Of a stretch of 64,000 nt of DNA, positions 1 through 64,000 are shown in pieces (position 1 is the first letter of the stretch; each line of letters starts with the position of its first letter). The translations under genes and the position numbers were made by a program. This stretch comes from Saxibacter everestensis (GTDB lineage: Bacteria > Actinomycetota > Actinomycetes > Actinomycetales > Brevibacteriaceae), in assembly GCF_025787225.1 (NCBI RefSeq), contig NZ_CP090958.1:3458550-3522549 (forward strand), given 5' to 3'. Below the pieces are notes generated by a model. That model was not told where the DNA came from. It saw nothing but the letters and a program-made list of their open reading frames with translations, and searched no databases.

Positions 1-436
1 TGTTCTTGCTAAGTGCCGCCCACCCGGTCGATTGGCTCAAACCCTGCACGATCATCAGCGGCAGGAAAAGCCAGAGCGCGGTGCCGATGCCCATGAAGAA
101 GGCGGCCACCGTCGCCATGATCATGCCTCCGGCGACAACAACCCTGGTTCCCCACCGCTCCGCGCATGCTCCCCAGACGAACTGGCCCAGGGCGTATGCC
201 GCCAGGTAGGCGGAGTCCAGCAGGCCGAGGGACTGCCGCGAGATGATGCCCTCGTCCAGGATGCCCACCTTGGCAGCTGAGAAGGCCGACCGAGGGAAGT
301 AGAAGGCAGCATAGGCAAGCCAGCTGAGGGCGAAGATGCGGAACTGCCACTTCCGCAACTCCTGCCGTTTGGTACGGCAGCTGCTCGTTGCCTCAGCTGT
401 GACCATGGAATCCGGGGCTTTCTGCTGTTCGAACAC
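1..436 (-). CDS. OPA-type MFS transporter, N-terminal part (runs off the window)
   Basis: This is the first 145 codons of a membrane permease; the rest lies left of the window. Around residues 35-50 it carries a Tyr-Phe-Pro-Arg-Ser-Ala-Phe stretch followed by Ala-Lys-Val-Gly-Ile-Leu, the pattern of the organophosphate:phosphate antiporter branch of the MFS (GlpT/UhpT relatives). Two or three hydrophobic helices follow, with a conserved Gly-Gln-Phe-X-Trp-Gly turn. I chose the GTG at 436 because an AGAGG box sits 7 bases upstream; an in-frame ATG at 406 is the alternative. The gene downstream in family terms, and next to it on the same strand, is phosphonoacetate hydrolase, so uptake of phosphonoacetate or a similar phosphonate is the likely role. 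The substrate is inferred from context only. Confidence 0.8.
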   Translation of the reverse strand, partial: MFEQQKAPDSMVTAEATSSCRTKRQELRKWQFRIFALSWLAYAAFYFPRSAFSAAKVGILDEGIISRQSLGLLDSAYLAAYALGQFVWGACAERWGTRVVVAGGMIMATVAAFFMGIGTALWLFLPLMIVQGLSQSTGWAALSKN

Positions 437-602
437 GTGAACACCTCTGGAAGTTGGACGTCGACCGGTTGAGGAATCCTTCCGCCGGTGGCGGCTGGAC
501 TGGTGCATGAGGATCCTGGTGCTGACTTCTGATGGTGCGGTTTCTGGTGCTGCTGTTTCTGGTGCTGCGATGGAACGGACGGTTCAGTTAAGGCCGGTTC
601 GG

Positions 603-1973
603 CTAGACGGCAGCCTCGCTCGGTATTGCTGAACGCACCAGGTGAGTCGTGGCCACCCAGTACGCGTCGTAGTTGTGCACGGCGGCGTTCTCGCCGCCGA
701 TTGAGGTCGCTTCGGTCTCTGCCGGAACCGGCAGCCGCCGATTGATGATGAACGGAATCCGCAGTTCGCCCAGGCCTCCGTGCGAACGCAGCGGCACTTC
801 AAGGTTGCTCAGATCGTGCCAGGCCGCGTAGCGTCCCAGCGCAGTGTTCTTGTCGGCGAGGACGAGAATGTCGCCGACCCGGTCATCCGGCAGCTCGAGC
901 AGCGGGGCGCCCTCTTCCGCGGTGAAGACCCGGTGCACGCCGGGCAAGCTCCTGAGTCGCTCAAGCACGGAGTCCCGGTCGCTGTCTTCGGGTAGGTACA
1001 CGCTGGCAAAAGACCCCAGCGCGCCGTGGTGAACCGTGTAGGGATCGGTGATTGGCAGGATGACTCGTGCACCGTCGCCGTTTTCGCCTTTGCCGCTTTC
1101 GCCGTCCAGGCCCAGCACCGCGTTGACCTCGTCCTCCACGTAGATCACCCGGGGCGTTCCATCGTCATGATGTTTGGCACTCATGCCGTGATCCGCAGTG
1201 ATCACCACGACGGCGCCGAGCTCATCCAGTGCCTGCGCGTAGGAGTCGATCATGGCGTAGAAGTCGTTGGCAGTTTCGGTGCCCGGCGCGTTCTTGTGCT
1301 GGATGTAGTCGGTAAGCGACAAGTACATCAGGTCGGGCTTCCGTTCCTGCATAATCCTGACCCCGGCCGCCAGCGCGAATTCGCTGAGTTCCGCCGAGTA
1401 GACGCTCGGCAGCGGTAGGCCGACCAGATCCAGTACGTTGTCGATACCGTTTGCGGACAGCTTTGCCTCGTCCGCCTTCTCCGCCGAGAAGCAGATCCCG
1501 GTGTTCGCCGGCTCGACCAGCTCGCCGGAACCTTTGACATTCAGACCGACTTCGACAAGGCCGGCCCCGAGCAGCCGGCGCAGCTTGTCCTTTGCCGTCA
1601 CGACGGCAACGCTCAGGCCGGCATCCGCTGCCGCGGCGAAAATGGTGGGGGCGCGCAGGAACTTCGCATCGTTCATCAGCACCTCTTCGCCGCTGTCCCG
1701 GTCGAAAAAGTAGTTTCCGCTGATGCCGTGCACCCTGGGCGGCCGGCCGGTGGCGATCGACATATTGTTCGGATTTGTCAGGGTCGGAACTGCGCAGTGC
1801 GCATCCCACGACGCCCCGGTTCCGTCCAGCACCTTGGCCAGCCACGGCATCCGACCCGCCGCAACAGCGGCTTCGTGGTATTCAGGCTCACTGCCATCGA
1901 TGCAGATAACCACCACGGGACCGTCTGGAGCGGTGTAGGTACGGCCGTTCACCTGGAAGCTTGCTGCGGTCAT
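603..1973 (-). CDS. phnA: Phosphonoacetate hydrolase
   Basis: A 456-residue cytoplasmic enzyme of the alkaline phosphatase/nucleotide pyrophosphatase superfamily that cleaves the C-P bond of phosphonoacetate to acetate and phosphate. The metal-binding Asp is at residue 26 (Ile-Asp-Gly-Ser-Glu). The threonine nucleophile lies in Pro-Thr-Leu-Thr-Asn-Pro-Asn-Asn (Thr64/Thr66), and further zinc ligands are in Thr-Ala-Asp-His-Gly-Met near residue 250 and Ser-His-Gly-Gly near residue 395. Length matches the family. The ATG has a good AGGAG box. The OPA-type permease follows on the same strand, so uptake and cleavage are probably co-expressed. An inverted repeat lies 24-54 bases upstream of the start. 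Confidence 0.93.
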   Translation of the reverse strand: MTAASFQVNGRTYTAPDGPVVVICIDGSEPEYHEAAVAAGRMPWLAKVLDGTGASWDAHCAVPTLTNPNNMSIATGRPPRVHGISGNYFFDRDSGEEVLMNDAKFLRAPTIFAAAADAGLSVAVVTAKDKLRRLLGAGLVEVGLNVKGSGELVEPANTGICFSAEKADEAKLSANGIDNVLDLVGLPLPSVYSAELSEFALAAGVRIMQERKPDLMYLSLTDYIQHKNAPGTETANDFYAMIDSYAQALDELGAVVVITADHGMSAKHHDDGTPRVIYVEDEVNAVLGLDGESGKGENGDGARVILPITDPYTVHHGALGSFASVYLPEDSDRDSVLERLRSLPGVHRVFTAEEGAPLLELPDDRVGDILVLADKNTALGRYAAWHDLSNLEVPLRSHGGLGELRIPFIINRRLPVPAETEATSIGGENAAVHNYDAYWVATTHLVRSAIPSEAAV

Positions 1974-1996
1974 TTTGCACTCCTTGCTAGCACTGT

Positions 1997-2027
1997 GATC
2001 TGCGTTACCTAAGATTTAGTGCAGATC
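1997..2027. promoter_or_regulatory. Inverted repeat upstream of phnA
   Basis: GATCTGC and GCAGATC form perfect 7-base arms with a 17-base spacer, 24 bases upstream of the phosphonoacetate hydrolase start, in the divergent region shared with a GntR gene. It is well placed to be an operator or activator site. The regulator is unknown: known phn clusters use a LysR regulator, and none lies next to this copy. Confidence 0.4.
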
Positions 2028-2215
2028 CGCGTCGGACTGAACGCCCCATCTGGCTATGCGGGGTATCAGGAAATCGAATAGCCCTTCCGGCCCAGGGCTC
2101 ACCGGCGGCTGGAGCTCCCCGGCGGACGTTGCTCTCGGAATGACTTGCGGACAGATAGGGTGAGGCGCATGGAAGCAGCTGGCCGAAGCGTGTCCTTCAG
2201 CCGGACGATGCAGTC

Positions 2216-2980
2216 ATGACGCCCCGAACCGGACCGGCGCCCGGAGCCCGCGCAGCCGTTTTCGCCCAGCTTGCCGATGTCGGGCGGGCCGAACAGGTCG
2301 CCCAGCGGCTGAGCGACGCAATCGTGCTCGGCCTCTTCGCCCCCGGTGAACGTCTGCCGAATGAGACCGAGCTGGCCAGACGCTTTGGCGTCGCACTGAT
2401 CACCGCCAGGGAAGGCCTGAGCGTACTCCGGGACGCCGGGCTGGTCGAGACGCGCCGTGGCCGTGATGGCGGCAGCTTCGTGACAACCACGCAAACTCCG
2501 GACGATACCGTGCTGCACGATCGCCTGCTTCACGTTTCGCAGGTTGAGCTGTCGGACCTGACCGCCTACTTTGCAACCATCGTTGCCGGCAGCGTTGAGC
2601 TCGCTGCCGAGCGATCCACGGTTCAGGACACGGAACGGCTGAAGGACTGGCTGCGCTCCGCCGATTTCGGCACAGGCGCCAACGGACACAGAAATGCCGG
2701 GGGCTTCTACCTCGAGCTCGCGGTGCTCAGTCAATCTGCCCGGCTGGTCCGGGAGAACATCCGCCTGCAGGCCGAGTTCGGGACGCTGCTCTGGCTCTGT
2801 ATGGGCGACGCCGGCATGCGGAAGCAGACCGCCAGCAGCAATGTCAGAATCGTCGACGCCATTGCCGATCACGATCCGGAAGAAGCGCGCTCCCAGGTCA
2901 GACGGCAGATTCAGTCCATGACGGAATGGCTGCTGGATGCCAAGGCGCAAACCGAACGAGAGGCGCTGGACGATGCCTAG
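2216..2980 (+). CDS. GntR/FadR-type regulator with FCD domain
   Basis: A 254-residue DNA-binding regulator. Residues about 27-90 form the GntR winged helix, with Leu-Pro-Asn-Glu-Thr-Glu-Leu-Ala-Arg-Arg-Phe-Gly in the usual helix-turn-helix place, followed by the wing Thr-Arg-Arg-Gly-Arg-Asp-Gly-Gly. The rest is an all-helical ligand-binding (FCD-like) domain of about 150 residues. Its stop codon overlaps the start of the Cache-domain gene by 8 bases, so the two are translationally coupled. The APC permease follows on the same strand, so the regulator probably senses the substrate of that permease, an amino acid or amine. An alternative role is control of the divergent phnA gene. Confidence 0.88.
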   Translation: MTPRTGPAPGARAAVFAQLADVGRAEQVAQRLSDAIVLGLFAPGERLPNETELARRFGVALITAREGLSVLRDAGLVETRRGRDGGSFVTTTQTPDDTVLHDRLLHVSQVELSDLTAYFATIVAGSVELAAERSTVQDTERLKDWLRSADFGTGANGHRNAGGFYLELAVLSQSARLVRENIRLQAEFGTLLWLCMGDAGMRKQTASSNVRIVDAIADHDPEEARSQVRRQIQSMTEWLLDAKAQTEREALDDA

Positions 2981-3737
2981 CGAACGTCATCCGGGCCCGC
3001 AGGATTGCGTTTCGGCAGTTTCCTCAGTCTTCGAACGCGTCTTCGCGCAGCTGACGGTTTGGCGTTCCGCCATCGAAACCACCACAGGCCTGCACCCCGG
3101 CGCAGTGCTGCACCCCGGACAGCTCGACCGCGTCGTCTATCCACTCGTTGGGCCGACGCTCGGTTCGACGGGATCGCTGCTGATTGGCGCCGGGTTCATC
3201 GGCGCGCCCACCAGCCACAGCGGTCCCGGCCTGCGCTTCTCCTGGTGGCTCGGACCTCTCGAGTCGAATCCATTGTTCGGAAGCACAACCGAGCCGACCC
3301 GGCTCGACCTGTCAACACGTGGCTACGCCGAGTATCTGGGCGATTTCCGTTCCCTCGAGTGGTACACGGCGCCCGAAGCCACCCGGCGCAGGCATGTCAC
3401 CGGGCCGTATGTCGACCATCTCTGCACCTGCGACTACATCCTCACCCTCAGCATGCCTACCGAAGTCGACGGGGAGATGACCGGCATTGTCGGCGCCGAC
3501 ATCTACGTGAAGCGACTGGAACTGGAACTCTTGCCGATCTTCCTCCGGCTCGGCGCACCGGCATCCCTGCTGAATCGGACCGGTCGGGTGATCATTTCCA
3601 CCGATCCAAGACGCCCGGCAGGCAGCATCGTTTCCGACCCGGCCGAAAGCAGCCTGCTTCCCTGCCTGGGCACCCCGTTCAATGTGCTGGTGCAGGGCCC
3701 TCGCAACAGCCCTCAGAATAAACATCTGGTTCTATAG
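2973..3737 (+). CDS. Soluble Cache-domain protein
   Basis: I place the start at the ATG at 2973, overlapping the stop of the GntR gene, which gives 254 residues; a GAGAGG box lies about 9 bases upstream. The Cache (PAS-like extracellular sensor) fold is suggested by the central part: a Tyr-Leu-Gly-Asp-Phe-Arg-Ser-Leu-Glu-Trp-Tyr stretch, then a conserved Gly-Pro-Tyr-Val-Asp, then a beta-rich Met-Thr-Gly-Ile-Val-Gly-Ala-Asp-Ile segment typical of the second half of such domains. Unlike most Cache proteins it has no signal peptide and no membrane helix, so it should be cytoplasmic. The tight coupling to GntR suggests it binds the same small ligand and acts as a partner or co-sensor of the regulator. 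This is inferred; no catalytic residues are evident. Confidence 0.75.
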   Translation: MPSERHPGPQDCVSAVSSVFERVFAQLTVWRSAIETTTGLHPGAVLHPGQLDRVVYPLVGPTLGSTGSLLIGAGFIGAPTSHSGPGLRFSWWLGPLESNPLFGSTTEPTRLDLSTRGYAEYLGDFRSLEWYTAPEATRRRHVTGPYVDHLCTCDYILTLSMPTEVDGEMTGIVGADIYVKRLELELLPIFLRLGAPASLLNRTGRVIISTDPRRPAGSIVSDPAESSLLPCLGTPFNVLVQGPRNSPQNKHLVL

Positions 3738-3837
3738 GTATTAGCTGAATATCGTGTTAAGTTTTGGGCACGCACAATGAGGTGTCCGCGGCCGACGATG
3801 ACCGCAACGGCCCTCTGGTCCGACCCGGAAGGTCACG

Positions 3838-5343
3838 ATGTCCACAGATCCCTCCACCGATCCCTCGACGGCCAAAGGTCTCTCCGACCGCGAGCATCTC
3901 GCGGTCCTTGGGTATGAAGGCTCGTTCGAAAGATCCATGTCGTTGTGGGCCAACTTCGCCCTTGGCTTCACCTACCTTTCTCCGCTCGTCGGGGTGTACT
4001 CGCTCTTCGCGCTGTCAATGAGCACCGGGGGACCGCCCTCGATTTTCTGGATCGTCATTGTCGGGGCCGGCCAGTTGCTGGTTGCCCTTGTCTTCGGCGA
4101 GGTCGTGTCGCAGTACCCGATCCACGGGGGTATCTACCCGTGGACCCGCCGGCTGTGGGGCAGGCGCTATGCCTGGATGGCAGCCTGGGTCTATATCTGG
4201 GCAATGATCGTCACGATCACCTCGGTCGCCGAGTTCGGCAGCGGCTTCCTTGCCAGCCTGTTCAATATCGCCGTCACGAAGGAAGTGACCCTAGGACTTT
4301 CCCTGGTCTTCCTCGTGGTCGCGCTTGGTCTGAACTTTTCCGGCACGAAGATGCTGGCCAGAGTCGCCCGAATTGGCCTTGCGGCTGAGCTGATCGGTGT
4401 TATCGCGGTAGGGCTGTACCTGCTGATCTTCCAGCGCAAGCAGGAGTTCGGGGTGTTCTTCGACTCAATGGGCGTGCAGGGCGACGGTTCCTACCTGACG
4501 GCGTTCGGCGGTGCCGCTCTCGCAGGTCTTTTCCTGTTCTACGGCTTCGAGGCCTGCGGAGACGTGGCCGAGGAGGTTTCCACTCCGGCTCGGCGTATCC
4601 CCCGCGCGATGATGATGACGATCCTGGTGGGCGGGGTCTCGGCACTGTTCTCGTTCGGTGGCTATGTGATGGCCGCGCCGAACCTGCAGGCGATTGTCGA
4701 TGGCGAAGACATCGATCCGATCCCCGCCATCCTCACCGCCGCGCTCGGCGATGTCGGGGCGAAGATATTCCTGATCGTCGCGTTGACGGCGTTCCTGTCC
4801 TGCGTGCTGAGCCTGCAGGCGGCTGCCAGTCGCCTGCTCTTCTCATTTGCCCGCGACGGCATGATTCCGGGACACGCCTGGCTTGCGCGGGTCTCACCGC
4901 GCAGCAAGGTACCGACGAACGCGCTGATCGTGGCCTGCACCATTCCGGTCATTCTGTGCGTGACCATCTATCTTGGCCCGGAGCAGCTACTCGCCCAGAT
5001 CACGGCGTTTGCAGTGCTTGGCATCTACGTTGCCTTCCAGTCTGTCGTCCTCGCCTCTTTGCGGCAGCGGATCAAGGGATGGCGTCCCGCCGGTCCCTTC
5101 AGCCTGGGTGGCGCTGGTTTCGCCATCAATATTCTGGCGCTCGGCTACGGCGTCTTCGCCATGTTCCTGCTGGCCCGGCCGGGAAGCTCCGGCGTATTCG
5201 TGAACGACTGGATAGTCCTGATCGGACTCGGAATCGTGCTCGGCACCGGGCTGCTGTACCTGTTCATCGCAAGTCCGGACAGAAAGTCGGACGCGCCGAG
5301 CGGCGACGCCATCGAGATTGCCGCGGCTCTGCGCCGGCGATAA
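3838..5343 (+). CDS. APC family amino acid/amine permease
   Basis: A 501-residue inner-membrane transporter with about 12 hydrophobic helices. The N-terminus shows the APC pattern: a soluble lead of about 30 residues, then Ser-Leu-Trp-Ala-Asn-Phe-Ala-Leu-Gly-Phe-Thr-Tyr-Leu-Ser-Pro. A Phe-Tyr-Gly-Phe-Glu-Ala-Cys-Gly-Asp-Val-Ala-Glu-Glu segment in the middle is typical of the ACT/GABA-permease branch. A GGAAGG box precedes the ATG. It follows the GntR-Cache pair on the same strand after 100 bases, and a succinate-semialdehyde-type dehydrogenase lies just beyond on the other strand. Together this suggests uptake of an amino acid or amine degraded through a semialdehyde. The substrate is not determined by sequence. 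Confidence 0.88.
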   Translation: MSTDPSTDPSTAKGLSDREHLAVLGYEGSFERSMSLWANFALGFTYLSPLVGVYSLFALSMSTGGPPSIFWIVIVGAGQLLVALVFGEVVSQYPIHGGIYPWTRRLWGRRYAWMAAWVYIWAMIVTITSVAEFGSGFLASLFNIAVTKEVTLGLSLVFLVVALGLNFSGTKMLARVARIGLAAELIGVIAVGLYLLIFQRKQEFGVFFDSMGVQGDGSYLTAFGGAALAGLFLFYGFEACGDVAEEVSTPARRIPRAMMMTILVGGVSALFSFGGYVMAAPNLQAIVDGEDIDPIPAILTAALGDVGAKIFLIVALTAFLSCVLSLQAAASRLLFSFARDGMIPGHAWLARVSPRSKVPTNALIVACTIPVILCVTIYLGPEQLLAQITAFAVLGIYVAFQSVVLASLRQRIKGWRPAGPFSLGGAGFAINILALGYGVFAMFLLARPGSSGVFVNDWIVLIGLGIVLGTGLLYLFIASPDRKSDAPSGDAIEIAAALRRR

Positions 5344-5372
5344 GGCCCGACGCCGTACAAACGCCGCCGACA

Positions 5373-5442
5373 CCAAAGGCCGCCGACCTACGTACAACCG
5401 CCCTGCTTTCCAGGGACTGTACTTCGGCCGGCGGCCTTTTGG
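5373..5442. terminator. Bidirectional hairpin terminator between convergent genes
   Basis: AAAGGCCGCCG (5375-5385) pairs perfectly with CGGCGGCCTTT (5429-5439). Nested inside are GTACA/TGTAC and CCCTG/CAGGG pairs around a CTTTC loop, so the whole segment can fold into one long stem. It ends in a short T run on one strand and an A run on the other. It lies exactly between the ends of the APC permease and the aldehyde dehydrogenase genes. Confidence 0.75.
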
Positions 5443-5465
5443 TCTCCACTGAGCCGCTATCGCCC

Positions 5466-6839
5466 TTACTTCGCCGTGCGGATCAGCTTCTTGTTCACGA
5501 ACTCGTCCATGCCGTACTTGCCGAGTTCCCGACCGATACCGGACCGCTTCACGCCCCCGAACGGCAGGTCGGCCTGGCTTGCCGCGACCCCATTGATCCA
5601 GACCATGCCGGTATCAAGCCTGTCGGCGATTTCCCGCGCCTTCTCGACATCCGTGCTGAACACGGCGCCGCCAAGCCCGTAGGCGGAGCTGTTGGCCAGC
5701 TCGACTGCCTCGTCCTCGCTGGCAACTTTGTACACAACTGCAGCCGGCCCGAACAGCTCCTCGGAATAGGCCCTCATCTTCGGGGTGATGTCGGTCAGCA
5801 CGGTCGGCTCAACGAAAGCTCCGGGGCCGTCGAGCCGCTTGCCGCCCAGATGCAAGGTGGCACCCTTATCCACTGCATCCTGGATCTGCTCCAGCAGGCC
5901 GTCCGCTGCTGCCGACGACGATAGCGGGCCGAATCGGGTTGCCGGGTCTGCTGGATCGCCCGGCGTGACCTTCGCGATCCGTTCGGTCAGCTTACTGACG
6001 AAGTCGTCGTAGAGGTTTTCGTTCACGATGAAGCGTTTTGGCGAGTTGCATGCCTGGCCGGCATTGCCCATCCGGCCAGCCGCGGCCATTTTCACCGTAG
6101 TGTCCAGATCGTCGGTGTCGAGCACGATGAACGCGTCACTACCGCCGAGTTCCAGCACGCACTTCTTCAGGTTGCGGCCGGCGATCTCAGCCACGGCTGA
6201 ACCGGCCCGCTCACTTCCGGTCAGGGAGACGCCCTGGTTCCGCGGGTCGGCAATGATGTCGGCGACCTGATCGTTGCTGGCGAAGATGTTGATATACGCG
6301 CCATCCGGCAGACCAGCATCCTTGAAGATCTGCTCCACTGCGAGCGCGGACTGCGGGCAGCTCGGCGCATGCTTCAGCAGGATGGTGTTGCCGAGCATCA
6401 GATTCGGGCCTGCAAAGCGAGCGACCTGATAGTAGGGGTAGTTCCAGGGCATGATGCCGAGCAGCGAACCGACCGGAGCGGAGCGAACAAGCGCCTCGCC
6501 TCCGCCGCTCACGCTGAGCACTTCATCCGCCATGAAGCCAGGACCCTCGGCGGCATAGTAGCTGTAGATGCTCGACACGATGTCGACCTCGCCCTTGGCC
6601 TCGCCGAAGGGCTTGCCCATTTCGGTGCCGATCAGCTTGGCCAGTTCGTCCTTTCGCTCCTGGTAGAGCTCGGCGACCCGATTCAGCACCTTCGATCGGT
6701 CTTCGAGCGGCGTGGTGCGCCACGATGCATAAGCCTGGTGAGAGGCGCTCAGCGCGGCTTCGATCTCTGCGGAACTGGCCTCCGGAAACTCCTTCAGGGT
6801 CTCGCCGGTAGCCGGGTTCACGGTCTTGTATGAAGTCAT
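5466..6839 (-). CDS. NAD(P)-dependent succinate-semialdehyde-type dehydrogenase
   Basis: A 457-residue cytoplasmic aldehyde dehydrogenase. The catalytic cysteine is Cys264 in Gly-Gln-Ala-Cys-Asn, the general base is Glu230 in Leu-Glu-Leu-Gly-Gly, and the cofactor-binding Pro-Trp-Asn-Tyr-Pro is near residue 131. The reading frame stays open 75 codons further upstream, but that extension is Arg/Pro-rich noise and runs into the next gene; the ATG at 6839 begins the usual family N-terminus. Closest in style to the short, SSADH-like (Sad/GabD2) branch, which oxidises succinate semialdehyde to succinate. It is convergent with the permease gene, so a joint role in amine or GABA-like catabolism is plausible but not proven. 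Confidence 0.87.
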
Positions 6840-6931
6840 GGCCCCAACATATCGGTCCCGCGGGTCGAGCTGAAGCGGGGTGCGGGCGCGGGGTGGTGCG
6901 GGGTTGCTGCAACCGGGATGGGCGCGGCGAT

Positions 6932-7546
6932 TCAGTCCCGGACGTTTGCGTCCCAGGTCCAAGGCCGCGGTCCACTGGGTCCGCGCCCCGAGGCTTCCAG
7001 CAGATCTGCCCACGGATCGTCGGTGCGCGAAGCTGCCGGCAACAGCCGGTCGAGGATGCCACACGTCAGGGTAGGCGCGGGGCTATAGGGGATGTCGAAG
7101 GTCTGCAGGATGTCGTGCGCGTGCAGGACGAGCTCGATGGCACCCATCGCCGCAAATCCGCCAGCATCCGCCAAACCTCGGGGGTGATATCCCCGCTTGT
7201 CGGCCGGCGTGACCGCTACCACGGCGGCAAGCAGCCCCGCCGTTGCATCCAGCGTCTGCACGATGCCGGCCGTTCCGGCGGTCGGCTCGGTGCGCATCAC
7301 ATTGGCCGGCCCGCCCTCGCGTTCCGCAGCCGGCTCAATGACCCTTAGGTAGTCGTTGGTCGGCGGCGTCTGACCGGCCAATTGCATGGCGTAGAAGGCG
7401 AAGTCGTCGCTGAGGTGGTCAACCGTTTCCCGGCAGGTCCAGGTCAGCCGAAAGGCCATCTCGTCCCACTGGGCCGGCTCTATCTGCTGCAGCAGCGGGA
7501 TGACGGCGTCGACACCGGCGCGGAATTCGGTTGCTCCAAGGCTCAT
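6932..7546 (-). CDS. Maleylpyruvate-isomerase-N/DinB-like protein
   Basis: A 204-residue soluble protein whose N-terminal half looks like the mycothiol-dependent maleylpyruvate isomerase/DinB four-helix bundle found in actinobacteria: a [11 protein letters not shown] segment near residue 35 (family His metal ligand) and Ile-Glu-Leu-Val-Leu-His-Ala-His-Asp near residue 140 (further His ligands). Such proteins bind a divalent metal and often use mycothiol as cofactor; the reaction here is unknown. The 3' end is at 6932, about 90 bases upstream of the dehydrogenase start. The region between this gene and the MFS gene (7547-7827) shows no clear gene or hairpin. Confidence 0.8.
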
Positions 7547-7827
7547 TCAGTGATCGTGCCATGAGCGGCATCGGCCGACAAAAGGCGGGGCCAACCCGCG
7601 GGTAACCGCCGGAATCTCAGACTGTGAGCCGAACCTGACTGCCTCCGGGCAGCTAGCGTCAGCATCTGTGCGCCGCCGAGCGTTAGGCCCGCCCGGCCAG
7701 TTTGGTCGGTGACGGAACGATCATCTCCGTTATGGGCCTGCCGCTAACCCTGCAGCCGAGCCGTCCGGAGCCGCTGCCCTGATCGGCGCGACCTAGCGGT
7801 TTGCTTGGCACGTGAAGCACGGCCGGG

Positions 7828-9120
7828 TCAGGGGTGGGTTTCGTCGGCGAGCGCGTCTAGTTCACGCGGCAGGTCGCGCATGGTGAGCAGCGGGGACAGC
7901 AGGACTGGCAGGGCGGCGAGCACCGCGAGCGCGGCAAAGATCCAGAGCGTCGTAACTATCCCGAGCTGGCGTCCGAGCAGGCCGCCAAGGAAGGCGCCGA
8001 CGGGCATCGGCCCCCAGACGAGGAAACGGATCGAGGCGTTCATCCGTCCGAGTAAGGGCTTGGGACATAAGCGCTGGCGGAAGCTCACCTGGGTGATGTT
8101 GTAGACGACGGTCGCCCACGAAGTAATGAAGCCACCGACCGCCAGCGTGGGAACCGTCAGCAACGTGCTTGCCAGCGGCATGGATAGCAACGCGACGCCG
8201 CTGAGGGCAGCGGCCAGCGGGATGGACCGGCCTTCGCCCACGAGACGCTGGAAGCGGGAGGCGGTGACGGCGCCGACAATGCCGCCCACAGCACTCACGG
8301 ACATCACCAGGCCGAGCGTGGTCTCGGACAGGCCGAGCGTATTCAGGGCGTAGAGGACGAAGATCGCGTAGACCGCGGAGGAGGCGAGGTTTGCGGTGCC
8401 GGTGCAAGCGACAATGCGTCGCAAAAACGAATGTCCGAGGACGAACGTCAGTCCCTCGCGGATCTCGGTTGCCAGCGGCCGGCGCGCTTGCGGGTCGGCC
8501 ACCTCCTCCCGGTGGTGGATCCGGCTGACGAACAAGCTGGAGAGTGCCATGCATACGCTGGTCACGGCGATCGTTACCGGCGACCCGATCCAGCCCACGA
8601 GAGCCGAGGCCGCGGAAGGACCGACGACCGTGGCGGTCTGCTGGCTAGCCTGGAGCTTGCCATTGCCGTCGCCGATCTGGTTGCCGTCGACGATCTCGGG
8701 TAGGTAGGACTGGTTGGCGACGTCGAAGAAGACGGTGATGACGCCGACGAGGGCAGCGACGAGGTAGAGGTGGAGCAGGCTGAGGGAGTCGATCAGCCAG
8801 GCTAGTGGGAGAGTTAGCAGGAGCGCGGCGCGGAGCAGGTCGCCGAGGACAATGACGAACTTCTTGCGGGACCGGTCCACCCAGGCCCCGGCCGGCAGGC
8901 TGACGAGGAGGAAAGCTGCCGACTCCAGAGCGGCCAGCACGCCCATTTCGAAGGCGTCCGCGTGCAGCAGCTGCACCGCCATGAGGGGCATCGCGAACAG
9001 GACAAACTGGTTTCCGAACACTGAGACTGTGTCGCCCATCCAGAGCTGGCGGAAGTCGTGGTGTCGCCACAGGCTGGCGATCGGATAGCGACCGAAACCG
9101 GCGTTGGGTTTTGGGGGCAT
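7828..9120 (-). CDS. MFS transporter, DHA-type exporter
   Basis: A 430-residue membrane protein with about 12 hydrophobic helices. The first loop carries Trp-Met-Gly-Asp-Thr-Val-Ser-Val-Phe-Gly-Asn-Gln, typical of the enterobactin-exporter/macrolide-efflux branch (EntS/MefA type) of the MFS, and a charged Val-Asp-Arg-Ser-Arg-Lys-Lys loop lies between helices 2 and 3. It is transcribed away from an ArsR-like regulator gene with two operator-like inverted repeats between them, a classic arrangement for a repressed efflux pump. Drug or metabolite export is likely; the substrate is unknown. Confidence 0.88.
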   Translation of the reverse strand: MPPKPNAGFGRYPIASLWRHHDFRQLWMGDTVSVFGNQFVLFAMPLMAVQLLHADAFEMGVLAALESAAFLLVSLPAGAWVDRSRKKFVIVLGDLLRAALLLTLPLAWLIDSLSLLHLYLVAALVGVITVFFDVANQSYLPEIVDGNQIGDGNGKLQASQQTATVVGPSAASALVGWIGSPVTIAVTSVCMALSSLFVSRIHHREEVADPQARRPLATEIREGLTFVLGHSFLRRIVACTGTANLASSAVYAIFVLYALNTLGLSETTLGLVMSVSAVGGIVGAVTASRFQRLVGEGRSIPLAAALSGVALLSMPLASTLLTVPTLAVGGFITSWATVVYNITQVSFRQRLCPKPLLGRMNASIRFLVWGPMPVGAFLGGLLGRQLGIVTTLWIFAALAVLAALPVLLSPLLTMRDLPRELDALADETHP

Positions 9121-9139
9121 GGCTGAGCCTCTTCTTTAG

Positions 9140-9159
9140 TGATTGGCAATCGCCAATCA
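9140..9159. promoter_or_regulatory. Operator-like inverted repeat, copy 1
   Basis: TGATTGGC and GCCAATCA are perfect 8-base arms around AATC. It lies 20 bases upstream of the MFS start. It shares the pattern TGATTG-N8-CAATCA with the second copy at 9175-9194; the two centres are 35 bases apart. This is the expected binding site of the ArsR-like regulator encoded on the other side. Confidence 0.7.
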
Positions 9160-9174
9160 CACGTCTATCAGCAC

Positions 9175-9194
9175 TGATTGATTTTTGTCAATCA
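9175..9194. promoter_or_regulatory. Operator-like inverted repeat, copy 2
   Basis: TGATTGA and TCAATCA are perfect 7-base arms with a 6-base spacer, sharing the outer pattern TGATTG-N8-CAATCA with copy 1. It lies 36 bases upstream of the regulator's likely start at 9231, so it is well placed for autoregulation. Confidence 0.7.
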
Positions 9195-9230
9195 CTTGGT
9201 TAGGGTTTTCCCATGAATCAGGAAGGCGCT

Positions 9231-9794
9231 ATGGAGCCAACCGTTCCCAGCGAACGTCGCGCCGCCACCGATGCTGAAGCCAAAGCCCTCGGCTCCGGGG
9301 TTCGTCTGCGTATCCTGCGCCTCTGCCTGGACGAGACGCTGACCAACCGGGAGATCGCCGCGGAACTCGACCTCAACCCCGCCACGTCGCTGCACCACGT
9401 GCGCACGCTGGCCGCCACCGGGTTCCTGGAGGCTTTGGAAGCTCGTCGTGGCCGTCGGGGCGCCCAGGAAATCCCCTACCGGGCGACTGGCAAGTCCTGG
9501 TTCATGGATGCCGGAGACATCACCAACCCACTGCTGGAGGCCTTTGTCGCCGAGCTCAACGCCGCCCCGTTTGAGCGTCGCACCATGGGCCGGCTCGCCA
9601 TCCGCTTGCCGGAGGCAGAAGTGGACGAACTGCGGGAACGAATCGACGAACTACTCGAGGAGTTCCGGGCACGTCCCCGCGATCCGCGAGCAGAACAGTG
9701 GGCCATCTTCGTCGCCATGCACCCCAGCAGCCGGCAAACACCGCCATCGACGTCGGAAGAGGTCGGAGCGCATGGAGAGGGACCGAACGCGTGA
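9231..9794 (+). CDS. ArsR-like winged-helix regulator
   Basis: A 187-residue regulator. Residues about 15-90 form a winged helix: Gly-Ser-Gly-Val-Arg-Leu-Arg-Ile-Leu-Arg-Leu-Cys, then Thr-Asn-Arg-Glu-Ile-Ala-Ala-Glu-Leu and the recognition helix with Asn-Pro-Ala-Thr-Ser-Leu-His-His-Val-Arg-Thr-Leu. This is the pattern of HTH_20/ArsR proteins. The ATG at 9231 is preferred because AGGAAGG lies just upstream; an in-frame ATG at 9213 has a weaker signal. The C-terminal half is helical with a charged Glu-Leu-Arg-Glu-Arg-Ile repeat, possibly for dimerisation. It is divergent from the MFS pump and overlaps the next gene by 4 bases (GTGA). Confidence 0.85.
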   Translation: MEPTVPSERRAATDAEAKALGSGVRLRILRLCLDETLTNREIAAELDLNPATSLHHVRTLAATGFLEALEARRGRRGAQEIPYRATGKSWFMDAGDITNPLLEAFVAELNAAPFERRTMGRLAIRLPEAEVDELRERIDELLEEFRARPRDPRAEQWAIFVAMHPSSRQTPPSTSEEVGAHGEGPNA

Positions 9795-10408
9795 GCTGGC
9801 GACGACGCAAACCACCGACTCTGGTCCTGGACGAACTTCCCGACGATGTTCGGCGGGCAATCGAGGCGATGGTCGAGGGAGACGAGGTCGCCGTCCTCCG
9901 CGGAGGCGAAGAAGTCGGGTATCTCTCCTTCCGCTCGGCCGTCCTGGAAGGGCATGTTCTGCCGGTCTCTCGACTGCCTCAGCCGGAAACCCCGATCCCG
10001 GAAGGAGTCACGGTGGTTGCGACGGCTATGTCGCTGTCGGGCTCCGCCCGCCGACGTCTGTCCGACGAGTTCGGATCTGACTACATCGTCCTGGACCTCA
10101 ATGAGGCCCCGGAGAGCACCGACGTGCTGCTCACGAATCCGATCAGCCTCCAGCTGATCGGACACCTCCGAGCCCGATTCCCTCAAGCGCGCGTCATCAT
10201 CAGCGAGATCGATGATGAAGAACTGGGCGTCAACTACACCGGCCCGGTCAGCCGGCTGCTGAGCGCTGGAGCCTCCGCATACCTTCCGCCCCGACCGCTC
10301 AGCGGCGTCGCGTCCGCCGTCCACAGCTACCTCACCACCGACGCCGCACCCGGACTCACGGCCCCCGCTCACGTCGAGGCAGCACTCCCAGCCCCTGATG
10401 AACGCTGA
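9791..10408 (+). CDS. Protein of unknown function with receiver-like C-terminal half
   Basis: A 205-residue soluble protein. The GTG at 9791 overlaps the regulator's stop (GTGA) and has a GGAGAGG box about 10 bases upstream, so the two genes are coupled; the 31-codon upstream extension is rejected. The N-terminus (about 50 residues) is basic, then contains Val-Leu-Arg-Gly-Gly-Glu-Glu-Val-Gly-Tyr-Leu, which resembles small antitoxin-like or SpoVT-type strands. The C-terminal 120 residues alternate strands and helices and end in Leu-Leu-Ser-Ala-Gly-Ala-Ser-Ala-Tyr-Leu-Pro, similar to the last part of response-regulator receiver domains. I do not recognise a known family. It probably modulates the ArsR regulator or the MFS pump. 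Confidence 0.72.
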   Translation: MSWRRRKPPTLVLDELPDDVRRAIEAMVEGDEVAVLRGGEEVGYLSFRSAVLEGHVLPVSRLPQPETPIPEGVTVVATAMSLSGSARRRLSDEFGSDYIVLDLNEAPESTDVLLTNPISLQLIGHLRARFPQARVIISEIDDEELGVNYTGPVSRLLSAGASAYLPPRPLSGVASAVHSYLTTDAAPGLTAPAHVEAALPAPDER

Positions 10409-10419
10409 CCTGCGGCCTT

Positions 10420-10469
10420 AGGACGAAGCAGTCGGCGGCCAGCTAGGACGCAACAGTCGCCGGCCAGGC
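10420..10469. repeat. Two tandem 25-bp repeats between convergent genes
   Basis: Two adjacent 25-base units beginning AGGACG (10420-10444 and 10445-10469) agree at 20 of 25 positions. A third, degenerate unit may follow. They lie between the ends of the orphan-protein gene and the methyltransferase gene. No function is evident, and they contain no clear hairpin with a T run. Confidence 0.5.
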
Positions 10470-10499
10470 CGGACGCACGGGCAGTTGACCTAGCGCCGG

Positions 10500-11105
10500 C
10501 TACGCCTTGGCGAGCACTGTGACGATGAAGTCGGAATCCGCGCGCAGCGGACGAAGGTCCCAGGTTGAGAACTTGCCGTCAATCGTCAGCCCGGCGGCGT
10601 CGATGTCGGCGAAAAAGTCGTCGAGTTCGTAGTTCCGGCCGAGGCCGAAGCCAATCACGGCCCGGCCGTCATCGGCAAGGTGCGCCTCGAAGCGCCTGAG
10701 CACTTCTCCGGCTGTTCCGGGTGCCAGGAAGACCATCACGTTGCCGGCGCAGACAATAAGGTCGAACGGTTCGGCGATGCTTCGTTGCGCGACGTCGAGT
10801 TCGGCGAGGTTGCCAACGAACCACTGCACCTGCGGATGGTCGGCGCGGGCGGCATCGATGAGTTCCGGGTCGACGTCGACGCCGACCACCTGGTGCCCGC
10901 GCTGAGCGAGCTCTCCGCCGATCCGCCCGGGGCCACATCCCGCATCGAGGATCCGGCTGCCGCGTGCCGCCATCGCATCAATCAGCCGAGCCTCGCCGGC
11001 AAGGTCGGCGCCCTCGGCCCGCATCTTCTCGAATCGTTGGATGTACCAGGCAGAGTGGCCGGGGTTGTCCCGCTTGCGTGCTTCCCAGAGTGTCTCGTCG
11101 CTCAC
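10500..11105 (-). CDS. Class I SAM-dependent methyltransferase
   Basis: A 201-residue cytoplasmic protein with the Rossmann-type methyltransferase motifs: motif I Leu-Asp-Ala-Gly-Cys-Gly-Pro-Gly at about residues 53-60, an acidic Val-Gly-Val-Asp-Val-Asp end of strand 2, and a Phe-Asp-Leu-Ile-Val-Cys-Ala-Gly-Asn motif IV near residue 115. Start is GTG at 11105. The substrate cannot be predicted; the short length and lack of an extra domain fit small-molecule methyltransferases. It stands alone on the minus strand downstream of the amidase gene. Confidence 0.85.
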   Translation of the reverse strand: MSDETLWEARKRDNPGHSAWYIQRFEKMRAEGADLAGEARLIDAMAARGSRILDAGCGPGRIGGELAQRGHQVVGVDVDPELIDAARADHPQVQWFVGNLAELDVAQRSIAEPFDLIVCAGNVMVFLAPGTAGEVLRRFEAHLADDGRAVIGFGLGRNYELDDFFADIDAAGLTIDGKFSTWDLRPLRADSDFIVTVLAKA

Positions 11106-11196
11106 GCCGTCCAGCCTATGCTTTCACCGACATTCCCGCTCGCACTCCCGCGACAGGCGACAAGCGTCACGCCTCCCCTGCAAAACGCCGGCAACT

Positions 11197-12612
11197 CTAC
11201 AGTTGCGGATGCCGGCCCGCCCACGGGCACACCTGCTCTACGGCCGCGCCGATCCGGAAGACGATGTCGTCATCGAAGGGGTGCCCGACAATCTGCACGC
11301 CGGTCGGCACGCCTGACGACGATATACCGCTCGGCACTGCCAAAACGGGGCACCGATTGTTGATGTTGAACGGCGAGGTCAGGTGCGATTCCCAGTAGTG
11401 CGTCAGCCGGGTACCATCGACCGTGATGCCGTCCAGGTACTCCTCTTCTGCCCGCAGTGCCGGAGTCGTGGACGTCGGGCAGAGCAGGGCATCGAAGCCC
11501 GCCATCGCAGCGGCCAGCTCGGCCTGCATCCGGGTCTCGGCCCTGATGGCGTCCACATACCGGTTCCGCCCGGCTGCGGCTCGCGCGTCCGCCATAAATT
11601 GCCTGGTGTAGCCGGCCAGCAGCGACAGGTCGGTGCCCGCGGTCTCATCGTCCATCAACGGGCCCAGTATGTTGCCGAAATGGGTAAACGTCGTCTCGCG
11701 GATTTCTTCCGTCGTCCACGGCAGTTCGATTTCCTCAACCACCGCCCCGGCGTCGGTCAGCGCCCTGGCCACCGCGCGGGTGTTCTCCTCGACCTCGGTG
11801 GTGACCGGATAGTTGCCGAGCCGCACGCACAACGCGATCCTTAAGCCCGCCACATTCGCGGAGCTGCTCGAGATCGAGACCGACGGCGCAAGCGAGGTGT
11901 GGTCGGCACCATCGGCTCCGATCATCACGTTGGCCAGCAGGGCGGTATCGGCAACAGTTCGTGCCATCGGTCCGTCGCCGCGGTAATGATCGGCTGACAG
12001 CGGCGGCGCTCCGGGAATCCGGCCATATGGCGCCTTGTAACCGACGGTGCCGGTGAATGAGGCCGGCAGCCGGGTCGAGCCTGCGATATCGGATGCGGTC
12101 GCGAGCGGCGCGCAGCCAGCCGCCAGCGCGGCTCCCGCGCCACCTGAGGATCCGCCCGGCGAGTAGTCGAGATTCCATGGGTTCCTGGTCACGCCCCACA
12201 TCGGGCTATGTGTCACCGTGGCGCAACTGAACTCCGGGGTCGTCGTCCGGGCGTGCACGATGCCGCCTGCGGCCAGCACCCGGTCGACCAGAACATGGTT
12301 GGCGTCGGCGATGACATCGCGTTTTGCCAGCAGTCCCTGTGAGACTGGTCGGCCCTTCAAGGCGTGCTTTTCCTTCGTCGCCACCGGGAGCCCGAGCAGC
12401 GGCGGCAGCTCAACGCCAGCCAGGTAGCGGCGTTCCGCCGATCGTGCGGCCACCAGCGCCTGGTCGAAGAGCGTCTCGGTGAAGGCGTTGACGTCGCCAT
12501 TCACCGCGTCTGTCCTGGCGATCATTGCTTCGAGCAGGTCAACCGGCGAAAGTTCCCGGCTGCGGAAGAGACGCAGTGCGGTCGTCGCGTCCAGATAGTG
12601 CAGGTCACTCAT
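11197..12612 (-). CDS. Amidase-signature family amidase
   Basis: A 471-residue amidase of the Ser-cisSer-Lys class, hydrolysing a carboxamide to acid and ammonia. The catalytic lysine lies in Pro-Val-Ala-Thr-Lys-Glu-Lys near residue 79, and the Gly-Ser-Ser-Gly-Gly-Ala block that carries the cis-serine is near residue 155. Unusually, the region after it, where the nucleophilic serine sits, reads Ser-Asp-Ile-Ala-Gly-Ser-Thr-Arg, which keeps the serine. The gene is 12 bases after an M20 hydrolase gene and in line with an MHS symporter and a LysR gene, so together they look like a transport-and-hydrolysis operon for an amide or ureido compound. Confidence 0.9.
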   Translation of the reverse strand: MSDLHYLDATTALRLFRSRELSPVDLLEAMIARTDAVNGDVNAFTETLFDQALVAARSAERRYLAGVELPPLLGLPVATKEKHALKGRPVSQGLLAKRDVIADANHVLVDRVLAAGGIVHARTTTPEFSCATVTHSPMWGVTRNPWNLDYSPGGSSGGAGAALAAGCAPLATASDIAGSTRLPASFTGTVGYKAPYGRIPGAPPLSADHYRGDGPMARTVADTALLANVMIGADGADHTSLAPSVSISSSSANVAGLRIALCVRLGNYPVTTEVEENTRAVARALTDAGAVVEEIELPWTTEEIRETTFTHFGNILGPLMDDETAGTDLSLLAGYTRQFMADARAAAGRNRYVDAIRAETRMQAELAAAMAGFDALLCPTSTTPALRAEEEYLDGITVDGTRLTHYWESHLTSPFNINNRCPVLAVPSGISSSGVPTGVQIVGHPFDDDIVFRIGAAVEQVCPWAGRHPQL

Positions 12613-12624
12613 CCCAGTCCCGTT

Positions 12625-13875
12625 CTACGCCTGTGCGCCGTCAGCATCGAGAGCACCGTGCACGAGTTCAAGGGCGACGTCGGTGAGCATGTCGAGTCCC
12701 TTCACCATGTCCTCATCCGTGCTGAATTCGCGTTCGCAGTGCGAAACCCCGTCGACGCTCGGAATGAACATCATGATCGACGGCACCACCGTGTTCATCG
12801 CAACGGAGTCATGTCCGGCCATGGTCTGGATCGGTCTGGAGGAGAAGCCCAGGTTGGCGGCGACCTTCTCGGAGAGGGTGACTCCCTCTTCCGGGAAATA
12901 GCGGATCGGCCGGATGTCGAAGTCCTTCACGTTGATCAGAATGTCGTGCTCGCGGGCCAGTGCCTCAATATCCCGAAGCAGCTTGGCGCGCGCGGTCCGC
13001 ACGATCTCCGGATCACCGGATCGAAGGTCCGCCACCATGTGCACGCGTCGGGCAACGACAATCGGCGAATTGGGCTCGACGACGTGCTGGCCAATCGACG
13101 ATACAAGTGCCTCGTCGTCGAAGTCGCCGGTGATGTCGTGCACCATCAACACGATCTTGGCCGCGGCCACCAGGGCGTCATGTCGGTCGGCCATCGCGGT
13201 GGCACCGGTATGCGACTGCTCGCCCAGCACCTCGATATCGAGCTTCTGGGTGTACCAGCTGCTATCGACCAGGCCGATGTCGATGCCTTCGCGTTCCAGG
13301 ATCCGGCCCTGCTCGATGTGGATCTCGGCGTAACCGGCTGGTTCGGGCGCCTCGTCGCTGCCGAGGAATCCGATCTCGCTCAGCGCGTCGCGCACTGTTG
13401 CGCCACGCAGATCTGTGACTGCAAGCATTTCCTCGCGGTCGAACAGGCCTGCGTAGACCGAGCTGCCCATCACGCTCGGCGCGAACCGTCCGCCTTCCTC
13501 GTTGAACCAATTGACCACGGCCAGGTTGAACTTAGGCGGCTGTCCGGATTGCTTCACCTGCTGGTCGACCCGTCGAGCGGCGTGCAGCGCTGCGAGCACT
13601 CCGTACGCGCCGTCGAACCTGCCGCCGAGCGGCTGGCTGTCCAGGTGTGAGCCGATCAAAACGTAGGGCGCGCCGGGCGTCCACTCGATCAGGCCGAACA
13701 TGTTGCCGATGCCGTCGACGCGCAGCGCGTACCCGGCATCCTCGATCCATTGAGCGAACCAGGCTCGGCTCTGGCCGTCCTCCGGGGTCGCGGCCTGCCG
13801 ATCGACACCCTTGTTATCGGTGGCGCCGATGCTGGCAACGTGGTGGAAATCCTTGAGAAAGGCTGTCGAGGCCAT
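12625..13875 (-). CDS. M20-family hydrolase (N-carbamoyl-amino-acid/allantoate amidohydrolase type)
   Basis: A 416-residue cytoplasmic metallohydrolase. The metal ligands are visible: His and Asp in Gly-Ser-His-Leu-Asp-Ser near residue 78 and Arg-Phe-Asp-Gly-Ala-Tyr-Gly-Val near residue 90, Asn-Glu-Glu-Gly-Gly-Arg-Phe near residue 127, and Glu-Ile-His-Ile-Glu-Gln-Gly near residue 190. These are characteristic of the L-carbamoylase/allantoate amidohydrolase/beta-ureidopropionase branch (HyuC/AllC), which removes the ureido group of carbamoyl compounds. It sits between an amidase and an MHS symporter. The exact substrate (N-carbamoyl amino acid, allantoate or similar) is open. Confidence 0.9.
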   Translation of the reverse strand: MASTAFLKDFHHVASIGATDNKGVDRQAATPEDGQSRAWFAQWIEDAGYALRVDGIGNMFGLIEWTPGAPYVLIGSHLDSQPLGGRFDGAYGVLAALHAARRVDQQVKQSGQPPKFNLAVVNWFNEEGGRFAPSVMGSSVYAGLFDREEMLAVTDLRGATVRDALSEIGFLGSDEAPEPAGYAEIHIEQGRILEREGIDIGLVDSSWYTQKLDIEVLGEQSHTGATAMADRHDALVAAAKIVLMVHDITGDFDDEALVSSIGQHVVEPNSPIVVARRVHMVADLRSGDPEIVRTARAKLLRDIEALAREHDILINVKDFDIRPIRYFPEEGVTLSEKVAANLGFSSRPIQTMAGHDSVAMNTVVPSIMMFIPSVDGVSHCEREFSTDEDMVKGLDMLTDVALELVHGALDADGAQA

Positions 13876-13947
13876 AGTTGTTCCTTCGTCGGTGGAGTGC
13901 TGGTGTATCGGGCAACAAGCGCCGGCAGAATGCCGGTGCGGAAGTGT

Positions 13948-15270
13948 CTAGCCCATCCGGCCTCTGGTCTCCGGGAGCTTGGTCAGCGTGACGAGCAGGA
14001 AGACAATCACGGCGGCGCCGGCCATGTAGTAACCGGGTGACGCCGAGACGCCGGTCTGACCGACGATGGCCGTGCCGATCAGCGGAGCCGTACCGCCGAA
14101 GGCAGCGTAGGAAACGTTGTAGCTGATCGCCGCGCTGGTGAACCGGGTCTTCGTCGTGAAGATCTCGACGAAGAAGGTGTAGCAACCACCGCCGTACAGG
14201 CAGAGCGGAATCACGAACAGTGCCTGGCCGAGTAAGGCGAGCGGCAGGCTGCCGCTGGTGACCAGCATGAAGCACGGGATGGCGAGGATAGCGATCGCGG
14301 CCGATCCCATGATCAGCATCGGCTTGCGGCCGAGCCGGTCGCCGATGATTCCACCGATCGGCAGCAGTACTGCGTAGAGCGCCATCGCCGCGGCGTTGGT
14401 CAGCAGCGCCTGCTCGCGGCTGAGGTTTCCGGTGGTCTGGATGTACGTGACGAAGTATGCCGAGAGAAAGTAGAAGCCCATTGCGGTCAGTCCCATCACG
14501 AAGATGACCTGGACCATGCGGAGCTTGTTCTCTGCGAATGCTTCCCTGATCGGACTGAATTCCTTGGTCTGCTCCTTCAAGGCTTCCTTGAACAGGTCGC
14601 TTTCCACCGTGCGGTTCCGAATCCAGACCCCGAAGATTGCCAGCGGCAGCGCGAGGATGAACGGAATTCGCCAGCCCCAGCTGGCGAAGCTCTCGTCGGG
14701 CATCGACTGGCTGAGGATCAGGATCAGCGTGCCAGCGACGACGGACGGCAATGCGGTTGCGGCGAGCGTGATGTTGATCCAGAATCCCCGCTTGTTGACC
14801 GGTGCGTGTTCGAAAACAAATGACGGCCCGCCAACCGATTCGCCACCCGCCGAGAACCCCTGCGCCAGCCGGCAGAGCACCAGAAGCACCGGCGCGAAGG
14901 CGCCGATCTGGCCGTAGGTCGGCAACACACCCATCAGGGCGGTGGCGCCGCCGACTGTGAACAAGGTGATTGCCAGCACCCGGCGTCGTCCGATCTTGTC
15001 GCCGAGCGCCCCGAAGAACAAGCCGCCCAGCGGACGGATCACGAACGCAACACCAAAGGTGGCGAAGGTGCCCAGCAGTGCGGCGAGCTCGTTGCCGGGC
15101 GGAAAGAAGAGCTGCGAGAAAATGACGGCAGAGAGCCCGTAGAGGGTGAAGTCATAGAACTCGATGAACTGGCCGACACTTCCACCGAGCAGAACGCGTT
15201 TTTGCATTCCGGTGGGTTTACCCGGTGCCGGCACGTTGACCGACGGGCTCGGGGACTCGTTTACGCTCAT
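13948..15270 (-). CDS. MHS-family metabolite:proton symporter
   Basis: A 440-residue MFS permease of the metabolite:H+ symporter group (relatives of ShiA, ProP, KgtP and citrate carriers). Evidence is the N-terminal Gly-Gln-Phe-Ile-Glu-Phe-Tyr-Asp-Phe-Thr-Leu-Tyr-Gly, the loop Gly-Asp-Lys-Ile-Gly-Arg-Arg-Arg between helices 2 and 3, and Gly-Asp-Arg-Leu-Gly-Arg-Lys-Pro after helix 8, with 12 hydrophobic segments. It is followed by the M20 hydrolase and the amidase on the same strand, and preceded by a LysR gene. It probably imports their organic acid, ureido or amide substrate. Confidence 0.9.
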   Translation of the reverse strand: MSVNESPSPSVNVPAPGKPTGMQKRVLLGGSVGQFIEFYDFTLYGLSAVIFSQLFFPPGNELAALLGTFATFGVAFVIRPLGGLFFGALGDKIGRRRVLAITLFTVGGATALMGVLPTYGQIGAFAPVLLVLCRLAQGFSAGGESVGGPSFVFEHAPVNKRGFWINITLAATALPSVVAGTLILILSQSMPDESFASWGWRIPFILALPLAIFGVWIRNRTVESDLFKEALKEQTKEFSPIREAFAENKLRMVQVIFVMGLTAMGFYFLSAYFVTYIQTTGNLSREQALLTNAAAMALYAVLLPIGGIIGDRLGRKPMLIMGSAAIAILAIPCFMLVTSGSLPLALLGQALFVIPLCLYGGGCYTFFVEIFTTKTRFTSAAISYNVSYAAFGGTAPLIGTAIVGQTGVSASPGYYMAGAAVIVFLLVTLTKLPETRGRMG

Positions 15271-15351
15271 GGCAGCAACCTCGATGACGGATCGTTTGCG
15301 GACGGTTCGACGGCGGAGCCCTGGCTTCGCTGCCGACTAGGGTCAATCCTG

Positions 15352-15367
15352 AGTGACCGGCGTCACT
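15352..15367. promoter_or_regulatory. Inverted repeat upstream of the MHS operon
   Basis: AGTGAC and GTCACT are perfect arms around CGGC, 82 bases upstream of the MHS symporter start. It is likely an operator within the promoter of the symporter-hydrolase-amidase operon. The neighbouring LysR protein or a GntR protein could bind it. Confidence 0.5.
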
Positions 15368-15376
15368 TAAGTCCAA

Positions 15377-15390
15377 TTCAATATTTTGAA
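15377..15390. promoter_or_regulatory. LysR-type box between LysR and MHS genes
   Basis: TTCAATATTTTGAA has TTCAA/TTGAA arms around a 4-base AT spacer, embedded in an A/T-rich stretch just after the end of the LysR gene and 107 bases upstream of the MHS start. It fits the T-N11-A style of LysR sites. Confidence 0.45.
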
Positions 15391-15395
15391 GTTAT

Positions 15396-16373
15396 TTATA
15401 GATTTTGTTTATGCGCCGCTGGGGATTCCCCGGTCGAAGTGCTGTCCCTGGCTGCCTGCTCCAGGTTAATCCGGCCGTAAAGTCGCTTGCACGCCTGCTC
15501 AAAGGCGAGCGCGCGACGGGTCGGCTGCACTCCTTGGGGGCGAACCAACATGACGTCGATGGCAGGCAGATCGTCGGAAAGCGCGATCGCCACAGTCCGG
15601 CCGCCCGCGTAGGTCAGATCGTGCAGCCGCTGATTGAGCACCGCATATCCGTGCCCCATCGCCACGAACGAACGCACCGTCTCGTAGCCGGCAAAGCTAT
15701 GCCGAACGTTTGGCGTGATGCCTGAAAGCCGGAACAGGTGTTCGTAATACTCGCGGCTGTGCGGCAGGTTGAGCTGGATCATCGGCTCGTGCTCGAAGTC
15801 CTTCAACGTGACCTTTCGCTCCGGATGCCTGGCCGCGGGGTGCTCGGCCGAGACAAGGATGTGCGGCGGGATTTGTTCCACAACTTGCGAGCTGAAGCCG
15901 GCCGGCAATCCGAGACCGTAGGTCAGGGCCACCTCGCATTCGCCGTCGAGAAGCGCGGCATGCAGCGTCGCGAGGTCGGCTTCCAGGAGCGTGACTTCGA
16001 TGTCGGGGTACTGCTCCTCGAAGGCCTGCAGGATGACTGGAAGCCGGAACGGCGCCAACGGCGCGAAGACCCCTACCTTGAGCTTTCCAGCCAGTGCGCC
16101 GGCCAGGCCCTGGGCCGACTCGTAGAGGGAGTCGGCCTGCTCGAGGAAGGCATTCACCTCATTGACGAAACGGTGGCCGGCCGGAGTGAGTTTTAGCGCG
16201 CGGGTTCGCTGTCGGATGAAGAGCTGCACGCCCAGAGCCTGCTCCAGTTGGCTCATCGCCGTCGACACAGCGGACTGGGTGACCAGCAGCCGTTCCGAGG
16301 CCGCCGTCATGCTCTCGAGCTCGGCAACGGCCTGGAAGTATCGAAGCTGCGTCAGGGTAAAGGGCCTCGGCAT
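15396..16373 (-). CDS. LysR-type transcriptional regulator
   Basis: A 325-residue regulator with the LysR winged helix in residues 5-64 (Leu-Arg-Tyr-Phe-Gln-Ala-Val-Ala-Glu, Ala-Ala-Ser-Glu-Arg-Leu, then Gln-Ser-Ala-Val-Ser-Thr-Ala-Met-Ser-Gln-Leu-Glu in the recognition helix) and a periplasmic-binding-like co-inducer domain from about residue 90 to 295. It is immediately upstream of, and on the same strand as, the MHS symporter-M20-amidase genes, and is their likely activator. The inverted repeats between them are candidate targets. No divergent partner gene exists, which is a little unusual for this family. Confidence 0.9.
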   Translation of the reverse strand: MPRPFTLTQLRYFQAVAELESMTAASERLLVTQSAVSTAMSQLEQALGVQLFIRQRTRALKLTPAGHRFVNEVNAFLEQADSLYESAQGLAGALAGKLKVGVFAPLAPFRLPVILQAFEEQYPDIEVTLLEADLATLHAALLDGECEVALTYGLGLPAGFSSQVVEQIPPHILVSAEHPAARHPERKVTLKDFEHEPMIQLNLPHSREYYEHLFRLSGITPNVRHSFAGYETVRSFVAMGHGYAVLNQRLHDLTYAGGRTVAIALSDDLPAIDVMLVRPQGVQPTRRALAFEQACKRLYGRINLEQAARDSTSTGESPAAHKQNL

Positions 16374-16597
16374 GACCTAATCTTGTCAGCACCGACGCAG
16401 TTCGGGTCAGAACACGGAGAATCCCCGGGCTACGGCACTGCGTCTGCACCACGCAGGCCGCGGCGAGGATCGCGAACTCCGCGCAGGACCTGACGCGAAT
16501 TCAGGCCGCGATCCTGCACAGGGCCTGCGATCCTCCCACCAGCCATGCCAGGCGTGGCACTATGAAAGGCTGGAAACACCATTGACGAAGGAGTACC

Positions 16598-16858
16598 GTG
16601 CAAGTCCAGAAACCCGAGCCGGAACGCGGGCCGAGTTCGCTTCCATTGATCAGCCTCGTACTGGGCATCGGCGCCGTGCTGTTTTCCCTGCTCTTCGTGC
16701 AGATCGGCCTGCTGATCGGCATCGGCGGAGCAGTGCTCAGCGTGCTGGCGTTTCGCAATGACAAGGCGGCGGGCCTGCGTGGCACACAATCACTGCTTGC
16801 CCTGGCACTGAACATCGCCGGAGCCGTGCTCTGCGCGGTGTTCCTGATCACGGTTTGA
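16598..16858 (+). CDS. Small membrane protein (DUF4190-like)
   Basis: An 86-residue protein of unknown function. The GTG start has an AAGGAG box 5 bases upstream. A polar 12-residue head is followed by two hydrophobic hairpin-like segments: Leu/Ile/Gly-rich around residues 15-48, and Leu-Ala-Leu-Asn-Ile-Ala-Gly-Ala-Val-Leu around residues 64-86. Between them lies a short basic turn (Arg-Asn-Asp-Lys). This layout matches small DUF4190-type proteins of actinobacteria. No functional residue is evident. The MFS gene follows 36 bases later on the same strand. Confidence 0.7.
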   Translation: MQVQKPEPERGPSSLPLISLVLGIGAVLFSLLFVQIGLLIGIGGAVLSVLAFRNDKAAGLRGTQSLLALALNIAGAVLCAVFLITV

Positions 16859-16894
16859 CCGGCACGGCCATCGACACGAAGCTTTGGCGCACTG

Positions 16895-18094
16895 ATGTCT
16901 AGGCAGTCGCCGCGGGCTGCGCTGCCGCAGGAAATCTGGGTACTGGTCAGCGCCGCCTTCGTCATCGCGATAGGTTTCGGCCTCGTCGCGCCGGCCCTGC
17001 CGCAATATGCCCGGAGCTTCGGAGTCGGCATCACTGCGGCCAGCGCGCTGATCAGCGCCTTCGCACTCATGCGGCTCTGCTTCGCCCCGCTCAGTGGATC
17101 ACTTGTCCAGCGGCTAGGAGAGCGCCCGGTCTATCTGCTGGGGCTCGGCATCGTCGCCCTCTCCACCGGCGCCTGCGCACTGGCAGGCGAGTACTGGCAA
17201 CTGCTGTTGTTCCGCGCCCTGGGTGGAATCGGATCCACCATGTTCAGCGTGTCCGCTCTAGGCCTGCTCATCCGGATGAGCCCGCCCGAGGGCCGCGGCA
17301 GAGTCTCCGGTCTCTACGCAACCAGCTTCCTGCTCGGCAGTATCAGCGGCCCGCTGATCGGCGCCGCGCTGATCGGGTTCGGCTTGCGGGTGCCGTTCGT
17401 GATCTACGCGATTGCCCTGGTGATAGCCGCCGGCGTGGTCTTCTTCAGCCTTCGGGGGTCGAGCTTCGCTGCCCGTGATTCCGCGGTGGATACCGTCAGG
17501 ATGCCGCTACGTGCCGCGCTTGGGACTTCCGCTTACCGGGCTGCATTGAGCTCGAACTTCGCGAATGGCTGGACGGTGATGGGCGTCCGGGTTGCCATGG
17601 TTCCGCTTTTCGTCGTTGAGGCGCTCCAACAGCCTGCCGGGGTCGCGGGTATCGCGCTGACCGTGTTCGCGCTCGGCAACGCAGCGGTGATGTTTCAATC
17701 CGGCCGGCTCTCCGACCGCTTCGGGCGCAAACCATTCATTCTCAGCGGCCTGCTGGTTTCCGGCCTCGCCACCATCGCGGTCGGGTTCACCGGCAATATA
17801 GTGGCATTTCTGGCACTGACCCTGATCGCCGGATTCGGTTCGGGATTGCTGACTCCGGCGCAGCAGGCTTCTGTCGCCGACGTGATCGGGCAGAAGGCCC
17901 GCGGCGGACAGGTGCTGGCGACTTTCCAGATGGTGGCGGATGTCGGCGCTATCGTCGGTCCGATCGTTGCCGGGCTGCTTGCCGAGGCGTTTTCGTATGG
18001 AGTTGCCTTCGCCGCCTCGGGCGTCATCATGCTGCTGGCCGCGGTCGGCTGGCTCTTCGCCCCCGACACTGTCGACCGGAACAACGGAGGCTAG
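16895..18094 (+). CDS. MFS multidrug-type transporter
   Basis: A 399-residue, 12-helix MFS protein. The first helix contains Gly-Phe-Gly-Leu-Val-Ala-Pro-Ala-Leu-Pro-Gln-Tyr-Ala, the mark of the DHA1 drug-exporter branch. A Gly-Gly-Ile-Gly-Ser segment in helix 4 and Ser-Asp-Arg-Phe-Gly-Arg-Lys-Pro in the central loop agree. It is probably an exporter; no substrate can be assigned. It follows the small membrane protein gene and ends 44 bases before the convergent alpha/beta-hydrolase gene. Confidence 0.87.
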   Translation: MSRQSPRAALPQEIWVLVSAAFVIAIGFGLVAPALPQYARSFGVGITAASALISAFALMRLCFAPLSGSLVQRLGERPVYLLGLGIVALSTGACALAGEYWQLLLFRALGGIGSTMFSVSALGLLIRMSPPEGRGRVSGLYATSFLLGSISGPLIGAALIGFGLRVPFVIYAIALVIAAGVVFFSLRGSSFAARDSAVDTVRMPLRAALGTSAYRAALSSNFANGWTVMGVRVAMVPLFVVEALQQPAGVAGIALTVFALGNAAVMFQSGRLSDRFGRKPFILSGLLVSGLATIAVGFTGNIVAFLALTLIAGFGSGLLTPAQQASVADVIGQKARGGQVLATFQMVADVGAIVGPIVAGLLAEAFSYGVAFAASGVIMLLAAVGWLFAPDTVDRNNGG

Positions 18095-18138
18095 CCGGGC
18101 CGGGTTGCCGGTGCAGGGATCGGCGCAGCGCGATGACG

Positions 18139-18945
18139 TCAGCCGTGTGTGCGCACTCCGGTGGCATAGGTGTTCTGCAGGAACAAGACCAGCCGGGATG
18201 CGAACCCGTGTGGGTCTTCCATGGCGCTGTAGTGTCCGGCCCGCGGGATCTCGAGCACGGGACCGCCCCGCAATGCGTCACTGATCAGCCGTCGATCGTC
18301 GGCGGTGCATAACGCATCCTCGGCGCCGACGATCAGGCAACCGGGCAGTCCCGAATCGCGCACCGCGCCACTGGTGTCCACGCGCGCCGACATCGCCCGG
18401 AATGTCCACGCGGCACCGGCGGGGCTCGCCTGCAGGATCAGCCGCTTGGCGCGGTCGACGACGGCGGGCCGCTGGGCGAACGTCGTCTGCCCCATGCAGG
18501 CCGGCAGGTAGTCGGTCAGCAGCGAGCCCACATGTCCGTCGGCGAGGACCTGCCCGGCCATCGCCTCCCTCCGTGGTTGCTCTGCCGGGGCATCGGCGCT
18601 CAGCCTGGTATCGGCGAAGACCAGGCCTGCAACCAGGTCCGGCCGCCGGCCCACGAGTTCGCCCATCACGTAACCACCGAGCGACAGGCCGACCAGCACG
18701 GCCGGACGGTCGGTGAGGGCCTCGATCTGCCCGATGGCCAGATCCGCGAGCGAAGCGATGCCCGGCGGCGTGTCACTGTCGAAGGCGGGCCTATCGCCGA
18801 ATCCCGGAAAGTCGAGCGCCAGGGTCCGGAGGCCGACCGGAAGCTCGGCGCGCACTGGATCCCACATCTGCCCGTTCAGCGGAAAGGCGTGCAAAAACAC
18901 CACCGGCGGTAGTTGTGCGCCGTCCGTCGTCCCCGGGGCCGTCAT
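18139..18945 (-). CDS. Alpha/beta-hydrolase
   Basis: A 268-residue soluble hydrolase. The oxyanion-hole His-Ala-Phe-Pro motif is at about residue 19, and the nucleophile elbow Gly-Leu-Ser-Leu-Gly-Gly (Ser near residue 104) follows a Val-Leu-Val strand. The acid (Gly-Ala-Glu-Asp, about residue 220) and the catalytic His (Gly-His-Tyr-Ser, about 247) are also visible. Similar to the 3-oxoadipate enol-lactonase/esterase group. Its ATG overlaps the stop of a small upstream ORF by 4 bases, placing it last in an operon with the cytosine permease and deaminase. An accessory role in pyrimidine use is possible but unproven. Confidence 0.88.
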   Translation of the reverse strand: MTAPGTTDGAQLPPVVFLHAFPLNGQMWDPVRAELPVGLRTLALDFPGFGDRPAFDSDTPPGIASLADLAIGQIEALTDRPAVLVGLSLGGYVMGELVGRRPDLVAGLVFADTRLSADAPAEQPRREAMAGQVLADGHVGSLLTDYLPACMGQTTFAQRPAVVDRAKRLILQASPAGAAWTFRAMSARVDTSGAVRDSGLPGCLIVGAEDALCTADDRRLISDALRGGPVLEIPRAGHYSAMEDPHGFASRLVLFLQNTYATGVRTHG

Positions 18946-19124
18946 TCCGTGGCCAGCGCGATCACGCCGTCGAGTTGCAGGAGCTCATCGACAACGTCGG
19001 CGGACAGCGTCACATTCGACAGTCCGGTGATCTTCCGGTCGATGGTCACGGTCGGCACAGCGCGGGTGGCGTCCTTCAAGCTCCGCTCGGATGACACCAG
19101 CTCATCGCGCACCGTCGCCCTCAC
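18942..19124 (-). CDS. Small protein bridging permease and hydrolase genes
   Basis: A 60-residue ORF whose GTG start overlaps the stop of the permease gene (GTGA) and whose stop overlaps the start of the hydrolase gene (ATGA). This double coupling is the main evidence that it is real. The protein is acidic-basic mixed, with no signal peptide or membrane helix. The second half, Ser-Ala-Asp-Val-Val-Asp-Glu-Leu-Leu-Gln-Leu-Asp-Gly-Val, could form an amphipathic helix. I do not recognise the family. Confidence 0.5.
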   Translation of the reverse strand: MRATVRDELVSSERSLKDATRAVPTVTIDRKITGLSNVTLSADVVDELLQLDGVIALATE

Positions 19125-20518
19125 CGATTATGCCAGCGCTCAGCGCGACCGCTTGCTCGGCCGCCCGGCAAGCGGCCCACGCCATACGACAGCACCAGCG
19201 CGACGACGATGCCGGTCAGCGCAGGGATGCCGAGGCTCAACAGGCCCGAGACGTAGGCGATCGCGCTGGCGAGCACATAGATGCCGATATTGTGCCAGCA
19301 GACCTTCGGCGGCTGGTACTTTTCAGCAGCCGGAATCCCGCCGCGCCACCGCGCCAGGAAGTCGCCGATGATGACGCCGCCCAGCGGCGGAATGAAGGTT
19401 CCGAGCAGGCCGAGATAACCCACGAGGTGATTCTGCACGCCGGTCAGGGCCAGCACCGTGGCGATAATCGAGCCGGCGATCACGAACGGTCCCTTATGCG
19501 GACGGTTGAACAGCTCGGCGCCGGCCACCCCGAAGGCGTAGGCCGTGTCTGCGTTGGACTTCCAGAGATTGCCGAACAACAGCACCAGACCCCAGGCGAC
19601 CAGACCGAGCTGGTACAGCACGAGAACGAAATCGCCTTCACCGAAGGTGATCGCGCCGATGGCGCCAAAGTAGATCATCAGGCCGTTGCCGATCAGGAAG
19701 CCGATAATGCAAGCCCAGATCGCCTGTCGGCCGGTGCGGGCGAACCGGGTCCAGTTCGGCGCCTGGCTACCGGCCGAGGCGAACGTCCCGACCACCGTCG
19801 TGATGGCGACGGTTACCGACATCGATGTCGTCGGCGCAACGGCGAGCAGACCGTCGATACCGCCGACTTCCTGGAGTGAGCGAAAGACCACCCAGACGGC
19901 GAGGATCAGGATTAGCGGCGTGGACACCAGCGAAACCCAGTACATCCCGCGGTAGCCGTAATACGCCGTGGCGCACATCAGCGCGCTGGTCACGATCATC
20001 ACGGCGGCTCGCGCACCCCAGGATTCCCAGCCGAAGGCCTGGGCTGTCATATCGCCGATCGTGCCGATGACGACTCCGTACCAGCCGACCTGAGTCCCGC
20101 CGAGCAGGATTGACGCCAGCTTCGCGCCACCCAGTCCGAAGCTGTACCGCGCCATGACCACGGTTGTCAGTCCAGTGCGGGCGCCGACCCACCCCATCAG
20201 CGCGACGTAGCCGCCAAGGATCATGGATCCGACCAGCACAATCAGCGACAGCTGGGCGAAGCTGAACGCAGGTGCGATGGCCGCACCGGCCAGCATGGTC
20301 GGCGTGAAGATCGTGAATCCGAGCAGCACGACCGCTATCGAGAAGAACGACTTGCGTGCCGTCGATGGCACCGGGGTGACCGGGTAATCCGGGTCGATCG
20401 CCCGGCCGGAACCGCTGCCACCCGGGCCGGTGGCAACCGCGGCGTTCGGCTCCCCGACCGCGCCCGGCCCGGAGCCGGAATCCGTACCCGGTCGCGGGGA
20501 GGCGCCCGGCTCGCTCAC
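19121..20518 (-). CDS. codB: NCS1-family cytosine/purine permease
   Basis: A 465-residue membrane protein with about 12 helices and a long, Gly/Pro/Ser-rich cytoplasmic N-terminus of about 55 residues. NCS1 marks include Gly-Ser-Gln-Ala-Pro-Asn-Trp-Thr-Arg-Phe-Ala-Arg near the middle (conserved Asn and Arg) and Gly-Gly-Val-Ile-Ile-Gly-Asp-Phe near the C-terminus. It overlaps the cytosine deaminase gene by 4 bases (ATGA), which makes cytosine the most likely substrate. The gene symbol rests on this context. Confidence 0.85.
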   Translation of the reverse strand: MSEPGASPRPGTDSGSGPGAVGEPNAAVATGPGGSGSGRAIDPDYPVTPVPSTARKSFFSIAVVLLGFTIFTPTMLAGAAIAPAFSFAQLSLIVLVGSMILGGYVALMGWVGARTGLTTVVMARYSFGLGGAKLASILLGGTQVGWYGVVIGTIGDMTAQAFGWESWGARAAVMIVTSALMCATAYYGYRGMYWVSLVSTPLILILAVWVVFRSLQEVGGIDGLLAVAPTTSMSVTVAITTVVGTFASAGSQAPNWTRFARTGRQAIWACIIGFLIGNGLMIYFGAIGAITFGEGDFVLVLYQLGLVAWGLVLLFGNLWKSNADTAYAFGVAGAELFNRPHKGPFVIAGSIIATVLALTGVQNHLVGYLGLLGTFIPPLGGVIIGDFLARWRGGIPAAEKYQPPKVCWHNIGIYVLASAIAYVSGLLSLGIPALTGIVVALVLSYGVGRLPGGRASGRAERWHNR

Positions 20519-21006
20519 GCTTCCTCGCCGATGTCTTCGTTCCAGATCTCCGCCCGCTCCGTCATCATCCGGTTCATCAGCTCGATGCAGGTCGGGTCGT
20601 CGACGACATCGAGTTGCACGCCGTTGGATGCCAGCCAGGCCTCGGAGGCCTGGAAGCTACGGTTCTCGCCGATCACGATGCGCGGGATCTCATAGAGGGT
20701 GGCCGTGCCGGCACACATATAACAGGGCGACAGCGTCGTGTAGAGCACACTATTGCGGTAGACCGAGGCCTTCAACCGACCCGCGCGCTCGATGGCGTCC
20801 GTTTCGCCGTGCCGGATGGCGCTGCCCATCTGCACCCGTCGGTTACGCCCGACGGCAAGCACTTCGCCGTCATGGACCAGGGCGGCACCAATCGGGACTC
20901 CCCCTTCTTCCCAACCGATCTGTGCCTGCTCAATGGCGAGGTCCAGAAAATTCCGGTCGGCGTCGGTGATTATCGACTCGGGTGTCGGTCCGCTGGGTGG
21001 GGGCAC
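20515..21006 (-). CDS. Yeast-type (Fcy1-like) cytosine deaminase
   Basis: A zinc-dependent cytidine-deaminase-fold enzyme that converts cytosine to uracil and ammonia. Zinc and catalytic residues are His66-X-Glu68 and Cys95-X2-Cys98. The region Gly-Gly-Val-Pro-Ile-Gly, the Asn near residue 55 and the C-terminal Trp-Asn-Glu-Asp-Ile-Gly-Glu match Saccharomyces Fcy1 closely, so this is not the larger amidohydrolase-type CodA of E. coli. The residue between the cysteines corresponding to yeast Asp92 is Tyr here. I chose the GTG at 21006 because AGGAG lies 5 bases upstream; a TTG at 21021 is in frame. About 295 bases upstream carry no gene. Confidence 0.88.
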   Translation of the reverse strand: MPPPSGPTPESIITDADRNFLDLAIEQAQIGWEEGGVPIGAALVHDGEVLAVGRNRRVQMGSAIRHGETDAIERAGRLKASVYRNSVLYTTLSPCYMCAGTATLYEIPRIVIGENRSFQASEAWLASNGVQLDVVDDPTCIELMNRMMTERAEIWNEDIGEEA

Positions 21007-21301
21007 AGTAACTCCTGGCAAAAGTCTTTGGATGCTTCTGCTCGAGACTATCCGTTCGGACTGACGCTGGGGAAGCTTTCGGCTCGCGGTGAGGCCGGGA
21101 GTCGATCTGACCGGTCCGGGTCACAAAAGCGGAGGCTAGGGCTCCATCAGTATCCGAACCCAATCACATGCTGAGATATCAGAGGTTACCGGCGAGTTAG
21201 TGGCCGCAAATGTCGGGCGGAGTGACAGCAGCCGAGACCGCCACGGCTTAGACACTCGAGCGTAAAGCCGCGGCCGGGAGCCGAATGCAGTCGGAAAGCA
21301 C

Positions 21302-21976
21302 TCAGTTCGCGGTGGGTTCCGCCGCAGAAAGCGTCTTCACCGAGTTCTTCAAATGCCAGTCGATTTCGCTCAGGTACGCCGCTTCGTCACCTGCTCTCAA
21401 CAGATCGATCAACCGCTGATGCTGCGCGACGATGCCTTCGGGAGGATCGTAGATGTTCTCAAACATGTGGATGCACAGCAGTGTCTCCACCACGAGCGTG
21501 GAGAACATCTTGCTCAGCCTGCGGCTCTGCGCGGCATCCACGATGGTCTGATGAAACTTCAGGTCTGCCCGGGCGACCTCGCCCCAGCTCCGGCCTTTGA
21601 GTGCCGCCCGCATCTGAAGGATGACGCCGTCGAGGGCTGTCAGCAGCTCCGAATGCTCGCGATTGATCACGACCCGGGCGGCCTCGCGTTCAACCGCAGC
21701 GCGCCCCTGGTAGATATCGGCAATATCCGCCTGTCCGAGCTGCACAACCGAGGTACCCCGGTTACGGACAGATGTCAGCAGGCCTTCCTGGACCAGTCGC
21801 TGAACCGCCTCACGCACCGGCCCACGGCTCATTTCGAGTCGCGCGGCGAGATGCACCTCATTGATTGGCTCGCCGGCGGCGAAACTTCCGTCAAGGATTC
21901 GTTCACGCAGCTGGTCGGCAATAAGGTCAGCGGTGCCCTGCGCCCTCATCGGCGCCACGCTATCCAGTCCCTTCAT
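21302..21976 (-). CDS. GntR/FCD-type regulator
   Basis: A 224-residue regulator with an N-terminal GntR winged helix (residues about 10-75: Ile-Leu-Asp-Gly-Ser-Phe, Glu-Val-His-Leu-Ala-Ala-Arg-Leu, Ser-Arg-Gly-Pro-Val-Arg-Glu-Ala) and an FCD ligand domain with metal-binding candidates His in Lys-Phe-His-Gln and Gln-His-Gln-Arg. The ATG at 21976 has a near-perfect GGGGAGGAGGG box; a longer TTG-start form is rejected. It sits at the end of the ABC/oxidase operon, on the same strand. It is the best candidate binder of the AACTGTCAACAGTT sites at 28820 and 30917, because the GntR consensus is GT-N-AC. Confidence 0.88.
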   Translation of the reverse strand: MKGLDSVAPMRAQGTADLIADQLRERILDGSFAAGEPINEVHLAARLEMSRGPVREAVQRLVQEGLLTSVRNRGTSVVQLGQADIADIYQGRAAVEREAARVVINREHSELLTALDGVILQMRAALKGRSWGEVARADLKFHQTIVDAAQSRRLSKMFSTLVVETLLCIHMFENIYDPPEGIVAQHQRLIDLLRAGDEAAYLSEIDWHLKNSVKTLSAAEPTAN

Positions 21977-22018
21977 CTGCCCTCCTCCCCACAAGCCAGT
22001 CGTTACCTACAGCCCAGC

Positions 22019-22100
22019 TATTCAATCAAGCCATTCAGCCGGGCCATTCAATACTGCCCTAGTTTCTACGCTGCTTAGTTTCTACACAGCGCTAGTTCTA
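22019..22100. repeat. Short direct repeats upstream of the GntR gene
   Basis: Three 13-base units starting TATTCA or CATTCA (22019-22031, 22032-22044, 22045-22057) are followed by TAGTTTCTAC at 22060 and 22076 and TAGTTCTA at 22093, spaced 16-17 bases. They lie between the dehydrogenase end and the GntR start (minus strand). Helical-turn-like spacing suggests a protein-binding array, perhaps autoregulation. Confidence 0.4.
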
Positions 22101-23051
22101 AGAAATGTAGCCGGACTTCTTATCGACGACGTTCAGCAACGGCTGGCCCATCCTGAACCGTTCGAGGTTGGTCAAAAAGACATCGAGCAGCGCAGCACGC
22201 CAGCCATGGAAGTCTCCGGCCATATGCGGTGAAATTATCGTGTTCGGGCAGTTCCACAGCGGGTGGCCTGCCGGCAATGGCTCCTCGTTGCATACGTCGA
22301 GCGCAGCACCCGATATCGCGCCACTGCGCAGCGCTTCGATCAGGGCTGTCTCATCGACTATCGGCCCGCGCGCGACGTTGATCAGTCGCGCATTCGGCGG
22401 CAGCGCCGCGATCACCCTGGCATTCACCAGCCCACGGGTTTCGGGGGTCAGCGGCGCGGCCACTATCAGGTAATCGTAGTCGCCTGCGACCTCGGCAAGC
22501 CGGGCCTGCGCGTGAATGGTGCGAAACACCGGGTCACCGTCACGGGTGGTCCGGCCAACCGCATCAACCTCGAGACCGAGGGCGAAAAGGTACTTCGCTA
22601 TCTTCCGGCCGATCGCACCCGGGCCGATCACGAGTGCCTTCGATCCGCGAAGCCGTTCCGTTGGACGATGCTGCCAGACCTGCTCAGTCTGGCGGGACAG
22701 GGTGCCCGGCAGGTCCTTGGCGAAGGCCAGGACCAAGCCGAGCACGTACTCCGCGATCGTCTCGTCGAGCACCCCGCGTGCGTTCGTCATCACCACATTG
22801 CTTTCGGCGATCTGCCGGGTCAGCACCCGGTCGACCCCGGCGCTGTTCACATGCATCCAGCGCAATTCCGCGGCACGCGGCCATGCCTGCGGGATTCCCC
22901 GGGCGGAGAAGTCCCACACCAAAAAGGCGTCGGCGCCGTCCAGCGCCGCCGGCAGTTGCTCAGCCTCGGCGAAACGAACCTCGACATCCGCCAGGCCGGA
23001 TAGGTCCGGCCGCTGGTCCGCGACCAGAACGGCCAGCGTCAGTTCAGACAA
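22098..23051 (-). CDS. D-isomer-specific 2-hydroxyacid dehydrogenase
   Basis: A 317-residue NAD(P)-dependent enzyme reducing a 2-oxo acid or oxidising a D-2-hydroxy acid. The Rossmann motif Gly-Pro-Gly-Ala-Ile-Gly is near residue 142. The catalytic triad is visible: Arg in Val-Ala-Arg-Gly, Glu in Asn-Glu-Glu-Pro-Leu-Pro and His in Ser-Pro-His-Met-Ala-Gly. The start is a TTG at 23051 with GAGGGG 5 bases upstream. It is the last gene of the run that begins with the sarcosine-oxidase-like gene, directly after a HAD hydrolase. It may handle a 2-oxo acid product of that pathway. Confidence 0.88.
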   Translation of the reverse strand: MSELTLAVLVADQRPDLSGLADVEVRFAEAEQLPAALDGADAFLVWDFSARGIPQAWPRAAELRWMHVNSAGVDRVLTRQIAESNVVMTNARGVLDETIAEYVLGLVLAFAKDLPGTLSRQTEQVWQHRPTERLRGSKALVIGPGAIGRKIAKYLFALGLEVDAVGRTTRDGDPVFRTIHAQARLAEVAGDYDYLIVAAPLTPETRGLVNARVIAALPPNARLINVARGPIVDETALIEALRSGAISGAALDVCNEEPLPAGHPLWNCPNTIISPHMAGDFHGWRAALLDVFLTNLERFRMGQPLLNVVDKKSGYIS

Positions 23052-23060
23052 GGCATCCCC

Positions 23061-23732
23061 TCACACGCCCAGCAGCGGCGGAAGCCCGGACAAGTCACTG
23101 ATCTCGTCATACGGCTGGTAAACGGAGCTTCCCTTCCGGCCGTAACGGTTCACCCATACGCGCCGAATACCGTATTTCTTCGCCGGCATGATGTCGTACT
23201 CCCAGCCCTGCGCGGCATGCGTAATCTGGTCAAGGCTCTGCGGCAGTACGTCAAAGAGGTGTTCGAACGCCTGTTCGCGCGGCTTGTATGCTCCTGCTTG
23301 CTCCGCAGTCACGACGTAGTCGAAGTCGACCCCGATGTTCGCGACGTGGTACGGAATCAGGTCGTCATCGCTGTTCGTGATGATCGCCAGCTCATATCCA
23401 CCGGCCCGCAAGCGCCTGAGCGCTTCCGGCACCTCAGGGAACGCGGGGAACTTCTTTGCTTCCGCCATCAACTGTTCGAAGTCATCGTCCCGGAACTGCA
23501 CGCCATGAAGCAGCATGCAGATTTCGAGGGTCTGCTTCACGATGTCAGCGTACCGCTGGTACGGCTGAGCCACAGCCTGAAACCTCATGACCCTAAGGTT
23601 GTCCAGGAATTCCTCGTGGTCAACCCCTACTTCGTCGAGCCGGTCACGCACAATCGGCAGGGTTGCCCGGTTCAGGTCGAAGTCGACCAGGGTCCGGTAG
23701 CAGTCGAATGTGACGACAGGTTTTGTGCTCAT
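23061..23732 (-). CDS. HAD-superfamily hydrolase (2-haloacid-dehalogenase-like)
   Basis: A 223-residue cytoplasmic hydrolase. The nucleophile Asp is in Thr-Phe-Asp-Cys-Tyr-Arg-Thr-Leu-Val-Asp (about residue 10), motif II is Ile-Thr-Asn-Ser-Asp near residue 120, Lys near residue 150 is in Tyr-Lys-Pro-Arg, and motif IV is the Gln-Gly-Trp-Glu-Tyr-Asp region near residue 175. This resembles type II haloacid dehalogenases and related phosphatases; true dehalogenase action is not implied. It lies between the ABC ATPase gene (11-base gap) and the 2-hydroxyacid dehydrogenase gene (9-base gap). Confidence 0.87.
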   Translation of the reverse strand: MSTKPVVTFDCYRTLVDFDLNRATLPIVRDRLDEVGVDHEEFLDNLRVMRFQAVAQPYQRYADIVKQTLEICMLLHGVQFRDDDFEQLMAEAKKFPAFPEVPEALRRLRAGGYELAIITNSDDDLIPYHVANIGVDFDYVVTAEQAGAYKPREQAFEHLFDVLPQSLDQITHAAQGWEYDIMPAKKYGIRRVWVNRYGRKGSSVYQPYDEISDLSGLPPLLGV

Positions 23733-23743
23733 TACTTGGCCTT

Positions 23744-24892
23744 TCAGCGGTTGGGAACTACGTCTGGCTGGGAATTTGTCGTACGTTGCGCATCGCCCGG
23801 GACCACAACCGACTTCGCCGGGTCCCAGGCGACAATCGCCGGGTCTCCGGGACGCAGCGAGCCGGTGTCGACCTCAGACCGGACCCGTGCCGTCATCGTT
23901 GTACCGTCACGGCCTTTCAGCAGGCATTTCTTCGCCACACCGAGATAGATCCACTCGGTGACGGTTGCTTCGATGGCATTGAATCCGGCCGGCACCTGCT
24001 CGCGACTGGAAGCCGGCAGGACGGCGAGGTTTTCTGGCCGCAGAACCACTGCCGCGCTGGAGCCCTCGGCTATCGGAGCCGTTGTGGCGTCGGTGACAAG
24101 CACTTGGTCGTGGTAGGTCAGCGAGCCTTCGGCGTACTTTCCGTGCAGCACGGTGGATTCGCCGACGAAGTCCGCAACGAAGAGCGAGTTCGGCCGCATA
24201 TACAGGTCTTCGGCCGTGCCAAGCTGTTCAATCCTGCCCTCGTTGTAGATCGCGATCCGGTCACTCATCGCCAGCGCTTCCTCCTGGTCGTGCGTGACAT
24301 AGATGACCGTGGCGCCGAGCTCCCGGCAGATTCGGGTGATCTCAATCTGCAGGGCTTCGCGGAGCTTTTTGTCAAGGGCGCCGAGCGGCTCATCCATCAG
24401 CAGCAAGCGCGGCTTGAATACGAATGCCCGTGCCAGCGCCACCCGCTGTTGCTGCCCACCCGATAGTTCGGCGGGTTTGCGGTTGGCGTAGTCGCCCAGT
24501 TGAACGAGGTCGAGCGCGTCGCCCACGAGCTTGCTCCGTTCGGCGCCTTTGATGCCCCGGACGCGCAGGGCATAGCCGACGTTCTCCGCTGCGGTCATAT
24601 GCGGGAACAAGGCGTACTGCTGGAACACGACGCCGAGTTCGCGTCGGTGTGGCGGGATGCCGGCGAGTTCCCGGTCGTCAAGGGTTATCGACCCCGAGTC
24701 CGCGTCAATGAAGCCGGCGATCAGGTTCAGCGTCGTCGTCTTACCCGATCCGGACGGGCCGAGCATGGTCAGGAACTCGCCGGGTCGGACGTCGAGGCTG
24801 ACCGACTCAACTCCACGCTGGCCGCCGTACGATTTGCGAATGTCGGTGAGGCACAGCGCTCCACCATACCCATCGGAGTTTGTCTCAGTCAC
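23744..24892 (-). CDS. ABC transporter ATP-binding protein, polyamine (PotA)-type
   Basis: A 382-residue ATPase. The Walker A Gly-Pro-Ser-Gly-Ser-Gly-Lys-Thr-Thr is at residues 45-53, followed by the Q-loop, the signature Leu-Ser-Gly-Gly-Gln-Gln-Gln-Arg, Walker B Leu-Leu-Leu-Met-Asp-Glu-Pro and switch His in Thr-His-Asp. A C-terminal TOBE-like regulatory domain of about 100 residues fits the spermidine/putrescine or Fe3+ class. The GTG at 24892 overlaps the permease stop (GTGA); the longer reading frame upstream is the shadow of the permease gene and is rejected. Confidence 0.92.
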   Translation of the reverse strand: MTETNSDGYGGALCLTDIRKSYGGQRGVESVSLDVRPGEFLTMLGPSGSGKTTTLNLIAGFIDADSGSITLDDRELAGIPPHRRELGVVFQQYALFPHMTAAENVGYALRVRGIKGAERSKLVGDALDLVQLGDYANRKPAELSGGQQQRVALARAFVFKPRLLLMDEPLGALDKKLREALQIEITRICRELGATVIYVTHDQEEALAMSDRIAIYNEGRIEQLGTAEDLYMRPNSLFVADFVGESTVLHGKYAEGSLTYHDQVLVTDATTAPIAEGSSAAVVLRPENLAVLPASSREQVPAGFNAIEATVTEWIYLGVAKKCLLKGRDGTTMTARVRSEVDTGSLRPGDPAIVAWDPAKSVVVPGDAQRTTNSQPDVVPNR

Positions 24893-25680
24893 AGTTTCAC
24901 TACCTTCCTGCGGGTGCTGATCCACGCTGCAAGCAGGATCAGCACGATTGTCGTGAACATCACCAGGGTCGCCGCCACGGCGAGGGATGGCGACAGCTCT
25001 GTCTGGACCTGTTGCCACATCACCACCGGCAGCGTCTTGACGGTCGGGCTGGAGAGGAAGATTGACAGAATAAGTTCGTCCCAGCTTGTGGTGAAGGCGA
25101 ACAGCGCGCCGGTGAGAACGCCTGGAGCGATCAGCGGGAGCGTTATCGTCCGGAACGCAAACCACTTCTTTGCGCCAAGGCTCGATGCTGCCTGTTCCAG
25201 GGTCTGATCAAGGCCCTGCAGGCTGGTCGACACTGCTATGTAGACCAGCGGATAGGCCACCACTGTGTGGGCCAGCACCAGGCCGCCGAGGGAACCGAGA
25301 ATCTTCCAGTCGCTGTATACGAAGAACAGCCCGACCGCGAGGACCACGAGCGGCATGATCATCGGACTCAATATCAGCGCCTGCACGCCGCTCTTGCCGT
25401 GGAACCGGCCGCGGATCAGGGCAAGCGAGGTCATTATGCCGAGCACTATGGCCAGGATCGTGGTGCAGACGGCGATCTGCAGACTCTGCCCGACCGCCGT
25501 CATCCAGACCGGATCGGTGAAGAATACCCGGTACCACTCGAGCGACAGTCCCTTCGGCGGGAAACTGAGAAATGCACTCGAGGAGAATGACATCGGCACC
25601 ACGACGAGCGTCGGCAAGATCAGCAGGACGCCGACGATGGCACCGAAAACCTTCAGTCCAAGAGATGTATTGCGTCGCAT
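24889..25680 (-). CDS. ABC transporter permease, PotC-type
   Basis: A 263-residue inner-membrane protein with six helices. The coupling-loop motif is Glu-Gln-Ala-Ala-Ser-Ser-Leu-Gly-Ala near residue 165, followed by Arg-Thr-Ile-Thr-Leu-Pro-Leu-Ile-Ala-Pro-Gly. The ATG at 25680 shares one base with the stop of the other permease (TAATG). It forms a heterodimeric channel with that protein. The longer ORF upstream is a shadow. Confidence 0.92.
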   Translation of the reverse strand: MRRNTSLGLKVFGAIVGVLLILPTLVVVPMSFSSSAFLSFPPKGLSLEWYRVFFTDPVWMTAVGQSLQIAVCTTILAIVLGIMTSLALIRGRFHGKSGVQALILSPMIMPLVVLAVGLFFVYSDWKILGSLGGLVLAHTVVAYPLVYIAVSTSLQGLDQTLEQAASSLGAKKWFAFRTITLPLIAPGVLTGALFAFTTSWDELILSIFLSSPTVKTLPVVMWQQVQTELSPSLAVAATLVMFTTIVLILLAAWISTRRKVVKL

Positions 25681-26543
25681 TAGCGGCCTCCTGTCACTAT
25701 GTCTTTGAACCGGACCACCCGGGTCCCGATGAACAGCACGATCAGGGTCACCAGCAGCAACACCATGCCAATCGCCGAACCGGTGCCGAACTCGATTTGT
25801 TGTTCGACCTGGTTCACCACCAGCTCGGAGAGCATGGCGTTGTCCGGCGCCCCGAGCAGAGCCGGCGTGACGTAGTAGCCCAGCGACATCACGAATACGA
25901 TCAGGCAACCGGAAACGATGCCCGGCGTCGTCAGCGGCATGAACACAGTCCGGAAGGCCAGGGGGTTATTGGCGCCGAGGCTGCGAGCGGCCGGCATAAG
26001 ATTCGGCGGCACCCGGCGCATCGAGGCGTAGATCGGGAACACCATGAATGGCAGCAGCGAATGCGTCATCCCGATCGCGACTCCGAGCGTGTTCCGCATC
26101 AGCGCCAATGGTGACTCGATGATTCCCAGATTCAGCAGGGCCGAGTTGATGATGCCGGTTTGCTGCAACCACACCGTCCAGGCGTAGGTGCGCACCAGGA
26201 GACTGGTGAAGAACGGCAACATGACGAGGAGCGTGAGTACCCCGGCCATTCTCGGCGTCGCCCGATACATCAGGTACGCGTACGGATAGGCGATCAGCAG
26301 TGCGACGACAGTCACGATTATCGCGGTTGTGAAGGTGGTCAGCAGCGATCTGAGGTAAATCGGATCGCTGAGGAAGATGCCGTAGTTTTCCGGACCAGGA
26401 TCGGTCAGCGAGCGGACCGCGGTCTGAATGAATGGCAGCAGGAACAGCGCGGCCATAAAGATCAGCGCTGGCCAGATCAGCACATTCCAGCTGGCGTGCC
26501 CTTCAAGCACCTGTTTTCTCGTGGTGTTTGCGCCACTGCTCAT
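25680..26543 (-). CDS. ABC transporter permease, PotB-type
   Basis: A 287-residue membrane protein with six helices. The coupling-loop motif Ala-Ala-Arg-Ser-Leu-Gly-Ala-Asn is near residue 195, followed by the Pro-Leu-Thr-Thr-Pro-Gly segment of this family. The ATG at 26543 overlaps the stop of the binding-protein gene (ATGA); a 20-residue extension upstream is the tail of that gene in another frame. It pairs with the PotC-type permease. Confidence 0.92.
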   Translation of the reverse strand: MSSGANTTRKQVLEGHASWNVLIWPALIFMAALFLLPFIQTAVRSLTDPGPENYGIFLSDPIYLRSLLTTFTTAIIVTVVALLIAYPYAYLMYRATPRMAGVLTLLVMLPFFTSLLVRTYAWTVWLQQTGIINSALLNLGIIESPLALMRNTLGVAIGMTHSLLPFMVFPIYASMRRVPPNLMPAARSLGANNPLAFRTVFMPLTTPGIVSGCLIVFVMSLGYYVTPALLGAPDNAMLSELVVNQVEQQIEFGTGSAIGMVLLLVTLIVLFIGTRVVRFKDIVTGGR

Positions 26544-27637
26544 GCCGTCCTCACCCAATTCTGCCATCTGGAATCCACTTCGGCTCGGTGCGCATTGAGC
26601 CACTCGTTATCGAAATTGATGCCGATGTCCAGGTAGCTGGTCGGCAGGTGATCGATCATCGCCTTATTGATGAACTTCAATGACTCCTGGTTGGTCGGCC
26701 CATAAGGAATCGCCTCTGTCAGCTTGGCGTTGTTCTCTGCCGAGAGACAGAACTTAGCCAGTTCCATCGCGTACTCGACGTTTGCGCCTCGCGGAACGAC
26801 GAGAGAATCGGCCTGAATGAAGTGCTGATTCCACTGGATCTCGATCGGCGCACCCTCCTTTTGCAGGTTGTACACCCGGCCATTCCACACCTGGGTCATG
26901 CTCACTTCGCCGTCGGCGATCAGCTGCGCCGACTGCGCTCCGGAGGTCCAGAACACCGTGTTGTCCTTGATCGTGTCCAGCTTGGCGAAGGCCCGGTCGA
27001 AATCGAGCGGATACAGATCCTCCGGTGCGACGCCGTCCGCGGTGAGTGCAATCTCGAGCACGGCACCGGAAGGAAAGTTCCGTAGTCCGCGTCGTCCGGG
27101 GAACTTGTCCAGGTCGAAGAAGTCGGCCCATCCCTCGGGCTTCCTCCCTTCGAACTTGTCGGTGCGGAAGGCCAGCACATTCGAGAACATCGTGTGGCCG
27201 ACGATCGATTCGTGGGTGTAATCCGGCATCAACTGCTCAAGTGGCAACCCCCGGCCGGTGAAGTCGACGAGAAAGTCCCGGTCGCTGCCGTAGCCGAAGT
27301 CACCCGTGGCGGTCATCAGGTCCCACAGCACGTTCTCACTGCCGACCATCGCCTTGAGCCGGGCGTAACTCTTGGGCACGTCCTCGGTGACCCGCAGTTC
27401 CGGGTGGAGCCTTTGGAAAGGCGTCAGCCAAAAATCCCGTTGAGCCTTCTGGTATTCGCCTCCGTCGGAGACAAATACCACGGCATTCTCCCGCTGGGTG
27501 CCAAAAGTCGATGCGCAGCCGCCTAATGCCAGTGTGCCGGCTCCGGCCGCGCCCGCCGCCCCCGCGAATTTAAGGAACTGGCGCCGGTCGAAAGCTCGAT
27601 TATGCTGTGCACGCCGGTTGTCGAATTGACGATTCAC
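26540..27637 (-). CDS. ABC transporter substrate-binding lipoprotein (PotD-type)
   Basis: A 365-residue extracellular solute-binding protein. Its N-terminus has an Asp-Arg-Arg-Gln-Phe-Leu-Lys-Phe twin-arginine (Tat) motif, an alanine-rich hydrophobic stretch, and a lipobox Leu-Gly-Gly-Cys (Cys near residue 42), so it is exported folded and lipid-anchored. The rest has the pattern of spermidine/putrescine-binding proteins. The substrate is probably an amine or N-methylated amino acid, given the flavin oxidase gene that overlaps its start by 4 bases. Confidence 0.92.
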   Translation of the reverse strand: MNRQFDNRRAQHNRAFDRRQFLKFAGAAGAAGAGTLALGGCASTFGTQRENAVVFVSDGGEYQKAQRDFWLTPFQRLHPELRVTEDVPKSYARLKAMVGSENVLWDLMTATGDFGYGSDRDFLVDFTGRGLPLEQLMPDYTHESIVGHTMFSNVLAFRTDKFEGRKPEGWADFFDLDKFPGRRGLRNFPSGAVLEIALTADGVAPEDLYPLDFDRAFAKLDTIKDNTVFWTSGAQSAQLIADGEVSMTQVWNGRVYNLQKEGAPIEIQWNQHFIQADSLVVPRGANVEYAMELAKFCLSAENNAKLTEAIPYGPTNQESLKFINKAMIDHLPTSYLDIGINFDNEWLNAHRAEVDSRWQNWVRTA

Positions 27638-28755
27638 AGCTCCCCCTCGTGATTTAAGAAGTCGATGTCCAGCCCGGTTTTTCCGTCGATGGCCAGTTCA
27701 GCGCCGATCTCTCCGATCGCCGGACTCATTTTGAAGCCATGACCGGAAAACCCGGCAAGCACCACGACATTTCCCATGTCCGGATGTTCGCCGATCCACT
27801 CGTGGCGGTCGGGCGTGTACGTCTCGATATACGTCTCCGTTCGCATCGGATAAGGGTTGAGCCCTGGCATGTAACGGGCGATGACGCGTTCGAATGGGGC
27901 CAGCTCGTCTGGACGCGCGATCCGCTCGACCTCATCGGGCCGGTCGGCCGGGAGGTGGTCTTCATAACCTACTCCGAGCTTCATCGCGGTGCGATCGGGC
28001 ACCGGAAGCCCGTAACAGTAGGTCGGGGCAGTGCGGATGAACGGCACCACCGTCTTGAGGTATTCCGCGTCCCGGCCGAAGTACCAGGCGGAGATCAACC
28101 GCCTGACCGTGATCAGCGATTCGAACCGGGGCAGCAGCTGGTTGATCCAGCCACCGGCCGCAACGACGACTCGATCGAAGTCGAACCGTCCGGCATCGGT
28201 CACCACGGTGACCCCGCCGTGCGTCTCGTTGATCTCCCGCACCTTGCTGCCCCGGTTGATCGTCGCACCGTTTTGTTCGGCGAGATCGGCAGCGGTCGCG
28301 ACGGTGAGTTCCGGTCGAATCGAGCCCCCAGTGCGATCCCAGATCGCAATGTCGCCCGGATCCACCTCGAACTGCGGATGCCTGGCACGCAGCTCAGCAC
28401 GGTCGAGCACTTCATAGGGCTTTCCGGACTGATGAGCGGCGACAAGCGCGGTCTGCATCTGAGTATGAGCCGGAGAGCCCATCACCAGGGCACCGGATAT
28501 CACCCGGAGTTCGCGGCCGGAAACACCTTGCAGGTCGTCCCAGATTTCACTGGCCCGCGCGACTATCGGGGCGTATCGAAGGTCTTCGAGTTCAATGTTG
28601 CGGAAGAGCCGGGTCTCTCCGCCGGCGGCACCCCGCGAATGGCCGGGGAAGTATGTCTCGAACCCGGTGGCATCGACACCGCGCTTGCTCAGCTGCCAGA
28701 GCACCTGCGAGCCCATGGTGCCAAGCCCTACGACGCCGACCTTCAGTCGCCCCAT
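27634..28755 (-). CDS. Sarcosine oxidase/N-methyl-amino-acid oxidase-like flavoenzyme
   Basis: A 373-residue FAD-dependent oxidase or dehydrogenase of the MSOX/MTOX (SolA) type. Residues about 5-20 form the FAD-binding Gly-Leu-Gly-Thr-Met-Gly motif, and His-Ser-Arg-Gly-Ala-Ala-Gly-Gly-Glu-Thr-Arg is near residue 45, as in sarcosine oxidase. Near the C-terminus Gly-Phe-Ser-Gly-His-Gly-Phe-Lys carries the conserved Lys. The cysteine that binds FAD covalently in monomeric sarcosine oxidase appears to be Tyr here (region Glu-Thr-Tyr-Ile-Glu-Thr-Tyr-Thr-Pro-Asp), so FAD is probably held noncovalently. It heads the ABC-transporter operon and likely oxidises the transported amine. Confidence 0.88.
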   Translation of the reverse strand: MGRLKVGVVGLGTMGSQVLWQLSKRGVDATGFETYFPGHSRGAAGGETRLFRNIELEDLRYAPIVARASEIWDDLQGVSGRELRVISGALVMGSPAHTQMQTALVAAHQSGKPYEVLDRAELRARHPQFEVDPGDIAIWDRTGGSIRPELTVATAADLAEQNGATINRGSKVREINETHGGVTVVTDAGRFDFDRVVVAAGGWINQLLPRFESLITVRRLISAWYFGRDAEYLKTVVPFIRTAPTYCYGLPVPDRTAMKLGVGYEDHLPADRPDEVERIARPDELAPFERVIARYMPGLNPYPMRTETYIETYTPDRHEWIGEHPDMGNVVVLAGFSGHGFKMSPAIGEIGAELAIDGKTGLDIDFLNHEGEL

Positions 28756-28819
28756 CCGCCAATCCTCCTCGAACTGTAGTTATTGCTTGTGCTACCTCTA
28801 TGGCATCAGCCGCTTTGTG

Positions 28820-28833
28820 AACTGTCAACAGTT
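28820..28833. promoter_or_regulatory. Palindromic operator, copy 1
   Basis: AACTGTCAACAGTT (6-base arms, 2-base centre) lies 65 bases upstream of the oxidase-ABC operon start. The same 14-base sequence occurs at 30917-30930 upstream of the next gene. It contains GT-N2-AC, the GntR-family consensus, so the GntR/FCD protein at 21302-21976 is the natural candidate. Confidence 0.7.
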
Positions 28834-28875
28834 TTCATAAAGAAAGTGTGATTCAGACCACCTAACACCCGGAAG

Positions 28876-30870
28876 CTATTCGCCGAAGCCGGCGAGCGCG
28901 CCTTCGCTGATCGCAGTGCGCATCAGACGCGGCGCCTTCGCGTCGCCGATCACCTCGACGAACGGGCCGGATTCCAAGCCGTCGGACGCCGGGCATTTCA
29001 GGCCTCGAAAGATCTCGTCTTGAGCCTCGCGATATCCGACGAACACCACGAGGTCCATGTCATCCAATGACCGAGCCATACCCGACCATCGATGCCGCAG
29101 TTCGGGCGCGGCTGTGCATCGCTCGTCGAGCTCCATATCGGTCAGGACGTCGACGTCGTTGCGGGCGAAGCCACGCAGTATCGGTGGCTTGTTCGGCAGT
29201 TCCAGATTTTCGAGCGGCGCCGTCTGCGGGCATGCCAGGATCACTTCTGCGGCCGTCGACGCCGCCAGGTAGTTCGCCACCCGGCCGCCTCGCCCGTAGC
29301 CCTCGGAGTCAAATACAATGATCCTGCCTTCGGCGGGGATGACGGCCTGCCCGGTCCAGACATCCACATCGGTACACAATCGCGAGTCCGGGGACGAGAG
29401 GTGCCATGGCAAGACCGCACGAGCGCCGGTGGCGACTATCACCCGGTCGTAATCCTTGGCGAGGGCCTGAGCATCTGTGATATTCGCGTTGTACCGCAAG
29501 TTGACTCCGAGCCTGGCGAGCTCACGAACGGACCAGTCGACATGCCTGGCGAGATTGGGGCGCTGTGGGTCCAATGCAGCAATTTTCACCTGTCCACCGG
29601 CCCGATCCGATCTCTCCAGGACATCCACCGAGTGCCCGCGGGCCGCCGCTACCCGGGCCGCTTCAAGTCCGGCCGGTCCGGCGCCTATCACCAGCACACG
29701 CTTTGGCTCGAGGACATCAGGCGGGTCCTGCAGGTAGCCGAGTTCGATCGCGGGATTGACTGTGCACGCCAGGTTCTGATGCAGAGTGACCCGCCGACAT
29801 CCCTCGTTGATCGAGATGCATGGGCGGCTGAGCTCACCGCGATTGGTTAGTGCGTTCTTTGGTAGATCGGGATCGGCGATGATGGCTCTCGTCATCGCCA
29901 CCAGATCGGCATCTCCGTCGGTTAGCACCTGCTCGGCCCGCTCGGCGGTCAGTATCCGGCCGGCGACTACCACCGGCACGTCGACGACCTGCTTGATCGT
30001 GCGCGAGTGCCGGACATAGCAGGCCTCGTCGTACGCCTCCGTCGGCACCGTTCCCGCTGCGGCGTCCGGCGACACGCCACTACCCCCGCTCACACTGAAC
30101 AGGTCGATGCACTCAAGCCCGTTCAGGTATTTCGCAATCGCAACCATGTCCTCCGGACTGAGGCCCAACTGATCGGTCTGGGTGTCGCCACTCAACCGGA
30201 AGCTGATGATGAAGTCCTCGGCGACGGCGGATCGCACCGCGTGGACCACTGTGGTCGCGAAGCGCATCCGGTTTTCGAACGATCCACCGTATTCGTCCTC
30301 TCGTCGATTGAAGACAGGGCTCCAGAAAAGTTCCATCAGGTGGCTGCCCAGGCCGGTGAGTTCGATCCCGTCGAACCCGGAGCGCTGCAGGCGGATGGCG
30401 GCCGCCACGTAGTCTTCGACAATCCCGCGGATGTCCTCGGCATCGAGCACGTGCGGTGTTCCGAGACGGTTCAATGCCGGACGCGGTGACGGCGACTGGA
30501 GATAAGGGTTGGCGCCGGAAGGAAACTCGCGGACGCTGCGGTGCGACGCCTGGGCAATCAACAATGTCGGGTATTCGTGCACCCGCCGGGCCAGCTCGGC
30601 GAGCCGGCCATCGTTCTCCGGGTCCCACAAGCTGATGTTGTGCGAATTGTCCGCCTGCCGGCTCACGGTCCCCGAGCCGAAGACGAACATCAGGCCGACA
30701 CCGCCGGCGGCACGGCGGGCGTGATAGTCGATCAGATGCGGTGTGAGCAACCCGCCGTCGGCCAGATGCTCGGCGTGCGCCGTGGTCACAAAGCGGTTGA
30801 TGGTGCTGGATGTCCTGATTGCGAGCGGCTCGGCCAGCAGGCCGAGCGCACCCCGAGTGAACTGCCCCAT
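28876..30870 (-). CDS. Old yellow enzyme-type NADH:flavin oxidoreductase with FAD/NAD domain
   Basis: A 664-residue flavoprotein of the 2,4-dienoyl-CoA reductase/trimethylamine dehydrogenase/N-methylproline demethylase family. The FMN barrel is in residues about 1-340 and the FAD/NAD domain about 385-664, where Val-Ile-Gly-Ala-Gly-Pro-Ala-Gly-Leu-Glu is the dinucleotide motif. The iron-sulfur cysteine pattern is altered: Cys-Ile-Ser-Ile-Asn-Glu-Gly-Cys, where the second cysteine of the usual Cys-X2-Cys-X3-Cys is Ile; the fourth Cys (Ala-Cys-Thr-Val-Asn-Pro) is kept. It probably demethylates or oxidises an N-methylated compound. The operator shared with the oxidase-ABC operon supports a common pathway. 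Confidence 0.88.
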   Translation of the reverse strand: MGQFTRGALGLLAEPLAIRTSSTINRFVTTAHAEHLADGGLLTPHLIDYHARRAAGGVGLMFVFGSGTVSRQADNSHNISLWDPENDGRLAELARRVHEYPTLLIAQASHRSVREFPSGANPYLQSPSPRPALNRLGTPHVLDAEDIRGIVEDYVAAAIRLQRSGFDGIELTGLGSHLMELFWSPVFNRREDEYGGSFENRMRFATTVVHAVRSAVAEDFIISFRLSGDTQTDQLGLSPEDMVAIAKYLNGLECIDLFSVSGGSGVSPDAAAGTVPTEAYDEACYVRHSRTIKQVVDVPVVVAGRILTAERAEQVLTDGDADLVAMTRAIIADPDLPKNALTNRGELSRPCISINEGCRRVTLHQNLACTVNPAIELGYLQDPPDVLEPKRVLVIGAGPAGLEAARVAAARGHSVDVLERSDRAGGQVKIAALDPQRPNLARHVDWSVRELARLGVNLRYNANITDAQALAKDYDRVIVATGARAVLPWHLSSPDSRLCTDVDVWTGQAVIPAEGRIIVFDSEGYGRGGRVANYLAASTAAEVILACPQTAPLENLELPNKPPILRGFARNDVDVLTDMELDERCTAAPELRHRWSGMARSLDDMDLVVFVGYREAQDEIFRGLKCPASDGLESGPFVEVIGDAKAPRLMRTAISEGALAGFGE

Positions 30871-30916
30871 TGCCGTCCTTTCGGTCGTCTGGGTTCATCC
30901 CACCATCGTCCAGAGT

Positions 30917-30930
30917 AACTGTCAACAGTT
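30917..30930. promoter_or_regulatory. Palindromic operator, copy 2
   Basis: The exact 14-base AACTGTCAACAGTT seen at 28820, here 46 bases upstream of the old yellow enzyme-type gene. Two identical copies in front of two adjacent transcription units strongly suggest one shared regulator. Confidence 0.7.
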
Positions 30931-31041
30931 GGCAGCATCTCCAATGGTCAAGGCGGGGCTGCGCCAGTGGCTTCGACCGAGCAGAATCACTGTCGGTGCC
31001 GGGTGCCATGATTCGACGCAAAGACCAAATTTGGAGGAGAA

Positions 31042-31515
31042 ATGTGCGACATTTGCAATGGCATGATCCTGGCGGAATCTGACCGAAACATGCGCGACAT
31101 GGTCGCCCGCTTCGGCGTCGCGATCCAAAGTATCTATGACGATGATCCGCCCTTCGCTTACACCGTTGGACTGACGCTGCGCAAGCATCCGGAGATCGCG
31201 ATCATCGGTCTCAGCATGCAGCGATCGTTTCCCATCCTTAACGAAATGGCCGAGTGGGTGCTGGGCCACGGACACGTCGTCGAAGCGGGCATGACGTGTC
31301 GTGTTCAGGGCCTTGACTTCGAGTTCGTCGACGTCATCGCCCGCTCCGAGTGTTTTCTGACGGCACACCGCTTCTACGGCAAACGCGTCAATGGACTGCA
31401 GGCGATCTGGACCGACCCGCATGAAGACGCACACCATCGCGCCGGCCGCGCCAATCCGTTGCGCCAACCGTTCCTAGGGATTCCGGCCGCCTGGAGGCAG
31501 ACCGCCGACAGGTGA
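31042..31515 (+). CDS. DUF4262-domain protein
   Basis: A 157-residue soluble protein. It begins Met-Cys-Asp-Ile-Cys (a Cys-X2-Cys-like pair) and then has Phe-Ala-Tyr-Thr-Val-Gly-Leu, the hallmark of DUF4262, and a Tyr-Gly-Lys near residue 113. GGAGGAG precedes the ATG by a short distance. Function unknown. It stands alone between the flavoprotein gene (divergent) and a LysR gene (convergent). Confidence 0.85.
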   Translation: MCDICNGMILAESDRNMRDMVARFGVAIQSIYDDDPPFAYTVGLTLRKHPEIAIIGLSMQRSFPILNEMAEWVLGHGHVVEAGMTCRVQGLDFEFVDVIARSECFLTAHRFYGKRVNGLQAIWTDPHEDAHHRAGRANPLRQPFLGIPAAWRQTADR

Positions 31516-31542
31516 AGCTGGCAGAGTTGCGATCGTTGGTGA

Positions 31543-32451
31543 TCAGGGGGTGCCGATTTCCTTCGCCAGCCGAACCAGGTCCCCGGCAGGACCAGCCAGC
31601 CGATGCGGAGCCGGCCACGCCGCGCGCAGCCGGCGCTCGAGGTTGAGTCCGTCAACGGACACCGCCCGCAGTTCGCCGGAGCGCAGCGCGGAATCCACCG
31701 CGAGAGTACTCAGAACAGCCGGTGCCATGCCGGAGCTCACGCTCACCCGTACAGCCGCGTTACTGCCGAGTTCCAACGTGGGCGGCACAGGATCGAAACC
31801 GCGCAGCGCCCTGTCCAGCACCGTCCGCGTGCCCGAACCAGCCTCCCGCACGACGAGCGGCGTCGAGGCCAGTTCTTCTATCCGGACCGGGCGTCGTCGA
31901 CCCGCCCAGGGGTGGCTCGCGCCAACCACCACTACGAGCCTGTCCCGAGCCACCGTGACGCTGCGCAATCCGGACGGCACCCCCGGCGACTCGACGAACC
32001 CGAGTTCGCAATCACCGTCGGCCAACCGTTCGAACACCTCGGAAGAGTTGCACACGGTTAACTTGATCTTCAGCTCCGGCTGCTCGCGACGCAGTTCTGC
32101 CAGCCAGGCGGGCATCAGGTACTCCGCGACGGTCATGCTTGCGGCAATCCGGAGCTGGGAATTGTGTTGCGCGCCAAGCGACTCTGCCCCGAGCAAGAGA
32201 TGGCCGGCGGCCTCGAGCACCGCTCGAGCCCAATCGACGACTGTCGCACCCTCCGGCGTGACAGTTGAACCACGCGGCGTCCGTCGCAAGAGCACAATGC
32301 CCAGCGACCGCTCCAACCCTTTGATCGCCCGACTCGCGTTTGGCTGAGCCATTCCAAGAGCCCGAGCCCCGGAACCCAGACTGCCATGCTCCGCTACGGC
32401 AACCAACAGCTCAAGTGTGGACAGATCCGGCCAGGGCATCGATGCGGTCAT
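31543..32451 (-). CDS. LysR-type regulator of the adjacent exporter
   Basis: A 302-residue LysR protein. Its winged helix is in residues about 8-67 (Leu-Glu-Leu-Leu-Val-Ala-Val-Ala-Glu, Gly-Ala-Arg-Ala-Leu-Gly-Met-Ala-Gln-Pro-Asn-Ala-Ser-Arg-Ala) and the co-inducer domain follows. The ATG at 32451 is chosen because it starts the family N-terminus; a long upstream extension is rejected. It is divergent from the YeiH-type transporter gene, and a LysR-style T-N11-A box overlaps its start. Members of this subgroup (CysB-like/YeiE) often control sulfur or nitrite metabolism, but that is only a family hint. Confidence 0.88.
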   Translation of the reverse strand: MTASMPWPDLSTLELLVAVAEHGSLGSGARALGMAQPNASRAIKGLERSLGIVLLRRTPRGSTVTPEGATVVDWARAVLEAAGHLLLGAESLGAQHNSQLRIAASMTVAEYLMPAWLAELRREQPELKIKLTVCNSSEVFERLADGDCELGFVESPGVPSGLRSVTVARDRLVVVVGASHPWAGRRRPVRIEELASTPLVVREAGSGTRTVLDRALRGFDPVPPTLELGSNAAVRVSVSSGMAPAVLSTLAVDSALRSGELRAVSVDGLNLERRLRAAWPAPHRLAGPAGDLVRLAKEIGTP

Positions 32452-32464
32452 ATCAATACGATAT
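32450..32464. promoter_or_regulatory. LysR box between LysR and YeiH-type genes
   Basis: ATATC and GATAT are perfect arms around a 5-base centre (ATATCAATACGATAT), overlapping the LysR start codon and 58 bases upstream of the transporter start. This is the T-N11-A form expected for a LysR autoregulatory site. Confidence 0.6.
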
Positions 32465-32521
32465 GAGCCGATGCGATATTGCCCGCTACTGCCCCGGCAA
32501 CAGTGCTGCGAGCGTGGAGGT

Positions 32522-33547
32522 ATGAGCCGTGAAGCCCGCACCAGCCCCGTGGACAGTCCATCGCGGAACGAGAGTTGGGCGGTGTTGCCCGGACTAGCGG
32601 CCTGCGCTGCCGCGGTCGGCATCGCGCTGTTTGTCGGGCACTTCCTGCCTACAGTTTCGACGCTGCTCATCGCGATAGTGCTCGGCGTGGTGATGCGCAA
32701 CGCCTTTCCCGTGCCCAGCTCACTGGAGAGCGGCTTAACCGTCGCCGCAAAGAAGCTGCTCCGGCTTGGCGTCGTGCTACTTGGCCTTCAGGTGTCACTT
32801 CATGAAATTGCCGGCCTCGGCGCCGGAATGATCGGCGTCGTGATCGCGGTTGTCGGCCTTGGCATCGTCTTCACCCTGCTGATCGGACGACTGCTAGGCA
32901 TTGGCTTCACATCCCGTCTGTTGATCGGCTGCGGGTTCTCTATCTGCGGTGCGGCGGCAGTGGCCGCCGTGGACGGCGTGGTCGAGGCAGAGGAAGAAGA
33001 GGTGGTAACCAGCGTTGCGCTCGTGGTCATCTTCGGCACCCTGATGATTCCGCTTGTCCCCCTGGCCGGCGAACTTCTTGGACTGAGCAACACCCAGACC
33101 GGCCTCTGGGCCGGTGCTTCGATTCACGAAGTGGCACAGGTCGTTGCCGCCGGAGGGGCGGTCGGCAGCGCAGCCCTCGGGCTGGCCGTCGTGGTCAAAC
33201 TGGCCCGCGTGATGATGCTTGCCCCGGTAATGGCGATAGTCGGTTGGCGGCAACGCCGGCTCAACACGGCGTCGGCCGGAGGCAAGCGACCACCGTTGAT
33301 CCCGCTATTCGTGCTCGGGTTCATCGCGATGTCACTACTGCGAACAACCGGGCTGCTGTCCGACCCCGTGCTCGATGGCGGCAGAATCGCCCAGACCGCA
33401 TTGCTCTCCGCCGCAATGTTCGCCCTCGGCGCCGGCGTGCACATTTCCGTGATCAGGCGGGTCGGGCTGAGGCCATTCCTGCTAGCAGCGTTCAGCACCA
33501 TATTCGTTGCCGCGGTCGGGCTATGCGGGGTCCTGCTCGTGGCGTAG
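32522..33547 (+). CDS. YeiH-family (putative sulfate export) membrane protein
   Basis: A 341-residue membrane protein with about nine to ten helices. Evidence is the Leu-Leu-Gly-Leu-Gln-Val-Ser-Leu segment, the Gly-Cys-Gly-Phe-Ser-Ile-Cys-Gly-Ala-Ala-Ala turn typical of the family, and Ser-Ile-His-Glu-Val-Ala-Gln-Val-Val in the middle. The ATG at 32522 lies only one base after GGAGG, which is unusually close, so translation may start slightly elsewhere; upstream in-frame starts have no ribosome site. The family is named for a putative sulfate exporter. The substrate is uncertain. Confidence 0.82.
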   Translation: MSREARTSPVDSPSRNESWAVLPGLAACAAAVGIALFVGHFLPTVSTLLIAIVLGVVMRNAFPVPSSLESGLTVAAKKLLRLGVVLLGLQVSLHEIAGLGAGMIGVVIAVVGLGIVFTLLIGRLLGIGFTSRLLIGCGFSICGAAAVAAVDGVVEAEEEEVVTSVALVVIFGTLMIPLVPLAGELLGLSNTQTGLWAGASIHEVAQVVAAGGAVGSAALGLAVVVKLARVMMLAPVMAIVGWRQRRLNTASAGGKRPPLIPLFVLGFIAMSLLRTTGLLSDPVLDGGRIAQTALLSAAMFALGAGVHISVIRRVGLRPFLLAAFSTIFVAAVGLCGVLLVA

Positions 33548-33571
33548 TTCGCCAGCCGCTGCCGTCAGCAC

Positions 33572-36253
33572 CTAGTTCGCGGTTACCCGGTAATCGCGAG
33601 CCATCAGCGCGGTCAGTTGCGAACGCGACTTCACATCCAGCTTCCGGTAGATGCTGGTCAGCCGAACCTCGACTGTTCGCACCGAAACGTAGAGTTCGGC
33701 GCCAATGTCCTTGTTCCGGTATCCGGCCCGCACCCGCTCGGCAACAAGCCTTTCGGCCTCGGTGAGCTGCGCCAGAGGTGATCCCGCATGCTTCCCGGGC
33801 CCATCGCCATCGAGCAATCGCTCGATTTGCCCGACCCAGGCGGTGGCCCCGATCTCGTCGAAGTGGGTTTTCGCGTCGGCCAGCACCTCACGACCCGCAC
33901 GCGAATGATCAAGCGCGCACAACTGCTTTCCATAACTAAGCAACGTCCGTGCTCGTTCGAGTTCGGAGTCGGCGGGAGATAGTTGCTCCAGTGCAGTCCG
34001 ATACAGCGCCAGCGACAGCTCACCCGTAGCCAGCAGAGCCCGGCACCTGGCAATCGCAAGTGTGGCCCACCGGGACGGGCTGGTTTCGTTTCGCTCCTCG
34101 AAGCTCTCGAGCAGCTGGGCCGCGGCCGGTCGCCGGCCGAGCGCAACGAGCGTTTCCACCAGGTCGGCTTCGTACTGCAATTCGGTCGGATTATTGATGG
34201 TCAGGCTGATCTCGCGGGCCCGCATCAAGTACCTGTGCGCCTCGTCGTAGTCCGCCCTCATCAGGGCGAACCGCCCCTGGGATGCCCACAGTTGGGCGGC
34301 GCCCGAGGTGTGTTGGCCGCCGTGGGTCAGCTGATGCGCCTCGTCGATAATCGGGCGAGCAAGCTCCGGCCGTCCCTTTGACTGCCAATACCAGGCCGAC
34401 AGCACTCGGCTCAGGGTTCCATAGATCTCAGGGCCGTCCGGTGTGTTCATCGCCGCTTCGATCGCTTCCCGGGCGCGGCGGTCGTTACCCGCCCGGACTT
34501 CGGTCTCGGCGAGGAAGTACTGGCTGATCCGGGCCCAGACAGGCGCGACCTGGGCGCTGTGCGACATCAGAACGGCAAAGACATCCCGCGCAGTGTTGTA
34601 CCGCTCGGCGTAGGTGAGGCTGCGGGCAACGATTATCAGAACGGTTGGCGACACGTCAGCGAGGCTGTGCAGTCTTAGCTCGTCGTACAACACCAGCGCG
34701 CGTTTCGGATCACCTTCGAGCACGCAGATGAACCCCTCCACCGCTCCGTGCAGTTGCAAGGTCTCCGGCGATGCTTCCGCCAGGTATTGGCGTGCCCGGC
34801 CAAGCAGGAATCGGCTCGTCCCGGTCTCCCATTTGTCGGCATGGTACAGAGCGGCCAGGGACAGAAGGTGCGCGGCGCCGTCATGGTCGGAGTCGCCAAA
34901 GCTATCGAGCGGCCCATGGATGAGGCTGGGCGTGATGGTCTGCGTCTGGGTGTAGTCGAGCCGGATGCGCTGGGTAGCGAGTCGCAGCTGTACGGCGTCG
35001 TCGCGGGCCATCCGCTGTGCTCGCTCGATGCACGTGGTCGCGTAGGCGAATTCCGCCTGGCCGAACAACGCTTGCGCGATGTCGGCCAGCACCGCAGCGA
35101 CGTCGTCATCCTCGGCTCGGAGTGTGAGAGCTCGCTCCACGTGCTCGATCCCGGAGTCGATCGCCCCGTCGTTGATCAGGGTCAATCCTGCGCGCAGCAG
35201 CTCGTCTGCGGTGCGCTCGGCGATCTCGACGAAACTGCGGTGCCAGGCGACGGCCAGCCCGTCGTTGATGAGCGACTGCTCGACCATGTTCTGATGAAGC
35301 CGCAACCTCTCGCGGGCAGAGATGCTCCAGTACACACACGATCGAACTATCGGTTGTCGAATCCGCACGTACCTTCCGGTTCTGACCACAAGGTCATTGG
35401 CGATCAGCTCGCCGAGTCCTTCCCATTCCCCCTCGAATGAGCGCTCTATCGAGCGGCAATGGACGGCATATGCCGTCGAGAGGGTCGCGAGAACTTCTTT
35501 GCCTTGTGGGCTCAGGGTCGAAAAGTCCGGACACACCTGCCCGATCGTGACCGGCCCGATCTTCAGGGGGTGGACCAAAGGGTCGCGTCCCGATATCTGA
35601 CGCAGGCACAGCAGGCGGAGAATCTCCTCCATCGCGAGTGGATGTCCGGCCGCTGTTCCCGCCACGGCACGCACCGTGGACATCGCCGCACCGGCTCCCG
35701 CCCATAATCGGGCCAGCTCGATGGAGGCCTGAAGGCCCAAGGGGTCGAGAGTCAGCGTCGGCAGGCCGGCGAACGGACTCTCGGCGGAGGCACTGCGGAC
35801 CGATGCGATTATCCGCAGACCCGTCCCCTGGACCCGGCGGGAAATATAGCCGATGATCGCCTGGCTGTCCGGATCCATCTGATCGATGTCGTCGATGAAA
35901 AGGCTCAGCCATGGGGAGTCAGCGGTTTTCAGGTCGTGGACGATCCGCGCCGCGATCATGAAGTTGTCGGGTTTCCCGGCCTCGGGGCTTTCGATATAGC
36001 GTCCCGGATCGGCGTCGCGCGTTTCGCCTACCGCGCCGATAAGCATTGAGAGCCCGGACAGCGGCCAGGTCGCCTCGGTCGGATTGACCCGGACGTGCAC
36101 CACATTCTCGGATATCCGGCGGCCGGCAGCCTCAGCCAGGAGCGCCGTCTTACCGCAGCCACGGGGCCCGGTTACCAGGAGCGATGACTCGCGCGGTGAG
36201 GATACGACGGCGGAGAGCTGTTCCAGCTCCCTGGTTCGGCTGACGAACGACAT
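33572..36253 (-). CDS. LAL-type LuxR regulator with AAA/STAND ATPase domain
   Basis: An 893-residue large ATP-binding regulator of the LuxR family (MalT-like). The Walker A Gly-Pro-Arg-Gly-Cys-Gly-Lys-Thr is at residues 29-36 and a Walker B-like Leu-Phe-Ile-Asp-Asp-Ile-Asp is near residue 115. A long helical, TPR-like middle region (about 330-820) follows, and the C-terminal 65 residues are a LuxR helix-turn-helix (Leu-Thr-Glu-Ala-Glu-Arg-Leu-Val-Ala, then Val-Arg-Thr-Val-Glu-Val-Arg-Leu-Thr). It senses an unknown ligand and has no obvious partner operon next to it. Its upstream region has tandem repeats. Confidence 0.9.
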   Translation of the reverse strand: MSFVSRTRELEQLSAVVSSPRESSLLVTGPRGCGKTALLAEAAGRRISENVVHVRVNPTEATWPLSGLSMLIGAVGETRDADPGRYIESPEAGKPDNFMIAARIVHDLKTADSPWLSLFIDDIDQMDPDSQAIIGYISRRVQGTGLRIIASVRSASAESPFAGLPTLTLDPLGLQASIELARLWAGAGAAMSTVRAVAGTAAGHPLAMEEILRLLCLRQISGRDPLVHPLKIGPVTIGQVCPDFSTLSPQGKEVLATLSTAYAVHCRSIERSFEGEWEGLGELIANDLVVRTGRYVRIRQPIVRSCVYWSISARERLRLHQNMVEQSLINDGLAVAWHRSFVEIAERTADELLRAGLTLINDGAIDSGIEHVERALTLRAEDDDVAAVLADIAQALFGQAEFAYATTCIERAQRMARDDAVQLRLATQRIRLDYTQTQTITPSLIHGPLDSFGDSDHDGAAHLLSLAALYHADKWETGTSRFLLGRARQYLAEASPETLQLHGAVEGFICVLEGDPKRALVLYDELRLHSLADVSPTVLIIVARSLTYAERYNTARDVFAVLMSHSAQVAPVWARISQYFLAETEVRAGNDRRAREAIEAAMNTPDGPEIYGTLSRVLSAWYWQSKGRPELARPIIDEAHQLTHGGQHTSGAAQLWASQGRFALMRADYDEAHRYLMRAREISLTINNPTELQYEADLVETLVALGRRPAAAQLLESFEERNETSPSRWATLAIARCRALLATGELSLALYRTALEQLSPADSELERARTLLSYGKQLCALDHSRAGREVLADAKTHFDEIGATAWVGQIERLLDGDGPGKHAGSPLAQLTEAERLVAERVRAGYRNKDIGAELYVSVRTVEVRLTSIYRKLDVKSRSQLTALMARDYRVTAN

Positions 36254-36273
36254 CGACTCACCTCACTCCCAAT

Positions 36274-36313
36274 CCTAGCTAGCAGCAGGTAAACCTAGCT
36301 ACCAGCAGATTTT
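36274..36313. repeat. Two tandem 20-bp repeats upstream of the LAL gene
   Basis: Units CCTAGCTAGCAGCAGGTAAA (36274-36293) and CCTAGCTACCAGCAGATTTT (36294-36313) match at 15 of 20 positions, 20-60 bases upstream of the LAL start. They could be a binding site for the regulator itself. Confidence 0.5.
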
Positions 36314-36337
36314 CACCCTATGTTGTTGAAGGGTGAA
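36312..36337. promoter_or_regulatory. Inverted repeat next to the tandem repeats
   Basis: TTCACCCT (36312-36319) and AGGGTGAA (36330-36337) are perfect 8-base arms with a 10-base spacer. Either an operator or a hairpin in an upstream transcript; placement is in the LAL promoter region. Confidence 0.45.
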
Positions 36338-36592
36338 CCACAGCCCTCCGGAAGTCACAATGTGGATTTCCACATAGGCTCTGCGGGTATTGGCTGCGTG
36401 CTTGTCCGGTGGCAGACGAACCGATCCTGGGGCGCATCTGGCCTAAGCGGCATGCGTGGAAAGTTCGACGGAATCGATCCGGGCCTGGAAACAGCCCGGC
36501 CCCGCTCCCGCCGATGCCGGGGCGACCGGCGTAGCTTGGATAGTAACTAAACAGCGCACGGTTGCGCGCACCCAGCGGAAGGACTGATCGAC

Positions 36593-37270
36593 ATGGCAAT
36601 GTTTAGCCGAACCGATACACAACCGTCCTGGGGCGACGCACTTCACCGACCGGGACGGAAGCTACTGCTAGCCAGCTGCCTGGCGGTAGCGCTCACCGGC
36701 TGCGGGAACTCGGGCGACGACGACGGCTCGGAGCCGGCCCCGTCGTCCGAAACCAGCACCACAGCCACCGGCGACTCCTCGGCCCCAACGAGTGGTGAGG
36801 CGACGACGCAGCCCAGTGCTGAGGCGTCCCTCGCGCTCGAGGATGCGGGAGCGGCCGCCTTGAAGGCGGTCCCCGACAGCACGCTGATCTCGATCGAGAC
36901 CGAAGAGCGGCGCGCGGTCTGGGAGGTGCAGGTCGTCACCAGCGACGGCACCGAGCACGAGATGCTGATCTCCAGGTCCGACGGCAGCGTGACCGAGGGC
37001 CCGACGAAGGAGGATGACGACGCAGCGGACAAAGCGAAGCATCAGGACCGGGTCAAGGCAGCCAAGCTGGACTACCGTGCGGCCGCCAAGGCAATGCGGG
37101 ATGCCGTCGCCGACGCCGAGATAACGGAACTCAACCTCGACACCTATCGTGGCAAGACGGTGTGGGAGGGCGACCTCGCCGGAAGCGGCGGCACCAAGCA
37201 CTCGGTCAAGATCGACGCCGCCTCAGGCGAGGTCATCGCGAACACTACTGGCGGCGAAGACGACGACTGA
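36593..37270 (+). CDS. PepSY-domain lipoprotein
   Basis: A 225-residue exported lipoprotein. The lipobox Leu-Thr-Gly-Cys (Cys near residue 37) follows a basic and hydrophobic signal. Then come an Asp/Ser/Thr-rich linker and two PepSY-like repeats (about residues 78-135 and 150-218). Each has a helix beginning Ala-Ala-X-Ala and ends in a strand of the type Val-Trp-Glu-X-X-X-X followed by a Gly-Ser/Asp-Gly turn. PepSY domains inhibit proteases or bind other proteins outside the cell. It is acidic overall, with a GGAAGGA site before the ATG. Function in this region is unknown. Confidence 0.82.
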   Translation: MAMFSRTDTQPSWGDALHRPGRKLLLASCLAVALTGCGNSGDDDGSEPAPSSETSTTATGDSSAPTSGEATTQPSAEASLALEDAGAAALKAVPDSTLISIETEERRAVWEVQVVTSDGTEHEMLISRSDGSVTEGPTKEDDDAADKAKHQDRVKAAKLDYRAAAKAMRDAVADAEITELNLDTYRGKTVWEGDLAGSGGTKHSVKIDAASGEVIANTTGGEDDD

Positions 37271-37640
37271 GCGAGCAGCCCGGCAGCGGCACCGATGGCG
37301 GCGGGACGCTTTCTCGGCGGAACCGCCGACAAACAAGCCGCCCTCAGCGTGAAAGGGTCCCGTCGGCCCTTGATTAGCAGTGTCACCTGCTGACTCTCAC
37401 CGGATACCAACGCCGGGAAGCCTCCCAGATCGATCCTGCCCTGGCAGAAGCGCGCCCGCATATCAGCCGCATCAATGACGGTAAGAACCAAATATTATCC
37501 AAATATACACATGTAAGTCAGGTAGTTAAGTGCTATAGTTTCGGTAATCAATGACGATTGCGGGCTCCGATGCTTCTGCCTTTTCCCACAAAAACCGCTT
37601 CGCCGGGCTGCGCTGGGCGCTACACTAGGGCGGCCTGGGC
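37271..37640. other. Intergenic promoter region before the first NitT/TauT operon
   Basis: About 370 bases without a credible gene. On the left is TCGGCGG-AA-CCGCCGA (37314-37329), a hairpin that may end the lipoprotein transcript. Further right is an unusually A/T-rich stretch (37485-37550). CCAAATAT occurs twice 11 bases apart (37488-37495, 37499-37506) and the 10-mer ATCAATGACG twice (37471-37480, 37547-37556). This looks like a regulated promoter for the ABC-amidase genes. Confidence 0.55.
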
Positions 37641-38432
37641 ATGGTAGCTGCGATCGAGATTACCGGCGTCCAGAAGGTCTTCTCTGCCAAAGGTGCAGAT
37701 CCGGTTATCGCCCTCGAGGATGTCTCCCTCGCGGTGAATCCGGGAGAGTTCGTCTCGATCATCGGCCCGAGTGGATGCGGCAAGAGCACCCTGCTTTACA
37801 TCATCGCCGGCTTCACCAAGTTCGATCGCGGCTCGGTGAAGGTGAACAGCTCTGAGGTTTCCGGCCCCGGGACGGACCGCGGGATCGTCTTTCAGGAGTA
37901 CGCTCTCTTTCCCTGGCTCACAGTGCTTGGCAACACCATGTACGGGCTGCGTCATCGCGGACTGTCCAAGAACGAACAGCGAGAGGTAGCGGAGCAGCGC
38001 ATCCGTGACATCGGACTGGTGGGCTTCGAGCATCGGTACCCCAAGGAGCTTTCCGGTGGGATGAAGCAGCGCGTTGCCATTGCACGCACCCTCGCCTGCG
38101 ATCCCGACATACTGCTCCTCGACGAGCCGTTCGGAGCGCTGGATTCCCAGACCAGAGAGGTCATGCAGGACCAATTGCTCCGGATCTGGCAGGAGACCGG
38201 AAAAACAGTGTTGATGGTCACCCATGATGTCGGGGAGGCCGTGTTCTGCTCACAGCGACTGATTGTGATGTATGCCAGGCCGGGAAGGGTGAAAAGCGAG
38301 GTCGACGTCGATATTGATCGGAGCAAACCGAGGGAGTTCGTGATGGTCTCCGACGAGTTCAACAGCATCCGCAACGACGTCTGGCTATCGGTGCGCGAAG
38401 AGGTGGAACTCACCACCAGGATGACGCCATGA
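37641..38432 (+). CDS. ABC transporter ATP-binding protein, NitT/TauT type
   Basis: A 263-residue ATPase of the nitrate/taurine/aliphatic-sulfonate class. Walker A Gly-Pro-Ser-Gly-Cys-Gly-Lys-Ser-Thr is near residue 43, the signature is Leu-Ser-Gly-Gly-Met-Lys-Gln-Arg, and Walker B is Leu-Leu-Leu-Asp-Glu-Pro. It overlaps the first permease gene by 4 bases (ATGA). It drives uptake with the two permeases and the binding protein at 41541. There is no clear ribosome site before the ATG. Confidence 0.92.
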   Translation: MVAAIEITGVQKVFSAKGADPVIALEDVSLAVNPGEFVSIIGPSGCGKSTLLYIIAGFTKFDRGSVKVNSSEVSGPGTDRGIVFQEYALFPWLTVLGNTMYGLRHRGLSKNEQREVAEQRIRDIGLVGFEHRYPKELSGGMKQRVAIARTLACDPDILLLDEPFGALDSQTREVMQDQLLRIWQETGKTVLMVTHDVGEAVFCSQRLIVMYARPGRVKSEVDVDIDRSKPREFVMVSDEFNSIRNDVWLSVREEVELTTRMTP

Positions 38433-39277
38433 CAACGCCGGTCGGTACAGAGCACTTGCCGGGGACTGCCGCGAGATCGAGGCACGTTCCGTCTTCAAAA
38501 GCCGCGAGCACCGTGCTTGGCGTCCTCAAATACGGTGCTCCGCTGGCCATTCTGGCAGGCCTCTGGCAGCTGCTGTCCTGGGCCGGCATCCTGAATCCGA
38601 AAACCGTCCCCTCGTTCTTCTCGGTAGTCAGCGCAGGCGCCGATCTCGTCGCCGAAGCCGAGATCTTCCATCACTTGATCGTCACCGTTTACCGGGCCGA
38701 AGCAGGTCTTCTGCTCGGTGTGGTGCTCGGCGTGGCACTCGGGCTTGCAATGGCCCGGGTTCGGGCGCTGTACGCGGTGTCGTATCCACTCGTCGCACTG
38801 ACCTACACCTTGCCGAAGACGGCGCTCATCCCCATCGTCTTCCTCTGGCTCGGAGTAGGCGATGCGTCGAGCATCTTCGTCGTATTCATCGGCGCATTCG
38901 TGCCGATCGTGATCACGACGTTCCATGGTGCCGAGTCGGTACCGGAGGTTTTCGTGTGGTCAGCACAGTCGATGGGGACGTCGAAAAGGCGGCTGCTCTG
39001 GACCGTCATCTTCCCGGCCGCGCTGCCCCAGATCCTCAACGGAGTTCGGATCGCACAGGCGTTCAGCATCGTAATCGTCATCTCGGCGGAGATGGTCGCA
39101 TCCTACGTCGGAGTCGGCAGGTTCATATTCCTCTTCGGAGAAGCGGGCAATTACAACTACATGTTCGCGTCGATCTTCATCGTGATCATCGCGGCATTCG
39201 TTCTGGACCAGCTCTTCCTCGCGCTCAAAGGCTGGCTTCTTCGCTGGACTGAAAAGGACGGTGCGAGCGGTGCATAG
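38429..39277 (+). CDS. ABC transporter permease, NitT/TauT type
   Basis: A 282-residue membrane protein with about six helices after a short cytoplasmic lead. The coupling loop is Ser-Ala-Gln-Ser-Met-Gly-Thr-Ser-Lys near residue 180, then Val-Ile-Phe-Pro-Ala-Ala-Leu-Pro-Gln-Ile. It pairs with the second permease gene, which it overlaps by 17 bases. Confidence 0.92.
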   Translation: MTTPVGTEHLPGTAARSRHVPSSKAASTVLGVLKYGAPLAILAGLWQLLSWAGILNPKTVPSFFSVVSAGADLVAEAEIFHHLIVTVYRAEAGLLLGVVLGVALGLAMARVRALYAVSYPLVALTYTLPKTALIPIVFLWLGVGDASSIFVVFIGAFVPIVITTFHGAESVPEVFVWSAQSMGTSKRRLLWTVIFPAALPQILNGVRIAQAFSIVIVISAEMVASYVGVGRFIFLFGEAGNYNYMFASIFIVIIAAFVLDQLFLALKGWLLRWTEKDGASGA

Positions 39278-40058
39278 GGGCGGCGTTTCCTTCGCGATGC
39301 ACAGGCTCACCGGCCTGCTTCCGATCCTTGCGGTCGCGGTGCTCTGGGAAGCAGTCAGCCGGCTGGGCCTGACATCGCCCGTCCTCCTTCCGCCATTCTC
39401 CGTTGTCATCCAGCGCCTGGCGAGACTGACAGTGACGGGCGAACTACCGTGGGCGCTTTGGGTAACTACCTATCGCTCATTCATTGGACTGTTCATCGCC
39501 GCGGTCGTCGGGATGGCGGTTGGCCTGGCAATGGCTCGGGTGTTGTCCGTGCGTTGGTTCTTCAATCCGGTCGTGGCGGTTGGGTTTCCGCTGCCCACCA
39601 TTACGCTGCTACCCGCGTTCACCATATGGTTCGGCTCCGGCGACGAGTCAAAGATCTGGCTGGTGGCGCTCACTTGCTTCTTTCCTATCGCTGTGTCGAC
39701 ATTCGAGGGCGCGCGCAATATGAACAGACAGCTACTGTGGTCGGCGCAATCGATGGGGAGCCACGGTATCGCTCTGTTCAGAAGGGTCATCCTTCCCGCC
39801 TCAGTTCCTTTCGTGTTCAGCGGCGTCCGGGTCGCACTGCCACTCGCCGTCATCGTCACCTTCGTGGCCGAGATGGTTGGCGGAGGGGGTGGCCTCGGAT
39901 TCCTGCTCATCTACGGCTACCGCTTCCTCCAGACACCAACAGTGCTTGCCGCGCTTGTGGCGGTCCTCATCTTCGGTGTGCTGCTCGATCAACTCCTGCT
40001 CTGGAGCCGGCGCGTGTTCCTGCCATGGGATGCAAGCGATCGAGCCCGGGATGGTTGA
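39261..40058 (+). CDS. ABC transporter permease, NitT/TauT type
   Basis: A 265-residue membrane protein, about six helices. The coupling loop Ser-Ala-Gln-Ser-Met-Gly-Ser-His-Gly and Val-Ile-Leu-Pro-Ala-Ser-Val-Pro repeat the family pattern. Start GTG at 39261; the ATG at 39297 is the alternative. Two different permeases suggest a heterodimeric channel, less common in this family than a homodimer. Confidence 0.9.
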   Translation: MRAVHRGGVSFAMHRLTGLLPILAVAVLWEAVSRLGLTSPVLLPPFSVVIQRLARLTVTGELPWALWVTTYRSFIGLFIAAVVGMAVGLAMARVLSVRWFFNPVVAVGFPLPTITLLPAFTIWFGSGDESKIWLVALTCFFPIAVSTFEGARNMNRQLLWSAQSMGSHGIALFRRVILPASVPFVFSGVRVALPLAVIVTFVAEMVGGGGGLGFLLIYGYRFLQTPTVLAALVAVLIFGVLLDQLLLWSRRVFLPWDASDRARDG

Positions 40059-40064
40059 TATCAG

Positions 40065-41456
40065 ATGGACGAGACGCTGTTCTTCGAATCAGCTGCCGGG
40101 ATCGCCGCTCGCATACGCCGCGGAGAGCTTTCTTCGTCCGAGTTCACACTCGCGCTCATCGACCGAATCCGCGAGAGCCAGCTCAATGCCTACTGCACGG
40201 TGGCAGCCAGCGCAGTTGACGCAGCCCGGCGAGCGGATTCGGTCGTCGCCGCGGGCGAGGAGACCACGAAATTTCCCCTCCTCGGGGTGCCGGTTTCAGT
40301 CAAGGACAATATCGAGACGGCTGGCATTCGCACCAGTTATGGTTCCCGCGTCTTCGCCGAGTACGTTCCCGACTCTGATGCCGTCTGCGTCCGGCGGCTA
40401 AAGGCGGCTGGTGCCGTGATCATCGGGAAGACGGCCTTACCTGAGTTCGCAACCAAGGGCGTCGTGGACTCACCGCTCCTGGGAATCACCCGTAATCCAT
40501 GGGATCTGACCAAGGTGGTCGGAGGCTCCAGCGGTGGGGCAGCCGCGGCGGTGGCAGCCGGACTCGGCCCGCTTGCCGTCGGAAACGACCAAGCTGGATC
40601 CATCCGGATGCCGGCAGCGCTGTGCGGAGTCGCAGGCCTGAAACCGACAGGCGGGAGGATCCCCTTCGCACCGAATCTCTTTCCCTGGGATCAGCTCTTC
40701 CACGTCGGCCTGATCAGCAGGACGGTTGACGATCTGGAGCTTGGGCTCGGCGTGCTCGAAGGGCTGGATCCTGACGATCCCCTGTCGGTTCCAGCGGTCG
40801 ATCTTCCGCTCAGGCACGCAGGGCGGCTATCGGTGGCATGGAGTTCCTCGATCGGATTCGCCACGATTGAGCCCGAGGTGCTCAGCATCGTCCGAGAGGC
40901 CCTCACTGATATCGGCTCCACAGCCGATGTCGAGGAAGTCGGGATCGATCTGAGCCCGGCAGCTCTCGCCTATTCCATCTTGGTTCCGTTCAAGCGTGCT
41001 ATCGAAACCGGCAACCGACTCGACGAGTGGGCGGATCGAATGGACCCGGAAGTGGTCGACTACATCCGGCTTGGCCAGAAGATGGGCGTTGACGACGTGC
41101 GGACGGGACTCAGGGCACGAAGCGCGGTCTACGTCGAAACCGAACGGGTGCTGGGTGAGTACGACTTCATCGTGACCCCCACCCTTTCGGTCCCTGCGTT
41201 CGAGATCGGGCTGACGGGCCCGAGCGTTATCGATGGCGTTCCGACGACCTCATTCCGGGACTGGTTCCCGTATACCTACCCCTTCAATCTCTCGGGTCAT
41301 CCGGCAGTCTCAGTGCCGGCGGGATTCACGGCAGATGGCCTCCCAGTCGGCATTCAGATCGTTGGCAAGCGATTCTCGGACCGAGCCGTGCTCGCGCTTG
41401 CACGCGTTATCGAGGCTGCGCGCCCGTGGGCGAGTACCCGTCCGCCATTCAGATAG
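40065..41456 (+). CDS. Amidase-signature family amidase within the ABC operon
   Basis: A 463-residue amidase of the Ser-cisSer-Lys class. Catalytic Lys is in Val-Ser-Val-Lys-Asp-Asn near residue 82, the cis-Ser lies in Gly-Ser-Ser-Gly-Gly-Ala-Ala near residue 155, and the nucleophile Ser in Asn-Asp-Gln-Ala-Gly-Ser-Ile-Arg near residue 180. It lies between the permease and the binding-protein genes of one ABC operon, so the imported compound is most likely an amide that this enzyme hydrolyses. Amides are also acted on by three other amidases in the window. Confidence 0.9.
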   Translation: MDETLFFESAAGIAARIRRGELSSSEFTLALIDRIRESQLNAYCTVAASAVDAARRADSVVAAGEETTKFPLLGVPVSVKDNIETAGIRTSYGSRVFAEYVPDSDAVCVRRLKAAGAVIIGKTALPEFATKGVVDSPLLGITRNPWDLTKVVGGSSGGAAAAVAAGLGPLAVGNDQAGSIRMPAALCGVAGLKPTGGRIPFAPNLFPWDQLFHVGLISRTVDDLELGLGVLEGLDPDDPLSVPAVDLPLRHAGRLSVAWSSSIGFATIEPEVLSIVREALTDIGSTADVEEVGIDLSPAALAYSILVPFKRAIETGNRLDEWADRMDPEVVDYIRLGQKMGVDDVRTGLRARSAVYVETERVLGEYDFIVTPTLSVPAFEIGLTGPSVIDGVPTTSFRDWFPYTYPFNLSGHPAVSVPAGFTADGLPVGIQIVGKRFSDRAVLALARVIEAARPWASTRPPFR

Positions 41457-41540
41457 CAGCAGGCCGCCAGGTATGAACCGCTCATTTCAACTTCGACAAC
41501 CGAGCAAACCCGCTCGGCAGCACCAAGAAAGGACACAGCC

Positions 41541-42638
41541 ATGAAAATCCATTCGAAGTCACAGAATGGGGTCCGCCCGGGTGCGGCAACCAATCGCCGT
41601 ACCTTCGGCCTCTCGGCAGCCTGTCTGGTGATGCTGCTGATCACCGCCGGCTGTTCGCCTGGCGGAAACAGCGGGGCCGGCGGAGGACCGGTCGATATCC
41701 ACTTCTCCACCGGTGGCGCCCTCCCGCCAAACGAGCAAGAGGCGGCGATCTTCAACGGCGAGCTGGAGGACAAGGGCGTTGTGAAGGGCAACGGAGAGGA
41801 CTACAGGTTGGAGATGACGTTCGCCAAAGGTACTCCCGAGGCGCAGAGCTTACTGGTTGCAGGCGAGGTCGAATTTGCCACGCTCGCCTTCAGCACAATC
41901 GCCTCGGCCCAGCAGCAGAACGCAGTGCCTGACGGCTTCTCCATTGTGGCCGGCCATTTCATCGATGGCTATCCTGGCAAATTCTCGAACACCTACCTTG
42001 TCAAGGAAGACAGTGGCATCGACTCGGTCAAAGATCTGAAGGGAAAGAACATCGGGGTGAACTCGGTCGGTACCGCCGTCGATGTCATTTTCAGGAATGC
42101 ACTCATCAAGGCGGGGCTCGATCCCGAGAGCGATGTCAGGTTCGTCGAGATCGGCTTCGGTGCGATGGGCCAGGCATTACGGGACGGACGGATCGACGTC
42201 GGCTCGATGGTCCAGCCCTTCTCGGAACAGGAGATGCAGGAGGGCGGTGTCAAGGTGCTCACCACGGCGAAGGAATCGGTTGGGGAGAATTCGGCTATCG
42301 CCGTGGTCGCGCGAAACGACTTCCTGAAGGAAAACCCCGAGGCCGCAAAGTCCTTCCTGGCGGATTGGGTGAGCGGTATCAAATGGCTCGATGACCCGGC
42401 GAATCGCGACGAAGCCATGAAGATCATTTCCGACGTCTCCAAAACCCCGGTGGATGTTCTGGACCTCTTCTACGGAACTGAGAAGGACTACTACCGGAAC
42501 CCAGATGCCTGCCCCAGCGCTACAGCTCTTCAGGCTGGGGTGGACGCAATGGTGAAGGTCGGCTACCTGGAGAACACGGTGGATATGAAGTCGCTCGTCG
42601 ACACCTCGTATCTGCCTGATCCTGATGCCTGCACGTAG
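41541..42638 (+). CDS. ABC substrate-binding lipoprotein, NMT1/THI5-like
   Basis: A 365-residue binding protein with an N-terminal signal and a lipobox Ile-Thr-Ala-Gly-Cys (Cys near residue 38). The body has the NMT1/SsuA-like fold pattern, for example a Lys-Asp-Leu-Lys-Gly-Lys-Asn-Ile-Gly-Val segment. Such proteins bind pyrimidines, taurine, sulfonates, aromatic acids or other small anions. AAAGGA precedes the ATG. A stable hairpin lies just after the stop codon. Confidence 0.9.
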   Translation: MKIHSKSQNGVRPGAATNRRTFGLSAACLVMLLITAGCSPGGNSGAGGGPVDIHFSTGGALPPNEQEAAIFNGELEDKGVVKGNGEDYRLEMTFAKGTPEAQSLLVAGEVEFATLAFSTIASAQQQNAVPDGFSIVAGHFIDGYPGKFSNTYLVKEDSGIDSVKDLKGKNIGVNSVGTAVDVIFRNALIKAGLDPESDVRFVEIGFGAMGQALRDGRIDVGSMVQPFSEQEMQEGGVKVLTTAKESVGENSAIAVVARNDFLKENPEAAKSFLADWVSGIKWLDDPANRDEAMKIISDVSKTPVDVLDLFYGTEKDYYRNPDACPSATALQAGVDAMVKVGYLENTVDMKSLVDTSYLPDPDACT

Positions 42639-42646
42639 TCGCCAGC

Positions 42647-42672
42647 CCGTCCGTCCGGCGACGGGCGGACGG
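42647..42672 (+). other. Stable intercistronic hairpin with GNRA-type loop
   Basis: CCGTCCGTCCG pairs with CGGGCGGACGG over 11 pairs (one G-U) around a GCGA tetraloop, 8 bases after the binding-protein stop. No T run follows, so it is more likely to protect the upstream mRNA or attenuate the downstream genes than to terminate fully. Confidence 0.65.
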
Positions 42673-42710
42673 TTCACACAGATCACACCGAGGGAAGCGG
42701 GAGAACGTGA

Positions 42711-44369
42711 ATGAAGACCTATCAGGCTGTTCTCGAGTATCTCGAATCTACCGGCGTCAGGCATTTCGCCGGAATGGTGGGTTCGACGAGCGCCCCGTAC
42801 GTGGTCGGCGTGGCCGCGAGCAGCCAAGCCCGCTACATACCGGTCCGTCATGAACAGGTGGCTGCCGCCATCATCGACGCGACGGGCCGGCTCGACCGGA
42901 AGCCCGGCTGCCTGCTTGTCCACGGCGCGTCAGGGGCCCTCGCAGCAAGTTTGGGGATCGCCGCTGCGGCCCGGGACTCCGTTCCCATGCTGGTACTGAG
43001 CGCGACTCAGGAGCGGATCGCCATGGAACGCTCCTACTGGCAGACCCAGGACGTGCTGCGTCCAATGAGCGCCTTTGTGAAATGGCAGACGAGGGTCGAG
43101 CGTCCGGACCACGCCGTAGCTGCCGTGCGCACAGCCCTGCGGGCCGCGGTCTCCGGCAAGCCCGGAGTGGCGCAGGTTGACCTCCCCATCGACGTGTCGA
43201 CCGCGGAGTTCGACGGGGAGCCAATCATGGAAAAACCCGAACGCGACGCCTATCGGGTTTGGCCGGATCCGACGGCTGTGGTCGAAGCAGCCAGTCTCGT
43301 GGGCAAGGCTCGACGCCTCGTCATCCTTGTCGGCGGGGGCGCGGTGGCGGCCGGCGCAGCAGACGCAATCACCACGCTTGCCGAAAAGCTGCACGCCCCG
43401 GTCGTCAACACGCCGACCTCACGCGGCGTGATAGCGGAGGATCATGAACTCTCCTTCGGCCCATCGGGCATCCTCGGCTACGCTCCTGCGGATCGGGTTG
43501 TTTCGGAGGCGGATACCGTCCTCGCCATTGGTTCGCGGATCTCCGATCTGCAGACGGCGCGCGGCACCCTCCTAGCGTCGGAGGCGGTGGTCATTCAGGT
43601 CGACATCGAGCCGACGTCCCTGGCCAAGGAGCGGCCAATCACCTTGGAGATCGTGTCGGACGCTGGAACTTTCACCCACCAGCTCCTTCAGCAACCCGGG
43701 ATAGCCGAGCCGTCCGTTCCGGCATCGCGATACGAGTGGGTAGCGTCGCTCTCCCGAAACCGTCAGGAGTGGTTCGAAGCATGGCTAGCTTCCGACGGCG
43801 GCTCCAGCCTGGTTCAGCCCACCGAGATCATCAATGAACTGATCCGGCAGGCGCCGCGGGACGCCATATTCACTCACGGGGCGGGAGATCACGGCTTTTA
43901 CGGCTACGCAGTGCCGGTTCGTGAACCAGGAACGCATCTGGTCTCGGCGGCGCTCGGCGCTCTGGGCTGCGCGCTTGGCTACGCGATGGGGGCAAAGCTC
44001 GCGCGTCCCGAGCAGACCGTCATCGCGTGCGTGGGCGACGGAGAGTTCATGCTGCAACTCGGGGACCTCGAGACGATGGTGAGGGAGAATCTTCCCGCCG
44101 TTGTCATCGTGTTCAACAATTTCAGTCTCGGCTCGCAGCGCAAGCGTCTCGAGCTTTACGGGGAGCCGTTCGGCGTCGAACACGGCAATCCCGACTTCGC
44201 TCGGCTTGCCGAGCTTTTCGGTGCCGACGGATACCGGATCGACAAGCCGGGGCAGGTTGCGGAAACGCTGGCCGCTGCACTGGATTCCGGCCGTCCGACC
44301 GTGATCGACGTAATTGTCGACCCGGCCGCCCGCCCACCGCGTATCGCAATCAGCCGAGAGGCACATTGA
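42711..44369 (+). CDS. ThDP-dependent enzyme, acetolactate synthase-like
   Basis: A 552-residue enzyme of the ALS/benzoylformate decarboxylase/oxalyl-CoA group. The catalytic Glu48 is in Val-Arg-His-Glu-Gln, and the diphosphate/Mg site is Gly-Asp-Gly-Glu-Phe-Met-Leu-Gln-Leu-Gly-Asp-Leu with the paired Asn-Asn about 27 residues later, near residue 440-470. No regulatory subunit gene is present. A catabolic 2-oxo acid decarboxylase or carboligase is therefore more likely than branched-chain synthesis, and the aldehyde dehydrogenase gene directly after it supports decarboxylation to an aldehyde. Substrate unknown. Confidence 0.87.
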   Translation: MKTYQAVLEYLESTGVRHFAGMVGSTSAPYVVGVAASSQARYIPVRHEQVAAAIIDATGRLDRKPGCLLVHGASGALAASLGIAAAARDSVPMLVLSATQERIAMERSYWQTQDVLRPMSAFVKWQTRVERPDHAVAAVRTALRAAVSGKPGVAQVDLPIDVSTAEFDGEPIMEKPERDAYRVWPDPTAVVEAASLVGKARRLVILVGGGAVAAGAADAITTLAEKLHAPVVNTPTSRGVIAEDHELSFGPSGILGYAPADRVVSEADTVLAIGSRISDLQTARGTLLASEAVVIQVDIEPTSLAKERPITLEIVSDAGTFTHQLLQQPGIAEPSVPASRYEWVASLSRNRQEWFEAWLASDGGSSLVQPTEIINELIRQAPRDAIFTHGAGDHGFYGYAVPVREPGTHLVSAALGALGCALGYAMGAKLARPEQTVIACVGDGEFMLQLGDLETMVRENLPAVVIVFNNFSLGSQRKRLELYGEPFGVEHGNPDFARLAELFGADGYRIDKPGQVAETLAAALDSGRPTVIDVIVDPAARPPRIAISREAH

Positions 44370-44440
44370 GCCCGTAGGCAGTTGTGGCATCGGGCCGGTT
44401 ATGCAGCAGAGCAATGAACTGGATGAGAAGAGGAGTGACG

Positions 44441-45937
44441 ATGAGCGAGCAGACAAGCCGTATGCGGCTGACCGATCCGGATGCGGTGCGGTCCCACGAT
44501 TGGCGCCTGATAGTTGGCGGCGAGCCGAGGCCGGCGATAAGCGGCCGGATGTACGACAACATCAGCCCGGTTACTGAGGACGTCGTCTGCCGGCTGCCCG
44601 ACGGCGGAGAGGAGGACGTGGAAGCGGCGGTGCGGCTGGGGCAGGCCGCCGCCAGGGACTGGGCAAGGCGTGCCCCCAGGGAGCGCGGCGAGATCGTCCG
44701 TGGTCTCGCAACGATCGTGCGGGAGCATAGCGGAGAGCTGGCAGCGCTGGATGCTATCGACGTAGGCAACGCGTACACGCCGATGCTGGGTGACGTCGAG
44801 ATGGGGGCCGATTCCCTTGAGTTCATGGCGGATGCGGCACTGTTTCTCTCCGGTGAGACATACAACGACATGACCTCGCATCTGCATTACACGCGGCGGG
44901 AACCTTTCGGCGTCGTCGCGCGGATCGTCGCCTTCAACCATCCAGTGATGTTCGCCATTCAGAAGATCGCCGCGCCGCTGGTCGCCGGCAACGCAGTGAT
45001 TCTGAAGCCCTCCGACAACAGCGCGCTGTCGGCCCTGAGGATGGGGGAGCTTTTCCAGGACGTCCTGCCGAAGGGTTTACTAAGCGTGCTGGTCGGCAAG
45101 GGCCCGGATCTCCCTCGAGCGATCGTCCGCCACCCAGATGTCAAGAGGATCGGATTCATCGGCAGTGAACTCACCGGACGGGCGATTCAGCGGGATGCCG
45201 CCGACGTAGCCGTCAAGGACATCTCTCTCGAGTTGGGTGGCAAGAACGCGATCATCGTTTGCTCCGACGTGGACATGGCGGCGGCAGCGGAGGGGGTTGT
45301 GAAGGGGATGAACTTCCGTGGCTGGCAGAGCCAGTCCTGCAGCTCGACCAGCCGCCTTTTCGTCCATCAGGACATCGCCGACGAATTGCTGGACGAGGTA
45401 GTTCGTCTGATTGCCGGAATTCGGATCGGCAATCCGCTGGACCCCTCGACGGAGATGGGAACCCTTGCGAGTCAGGCTCAGTTCGACAAGACGCTGCGCT
45501 ACGTGGACATGGCAAGGGAGGACGGCGCAGTACTGGTGACGGGCGGAGGACGGCCTGAGAATGTGGGTGACCGCGGCTATTACGTGTCGCCAACCGTCTT
45601 CGACCAGGTGGATCCCGGAAGCGGGATTGCACGCGAGGAGGTTTTCGGCCCGGTCTTGTCAGCCTTCAGGTGGCAGGACGAGGCAGAAGTGGTGCGGCTC
45701 GCAAACTCGGTGCGTTACGGACTGACCGGAGCGATCTGGAGCAACTCCATTTCACGGGCCCACCTGCTCGCACACGAGCTGGACACCGGGTACATCTGGA
45801 TCAACGACGCCGCCTCGCACTACACGGGCATCCCCTTCGGTGGTTACAAAGGGTCCGGAATTGGGAAAGAGGAGTCAGTCGACGAGCTGATCAGCTACAC
45901 CCAGGTGAAGACCATCAATCTTCGCCTAGCGCCTTAA
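44441..45937 (+). CDS. Aldehyde dehydrogenase
   Basis: A 498-residue NAD(P)-dependent dehydrogenase. Catalytic Cys300 is in Ser-Gln-Ser-Cys-Ser-Ser, and Glu264 in Leu-Glu-Leu-Gly-Gly is the general base. The ATG at 44441 has GAGGAG 6 bases upstream; an in-frame extension of 19 codons is rejected. It follows the ThDP enzyme gene and would oxidise the aldehyde that enzyme makes. Substrate unknown. The region after it up to 46124 contains a promoter. Confidence 0.9.
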   Translation: MSEQTSRMRLTDPDAVRSHDWRLIVGGEPRPAISGRMYDNISPVTEDVVCRLPDGGEEDVEAAVRLGQAAARDWARRAPRERGEIVRGLATIVREHSGELAALDAIDVGNAYTPMLGDVEMGADSLEFMADAALFLSGETYNDMTSHLHYTRREPFGVVARIVAFNHPVMFAIQKIAAPLVAGNAVILKPSDNSALSALRMGELFQDVLPKGLLSVLVGKGPDLPRAIVRHPDVKRIGFIGSELTGRAIQRDAADVAVKDISLELGGKNAIIVCSDVDMAAAAEGVVKGMNFRGWQSQSCSSTSRLFVHQDIADELLDEVVRLIAGIRIGNPLDPSTEMGTLASQAQFDKTLRYVDMAREDGAVLVTGGGRPENVGDRGYYVSPTVFDQVDPGSGIAREEVFGPVLSAFRWQDEAEVVRLANSVRYGLTGAIWSNSISRAHLLAHELDTGYIWINDAASHYTGIPFGGYKGSGIGKEESVDELISYTQVKTINLRLAP

Positions 45938-45986
45938 TCCCAGCCAGGCATAAGACAGAGCTATGAACATTATAGAAACAATCACT

Positions 45987-46015
45987 TTGTCCGATTGATT
46001 CGGCCAACTTAGTAT
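45987..46015 (+). promoter_or_regulatory. Predicted promoter of the second NitT/TauT operon
   Basis: TTGTCC and TAGTAT, separated by 17 bases, fit a vegetative-type promoter, about 110 bases upstream of the ABC ATPase start. Confidence 0.45.
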
Positions 46016-46089
46016 GGATGAATGAGGCAACCGCGCTGAGCTCGCGGGCCGCGGCAAAGGTCGCATTCTTCAAACTCAGCCGGATGGTC

Positions 46090-46105
46090 CTGTCAATGTC
46101 GACAG
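46090..46105. promoter_or_regulatory. Inverted repeat before the second NitT/TauT operon
   Basis: CTGTC-AATGTC-GACAG (5-base arms), also containing the perfect palindrome TGTCGACA (46097-46104), lies between the predicted promoter and the ABC ATPase start. It is a candidate operator. Confidence 0.4.
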
Positions 46106-46124
46106 ATCCAGGAGTGTTTCGCCC

Positions 46125-46907
46125 ATGACCTTGAACAGCCCGAGCTATCAGGTCGTCAACCTCGGTGTCGACTTCATCGTTGGTCGTGAGAAAAAGAGCA
46201 TTCTGAGTGAACTCAATTTCACCGTCGGAAAGGGAGAGTTCCTTTCGATCTGCGGACCATCGGGAACCGGCAAGACGACGCTGTTAAGAGCACTCTGTGG
46301 CCTGGTGGCGACCACGCCCGGCTCGCTCGTCCGCTATGCGGAGGATGAGGTCACCTCGCCACCCGAGGGCGTCGTGCTCGTCTTCCAGAACTACAGCGCT
46401 TCGCTACTCCCATGGCGTTCCGTAGCCAGAAACGTCGCCCTCGGGCTCGAGGGCAAGGTGCCCCGAGCTGAGATGAACGAGCGGATTTCCCGAGCGCTCG
46501 AACTGGTTGGCCTAGCGGGCAGCAAGAAGGACTACCCGTGGCGCCTTTCGGGAGGCATGCAGCAACGGGTTCAGATCGCCCGCGCTCTGGCAGTCCGCCC
46601 CGACGTACTCCTGATGGACGAGCCGTTCGGCGCGCTCGACGCCATGACGAAATCGGCGATGCAGGACGAGCTCCAGCGCCTTCGAGACGCCACAAACGCA
46701 ACGGTGGTCTTCGTCACGCACGACATCGAAGAAGCTGTGTACCTGAGTGACCGGGTCCTCGTGATCAATGGGACGCCAGCGACGATAACTCACGAGATCG
46801 GCGTCGACCTGCCCCGGCCACGCGACCAGATCACCACGAAGGAGTCGGACGAGTATTTGAAGCTGAGGCACAAGGTCCACCAAGCCATTCACGCGGTGGC
46901 GCCATGA
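46125..46907 (+). CDS. ABC transporter ATP-binding protein, NitT/TauT type
   Basis: A 260-residue ATPase. Walker A Gly-Pro-Ser-Gly-Thr-Gly-Lys-Thr-Thr is near residue 44, signature Leu-Ser-Gly-Gly-Met-Gln-Gln-Arg, Walker B Leu-Leu-Met-Asp-Glu-Pro. It overlaps the next permease gene by 4 bases (ATGA). The unit is ATPase, two permeases and a binding protein. AGGAG lies about 10 bases before the ATG. Confidence 0.92.
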   Translation: MTLNSPSYQVVNLGVDFIVGREKKSILSELNFTVGKGEFLSICGPSGTGKTTLLRALCGLVATTPGSLVRYAEDEVTSPPEGVVLVFQNYSASLLPWRSVARNVALGLEGKVPRAEMNERISRALELVGLAGSKKDYPWRLSGGMQQRVQIARALAVRPDVLLMDEPFGALDAMTKSAMQDELQRLRDATNATVVFVTHDIEEAVYLSDRVLVINGTPATITHEIGVDLPRPRDQITTKESDEYLKLRHKVHQAIHAVAP

Positions 46908-47716
46908 GCGTCTCGGTCCGGACATCCCAGTCATGGGTGCGACGCGCGCTCAAAGGCATCAACCTCCCGGGAATGCTCTTCCTGGTCGGGCTCGCTGTGA
47001 CCTGGCAGCTGGTCGTGGCGCTCGGCGTCGTCACGCTGGTCTTCTTTCCGGCGCCGTCCGAGGTAATCAATTCGTGGTTCCAGCTGCTTCTATCCGGTCA
47101 GATGCTCCAGGACATCGGGCACACTCTCACCGCCGCCGGAATCGGCTGGGTCTCTGGCTCCCTGATCGGGCTCGTCGTCGGAGTCTGGCTGGGAATCTCT
47201 GCTGCCAGCTGGAAGTACGGCATGGCCACGATCGATTTCCTTCGTTCGATCCCCGCTATTTGTTTCGTTTCGGTGGCCGCGCTACTGCTGGGATTCTCGT
47301 TGCAGATGGAGTTGGTGGTCGCAATCTATGCTTCGTTGTGGCCAGTGCTGATCAACACAGTAGAGGGCATTCGCCGGGTTGAGGGCCTCTACCTCGACAC
47401 TGCCCGGACTCTTCAGGTCTCCCGGGTCAACACGATCTTCAAGGTCATGCTTCCCGCTGCCGCGGGTTCGATCATCGTGGGTCTGCGATTGGCCCTCGGC
47501 CTCGCGCTCACGCTTGCCGTTGCCGCGGAGATGGTCGGCAATCCGGCGGGCGTCGGTTTCCAGTTGATCATGCAACAGCAGGCGCTTCAGCCGGCGAATA
47601 TGTTCGCCTATATCATCACGATCGGAATCCTCGGTATGATCCTCAACCGATTGTTCATCGTTCTCATCCGATTGGTCCGGCCGGGGATCGTAGCTTCGTT
47701 GCGAGAGGACGCCTGA
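46904..47716 (+). CDS. ABC transporter permease, NitT/TauT type
   Basis: A 270-residue membrane protein with six helices. The coupling-loop region Asp-Thr-Ala-Arg-Thr-Leu-Gln-Val-Ser and Val-Met-Leu-Pro-Ala-Ala-Ala-Gly are family marks. It shares one base with the next permease start (TGATG). Confidence 0.92.
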   Translation: MSVSVRTSQSWVRRALKGINLPGMLFLVGLAVTWQLVVALGVVTLVFFPAPSEVINSWFQLLLSGQMLQDIGHTLTAAGIGWVSGSLIGLVVGVWLGISAASWKYGMATIDFLRSIPAICFVSVAALLLGFSLQMELVVAIYASLWPVLINTVEGIRRVEGLYLDTARTLQVSRVNTIFKVMLPAAAGSIIVGLRLALGLALTLAVAAEMVGNPAGVGFQLIMQQQALQPANMFAYIITIGILGMILNRLFIVLIRLVRPGIVASLREDA

Positions 47717-48573
47717 TGGCCCTCGGGACGGAACGGATCAATCGCGCGGGGACGGATGCCCGTTCCGGGCGCGCCGGACGGGGTGCCGCCAAGCGCGGCT
47801 CCGCCCTCGCTAACGGTTTCGGAGGAAAACGGCCGTCAATCCCGCCGTTGCGCGGTCTCTTGCCCCTCGTCGTCATCCTCGTGCTCTGGCAGTTGTTCGG
47901 GCCGGCGAAGAGCGTCTATGCCCCGCCTCCACTTTCCTGGGTGGAGCAGCTGGTTCGGCTGTGGTCGGACGGGACCTTGCCCGCGGCCCTTCTCGACACG
48001 ATCGCGACTTTCGCCATCTCGGTCACCATCGCCACGGTCCTCGGCACGATACTTGGCGCGCTCGTCGGCCGTTACCGCGTCCTCGACCGGATGTTTGGCC
48101 CGATCTTCGAGTTCTTCCGAGTGCTGCCCCCTGCCGCGATTGTTCCCCTCGCCGTCCTGATCGCGGGTTACAGCCAGGACATGAAGGTCGGGGTGGTGGT
48201 GTTAAGCGCGATCTGGCCGATCCTGCTTCAGGTGCGCGCCACAGCGCGTGGGCTCGACCCGATCCTGTTCGACGTCGCACGAGTACTCCGACTCGATAGG
48301 AAAAGCACGTTCAGAAAAGTCCTCCTGCCATCGATCACTCCGGCGATTCTCCAAGGCTTGCGGCTTGCGACCCCCATCCTCCTCATCATCGTTCTTCTCG
48401 TTGAGATCGTCACGCGGATAAACGGATTGGGGGGACAGATTCAGCAGGCAACTGAGAATTATCAATCGGCGGCGGTATACGGACTGCTCGTCGTTACCGG
48501 AATCCTCGTCCTCGCCATGAACGTCATCGTGGGAGCCCTTGAGAGCTGGTTCCTTCGTTATCGCCCACACTGA
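47716..48573 (+). CDS. ABC transporter permease, NitT/TauT type
   Basis: A 285-residue membrane protein with a basic N-terminus of about 45 residues and then six helices. The coupling-loop region Asp-Val-Ala-Arg-Val-Leu-Arg-Leu-Asp and Val-Leu-Leu-Pro-Ser-Ile-Thr-Pro follow the family pattern. It is the second of two distinct permeases of this transporter. Confidence 0.92.
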   Translation: MALGTERINRAGTDARSGRAGRGAAKRGSALANGFGGKRPSIPPLRGLLPLVVILVLWQLFGPAKSVYAPPPLSWVEQLVRLWSDGTLPAALLDTIATFAISVTIATVLGTILGALVGRYRVLDRMFGPIFEFFRVLPPAAIVPLAVLIAGYSQDMKVGVVVLSAIWPILLQVRATARGLDPILFDVARVLRLDRKSTFRKVLLPSITPAILQGLRLATPILLIIVLLVEIVTRINGLGGQIQQATENYQSAAVYGLLVVTGILVLAMNVIVGALESWFLRYRPH

Positions 48574-48599
48574 GAAATCAAAAGAAACAGAGGCACATC

Positions 48600-49595
48600 A
48601 TGAAGGCAACGACGGAGCCACGCAGATGGATGCGGGGCATCAGGATTGGCGCCGTGGTGACCGTCGCGGCGCTCGCGCTCGCCGCCTGCGGGGGCGGCTC
48701 CGAACCGTCGAGCGGAGGCAGCGGCGAGACGATTCCACTCAGGCTGGTCGAGAACAACACCAACTCCTCGCTAGCAGCTGTTGTCGCCGACAAGAAGGGG
48801 TTCTTTGCAGACAGCGGACTGGACGTGAAAGCCACTGCCGTTGCCGATATTTCCAAGGTTCCCCAGACGCTCGGCAACCAGTTCGATGTCGGCTTCGGCG
48901 TCGAACCGCTGGTAATCCGTGGTTCCGTGCAGGGACTCGACACGGTGGCGATCGCCGGGAACGGCGCATCGAGTGCCGAAGCCCCTTTTATGACACTTAT
49001 GGCGAAAGCCGATTCAGGTATCAAGTCTGCCCAAGACATGGCCGGAAAGGTGCTCGCCGGGCCCACGCTCACCGGAACGCACCATATCGCCACCCTCTAC
49101 TGGCTCAAGAAGGAAGGCGTTGACCCGTCGAGCGTACGTTCCGTCCAGGTAGCCACGCCGGCGATGATCGACCAACTCGAACAGGGTCAGATCGATGTTG
49201 CTGAGCTGCAGGAGCCCTACATCACTGAAGCCAAGAGACGTGGACTCGTTGAAGTGGCCTTCTCATCAGGAGCCGTTGCTCCCACGACGATCGAGTCACT
49301 CTGGATCACAACGCCAGACTGGGCGGACAAGAACGGCGAGGCAATCAAGCGGTTCCGGGCGGCCTTGGAACGGTCGGTGGAGTGGATGAAAGACCCTGCC
49401 AATGAGGATGAGACCAAGCAGATCCTCGCCGAGTTCACGAAGCAGGACCCGAAGCTGGTTGACCAGGCTCCACTCCTCGAATACCGAGTGAAAGTGACAC
49501 CCGAGGACCTTGAGGTATGGGGCACAGCAATGAAAGAAGTGACCGACTTCAACGCTGAAGTCGACTATGACAAGCTGGTGTATCCTTGGCAGTAG
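48600..49595 (+). CDS. ABC substrate-binding lipoprotein, NMT1-like
   Basis: A 331-residue binding protein. The lipobox Leu-Ala-Ala-Cys (Cys near residue 29) follows a basic N-terminus and a hydrophobic signal. The body shows the SsuA/NMT1 pattern, including a Glu-Asn-Asn-Thr-Asn strand and Lys-Lys-Glu-Gly-Val-Asp. It completes the second transporter. Its ligand is unknown; a heteroaromatic acid would suit the operon to the right. Confidence 0.9.
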   Translation: MKATTEPRRWMRGIRIGAVVTVAALALAACGGGSEPSSGGSGETIPLRLVENNTNSSLAAVVADKKGFFADSGLDVKATAVADISKVPQTLGNQFDVGFGVEPLVIRGSVQGLDTVAIAGNGASSAEAPFMTLMAKADSGIKSAQDMAGKVLAGPTLTGTHHIATLYWLKKEGVDPSSVRSVQVATPAMIDQLEQGQIDVAELQEPYITEAKRRGLVEVAFSSGAVAPTTIESLWITTPDWADKNGEAIKRFRAALERSVEWMKDPANEDETKQILAEFTKQDPKLVDQAPLLEYRVKVTPEDLEVWGTAMKEVTDFNAEVDYDKLVYPWQ

Positions 49596-49652
49596 ATCCG
49601 ATCTCAGTGTCTCCGCTGCCCGAGGCGACGAGGATGACGGTGGGTGGAACGC

Positions 49653-50606
49653 TCAGAACCCGGCTCCGCCCGCTGCGTCCTCGGTGGCTGGCGGTTCGGT
49701 CTCCAAGCTTTGCGCAACGTCGACGATGAGCTCCCGCAGCCAGCGATGAGCCGGATCTTCGGTGCGGCGGGGGTGCCAGAAGAGCGTCTGCGTGATCGGC
49801 TGCACGGGGACAGGGGGCTCATACAGCCGGATTCCGGCCACATCCTGAACCTCCTTCGCCAGCCGCTCATGAAGCATCGCGATGAAGCTGGTGCCGTTGA
49901 GCATGAAGGGCGCGATCAGGAAGCTCTCCGTGGTCATCTCGATGCTGCGTGCCACGCCCAGATCATCGAGCTGCTTGTCGATGTTCGACGGGCCGCCATT
50001 GACCCGGTAGGCAATATAGGGCAGCTGTGAGAAGAGTTCCGTGGTGATCCCATTGAGATCTTTTGGATGATTCGCGTCCGCGGCGCAGACGAAACGGTCG
50101 ATGAACAACGTACTGCGTGACATGTCGTCGACGTCCTCCGCGACCTCGAGTGGCAAAACAATGAGGTCGATAGTGTCTTGGCGGAGATGCTCTACGTAGT
50201 CGATCAGCACAGGCTGAACATGGAGCCGGACACCGCTCGCCACCGCCGAAAGGCGCGAGACCACTTGCCGCAGAAGCACAAGAGTGATGTAGTCACTGGC
50301 AGCGATCGTGAATGTGCGTTCGTCGACCAATGGGTCGAAATGCGGCCTCGCGGTAAGAGTCAGGTCGATGTTCTCAAGAATGTTCCTGAGCGGTTCACGC
50401 AGTCCCTCGGCGAACGAGGTGAGGACCAGTTGACGACCGGCCCGGACCAGCAGCGGGTCGTCCAGCAGCTTGCGTAGCCGGGCGAGAGACGAGCTCATCG
50501 CTGGCTGGCTTACCGACATCCTTTTGGCCGCGAGAGTGACGTGACGCTCCCGGAGGAGCGCGTCGAGGGAGACGAGAAGGTTGAGATCAACGCGTCTCAG
50601 ATCCAT
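49653..50606 (-). CDS. LysR-type regulator
   Basis: A 317-residue LysR protein. Its winged helix is in residues about 6-65 (Leu-Val-Ser-Leu-Asp-Ala-Leu-Leu-Arg-Glu, then Val-Ser-Gln-Pro-Ala-Met-Ser-Ser-Ser-Leu-Ala-Arg-Leu-Arg), of the NodD/NahR-like branch. The C-terminal half is the co-inducer domain. Members of this branch activate aromatic-acid catabolic genes. It lies convergent with the ABC operon and just downstream of the ECH/monooxygenase pair, so either could be its target. Confidence 0.9.
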   Translation of the reverse strand: MDLRRVDLNLLVSLDALLRERHVTLAAKRMSVSQPAMSSSLARLRKLLDDPLLVRAGRQLVLTSFAEGLREPLRNILENIDLTLTARPHFDPLVDERTFTIAASDYITLVLLRQVVSRLSAVASGVRLHVQPVLIDYVEHLRQDTIDLIVLPLEVAEDVDDMSRSTLFIDRFVCAADANHPKDLNGITTELFSQLPYIAYRVNGGPSNIDKQLDDLGVARSIEMTTESFLIAPFMLNGTSFIAMLHERLAKEVQDVAGIRLYEPPVPVQPITQTLFWHPRRTEDPAHRWLRELIVDVAQSLETEPPATEDAAGGAGF

Positions 50607-50697
50607 CGAACTCCGCCTTACCGTCTCGAATTCCGCCGGCTACGACATCCAGCGCGGGCAACTCGCGCCGCGTGGACGTGCATTCCTACCCGGAATC

Positions 50698-51423
50698 CTA
50701 GCTGCGAAGCAGGCTCCTGTCGGCCATCTCGACCGCGTACATGGCGATCCCAAGTGCTGGCGCGTCCCGGGGTGGAAGGTTCTCGGTTCGCGCGAGGAAC
50801 TCCTTGACCAGCCGAAGTGTCCGAGGATCGTAGCCGGCGATCTGCTCTGCGATGGCGGCGGCAGTCGCCTCGACGTCGTCATCGGCAACCGCACGGGCGG
50901 CCAGACCGGCCGGTACGGCCTCCCACCCCGATAGCTCGCGGCCGGTGAAGATGAGGTCCCCGAGAAGGTTCCTCGGAAGCACGTAACGGTAGTGGCTCAG
51001 CACGATCGTGGGCGGAATGCCCCGCGGAATCTCTGGGAATGAAAGGCGTGCGTCATCAGCGACGATGACGATGTCGCAACGTCCGGCAAGTGACAGGCCG
51101 GCGCCGACGGCCTGGCCCCGTACGGCGGCAATGGTCACCAACGGCGAGTGCTGCAGTTGTTCGTTCACCTGCTGAACACGGGTGAATTCCGCGGTAATCG
51201 CTTTCGGGGTCTGAGCCGCACCGGGCGCTTGCTCGCGGCCTAGTGAGAAGTCAGGGCCCGCCGCACCCAGTACCAACACCGTCGGGCCATTCGTGTCGTT
51301 CGCCAGCTCGGCAAGTGCCTGTGAGATCTCGTCCAGCGTGGTCGCGTCGAGGCGGTTCCCGCTCTCCGGCCGATTCAGCGTAAGGAAGGCAATGCGTTTG
51401 TCGAGGTCGATGTCTATCGCCAC
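50698..51423 (-). CDS. Enoyl-CoA hydratase/isomerase-family protein
   Basis: A 241-residue crotonase-fold protein. The oxyanion-hole segments are Gly-Pro-Asp-Phe-Ser-Leu-Gly near residue 60 and Gly-Gln-Ala-Val-Gly-Ala-Gly near residue 105. The GTG at 51423 has AAAGGAG 7 bases upstream and overlaps the stop of the monooxygenase gene by 10 bases. The reading frame continues far upstream inside that gene but is only its shadow. It may act on a CoA ester or an unrelated ring or double-bond substrate. Confidence 0.85.
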   Translation of the reverse strand: MAIDIDLDKRIAFLTLNRPESGNRLDATTLDEISQALAELANDTNGPTVLVLGAAGPDFSLGREQAPGAAQTPKAITAEFTRVQQVNEQLQHSPLVTIAAVRGQAVGAGLSLAGRCDIVIVADDARLSFPEIPRGIPPTIVLSHYRYVLPRNLLGDLIFTGRELSGWEAVPAGLAARAVADDDVEATAAAIAEQIAGYDPRTLRLVKEFLARTENLPPRDAPALGIAMYAVEMADRSLLRS

Positions 51424-52598
51424 AACAAGGCTCCTTTCGCTGGTAGAACCGGAAGGTTCAAGATGCGGTCCGAGGCGGCAATCCGGGCTGAGCCGTTCGC
51501 CTTTAGCTCTCTGCGTGCTTCGTCCAGCTGCTGGTGGGTCCTCACCATCTGTTCGCTGTGCAACATCTGCATCGAAAAGGTGTAGACGAACGCACATCGT
51601 GCGTACCGCCGCTGCACGTAACCGTCCAACATGTCCTCGACCGGTTTGTCCTGCGAGAGCTCGTCGGCAAGAACCAGGCCGTCTTCCAGTGCCATCCCTG
51701 CTCCCTCCGTCAGGTGCGGGGGAAAGGTATGCGCCGCATCCCCGCCGAGCACAATCCGGCCGCTGTACCACGGTGGCGGAAGGATTGCCGGTTCGAGCGG
51801 ACTGTAGACGATGTCGGAGTCGGGACCGAGTGCATCACGAACCTCAGCGATGTGATCCCCGTAGCCATTGAGCCGCTCCCGTAGGTAGCGCGGATAATCT
51901 TCCCGTGCCAACTTCTCGCTGGGGTCCTCCGGACGAATGTGGAAGAGGTACATCAATTCATCGTTCAGTGGCATGGCCCCGGTCTTGCTGCCGAGGCCCT
52001 GGTAGAACTCCATCGCGTCAACCTCAGGAGGACGGGGTGCCTGCAGACGCCAGGCGCCGTATCCCGAATGGATCGGTTCAAAAGCTTCGCCGAACGCGAA
52101 GATTCTCGTTGTCGAGCGGATGCCGTCAAAACCGACAACGAGGTCGAACTCATCACTTGACCCGTTATTGAAGACGACGTGAACGCGGTTGCCCTCCTGT
52201 TCCATTTGCTGCGCCGTCGTCCCAAGGCCGATCCCCACGCCGACCTTCAGCGCCGCATCGAGGAGGATGTCGTGCAGATCGGAACGGGATAGCGCGCAGA
52301 CCGCCGGCAGGCCGGGACCACCGAGCAAGAACTTGTGTTCGACGATCAACTCGCGGTTGTAATCGAAGTAGCGCATAGAGTCATACTGAAATCCCGCCGC
52401 AATAACCTGCGGGAGAACCCCGAGCTCGCCCAGAACACGCAAAGCGTTCGCGGGTTGGCCCAGCCCGACGCCGGGAACGGTGAACTCAGGGCGTTTCTCG
52501 ATCAGCAGAACGTCCATGCCACGTTGCCCAAAAGCCGCCGCCGATGCCATTCCGCCGATGCCGCCGCCAACCACAAGCACTCGACGAGACGCACCCAT
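51414..52598 (-). CDS. FAD-dependent monooxygenase (PHBH/salicylate hydroxylase type)
   Basis: A 394-residue aromatic-ring hydroxylase of group A. Gly-Gly-Gly-Ile-Gly-Gly is at residues 11-16, the Val-Gly-Phe-Asp-Gly-Ile-Arg-Ser (DG) motif near residue 155, and Leu-Gly-Gly-Asp-Ala-Ala-His-Thr-Phe-Pro-Pro (GD motif) near residue 285. It is divergent from the MarR gene and followed by the ECH-like gene. It should hydroxylate an aromatic or heteroaromatic acid. The substrate is unknown. Confidence 0.9.
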   Translation of the reverse strand: MGASRRVLVVGGGIGGMASAAAFGQRGMDVLLIEKRPEFTVPGVGLGQPANALRVLGELGVLPQVIAAGFQYDSMRYFDYNRELIVEHKFLLGGPGLPAVCALSRSDLHDILLDAALKVGVGIGLGTTAQQMEQEGNRVHVVFNNGSSDEFDLVVGFDGIRSTTRIFAFGEAFEPIHSGYGAWRLQAPRPPEVDAMEFYQGLGSKTGAMPLNDELMYLFHIRPEDPSEKLAREDYPRYLRERLNGYGDHIAEVRDALGPDSDIVYSPLEPAILPPPWYSGRIVLGGDAAHTFPPHLTEGAGMALEDGLVLADELSQDKPVEDMLDGYVQRRYARCAFVYTFSMQMLHSEQMVRTHQQLDEARRELKANGSARIAASDRILNLPVLPAKGALLWR

Positions 52599-52719
52599 TT
52601 CGTCCTCTTTTCGTGCACGGCTGTCAGTCCATTTTCAGCGTAGAAGAACGAGGAGAATATGAGAAAGCAATGATCTGTATGCCGTTCATCCATCCCGTTG
52701 ATATCCGCAGCGGCGTTGC

Positions 52720-52750
52720 TTTACATTGCTTACTGAAGTGCGTATCTTCA
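52720..52750 (+). promoter_or_regulatory. Promoter with overlapping inverted repeat before MarR
   Basis: TTTACA (52720-52725) and TATCTT (52743-52748) are spaced 17 bases. TGAAG (52734-52738) and CTTCA (52746-52750) form an inverted repeat that overlaps the -10 box, suiting autorepression by the MarR protein or control of the divergent monooxygenase gene. Confidence 0.5.
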
Positions 52751-52779
52751 ATGAGGTATATGGCTGGGAAGGGTTAGCA

Positions 52780-53367
52780 ATGCCGGGAAATCGCTCCACG
52801 GAGAACTTGGACACGGTCGAACAGGCTGCGGCGGCGGACGCGATGTCGGCTGATGCCCCCGCCACTTCCGTTGATCTTGGCCAAGATGTCAGGCAGCAGG
52901 ATTTCGGCTCGTATCTGACCCGAGTCGCGGAGGCGCGTTACGTCATGCGTAAGGTACTCCGCATCCTCAATGAAAGTTCCAAAGCTCATGGCCTTGACGC
53001 ATTGGAGCATCAGGCGCTTGTCCAAATTGCCGGTACACCCTCGGGAGCTGTCGCTATCCATGCGCTCGCTGACCGCCTGGACATCGTTCCGGCGTTCGGG
53101 TCACGGATCGTCAAACAACTTGAATCCAAGTCACTCATCGAGCGTTCAAGCTTGGAGGCCGATAAGCGCGTTACCTTGACGAGCGTGACCGAGAAGGGAC
53201 TCGAGCTGCTTCGGCAGATCGATGAGAGCGTGCACTACCAGATGGCTTATTTCCAGCGCGGACTCAATCCTCGTGATCGAGCCTCCGCTCTGGCAATCTT
53301 CGCGTTCTACGTCGGCGAACCCACCGATTCTGTGGTCGCAGAAGCGATCCGCGGGCTTCTGGTCTAA
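52780..53367 (+). CDS. MarR-family regulator
   Basis: A 195-residue regulator. The winged helix spans residues about 65-145: His-Ala-Leu-Ala-Asp-Arg-Leu-Asp and Ser-Arg-Ile-Val-Lys-Gln-Leu-Glu in the recognition helix, then Asp-Lys-Arg-Val-Thr-Leu-Thr in the wing. The ATG at 52780 has a GAAGGG box; an 18-codon longer form is rejected. It lies between the monooxygenase/ECH pair (divergent) and the six-gene HpaB operon (convergent), and is the likely local repressor. A MarR-style palindrome upstream of the flavin reductase gene is its candidate target. Confidence 0.87.
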   Translation: MPGNRSTENLDTVEQAAAADAMSADAPATSVDLGQDVRQQDFGSYLTRVAEARYVMRKVLRILNESSKAHGLDALEHQALVQIAGTPSGAVAIHALADRLDIVPAFGSRIVKQLESKSLIERSSLEADKRVTLTSVTEKGLELLRQIDESVHYQMAYFQRGLNPRDRASALAIFAFYVGEPTDSVVAEAIRGLLV

Positions 53368-53433
53368 CTGGCGCGAGCTTCAGGTCCCTCGAAGAGGAGC
53401 TGATTGCTGGGGCCGGCGACCTGGCGATCGTCG

Positions 53434-54717
53434 TCATTCCTCGTTGAGCGCAGCGTGGAGCGTCTGCGCTAACCGCAACACGAGCTGGTCATCGCCAAAG
53501 CGGCCCACGAGCTGTACACCCACGGGCAACCCGGTGGCGGCGTCGATGTGGGCGGGTACGGTCGCGGCTGGATTGCCGAACATGGACCAGGGCTGACAAA
53601 AGACCGGGTCACCCGTCCAGTCGATACCGGACGGGGCCGCGCCGGTGGCTGCAGGCATAACTATTGCCTCACCGCTTCCCAGCACGCGCGGAAGCATGGC
53701 CCTGAGAACATCCACTCGTCTCAATGCTTCACCGTAACTCCGGGGTCCGATAGCCAGGCCTTCTTCCATCCTGGTCCCGAGATTGTCGCTGAACTGAGAA
53801 GCATGCAGAACATAGTCTTGGCGCAGGTTATTGGCGATGTCGTAGTGCGCGATGAGGTTCTGCAGTTCGGGGATCTCTTCGAAGCCGGCTGGAAGTTCGG
53901 CTGCCTCGACCCGTAACCCCGCCGCAGTCAGCGCCAGCCACGAGCGGGCGAGCGCACTCCGGGCGTTCTGGTCAGCCTTGTCCCACCATGGCGTTTCGAT
54001 CACCCGAACCAGCTCGAGGTCCGGCGTCGGCCCCGACTCGGGAGATGGACCGAGCTCGGCGTACAGGTACGCCAGGTCTTCGGGTTTCTTCGCGAACAAG
54101 CCGATCGTATCGAGCCTCTGACTTGTGACGTTCACCCCCGCCATCGGAACGAAGCCAAAGGACGGCTTCATTCCGATCACGCCGCAGAAGGCGGCGGGCC
54201 TGATCGTCGATCCAACGGTCTGCGTCCCGAGAGCGAGAGGAACCATGCCAGCCGCGACGGCTGCGGCCGAACCGCTGGAGGATCCGCCTGGAGTATGGCT
54301 GCTATTGTGCGGATTCGTCGTGTCCGATGGTGTCCAGGTTGCAAATTCGGTGGTCGTGGTCTTACCGAGAATGACCGCGCCCTTCTCGCGGAGCCGCGCT
54401 ACGCAGGTTGCGTCGACACCTGGCCTGCGGTCCGCGTAGATCGACGTGCCGCGTCGGGTGGGCATATCGCGAGTGTCGATAACGTCCTTGACCCCCACCG
54501 GTACACCGTGGAGTGGCCCTTTCGGAGCCTCCGCGTCGCGCCGCCTGGCCTGTTCCAGGGCGAGGTCTGGGTCGAGATGGGCCCAGGCCTTGATGGTGGC
54601 TTCCCGCTCGGAGATCCGCTCGAAGCAGGCTTTGACAAGTTCTTCCGATGACAGCCGCCTTTCCGCGATCATCCCGGACAACGCACTGATGGGCAGTTGC
54701 AGCAACTCGTTCGTCAT
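53434..54717 (-). CDS. Amidase-signature family amidase, last gene of the HpaB operon
   Basis: A 427-residue amidase of the Ser-cisSer-Lys class. Lys in Val-Gly-Val-Lys-Asp near residue 77, cis-Ser in Gly-Ser-Ser-Ser-Gly-Ser-Ala near residue 150 and nucleophile Ser in Gln-Thr-Val-Gly-Ser-Thr-Ile-Arg near residue 175 are all present. Four bases separate it from the tandem-barrel gene. In this operon it could hydrolyse a ring-opened amide. The frame continues 29 codons upstream, but the ATG at 54717 starts the family N-terminus. Confidence 0.9.
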   Translation of the reverse strand: MTNELLQLPISALSGMIAERRLSSEELVKACFERISEREATIKAWAHLDPDLALEQARRRDAEAPKGPLHGVPVGVKDVIDTRDMPTRRGTSIYADRRPGVDATCVARLREKGAVILGKTTTTEFATWTPSDTTNPHNSSHTPGGSSSGSAAAVAAGMVPLALGTQTVGSTIRPAAFCGVIGMKPSFGFVPMAGVNVTSQRLDTIGLFAKKPEDLAYLYAELGPSPESGPTPDLELVRVIETPWWDKADQNARSALARSWLALTAAGLRVEAAELPAGFEEIPELQNLIAHYDIANNLRQDYVLHASQFSDNLGTRMEEGLAIGPRSYGEALRRVDVLRAMLPRVLGSGEAIVMPAATGAAPSGIDWTGDPVFCQPWSMFGNPAATVPAHIDAATGLPVGVQLVGRFGDDQLVLRLAQTLHAALNEE

Positions 54718-54721
54718 CACT

Positions 54722-55381
54722 TCAGCCCTTCGCCTGGTGGGCGGCCGCGCGACGGTACAACCAGCGGCCGGACTGCCCGAACCAGGGCCTCTCGGCGAGG
54801 GCATCCCGTTTGGGGCCGTTCCGTGCGCGGGCGCGTTCCGGAGAGCGCATCACTTCCGCGGTGGCGAGTTCGTGGAGGGCAAGATGCGTCCAGGGGCCAC
54901 CCACCCCGTCAACGACTCGGTAGCGGTGCACGCGCAGCCAGTCGCCGGCCTGGAGGAGGAGGGGCACGTGTTCGTCGACGTACCAGTCTTCGAATTCCTC
55001 CTCGTCCTCGCCCGGCACCTGGAAGGCAACGACCGACAGGAACGCGCCGCGTGCGTTCTCCTCACCCTGGTCAGTGATGCGCGTCATCGTGAACCGGGTG
55101 AAGTCTGAGACATGACCGAGGAAGTACTCAGTCTCCTCACCCGGGTCCACCTTGAGACGGAGGTACTCTGGGGTGGCGACCGCATTCAGCGATTCGAGTT
55201 CATAGATCGCGAGGTGATGGTGCGTGCTGCCTTCCGGCGGCAACTGCCAGTAGCGGAAAGCGCCGCGAAAACCCTCGAGCACGAGGCGCTTGGCGATGTG
55301 GTCGATGTCGTACCACCGTTCGAAGCGCGCCTCTTCACCGCGCGGAGGCCGCATTTGTGAAAACAGCATCGCTTCGGCCAT
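54722..55381 (-). CDS. Tandem dimeric alpha/beta-barrel protein
   Basis: A 219-residue soluble protein made of two similar ferredoxin-like halves. Each begins with a helix of the form Phe-Glu-Asp/Arg-Trp-Tyr-X-Asp/X-X-His (residues about 20 and 130), as in EthD/NIPSNAP-type stress-responsive barrel proteins. No metal or heme site is obvious. It overlaps the enamidase-like gene by 1 base (TGATG) and lies 4 bases before the amidase gene. It may be a tautomerase-like or oxidation helper. Function unknown. Confidence 0.7.
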   Translation of the reverse strand: MAEAMLFSQMRPPRGEEARFERWYDIDHIAKRLVLEGFRGAFRYWQLPPEGSTHHHLAIYELESLNAVATPEYLRLKVDPGEETEYFLGHVSDFTRFTMTRITDQGEENARGAFLSVVAFQVPGEDEEEFEDWYVDEHVPLLLQAGDWLRVHRYRVVDGVGGPWTHLALHELATAEVMRSPERARARNGPKRDALAERPWFGQSGRWLYRRAAAHQAKG

Positions 55382-56550
55382 CACGCACCGTCTCGGACGG
55401 CGACGGGCTTGATCGGGCCTGGGGTGTTCCGGCTCTTGGTGAACCTGACCATCCCGCCGGTGATGACTACGGCGACCGCGGGAACATCGCCCTGATCGAT
55501 GGCCGCCAAGGCGGTCGAGGCGGTGCAGCCCAATGGGGCGTCCAAAACTGCCAGGTCCGCCGGTGCGCCAACTATTAGACGGCCCGCATCAAGGCCGTAC
55601 TGTTCGGCGACGTTGCCTGTCGATGCGGTGATCGCCTGCCGCGCGGTTATCGGCCCGAGCGATGACATCTCTGCCATTTGACGCAACATCCCAAGCGGGA
55701 TCACTCCGGTGCCGGTCGGTGTGTCCGTCGCGATCATGACCCTATGGAAGACTCCGTGCTCCAGAGCCCTTCCGGCGATATCGATCGCCGATCGGAGGTT
55801 ACCGGCATGGACAAGCTGCAGCGCGATGCTGCCTCCCTCCGTGACGATTCGCTCGTTCTCCTCGCTGCTGAGCGCGGTCGGGCCCCCGTTGACGTGGCCT
55901 GCGATGTTGGGCTGCATGGCGAGCAGTGCGTCGACGCCGATCTTGTTGAGGCTGCCCGGGATGGACCCTCCTCCCGTGTGGCACATCACCGTGATCCCGG
56001 CTTCGCGGGCCGCGTTCACCAGCGGAACATAGTCCATCGGCGAGGAGAACGCGCCGAACCCCGCCTTCGCCAGCCAGACCCCGTCCTTCCTCAGTTCCGC
56101 GAAGTCGGCCGGGGTAAGGCCTGGTTCGAGGATCACCGACCCGCCATGGACGGTCATCCCCGCGGGTCGATAGTCGGCGTAACAATGGGCTGCCGCCACC
56201 GCGAGCGCTTTAATTCCGGTGACCGATGTTGGTCTGCCTGGCACGTGGACCTCACTTGCCGAGATGACACGTGTAGTGCCGCCGTGCAGATAGCTCTCCA
56301 GGAAGCCGATCGTCTGCTGACGTGGGGTGTAATCACCGAAGGTCGTATGGACGTGGGAGTCAATGAATCCGGGCGTTACGGTAGCTCCGGCGACATCGAT
56401 GACGGTCTGGTGGTCACGTTCGGTCACATCCTTGGAGTCCCCGATCCACGCGATAGCCCCTTCGTCGACGATGAGGGCGTCACCAGCAATGGGGACTCCC
56501 TCCATACCTCCATCGTGCGAGTCCCCGATGTTCACCAGGGCGAGACTCAT
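55381..56550 (-). CDS. Enamidase-like amidohydrolase
   Basis: A 389-residue metal-dependent amidohydrolase. His66-X-His68 (Asp-Ser-His-Val-His), a third His in Met-Cys-His-Thr-Gly-Gly, a fourth in Gly-His-Val-Asn-Gly-Gly and Asp in Ala-Thr-Asp-Thr-Pro form the metal centre. Segments such as Tyr-Thr-Pro-Arg-Gln-Gln-Thr, Pro-Gly-Arg-Pro, Val-His-Gly-Gly-Ser-Val-Ile-Leu-Glu and the C-terminal Thr-Lys-Ser-Arg-Asn-Thr-Pro match clostridial enamidase (nicotinate fermentation), which hydrolyses a cyclic enamide lactam (1,4,5,6-tetrahydro-6-oxonicotinate). Here it would hydrolyse the lactam made by the HpaB-type oxygenase. It overlaps its neighbours by 4 and 1 bases. Confidence 0.85.
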   Translation of the reverse strand: MSLALVNIGDSHDGGMEGVPIAGDALIVDEGAIAWIGDSKDVTERDHQTVIDVAGATVTPGFIDSHVHTTFGDYTPRQQTIGFLESYLHGGTTRVISASEVHVPGRPTSVTGIKALAVAAAHCYADYRPAGMTVHGGSVILEPGLTPADFAELRKDGVWLAKAGFGAFSSPMDYVPLVNAAREAGITVMCHTGGGSIPGSLNKIGVDALLAMQPNIAGHVNGGPTALSSEENERIVTEGGSIALQLVHAGNLRSAIDIAGRALEHGVFHRVMIATDTPTGTGVIPLGMLRQMAEMSSLGPITARQAITASTGNVAEQYGLDAGRLIVGAPADLAVLDAPLGCTASTALAAIDQGDVPAVAVVITGGMVRFTKSRNTPGPIKPVAVRDGA

Positions 56551-57128
56551 CGGAGTCCGCCGCCCTGGATCTCATTGGCACGGACGCCGCCGACCCGCTC
56601 GTGCGGGCGACTACCGGTTGCGAGCGCTACGGCGATCAAGAGCTCGTCGGGCCGGGGGGCGTCTGCCGTGGTGAGAGTAATGCCGTCGTAATGCGAGCGC
56701 ACGTAGAGCGCGTCCTTGTGGGCGAGCGGGATGTCGAGCGACGTGCCGGCAGCTCCTGTTTTCGTCATCGACGAGATCCAGGCTTCCCCGCCCCCGACGG
56801 CATCCCGAAATGCGTTGCCGAAGACGGTCGTCACACACGCCACCACGTGCTCCTGCTCTCCGTTCACCCCCGCAATGCCGCCCTTGCCGTAACTTTCAAC
56901 GCCTCGGCCGTCGAGCAGTGCCAGGCCACGCCGGGCGAGTTCGGTCGCCAGCCATGGGCTCGGCTCGGTGAGCGCGGACAGGTCCTGCGTGAATCCTCCT
57001 GCGAACGGGTTGGCGAAGACGACGCCAACGGCTGCCCTGATCAATGGTGTTTCAAGCGTCTCGCCTCCATCATGAACGGTCTCCTCCCGGTAGCTGACCC
57101 ACTTGCGGACGTTGTAATCGTTTGTCAT
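56547..57128 (-). CDS. PF06684 (amino acid synthesis family) protein
   Basis: A 193-residue soluble protein. Marks of the family are Asn-Pro-Phe-Ala-Gly near residue 40, Val-Glu-Ser-Tyr-Gly-Lys near residue 82, Ala-His-Lys-Asp-Ala-Leu-Tyr-Val-Arg-Ser-His-Tyr-Asp and Arg-Pro-His-Glu-Arg-Val-Gly-Gly near the end. The family name is historical; no reaction is established. I chose the ATG at 57128, which fits the family N-terminus; a GTG at 57185 overlapping the HpaB-type stop (TAGTG) is the alternative. It lies between the monooxygenase and enamidase genes, so a ring-related hydrolase or tautomerase role is plausible. Confidence 0.8.
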   Translation of the reverse strand: MTNDYNVRKWVSYREETVHDGGETLETPLIRAAVGVVFANPFAGGFTQDLSALTEPSPWLATELARRGLALLDGRGVESYGKGGIAGVNGEQEHVVACVTTVFGNAFRDAVGGGEAWISSMTKTGAAGTSLDIPLAHKDALYVRSHYDGITLTTADAPRPDELLIAVALATGSRPHERVGGVRANEIQGGGLR

Positions 57129-57184
57129 ATCGAACCCCGAGTCCTCGGCCTGGTTGCTGTATCGAATCCTTGAGTAGGAGGGCA

Positions 57185-58681
57185 CTACTGAAGATCATGC
57201 AGCGCAAGCTTCCGAGCTGGCACGAGGCCGTTCTCGTCGTATCCAGCGAGCGCTCGATCCACGAGGTCCTCACCCCGCTTGAAGTCGTAAACCTGGAACA
57301 TGCGCATCTTGACGAGGAACGGCGCACCGGCATAGAACATCTCGTACTGTTCGTGACGGCTGGCAAACTCGGAGCCGGTGAGATCCCACATGAGCTTGAG
57401 TAGTTTCACCCGCTCGACACTCGAAACACCGGGGGACTGAACGTATCGGTCGAGATCGGCGCGGCTCTGCGGATTCTGGAAGTCCTCGACGCTGGACGGC
57501 AACTGGATGATGCCTCCCCCGGCCAGATCGCGCACCATATGCAGCATCTTCGGGTACAGCTCGGATTGGATGACCATGACAGCGAAACTTTCAGCACGGG
57601 CCGGCCATGCCACTCCACGCTCGTCAATCTCGACGTTGTTTTCCTGTGCATATACCTGTCCGTGGATAAGTGATGCGTAGGCCGCCAACTCCCCCAGAGC
57701 GCCCTTCACCGGAGGTGCCTTGTCGGAACGATTCATCTTTGTGACCTTCGAAGCGAGACCCACGAGGAAGTCGAGCTTCGCCGTGAACCGGATCTGCGCC
57801 TGATTGTTCCCCAGCAGATGCGCCGGCGTCTCATTCCATTGATCGGCAACCAACTTGCGATCCCGGTAGACAAAGACGTGTTTCCACGGGACAAACACGT
57901 CGTCGAAGACCACGAGCGAGTCTGTCTCATCAAACTGCGAGGCGAGCGGATAGTCGAACACACTCGTGGCCGCACTTGCGTAACTTCGGCGTGAGAGCAC
58001 TCGGAGGCCGGGTGCCGAGAGTGGTACGGCAACCGAAATCGCATAGTCTTCGTCACCTTCGACGAGCGGGACAATACAACTGAGGATGATGTAATCGGCG
58101 ACAACCGCGCCTGTGGCGAGCATCTGGGCACCGGAGATGACGATCCCGTCCTCTCGTTCCTCTTTGACACCCGCGTACAGATACCTGTCCTCCTGCTGAT
58201 GCGCCGGTTTCGACCGGTCGATCTGCGGCGGGACGATTGCGTAGGTGCAGAACAGGTCGTTGTCCCGGGCGTACTCGTAGAACGCGGTGATGTTGTCGGC
58301 ATAGCGTTGACCGGAGCGTGCGAAAATATCGCTACGCGCAGCCCAACCGGCCAGGAAGCTGGCCACGTGCTCAGGTCCACGCCCGACCAGGCCGAAGCTT
58401 CTCTCGGTGCTCTTCCGAAGGGCTATCCGCCTCCGTTTCAGATCCTCACTGCTACGGGGAATGAGGTACGACAGACTGACCGGCTCGCCGGTGATCGGCG
58501 AGGGATAGGTCATGTCAGCCCTGTTCGCTTCGTCGTTCGTGAAGTCGTACAACTCGGCGATCGTGCCGATCACTCCCGTGAATCCGGGATGTGTAGTGAC
58601 ATCGCTGACCAACTCGCCATCGATATATACCTGCCGGCCGTCACGAAGGCCGTTTATGTAGTCCGTGCCTGAACGAGTCAT
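57185..58681 (-). CDS. HpaB-type flavin-dependent monooxygenase (group D)
   Basis: A 498-residue oxygenase related to 4-hydroxyphenylacetate 3-monooxygenase; uses FADH2 supplied by the flavin reductase gene just upstream (overlap ATGA). Family marks: Tyr-Glu-Tyr-Ala-Arg-Asp-Asn-Asp-Leu near residue 140, then Pro-Pro-Gln-Ile-Asp-Arg-Ser-Lys-Pro, and a C-terminal helical domain. The usual Thr-His before the Pro-Gln-Asp-Arg run is Thr-Tyr here, a position that in HpaB contacts the phenol, so the substrate may not be a phenol. Pyrrole-2-carboxylate monooxygenase is a known relative and fits the enamidase gene. The true substrate is unknown. Confidence 0.87.
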   Translation of the reverse strand: MTRSGTDYINGLRDGRQVYIDGELVSDVTTHPGFTGVIGTIAELYDFTNDEANRADMTYPSPITGEPVSLSYLIPRSSEDLKRRRIALRKSTERSFGLVGRGPEHVASFLAGWAARSDIFARSGQRYADNITAFYEYARDNDLFCTYAIVPPQIDRSKPAHQQEDRYLYAGVKEEREDGIVISGAQMLATGAVVADYIILSCIVPLVEGDEDYAISVAVPLSAPGLRVLSRRSYASAATSVFDYPLASQFDETDSLVVFDDVFVPWKHVFVYRDRKLVADQWNETPAHLLGNNQAQIRFTAKLDFLVGLASKVTKMNRSDKAPPVKGALGELAAYASLIHGQVYAQENNVEIDERGVAWPARAESFAVMVIQSELYPKMLHMVRDLAGGGIIQLPSSVEDFQNPQSRADLDRYVQSPGVSSVERVKLLKLMWDLTGSEFASRHEQYEMFYAGAPFLVKMRMFQVYDFKRGEDLVDRALAGYDENGLVPARKLALHDLQ

Positions 58682-59262
58682 TGCTGGTGAGCCTCCATGA
58701 TTAGTGAATCCTCAAAGACGATGGGAAGCGGATCTGGGCTTGTTCCGGGCTCGATCGGGCTCAAGCGCCGGTAATTGCCTCGGAAATGCAGAAGTGGACC
58801 CGTGGAGTCACGGTGAGCGGAGAGCCCGATCGCCTTGATGGAACCGATGATGATCACGTGGGTTCCGGTTTCGATAGCCTCGGTCACCTGACAATCGAAG
58901 AACACCATTGCGCTGTTCAGACACGGCGCATTCCAGGCCGACTTGGTGTCGAGCCACATGACGGGGAGCACCTTGTCCCCACCTGGGGCGGAACAATAGT
59001 CACAAAGCTCCTGCCCGTCTGTGGCGAGCAAATTGACCCCGAAGCGTCCTCGGGTACGAATCACGTTATGAGTGCGTGCCGAGAGACTGAGGCAGATGAG
59101 CGCAGATGGCGGGGTGAACGACACAGAAGTGAAGGCGGTGGCCGTCATACCGACGGCGTTGCTGTCGTCATCGAAGGTAGTGACGATGGTGACGCCGGCC
59201 GCGAACGTGCCGAGGGCACGGCGGACGTGCTCACGATCGGGAGCGTAGTGGTGCAATCCCAT
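58678..59262 (-). CDS. Flavin reductase (HpaC-like) partner of the oxygenase
   Basis: A 194-residue NAD(P)H:flavin oxidoreductase of the HpaC/flavin reductase-like family. The conserved Ala-Thr-Ala-Phe-Thr-Ser-Val-Ser and Pro-Pro-Ser-Ala-Leu-Ile-Cys-Leu segments lie near residues 45-65, and Gly-Arg-Phe-Gly-Val-Asn-Leu-Leu is next. The ATG at 59262 has GAGG 6 bases upstream; a GTG at 59274 is in frame. It begins the six-gene operon. A 19-base palindrome upstream is the expected regulator site. Confidence 0.88.
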   Translation of the reverse strand: MGLHHYAPDREHVRRALGTFAAGVTIVTTFDDDSNAVGMTATAFTSVSFTPPSALICLSLSARTHNVIRTRGRFGVNLLATDGQELCDYCSAPGGDKVLPVMWLDTKSAWNAPCLNSAMVFFDCQVTEAIETGTHVIIIGSIKAIGLSAHRDSTGPLLHFRGNYRRLSPIEPGTSPDPLPIVFEDSLIMEAHQQ

Positions 59263-59300
59263 CTTGTGCCTCACAAGTCGAAATCACTTACGCCAAGTCT

Positions 59301-59319
59301 AGCACTCAACTAGAGTACT
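59301..59319. promoter_or_regulatory. MarR-style palindrome before the HpaB operon
   Basis: AGCACTC-AACTA-GAGTACT: 7-base arms with one mismatch around a 5-base centre, 39 bases upstream of the flavin reductase start, in an A/T-rich region. MarR operators of aromatic catabolic genes look like this. The MarR protein at 52780 is the likely binder. Confidence 0.55.
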
Positions 59320-59432
59320 TTTGTTAACTATTTTTCAGGTAACGACATCAAGCGCTCGGCCCGTCGCCGGGCGTCATTCGCGGGACTCAGGATCTGGATC
59401 AGATCGAGCCCCAGAACGACCAGCAGCCGGGT

Positions 59433-60845
59433 TCAGCCCAGGTCAGGCCGCCGCAATCCAGCCGGGTTCAGTTCTTCGAACGACTTTGCGATCTGCAGCA
59501 GCCGGAGATCCTGCCGCGGCGGAGCCACGAGTTGCACCCCGACCGGCCAGCCCTCCGGCGTGAACCCGGCGGGCACCGAGATCGCGGGGCAGCCCGTGAC
59601 GGTGATGAAGTAGGCGGAACGCATCCAATCCAGATATGACGACATCTGCGTGCCAGCAATCTCCGCCGGGTACTCCATCGCCGCATCGAATGGCGGCACC
59701 TGCGACACCGGCATCACCAACAGGTCGTAGTCGGCGAAGAACTCCCGGGCGCGTTGGTAGACCAGCGTCTGCTGTGCCATCGCCGCAGCTAGGCCGCTGC
59801 CGGTCAGCGCTTCGCCATCCCGAATGTTCTGCGCGAGCGTTGCCTTGAACTTGTCCGGATCCCGGGCCAGAAGCGGTCCGAGCCCGATCTGGAACAGCCA
59901 CGCCCGCAAAGTGCGAAACGCGTCTTCGGCGCCGGTCAGATCCGGGTACGCGTCGGCGGTGTGCGCGCCCGCGGATTCAAAGACCTGGCGCTGCTGTTCG
60001 ACAATTTTCCGCACGCCGGAATCAACTGGGAACGACCCGCCGAGATCGGTGCTGAACCCGACCTTCAACCCGGCCAGCGGCGCAGCGGACAACCGGGCAA
60101 ACTCGCCGGCTGGCGAGTCAAGCGACAACGGGGTGCGCGTTGTCGGCTCGCCGATGACCGACAACAACAGGGCGGCGTCGTCAACCGTCCGTGCCATCGG
60201 TCCCTGCACGGCCAGGGCGTCCCACGGCGTCGCGTTCGGCCAGGTCGGAACCCTGCCCGGGCTCGGCCGGAACCCCACCACATTGTTGAATGACGCCGGG
60301 TTTCGCAATGAACCACCCATGTCGCTGCCGTCGGCCAGTGGCAACATTCCGGCGGCGAGCGCCGCCCCGGCGCCTCCGGATGATCCGCCCGCCGAGCGCG
60401 ACAGGTCGTACGGATTCCGAGTGGTGCCGAAGATCGGGTTGAACGTGTGCGAGCCGGCGGCCCACTCCGGAACGTTTGTCTTGGCGATGGTCACCGCTCC
60501 GGCGCTGCGCACCCGTTCGGCGATGAGGTCATCGGCGTCCGGAACGTGATCTGCCATCAACGGCGAGCCGTGCGTGCTACGCCATCCGGCCACGTCTGTT
60601 GTGTCCTTGAACCCAAAGGGCAGGCCGTGCAGCGGACCGAGCCAAGCGCCGTGCGCCACCGCTTCATCGGCTTCGGCTGCGCGCTGGCCGGCCTGGTCGA
60701 AATCGATGCTGACCAGCGCGTTGACCTCGCAGTTCACCGCCTCGATCCGCTCGCGGTGCAGGGCAAGTAGCTCACGTGCCGAGATGTCCTTCGACGCCAG
60801 GGCGTCAAGCATCTCGCGGGCCGTGCTGTAGCTGGAAATATTCAT
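59433..60845 (-). CDS. Amidase-signature family amidase next to an SSS symporter
   Basis: A 470-residue amidase. Lys in Phe-Lys-Asp-Thr near residue 80, cis-Ser in Gly-Ser-Ser-Gly-Gly-Ala near residue 155 and nucleophile Ser in Asp-Met-Gly-Gly-Ser-Leu-Arg near residue 180 are the catalytic triad. The SSS symporter gene ends 7 bases before its start, so the imported substrate is probably hydrolysed by it. No clear terminator follows, and the next gene to the left is the flavin reductase of the HpaB operon. Confidence 0.9.
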   Translation of the reverse strand: MNISSYSTAREMLDALASKDISARELLALHRERIEAVNCEVNALVSIDFDQAGQRAAEADEAVAHGAWLGPLHGLPFGFKDTTDVAGWRSTHGSPLMADHVPDADDLIAERVRSAGAVTIAKTNVPEWAAGSHTFNPIFGTTRNPYDLSRSAGGSSGGAGAALAAGMLPLADGSDMGGSLRNPASFNNVVGFRPSPGRVPTWPNATPWDALAVQGPMARTVDDAALLLSVIGEPTTRTPLSLDSPAGEFARLSAAPLAGLKVGFSTDLGGSFPVDSGVRKIVEQQRQVFESAGAHTADAYPDLTGAEDAFRTLRAWLFQIGLGPLLARDPDKFKATLAQNIRDGEALTGSGLAAAMAQQTLVYQRAREFFADYDLLVMPVSQVPPFDAAMEYPAEIAGTQMSSYLDWMRSAYFITVTGCPAISVPAGFTPEGWPVGVQLVAPPRQDLRLLQIAKSFEELNPAGLRRPDLG

Positions 60846-60852
60846 CCGTTAC

Positions 60853-62331
60853 TTAAACACTTTCTTCTTGAGGGTGTTCCGTCGCCTCGGGAATGCTTCG
60901 CAGTGGCTGCGTCGAGATCGCCACCGGACGGCGGCCCGTGGCCCGCAAGCCGGCCTCGGTGAGCATCAGCACAACCACGTTCGCGGCGAGGCCGAGAATT
61001 CCGGGATCGATTTCTGCGTGCGGCAGGCCGGTAAAGGTGAACAGCATGACAACCGCGACGCCGGCAACGATTCCGGCCAGCACCGACGCCTTCTGCGCTA
61101 TCGGCTGCTTGGGCAACGCTGCCGTGATGCCGGGCGCCAGTTGCGACAGGCCCGCGAATGTCAGCAGCAGCAGGTTGGCCAGCAGGTCAGGCCGCAGGAT
61201 ACCCAGCACGAGAGCCAGGCTGGCAGCGATCACCACGACGAAATGGTTGATCCGCAGCTTTGTCCGCATGCTCTTTGTGCGCACCAAATTGTGCGAGACC
61301 AGGGTCGAAATCCCGATGCACAACGCGGCCGCCGGGATCATCGCCGCCGACGCCGCAGCCACGGCCACCAGGCCGGTCACCCAGTCCGGAAGCGCTTCAC
61401 GGGCCAGGGTCAGCAGCACCGAATTGCTGGCAGCGTCGCGGGGCAGCACCAGCAGCGCCGTGAACCCGATGAACAGCGGGAAGATGATGACGACCTGGTA
61501 CAGCGAGAGGTAAACGTTGTTCGACCGGATCACCCGGGCGCTCTTGGCGGCCAGCATCGGCGGCCACAGGTGCGGCAGGGTCAGGAACGCCGACCCGATG
61601 GCGGAGATCAGCATACTGCTAAGCCACCACATCTGGCTGTACTCGCCGGCCTGAATCGTGAGCAGCTTTTCGTCCATCGCGGCAACGGATTCGAAGACAT
61701 GCGAGATACCGCCGGCGTAGTGCAGCGGGATCACGATGATCAGCAGGGCCATCGCCCCAATCATCAGCGCGTCCTTGATGTACGCGGTGCGCGCCAGGCC
61801 GTGAATCCCGGCCCACAGCACGAATACGACGGTCAGAACCGTTGCGACCACCATTGAGATCACGCCGGAGGTGGCGTTTCCGGTGACCAGCTTCACGATG
61901 AGGCCGAGCCCGGTGATCTGCAGTTGCAGATAGGGCAGCAGGAAGACCACGCCGCAGATGGCGACGATCTTGCCCAGCCAGGGGCTCTGGTACCGATCGG
62001 CGAAGAAATCCGCCTGGGTGATGTAGCTGCGGTCCTTCGCGTAGCGCCAGACGATCGGACCGATGAAGAACAGACCGATATAGCCGAGCGGGATGTACGG
62101 AATGGCGTAGCTGGAGGCGGCACCCGCGGAGAAGGCGATGCCGGCAACACCGAGGAAGGTGAACGTGGTGAACGCTTCGCCCGCCTGCAGGAACCACATG
62201 GTCAGCGTCCCGTAGTTCCGCTTACCGACGGTCCACTCGGCCAGGTCGGTATGCGGCTTGCTACGACCGCGGATGGCGACAACGGCAATGCCGACCATGC
62301 CGATAATGGCGACCCAGAAGGTGAGGCTCAC
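60853..62331 (-). CDS. Sodium:solute symporter (SSS family)
   Basis: A 492-residue membrane protein with about 13 helices. The pattern Gly-Lys-Arg-Asn-Tyr-Gly-Thr-Leu and then Phe-Leu-Gln-Ala-Gly-Glu-Ala-Phe-Thr-Thr-Phe near residues 30-50, and Ile-Pro-Ala-Ala-Ala-Leu-Cys-Ile-Gly in the middle, are those of SSS transporters of the PutP/pantothenate-like group. The GTG at 62331 overlaps the stop of the small DUF3311 gene (GTGA). Substrate unknown; the downstream amidase suggests an amide or a related acid. Confidence 0.9.
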   Translation of the reverse strand: MSLTFWVAIIGMVGIAVVAIRGRSKPHTDLAEWTVGKRNYGTLTMWFLQAGEAFTTFTFLGVAGIAFSAGAASSYAIPYIPLGYIGLFFIGPIVWRYAKDRSYITQADFFADRYQSPWLGKIVAICGVVFLLPYLQLQITGLGLIVKLVTGNATSGVISMVVATVLTVVFVLWAGIHGLARTAYIKDALMIGAMALLIIVIPLHYAGGISHVFESVAAMDEKLLTIQAGEYSQMWWLSSMLISAIGSAFLTLPHLWPPMLAAKSARVIRSNNVYLSLYQVVIIFPLFIGFTALLVLPRDAASNSVLLTLAREALPDWVTGLVAVAAASAAMIPAAALCIGISTLVSHNLVRTKSMRTKLRINHFVVVIAASLALVLGILRPDLLANLLLLTFAGLSQLAPGITAALPKQPIAQKASVLAGIVAGVAVVMLFTFTGLPHAEIDPGILGLAANVVVLMLTEAGLRATGRRPVAISTQPLRSIPEATEHPQEESV

Positions 62332-62576
62332 TTGTCCTCCTCCGTTTCGAACGGACGCACCAGGCCGTATTCGACCGCGGCAAGTGCCGGCGTGAGCAAG
62401 AGCACCCAGGCCGAGCACCAGACGATAAGCCGGGGCATCCCCAGCCAGAGGTCAGGTGTGTTGACGAACGGCAGCCATGCGGCGCTGAGCAGCGCCAGCG
62501 CCGGAATGACGGGGACAGCGAGGAGCCAGCGGCGAGCGCCACCTTGCCTGACGGCCCGGATACTTGCGTCAATCAT
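62328..62576 (-). CDS. DUF3311 small membrane protein, partner of the SSS symporter
   Basis: An 82-residue protein with two hydrophobic segments. Leu-Trp-Leu-Gly-Met-Pro-Arg-Leu-Ile-Val-Trp is typical of DUF3311, a family usually encoded directly before an SSS symporter. The ATG at 62576 has AGGA about 8 bases upstream; a longer form is rejected. The overlap with the symporter start implies translational coupling and a joint membrane complex. Confidence 0.8.
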   Translation of the reverse strand: MIDASIRAVRQGGARRWLLAVPVIPALALLSAAWLPFVNTPDLWLGMPRLIVWCSAWVLLLTPALAAVEYGLVRPFETEEDK

Positions 62577-62712
62577 CGATTCGATCCTTCGCGCAGTGGT
62601 CCAACGGATTCTGCGTAAGTGTGCGCAGGTGACGCAGGTCACCAGCAAGCAGGAGCTTCGTCAAACGGCCGTTTTGGCGGAATTCGCTAAGGATCCGGCG
62701 AATTCCGACGGA

Positions 62713-63669
62713 TCAACCGAGCAGGCGGCCACTTCGTTTGGCGGCCTGCAGCACGATATCTGTTTCGATCGCCGTCACGTCATCGACCCAGGGCGCGGTA
62801 GTCACCATCCGGTACAGGGCGGCCTCGTCCGGGGCGGTCACATTGGCAACGAACTGAAATTCGCCGGCCAGGGCCGCGGCATACCGTACCCACGGCGATG
62901 CGATCAGTCCGCGCGCCAGGTGGTCTACCCGCGCCGGGTGCACCTTCACCCACAGCATTGCCTCCGTCGGCAAGCCCAGGCAGGCTGGGTCGACGACAAC
63001 CCGCAGCCGGACTCCCCCGTCGCGCAGCAGCCAATCCACCCGCCGCCGAGCGGTTGCCTCTGACGCCCCCGTCAGCCGGGCGAGCTCGGCGAACCCCACC
63101 CTGCCGTCAACCTGCAGGGCAGCCACAATCTTCTCGTCGAGCGCGGAGAACGGCCGCATCTTCGACCGCTCCTGTTCGGGCGGCAATCCCGGCAGTCCGT
63201 CCGAAAGACCCACTGCCTCCCGTTCGGTGAGAATTCCGGGGCGCCATTCCCGCACAGTGCGGTAGTACCGCAGAATGGGGTCGGTCCAGAACCTGGCAAC
63301 GCCGACAGTAGCGGGCAGTTCATCGAGCACCAGCCGGGACAGATCGCCCGAGGTAACCTCGAACTCTGCAACGCAATCGGCGCCGCCGGTCAGCGCATAG
63401 GAGAATATGCAATCCGGCCGGTTCGCCAGCGCGGTTGCCGCGATGCGCACCGTGCCTGGCGCACACTGTGCCCGAACCAGAGCGGTGGGATGGTTGCCCG
63501 GGAGCGCCGAGACGGCAATGACATTCGAGTCCAGCAGTGCAGACGCCCGGCGGTTGATGTTGCGCTCGGGTTCGCCGAGCACATCGGCCATTTTGCGCCA
63601 CGAACACCGTCCGTCGACCTGCAGGGCCGCGACGATCCGCTGATCTAGCGCATCCAGTTCCTGGATCAT
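62713..63669 (-). CDS. Double-length Lrp/AsnC-type regulator
   Basis: A 318-residue regulator made of two Lrp/AsnC units in tandem. The first winged helix is in residues about 4-50 (Leu-Asp-Gln-Arg-Ile-Val-Ala-Ala-Leu-Gln-Val-Asp-Gly-Arg-Cys-Ser), and the second is in residues about 175-225 (Leu-Asp-Glu-Lys-Ile-Val-Ala-Ala-Leu-Gln-Val-Asp-Gly-Arg-Val-Gly). Each is followed by an alpha/beta ligand domain (RAM-like), so it is a fused dimer. It lies 136 bases upstream of the DUF3311/SSS/amidase genes and is their likely regulator. Confidence 0.88.
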   Translation of the reverse strand: MIQELDALDQRIVAALQVDGRCSWRKMADVLGEPERNINRRASALLDSNVIAVSALPGNHPTALVRAQCAPGTVRIAATALANRPDCIFSYALTGGADCVAEFEVTSGDLSRLVLDELPATVGVARFWTDPILRYYRTVREWRPGILTEREAVGLSDGLPGLPPEQERSKMRPFSALDEKIVAALQVDGRVGFAELARLTGASEATARRRVDWLLRDGGVRLRVVVDPACLGLPTEAMLWVKVHPARVDHLARGLIASPWVRYAAALAGEFQFVANVTAPDEAALYRMVTTAPWVDDVTAIETDIVLQAAKRSGRLLG

Positions 63670-63859
63670 CTTCTTTCCCCTAACTCCAGCCAGAGGCCTG
63701 CCACAACTCTAGCCATACCTGGCCCTTTAGCCTGACCTCTCGCAGCCCGATCAGGTAAACACCGCCGGCCGGGAGCTTCCGGTTCGACGCCGTTGACACG
63801 TTCTCCATCGCTCACGTAGCGTGCGCAGCATATATCCCATGGCGAGGAAGGTGGGCACT

Positions 63860-64000
63860 GTGGCCCTTCGGCAGCCGGTGGTCGACCGGGGCAATGTCGA
63901 CATCGCCCCACTCGTGTCGGCGCTTCCGGCTTCGGCGGTGATCGTCGATCCGGACAAGATGGCTTCCTACCGATGGGATCGGGCAAACGACCCAGATGCC
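63860..64000 (+). CDS. FAD-linked oxidase, N-terminal part (runs off the window)
   Basis: The first 47 codons of a probable FAD-binding oxidase/dehydrogenase of the glycolate oxidase (GlcD) type. The segment Val-Ile-Val-Asp-Pro-Asp-Lys-Met-Ala-Ser-Tyr-Arg-Trp-Asp-Arg-Ala-Asn-Asp-Pro-Asp-Ala matches the lead just before the FAD domain in these enzymes. GTG at 63860 is preferred because GAGGAAGG lies 8 bases upstream; an in-frame ATG at 63839 is possible. The gene continues beyond the window. Confidence 0.7.
   Translation, partial: MALRQPVVDRGNVDIAPLVSALPASAVIVDPDKMASYRWDRANDPDA

Follow-up and report, generated by a model that had tools for sequence, protein, structure and literature searches.

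The window analysed here is a 64,000-nt stretch of Saxibacter everestensis (NZ_CP090958.1, 3,458,550–3,522,549), and all coordinates are positions in it. Six tightly packed open reading frames, all on the minus strand, were confirmed by ORF listing with a check of start codons; together with the Pfam matches, this bore out the six-gene operon of the first-pass annotation, coordinates included. The flavin reductase, an HpaC-like small component (58678..59274; start GTG 59274 or ATG 59262; PF01613 Flavin_Reduct, 129.9 bits), matched 8 NCBIfam families, always below the respective cut-off. Its gene overlaps by 4 bases that of an HpaB-type group D flavin monooxygenase (57185..58681), assigned by PF11794 HpaB_N (320 bits), PF03241 HpaB (196 bits), residues and a tree. 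The PF06684 (AA_synth, formerly DUF1185) protein (56547..57185) starts either at GTG 57185, with a 1-base overlap with the HpaB gene, or at ATG 57128, with a 56-base gap. A 4-base overlap joins it to the gene of a Lys-type enamidase-like metal-dependent amidohydrolase (55381..56550; Amidohydro_1, 63 bits), and another joins the latter to the gene of a tandem dimeric alpha/beta-barrel protein (54722..55384; DUF4286/EthD-like). The longest frame of the amidase-signature amidase (53434..54804; PF01425, 258 bits) begins within the barrel gene, and its true start is likely internal, at 54720 (GTG, 1-base gap from the barrel gene) or 54717 (ATG, 4-base gap). Promoter- and terminator-like sites in 52500–62800 were not above shuffled sequence in a consensus scan.

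Upstream of the operon on the same strand lie a second amidase (59433..60845; PF01425, 336 bits; NF005686, 468.5 bits against a cut-off of 465) and, 7 bases further upstream, a monocarboxylate-permease-like SSF symporter (60853..62418; PF00474, 61.7 bits), which reached 187.7 bits against NF046076 MctP, under the cut-off of 625. Both are probable associates of the operon, and neither appeared in the first-pass claim. Three more genes are possible associates. A class A flavoprotein monooxygenase (51414..52598, minus strand) was 61% identical to a protein of locus L044 (8302-7148), which is divergent from a PF06684 gene starting at 8416; its best match was a salicylate-monooxygenase-type protein (105 bits), with 6-hydroxynicotinate 3-monooxygenase (85 bits) and MHPC oxygenase (83 bits) as distant matches. 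An aldehyde dehydrogenase (44384..45937, plus strand) was 64% identical to one adjoining PF06684 in locus L018, and a LysR regulator (49653..50606, minus strand) was 54% identical to L018 11090-10161. Homologues of the operon amidase were found in L025 (39%) and L045 (34%). No molybdenum hydroxylase was detected in the 64-kb window.

The enamidase-like protein matched the Eubacterium barkeri enamidase (2vun) at 337 bits over residues 5–381, and the next match was a dihydroorotase at 33 bits. Among curated families, the best dihydroorotase model gave 39.9 of 575 bits and imidazolonepropionase 46.1 of 298.15 bits, so the doubt raised at first pass, a closer relation to one of these two enzymes than to enamidase, was settled in favour of enamidase. 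The protein carries H66, H68, K162, H191, H219 and D276, thus sharing the His/Asp ligand positions of the E. barkeri enzyme, and K162 aligns with its E164, presumably a bridging metal ligand. Among 93 homologues, this position was Glu in 28 and Lys in 65, the window protein included, and a single branch of the tree (support 99/97) divided the two types. In the 65 Lys-type rows, H68, H191, H219 and D276 were invariant, and H66 was His in 48 and Gln in 17.

The relatives were collected with patterns from seven Lys-type proteins, with plasmid records included (11/25); since only the best 80 of 278 matches were taken, the proportions given here are not population rates. The window was scored across 64 kb, and the other loci across 4–19 kb, some ending at contig edges. 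Within these stretches, 6-hydroxynicotinate reductase accompanied 21 of the 28 Glu-type enamidases and none of the 65 Lys-type ones. Conversely, at least one of four oxygenase kinds (HpaB, PnpA/HspB-like flavoprotein, window-like flavoprotein, Rieske oxygenase) was found at 41/65 Lys-type loci, window included, and at 0/28 Glu-type loci; 24 Lys-type loci showed none of the four in the stretches examined. Fisher tests on the split (1e-9 and 3e-15) are given no weight here, since a single branch separates all the rows. The first-pass likening of the amidohydrolase to the clostridial enzyme was not supported as it stood: despite near full-length similarity, it has Lys for Glu164, belongs to a separate clade, and lies at a locus with an oxygenase in place of 6-hydroxynicotinate reductase.

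The first-pass assignment of the oxygenase to the HpaB type stood as far as the HpaB_N and HpaB domains and the reductase partner are concerned, which are common to 4-hydroxyphenylacetate 3-monooxygenase HpaB/HpaC. The protein failed both NCBIfam cut-offs for 4-HPA 3-monooxygenase (345 of 480.2 and 302.8 of 885.2 bits). Furthermore, it has Arg/His/Tyr where the Thermus thermophilus HpaB has R100/Y104/H142, which we take to be the substrate site, with Tyr/His as the phenol-site pair. Tyr104/His142 was reversed in all 18 covered HpaB rows from enamidase loci, whereas three reference chains and the paralogue from the same genome (L099) kept Arg/Tyr/His. The swap was considered as a marker of enamidase loci and rejected, as L108 and L118–L122 have it with no enamidase in the stretch examined; three of these six loci are FlavRed-HpaB-cupin-amidase-DUF2848 clusters. 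Thus, such an HpaB does not by itself imply an enamide.

HpaB was found near the enamidase at 19/65 Lys-type loci (window included), a PnpA/HspB-like flavoprotein at 12/65, and a window-like flavoprotein at 2/65, the window being one of the two. When the window was excluded (n = 64), 40 loci had any oxygenase, 18 HpaB, 13 the barrel and 47 PF06684. The oxygenase at enamidase loci has changed repeatedly, and the two closest relatives of the window enamidase among the matches listed (L018, 68%; L116, 69%) had no HpaB in the stretch examined. The pairing of HpaB with an enamidase-like protein, as proposed at first pass, recurred in Bacillota, Pseudomonadota, Acidimicrobiia and Rokuibacteriota. 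For the joint occurrence of all six genes, suggested then as a check, the result was partial: homologues of the first five lie together in Alteribacillus (L019) and Paraburkholderia (L041), but the amidase was not among the matches there. The identities in L019 were 34% (flavin reductase), 53% (HpaB), 53% (enamidase), 40% (barrel) and 46% (PF06684), and in L041 the five fall inside 6.6 kb. This recurrence is beyond chance. At both loci, the five genes sit alongside transporters and regulators, and queries for aldehyde dehydrogenase, molybdenum hydroxylase, Rieske oxygenase and 6-hydroxynicotinate reductase gave no match. Farther away are a TPP enzyme, a UbiX-like flavoprotein and a FAD_binding_4 protein in L019, and an aldo/keto reductase and a flavodoxin-like protein in L041.

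The PF06684 protein scored 207.7 bits against a Pfam gathering cut-off of 27, and a PHROGs search gave no match. Relatives in the PDB are 2qtp and 3byq, and the model superposed on 3byq with Z 27.3 (rmsd 1.6, 190 aligned); Rid/YjgF imine deaminases, considered as possible relatives, gave Z 4.6–5.7, which is background level. PF06684 was present at 48/65 Lys-type, 21/28 Glu-type and 69/93 enamidase loci overall, and in 47 of the 69 it shared the strand of the enamidase and lay no more than 300 bases away. Its presence whatever the oxygenase ties it to the enamidase step.

The barrel protein matched no Pfam family at E 0.001, and so was not DUF4286 (PF14114) by score; it reached 21.2 of 30.5 bits against the EthD model TIGR02118. 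PHROGs gave no match, and a PDB sequence search gave none at E up to 1. The DUF4286 link came from its relatives: those in L019 and L041 scored 47.5 and 40.6 bits against a cut-off of 25.8, and two plasmid proteins annotated DUF4286 were 36% and 41% identical to it. The model (pLDDT 91.4) is a tandem dimeric alpha/beta barrel, matching 2pgc (Z 18.9, rmsd 3.6, 200 aligned) and 2cb2 (Z 17.5, rmsd 3.1, 214 aligned). At E 1e-25, the barrel was found in 2 of 396 genomes of the phylum, its own and G550, where an enamidase (69%) and PF06684 (63%) lie within 6 kb of it. A Salipiger plasmid has two barrels and no enamidase within 14.6 kb.

These genes and families, their repeated pairing, the division into Lys and Glu types and the reversed HpaB residues lead us to infer oxygenation of an N-heteroaromatic carboxylate followed by enamide hydrolysis, a general scheme that is probably correct. 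With reduced flavin supplied by the reductase, the HpaB-type oxygenase would hydroxylate the ring beside the nitrogen. The hydroxylated ring would tautomerise to a lactam, whose double bond could be moved by the barrel protein to give a cyclic enamide. The Lys-type enamidase would cleave the C–N amide bond of this enamide; PF06684 might then accelerate hydrolysis or tautomerisation of the remaining enamine, freeing ammonia. With these roles for the barrel (isomerase) and PF06684 (enamine step) added, the scheme comes close to an even chance. As the barrel was not seen in 51 of the 65 Lys-type loci in the stretches examined, an isomerase step cannot be general. The proposed logic has a parallel in the beta-ketoadipate pathway, where muconolactone isomerase makes an enol-lactone that is opened by enol-lactone hydrolase: a double-bond shift in a five-membered ring precedes hydrolysis, with the barrel in the place of the isomerase and the enamidase in that of the hydrolase. 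This is analogy only, since that lactone is an oxygen lactone and the hydrolase is unrelated; the absence of muconolactone isomerase among the barrel fold matches listed excludes nothing.

The most likely single substrate route, although a doubtful one, leads from pyrrole-2-carboxylate to 2-oxoglutarate and ammonia. Arithmetically, pyrrole-2-carboxylate (C5H5NO2) plus one O and two H2O equals 2-oxoglutarate plus NH3. The minimal sets of the Alteribacillus and Paraburkholderia loci imply that a single oxygenation followed by hydrolysis may be enough to enter central metabolism, and pyrrole-2-carboxylate, already put forward at first pass, is a candidate that fits them. In addition, a TRAP transporter in L019 and the SSF symporter of the window suggest a carboxylate substrate. 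The amidases, which have no place in the pyrrole scheme, count against it. Under the same logic, the substrate could instead be a pyridine carboxylate or hydroxypyridine, with HpaB acting on a pyridone and the enamidase opening a six-membered unsaturated lactam, a possibility that is likewise rather unlikely. Such a ring size agrees with 6-oxo-1,4,5,6-tetrahydronicotinate, the E. barkeri enamidase substrate according to the available text of PMC7356986. Molybdenum hydroxylase homologues in 6/65 Lys-type loci and near the G550 enamidase point the same way, as do the flavoprotein of the sister locus L009 (PnpA, 246 bits; 6-hydroxy-3-succinoylpyridine monooxygenase HspB, 211 bits) and the distant pyridine-enzyme matches of the window flavoprotein, whose best match is nevertheless of the salicylate type. 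Against a pyridine, no molybdenum hydroxylase was detected in the window, L019 or L041, and no aldehyde dehydrogenase in the latter two.

The barrel could also be a second, cofactor-free oxygenase of the anthrone-oxidase-like kind, making two oxygenations, which we regard as fairly improbable. Its top fold matches were annotated anthrone oxidase-like protein, monooxygenase PenE and sulfur oxygenase reductase, so that several of the best matches speak against the isomerase role. However, isomerases have the same fold, bacterial chalcone isomerase being among the matches, and at about 10% sequence identity the fold decides for neither. Degradation of amides or N-acyl compounds, with HpaB acting on an ordinary phenol, amidases trimming side chains and the enamidase hydrolysing a simple lactam, is still less probable. 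The two amidases at the operon and the HpaB homologues accompanied by an amidase, with no enamidase in the stretch examined, would suit it, but the phenol-site pair is swapped in every covered row from enamidase loci, where amidase homologues are rare and PF06684 is common. That HpaB and the enamidase are chance neighbours from separate pathways is very improbable: although oxygenases vary among loci and the two nearest enamidases lack a nearby HpaB, the genes overlap in the window and the pair recurs in the four groups named above.

Comparable systems are known in part. A two-component pyrrole-2-carboxylate monooxygenase was reportedly described from a Rhodococcus sp. by Becker in 1997 (cited in PMC6165268), and is likened here, by title rather than sequence, as a two-component flavin oxygenase acting on an N-heteroaromatic acid; it is not known to be accompanied by an enamidase or a PF06684 protein. 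In the trigonelline (tgn) and pyridine (pyr) pathways, a two-component flavin oxygenase gives an enamide that is then hydrolysed; these are acyclic N-formyl enamides formed after ring cleavage, unlike a cyclic lactam. The accessible part of PMC7913881 names TgnF as homologous to HcdD, a DUF1185 protein. In 4-hydroxypyridine catabolism of Arthrobacter IN13, as described in the available text of PMC7356986, a flavin monooxygenase (KpiA) is likewise followed by an amidohydrolase-family ring opener (KpiC, 28% identical to enamidase), but KpiC is described there as a dioxygenase that cleaves the ring of 3,4-dihydroxypyridine. For Azorhizobium, an aerobe, a reductive route of the E. barkeri type has been reported, and the same route has been proposed to operate in strain SG-6C (PMC3511419, available part); a skatole study, in its available part, deals with group E enzymes (PMC13101512). 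The HpaB–enamidase pair is not described in the accessible portions of the open-access enamidase texts PMC7356986, PMC9304392 and PMC7560415.

Tentatively, and with some doubt, the Lys-type enamidase and PF06684 may form a general hydrolytic module of aerobic N-heteroarene breakdown, acting on what any of several interchangeable dearomatising oxygenases (of HpaB, PnpA/HspB-like or Rieske kind) delivers. The Glu/Lys change at the bridging metal ligand would then mark reductive versus oxygenative entry, and PF06684 would be the enamine hydrolase of both branches. If so, a widespread aerobic opening of N-aromatic rings would unite oxygenation with cyclic enamide hydrolysis, and the Lys or Glu would be a sequence marker separating oxygenative from reductive pathways in genomes. 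The scheme, if right, would also give testable roles to DUF4286-like barrels and to PF06684, whose structures have been solved since 2007 and whose role has so far only been suggested.

The six minus-strand reading frames of the operon span 59274 to 53434 and overlap, in order, by 4, 1, 4 and 4 bases, the 1-base overlap giving way to a 56-base gap if the PF06684 gene starts at its ATG. The barrel gene is followed by the likely amidase starts after 1 or 4 bases. The Pfam families were flavin reductase, HpaB_N/HpaB, AA_synth, Amidohydro_1 and Amidase, and the Pfam search gave no family for the barrel protein. Reading frames, overlaps and families thus bore out the tightly packed six-gene operon of the first-pass annotation. 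Two more genes lie upstream on the same strand: one codes for a second amidase, the other for an SSF symporter of the monocarboxylate-permease type, which scored under that family's cut-off. The plus strand next to the operon carries, at 37641-49595, an amidase, a TPP enzyme, an aldehyde dehydrogenase and two ABC systems whose binding proteins are of the NMT1/THI5 type. The fourth amidase of the window lies at 11197-12612.

The closest solved relative of the amidohydrolase was E. barkeri enamidase (337 bits, residues 5-381), and the runner-up was a dihydroorotase with 33 bits. Moreover, the protein scored far under the cut-offs of the NCBIfam dihydroorotase and imidazolonepropionase models. 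It is thus nearer to enamidase than to these two families, the kinships named at first pass as counting against the proposal. It is the single enamidase of the kind in its genome, and such a gene was found at E 1e-60 or better in 2 of 60 genomes searched in the family, the window's own counted, so it is rare there. The window protein differs from the E. barkeri enzyme by K162, aligned opposite E164, which bridges the two metals there. Among 93 homologues gathered (the window's, the best 80 of 278 contig loci, 11 of 25 plasmid hits and one same-family genome), the split was complete, with Lys in 65/65 of one group and Glu in 28/28 of the other. The branch setting the Glu-type rows apart in their tree had a support of 99/97. 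Gln replaces H66, a presumed metal ligand, in 17 of the 65 Lys-type rows.

In the stretches examined, the Glu-type loci carried a 6-hydroxynicotinate reductase homologue (21/28) and a UPF0280 protein (16/28), and the four oxygenase kinds scored were found in 0/28. In contrast, the reductase was found in 0/65 Lys-type loci, which held HpaB (19/65), a PnpA/HspB-like flavoprotein (12/65), a Rieske oxygenase (11/65) or a flavoprotein resembling that at 51414-52598 (2/65, one being the window). Any of the four occurred in 41 of 65 loci (40 of 64 without the window) and none in 24. Counting only loci flanked by over 5 kb on each side, the values were 35/53 for the Lys type and 0/19 for the Glu type. 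The tree places the Lys/Glu split at a single event, and its correlation with locus context is therefore a comparison of two groups, not of many independent changes. A reductive route through enamidase is known from E. barkeri; it has also been reported for an aerobe, Azorhizobium, and strain SG-6C has been proposed to use it (PMC3511419, PMC9304392). By residue and context, the window amidohydrolase is outside the E. barkeri type; it probably works like an enamidase. The identity proposed at first pass was therefore kept as enamidase-like but not as the clostridial enzyme. In the Glu-type loci L014 (887-4377) and L016 (3427-7247), a tandem PF06684 pair accompanies UPF0280 and a reductase homologue, and the pair may assemble as a heteromer.

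By a quick method, the HpaB label requires nine changes across a tree of 53 Lys-type rows, all forced by starred branches. The enamidases closest to the window's illustrate this exchange of the oxygenase. The L116 locus (enamidase 69% to the window's) has a PnpA/HspB-like flavoprotein, at 47% to that of the plasmid locus L007, and also encodes PF06684 (63%) and the barrel protein (50%). In L018 (68%), PF06684 and an aldehyde dehydrogenase are present, and no oxygenase of the four kinds was found within 9 kb. In a Bradyrhizobium MAG (L029), two HpaB genes (7496-8986 and 14417-15922; 39% identical) lie near a single enamidase and PF06684. Two Rokuibacteriota MAGs (L066, 7433-17496; L083, 7553-14962) have HpaB, a Lys-type enamidase and molybdenum hydroxylase homologues, with no PF06684 seen in the stretch examined.

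The genome has two HpaB homologues, the second (L099) at 35%. Aligned with T. thermophilus HpaB, the window protein keeps Arg100 and has His for Tyr104 and Tyr for His142, both substrate-site residues. Arg/His/Tyr was found in 18/18 enamidase-locus HpaB rows covering these positions (17 of 19 loci), and Arg/Tyr/His in three reference HpaB and L099. The window HpaB clusters with those of Paraburkholderia, Bradyrhizobium and Alteribacillus (support 88/85), nested in a set of 11 (99/98). Arg/His/Tyr also occurred in six homologues without an enamidase in the stretch examined (L108, L118-L122), of which three lie in clusters annotated as FlavRed-HpaB-cupin-amidase-DUF2848. This makes it a sign of a broader HpaB subfamily and rules it out as a mark of enamidase partnership. 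Further homologues had Arg/Tyr/Phe (L110, L112, L113), Arg/Tyr/His (L111) and Arg/His/Asn (L107). HpaB at E 1e-100 or better was present in 8 of 394 class genomes, the window's counted, and no enamidase was found nearby in the other seven (five over 10-17 kb, two only over 3.5-4.5 kb). A sister cluster of FlavRed, HpaB (Arg/His/Tyr), cupin or DUF4437, amidase and DUF2848 was seen in L118 (6439-12224), L119 (6446-12113; DUF2848 on the opposite strand) and L120 (6454-10993), on Caballeronia, Roseateles and Thioclava plasmids; no enamidase was seen in the stretches examined.

The five core genes (all but the amidase) recurred together in Alteribacillus (L019) and Paraburkholderia (L041), with no hit to the amidase in either. 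The set is accompanied by a TRAP transporter and regulators in L019, and by an MFS transporter, a porin and regulators in L041. More distant neighbours (a TPP enzyme, a UbiX-like flavoprotein and a FAD_binding_4 protein in L019; an aldo/keto reductase and a flavodoxin-like protein in L041) may or may not belong to the pathway. Pyrrole-2-carboxylate is the simplest fit as substrate; one oxygenation and two hydrolyses would convert it to 2-oxoglutarate and ammonia. A two-component monooxygenase for this acid has been in the literature since 1997. Pyridine acids are a possible alternative, as molybdenum hydroxylase homologues occur in 6/65 Lys-type loci and in L116. For 4-hydroxypyridine, Arthrobacter IN13 uses a flavin monooxygenase together with a protein of the amidohydrolase family whose identity to enamidase was reported to be 28% (PMC7356986). 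In the open-access literature searched, no paper pairing HpaB with an enamidase was found. Near enamidases elsewhere, counterparts were found of the window's flavoprotein (51414-52598; 61%, L044), aldehyde dehydrogenase (44384-45937; 64%, L018) and LysR (49653-50606; 54%, L018), and therefore the window's pathway may be longer than that in L019 or L041.

PF06684 was present in 48/65 Lys-type and 21/28 Glu-type loci; in 47 of these 69, the two genes share a strand and lie within 300 bases of each other. It accompanies both enamidase types, whatever the oxygenase, and thus its function is probably tied to the hydrolase step, not to the mode of ring attack. The model had the 3byq fold (Z 27.3), and matches to Rid proteins and chorismate mutases were at background level (Z 4.6-5.7). 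The structure paper described a chorismate-mutase-like hexamer and suggested amino-acid metabolism (PMC2954203). A second paper presented HcdD, which belongs to the same family under its former name DUF1185, as homologous to TgnF. In the trigonelline pathway, TgnF was said there to stimulate the oxidation of succinic semialdehyde, and the authors reported that they could see no such stimulation with HcdD (PMC7913881). In our own view, action on an enamine or tautomer would suit these contexts.

The barrel model, from an 11-sequence alignment, had a pLDDT of 91.4 and two ferredoxin-like repeats. The top fold match was 2pgc, an uncharacterised marine protein (Z 18.9), followed by sulfur oxygenase reductase (Z 17.5), an anthrone-oxidase-like protein (Z 17.1), PenE (Z 16.5) and, after those, bacterial chalcone isomerase (Z 12.4). 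The fold is common to oxygenases and isomerases alike. At E 1e-25, the barrel was found in 2 of 396 phylum genomes, the window's own and one (G550) with enamidase and PF06684 within 6 kb. Three plasmid records had it; two adjoin an enamidase (L007, L009), and the third (Salipiger, L117) had none in the stretch examined. L117 carries two DUF4286 barrels (7001-7666 and 9315-9959), near a flavin-dependent oxidoreductase, a DHDPS-family protein, an aldehyde dehydrogenase and a TPP enzyme.
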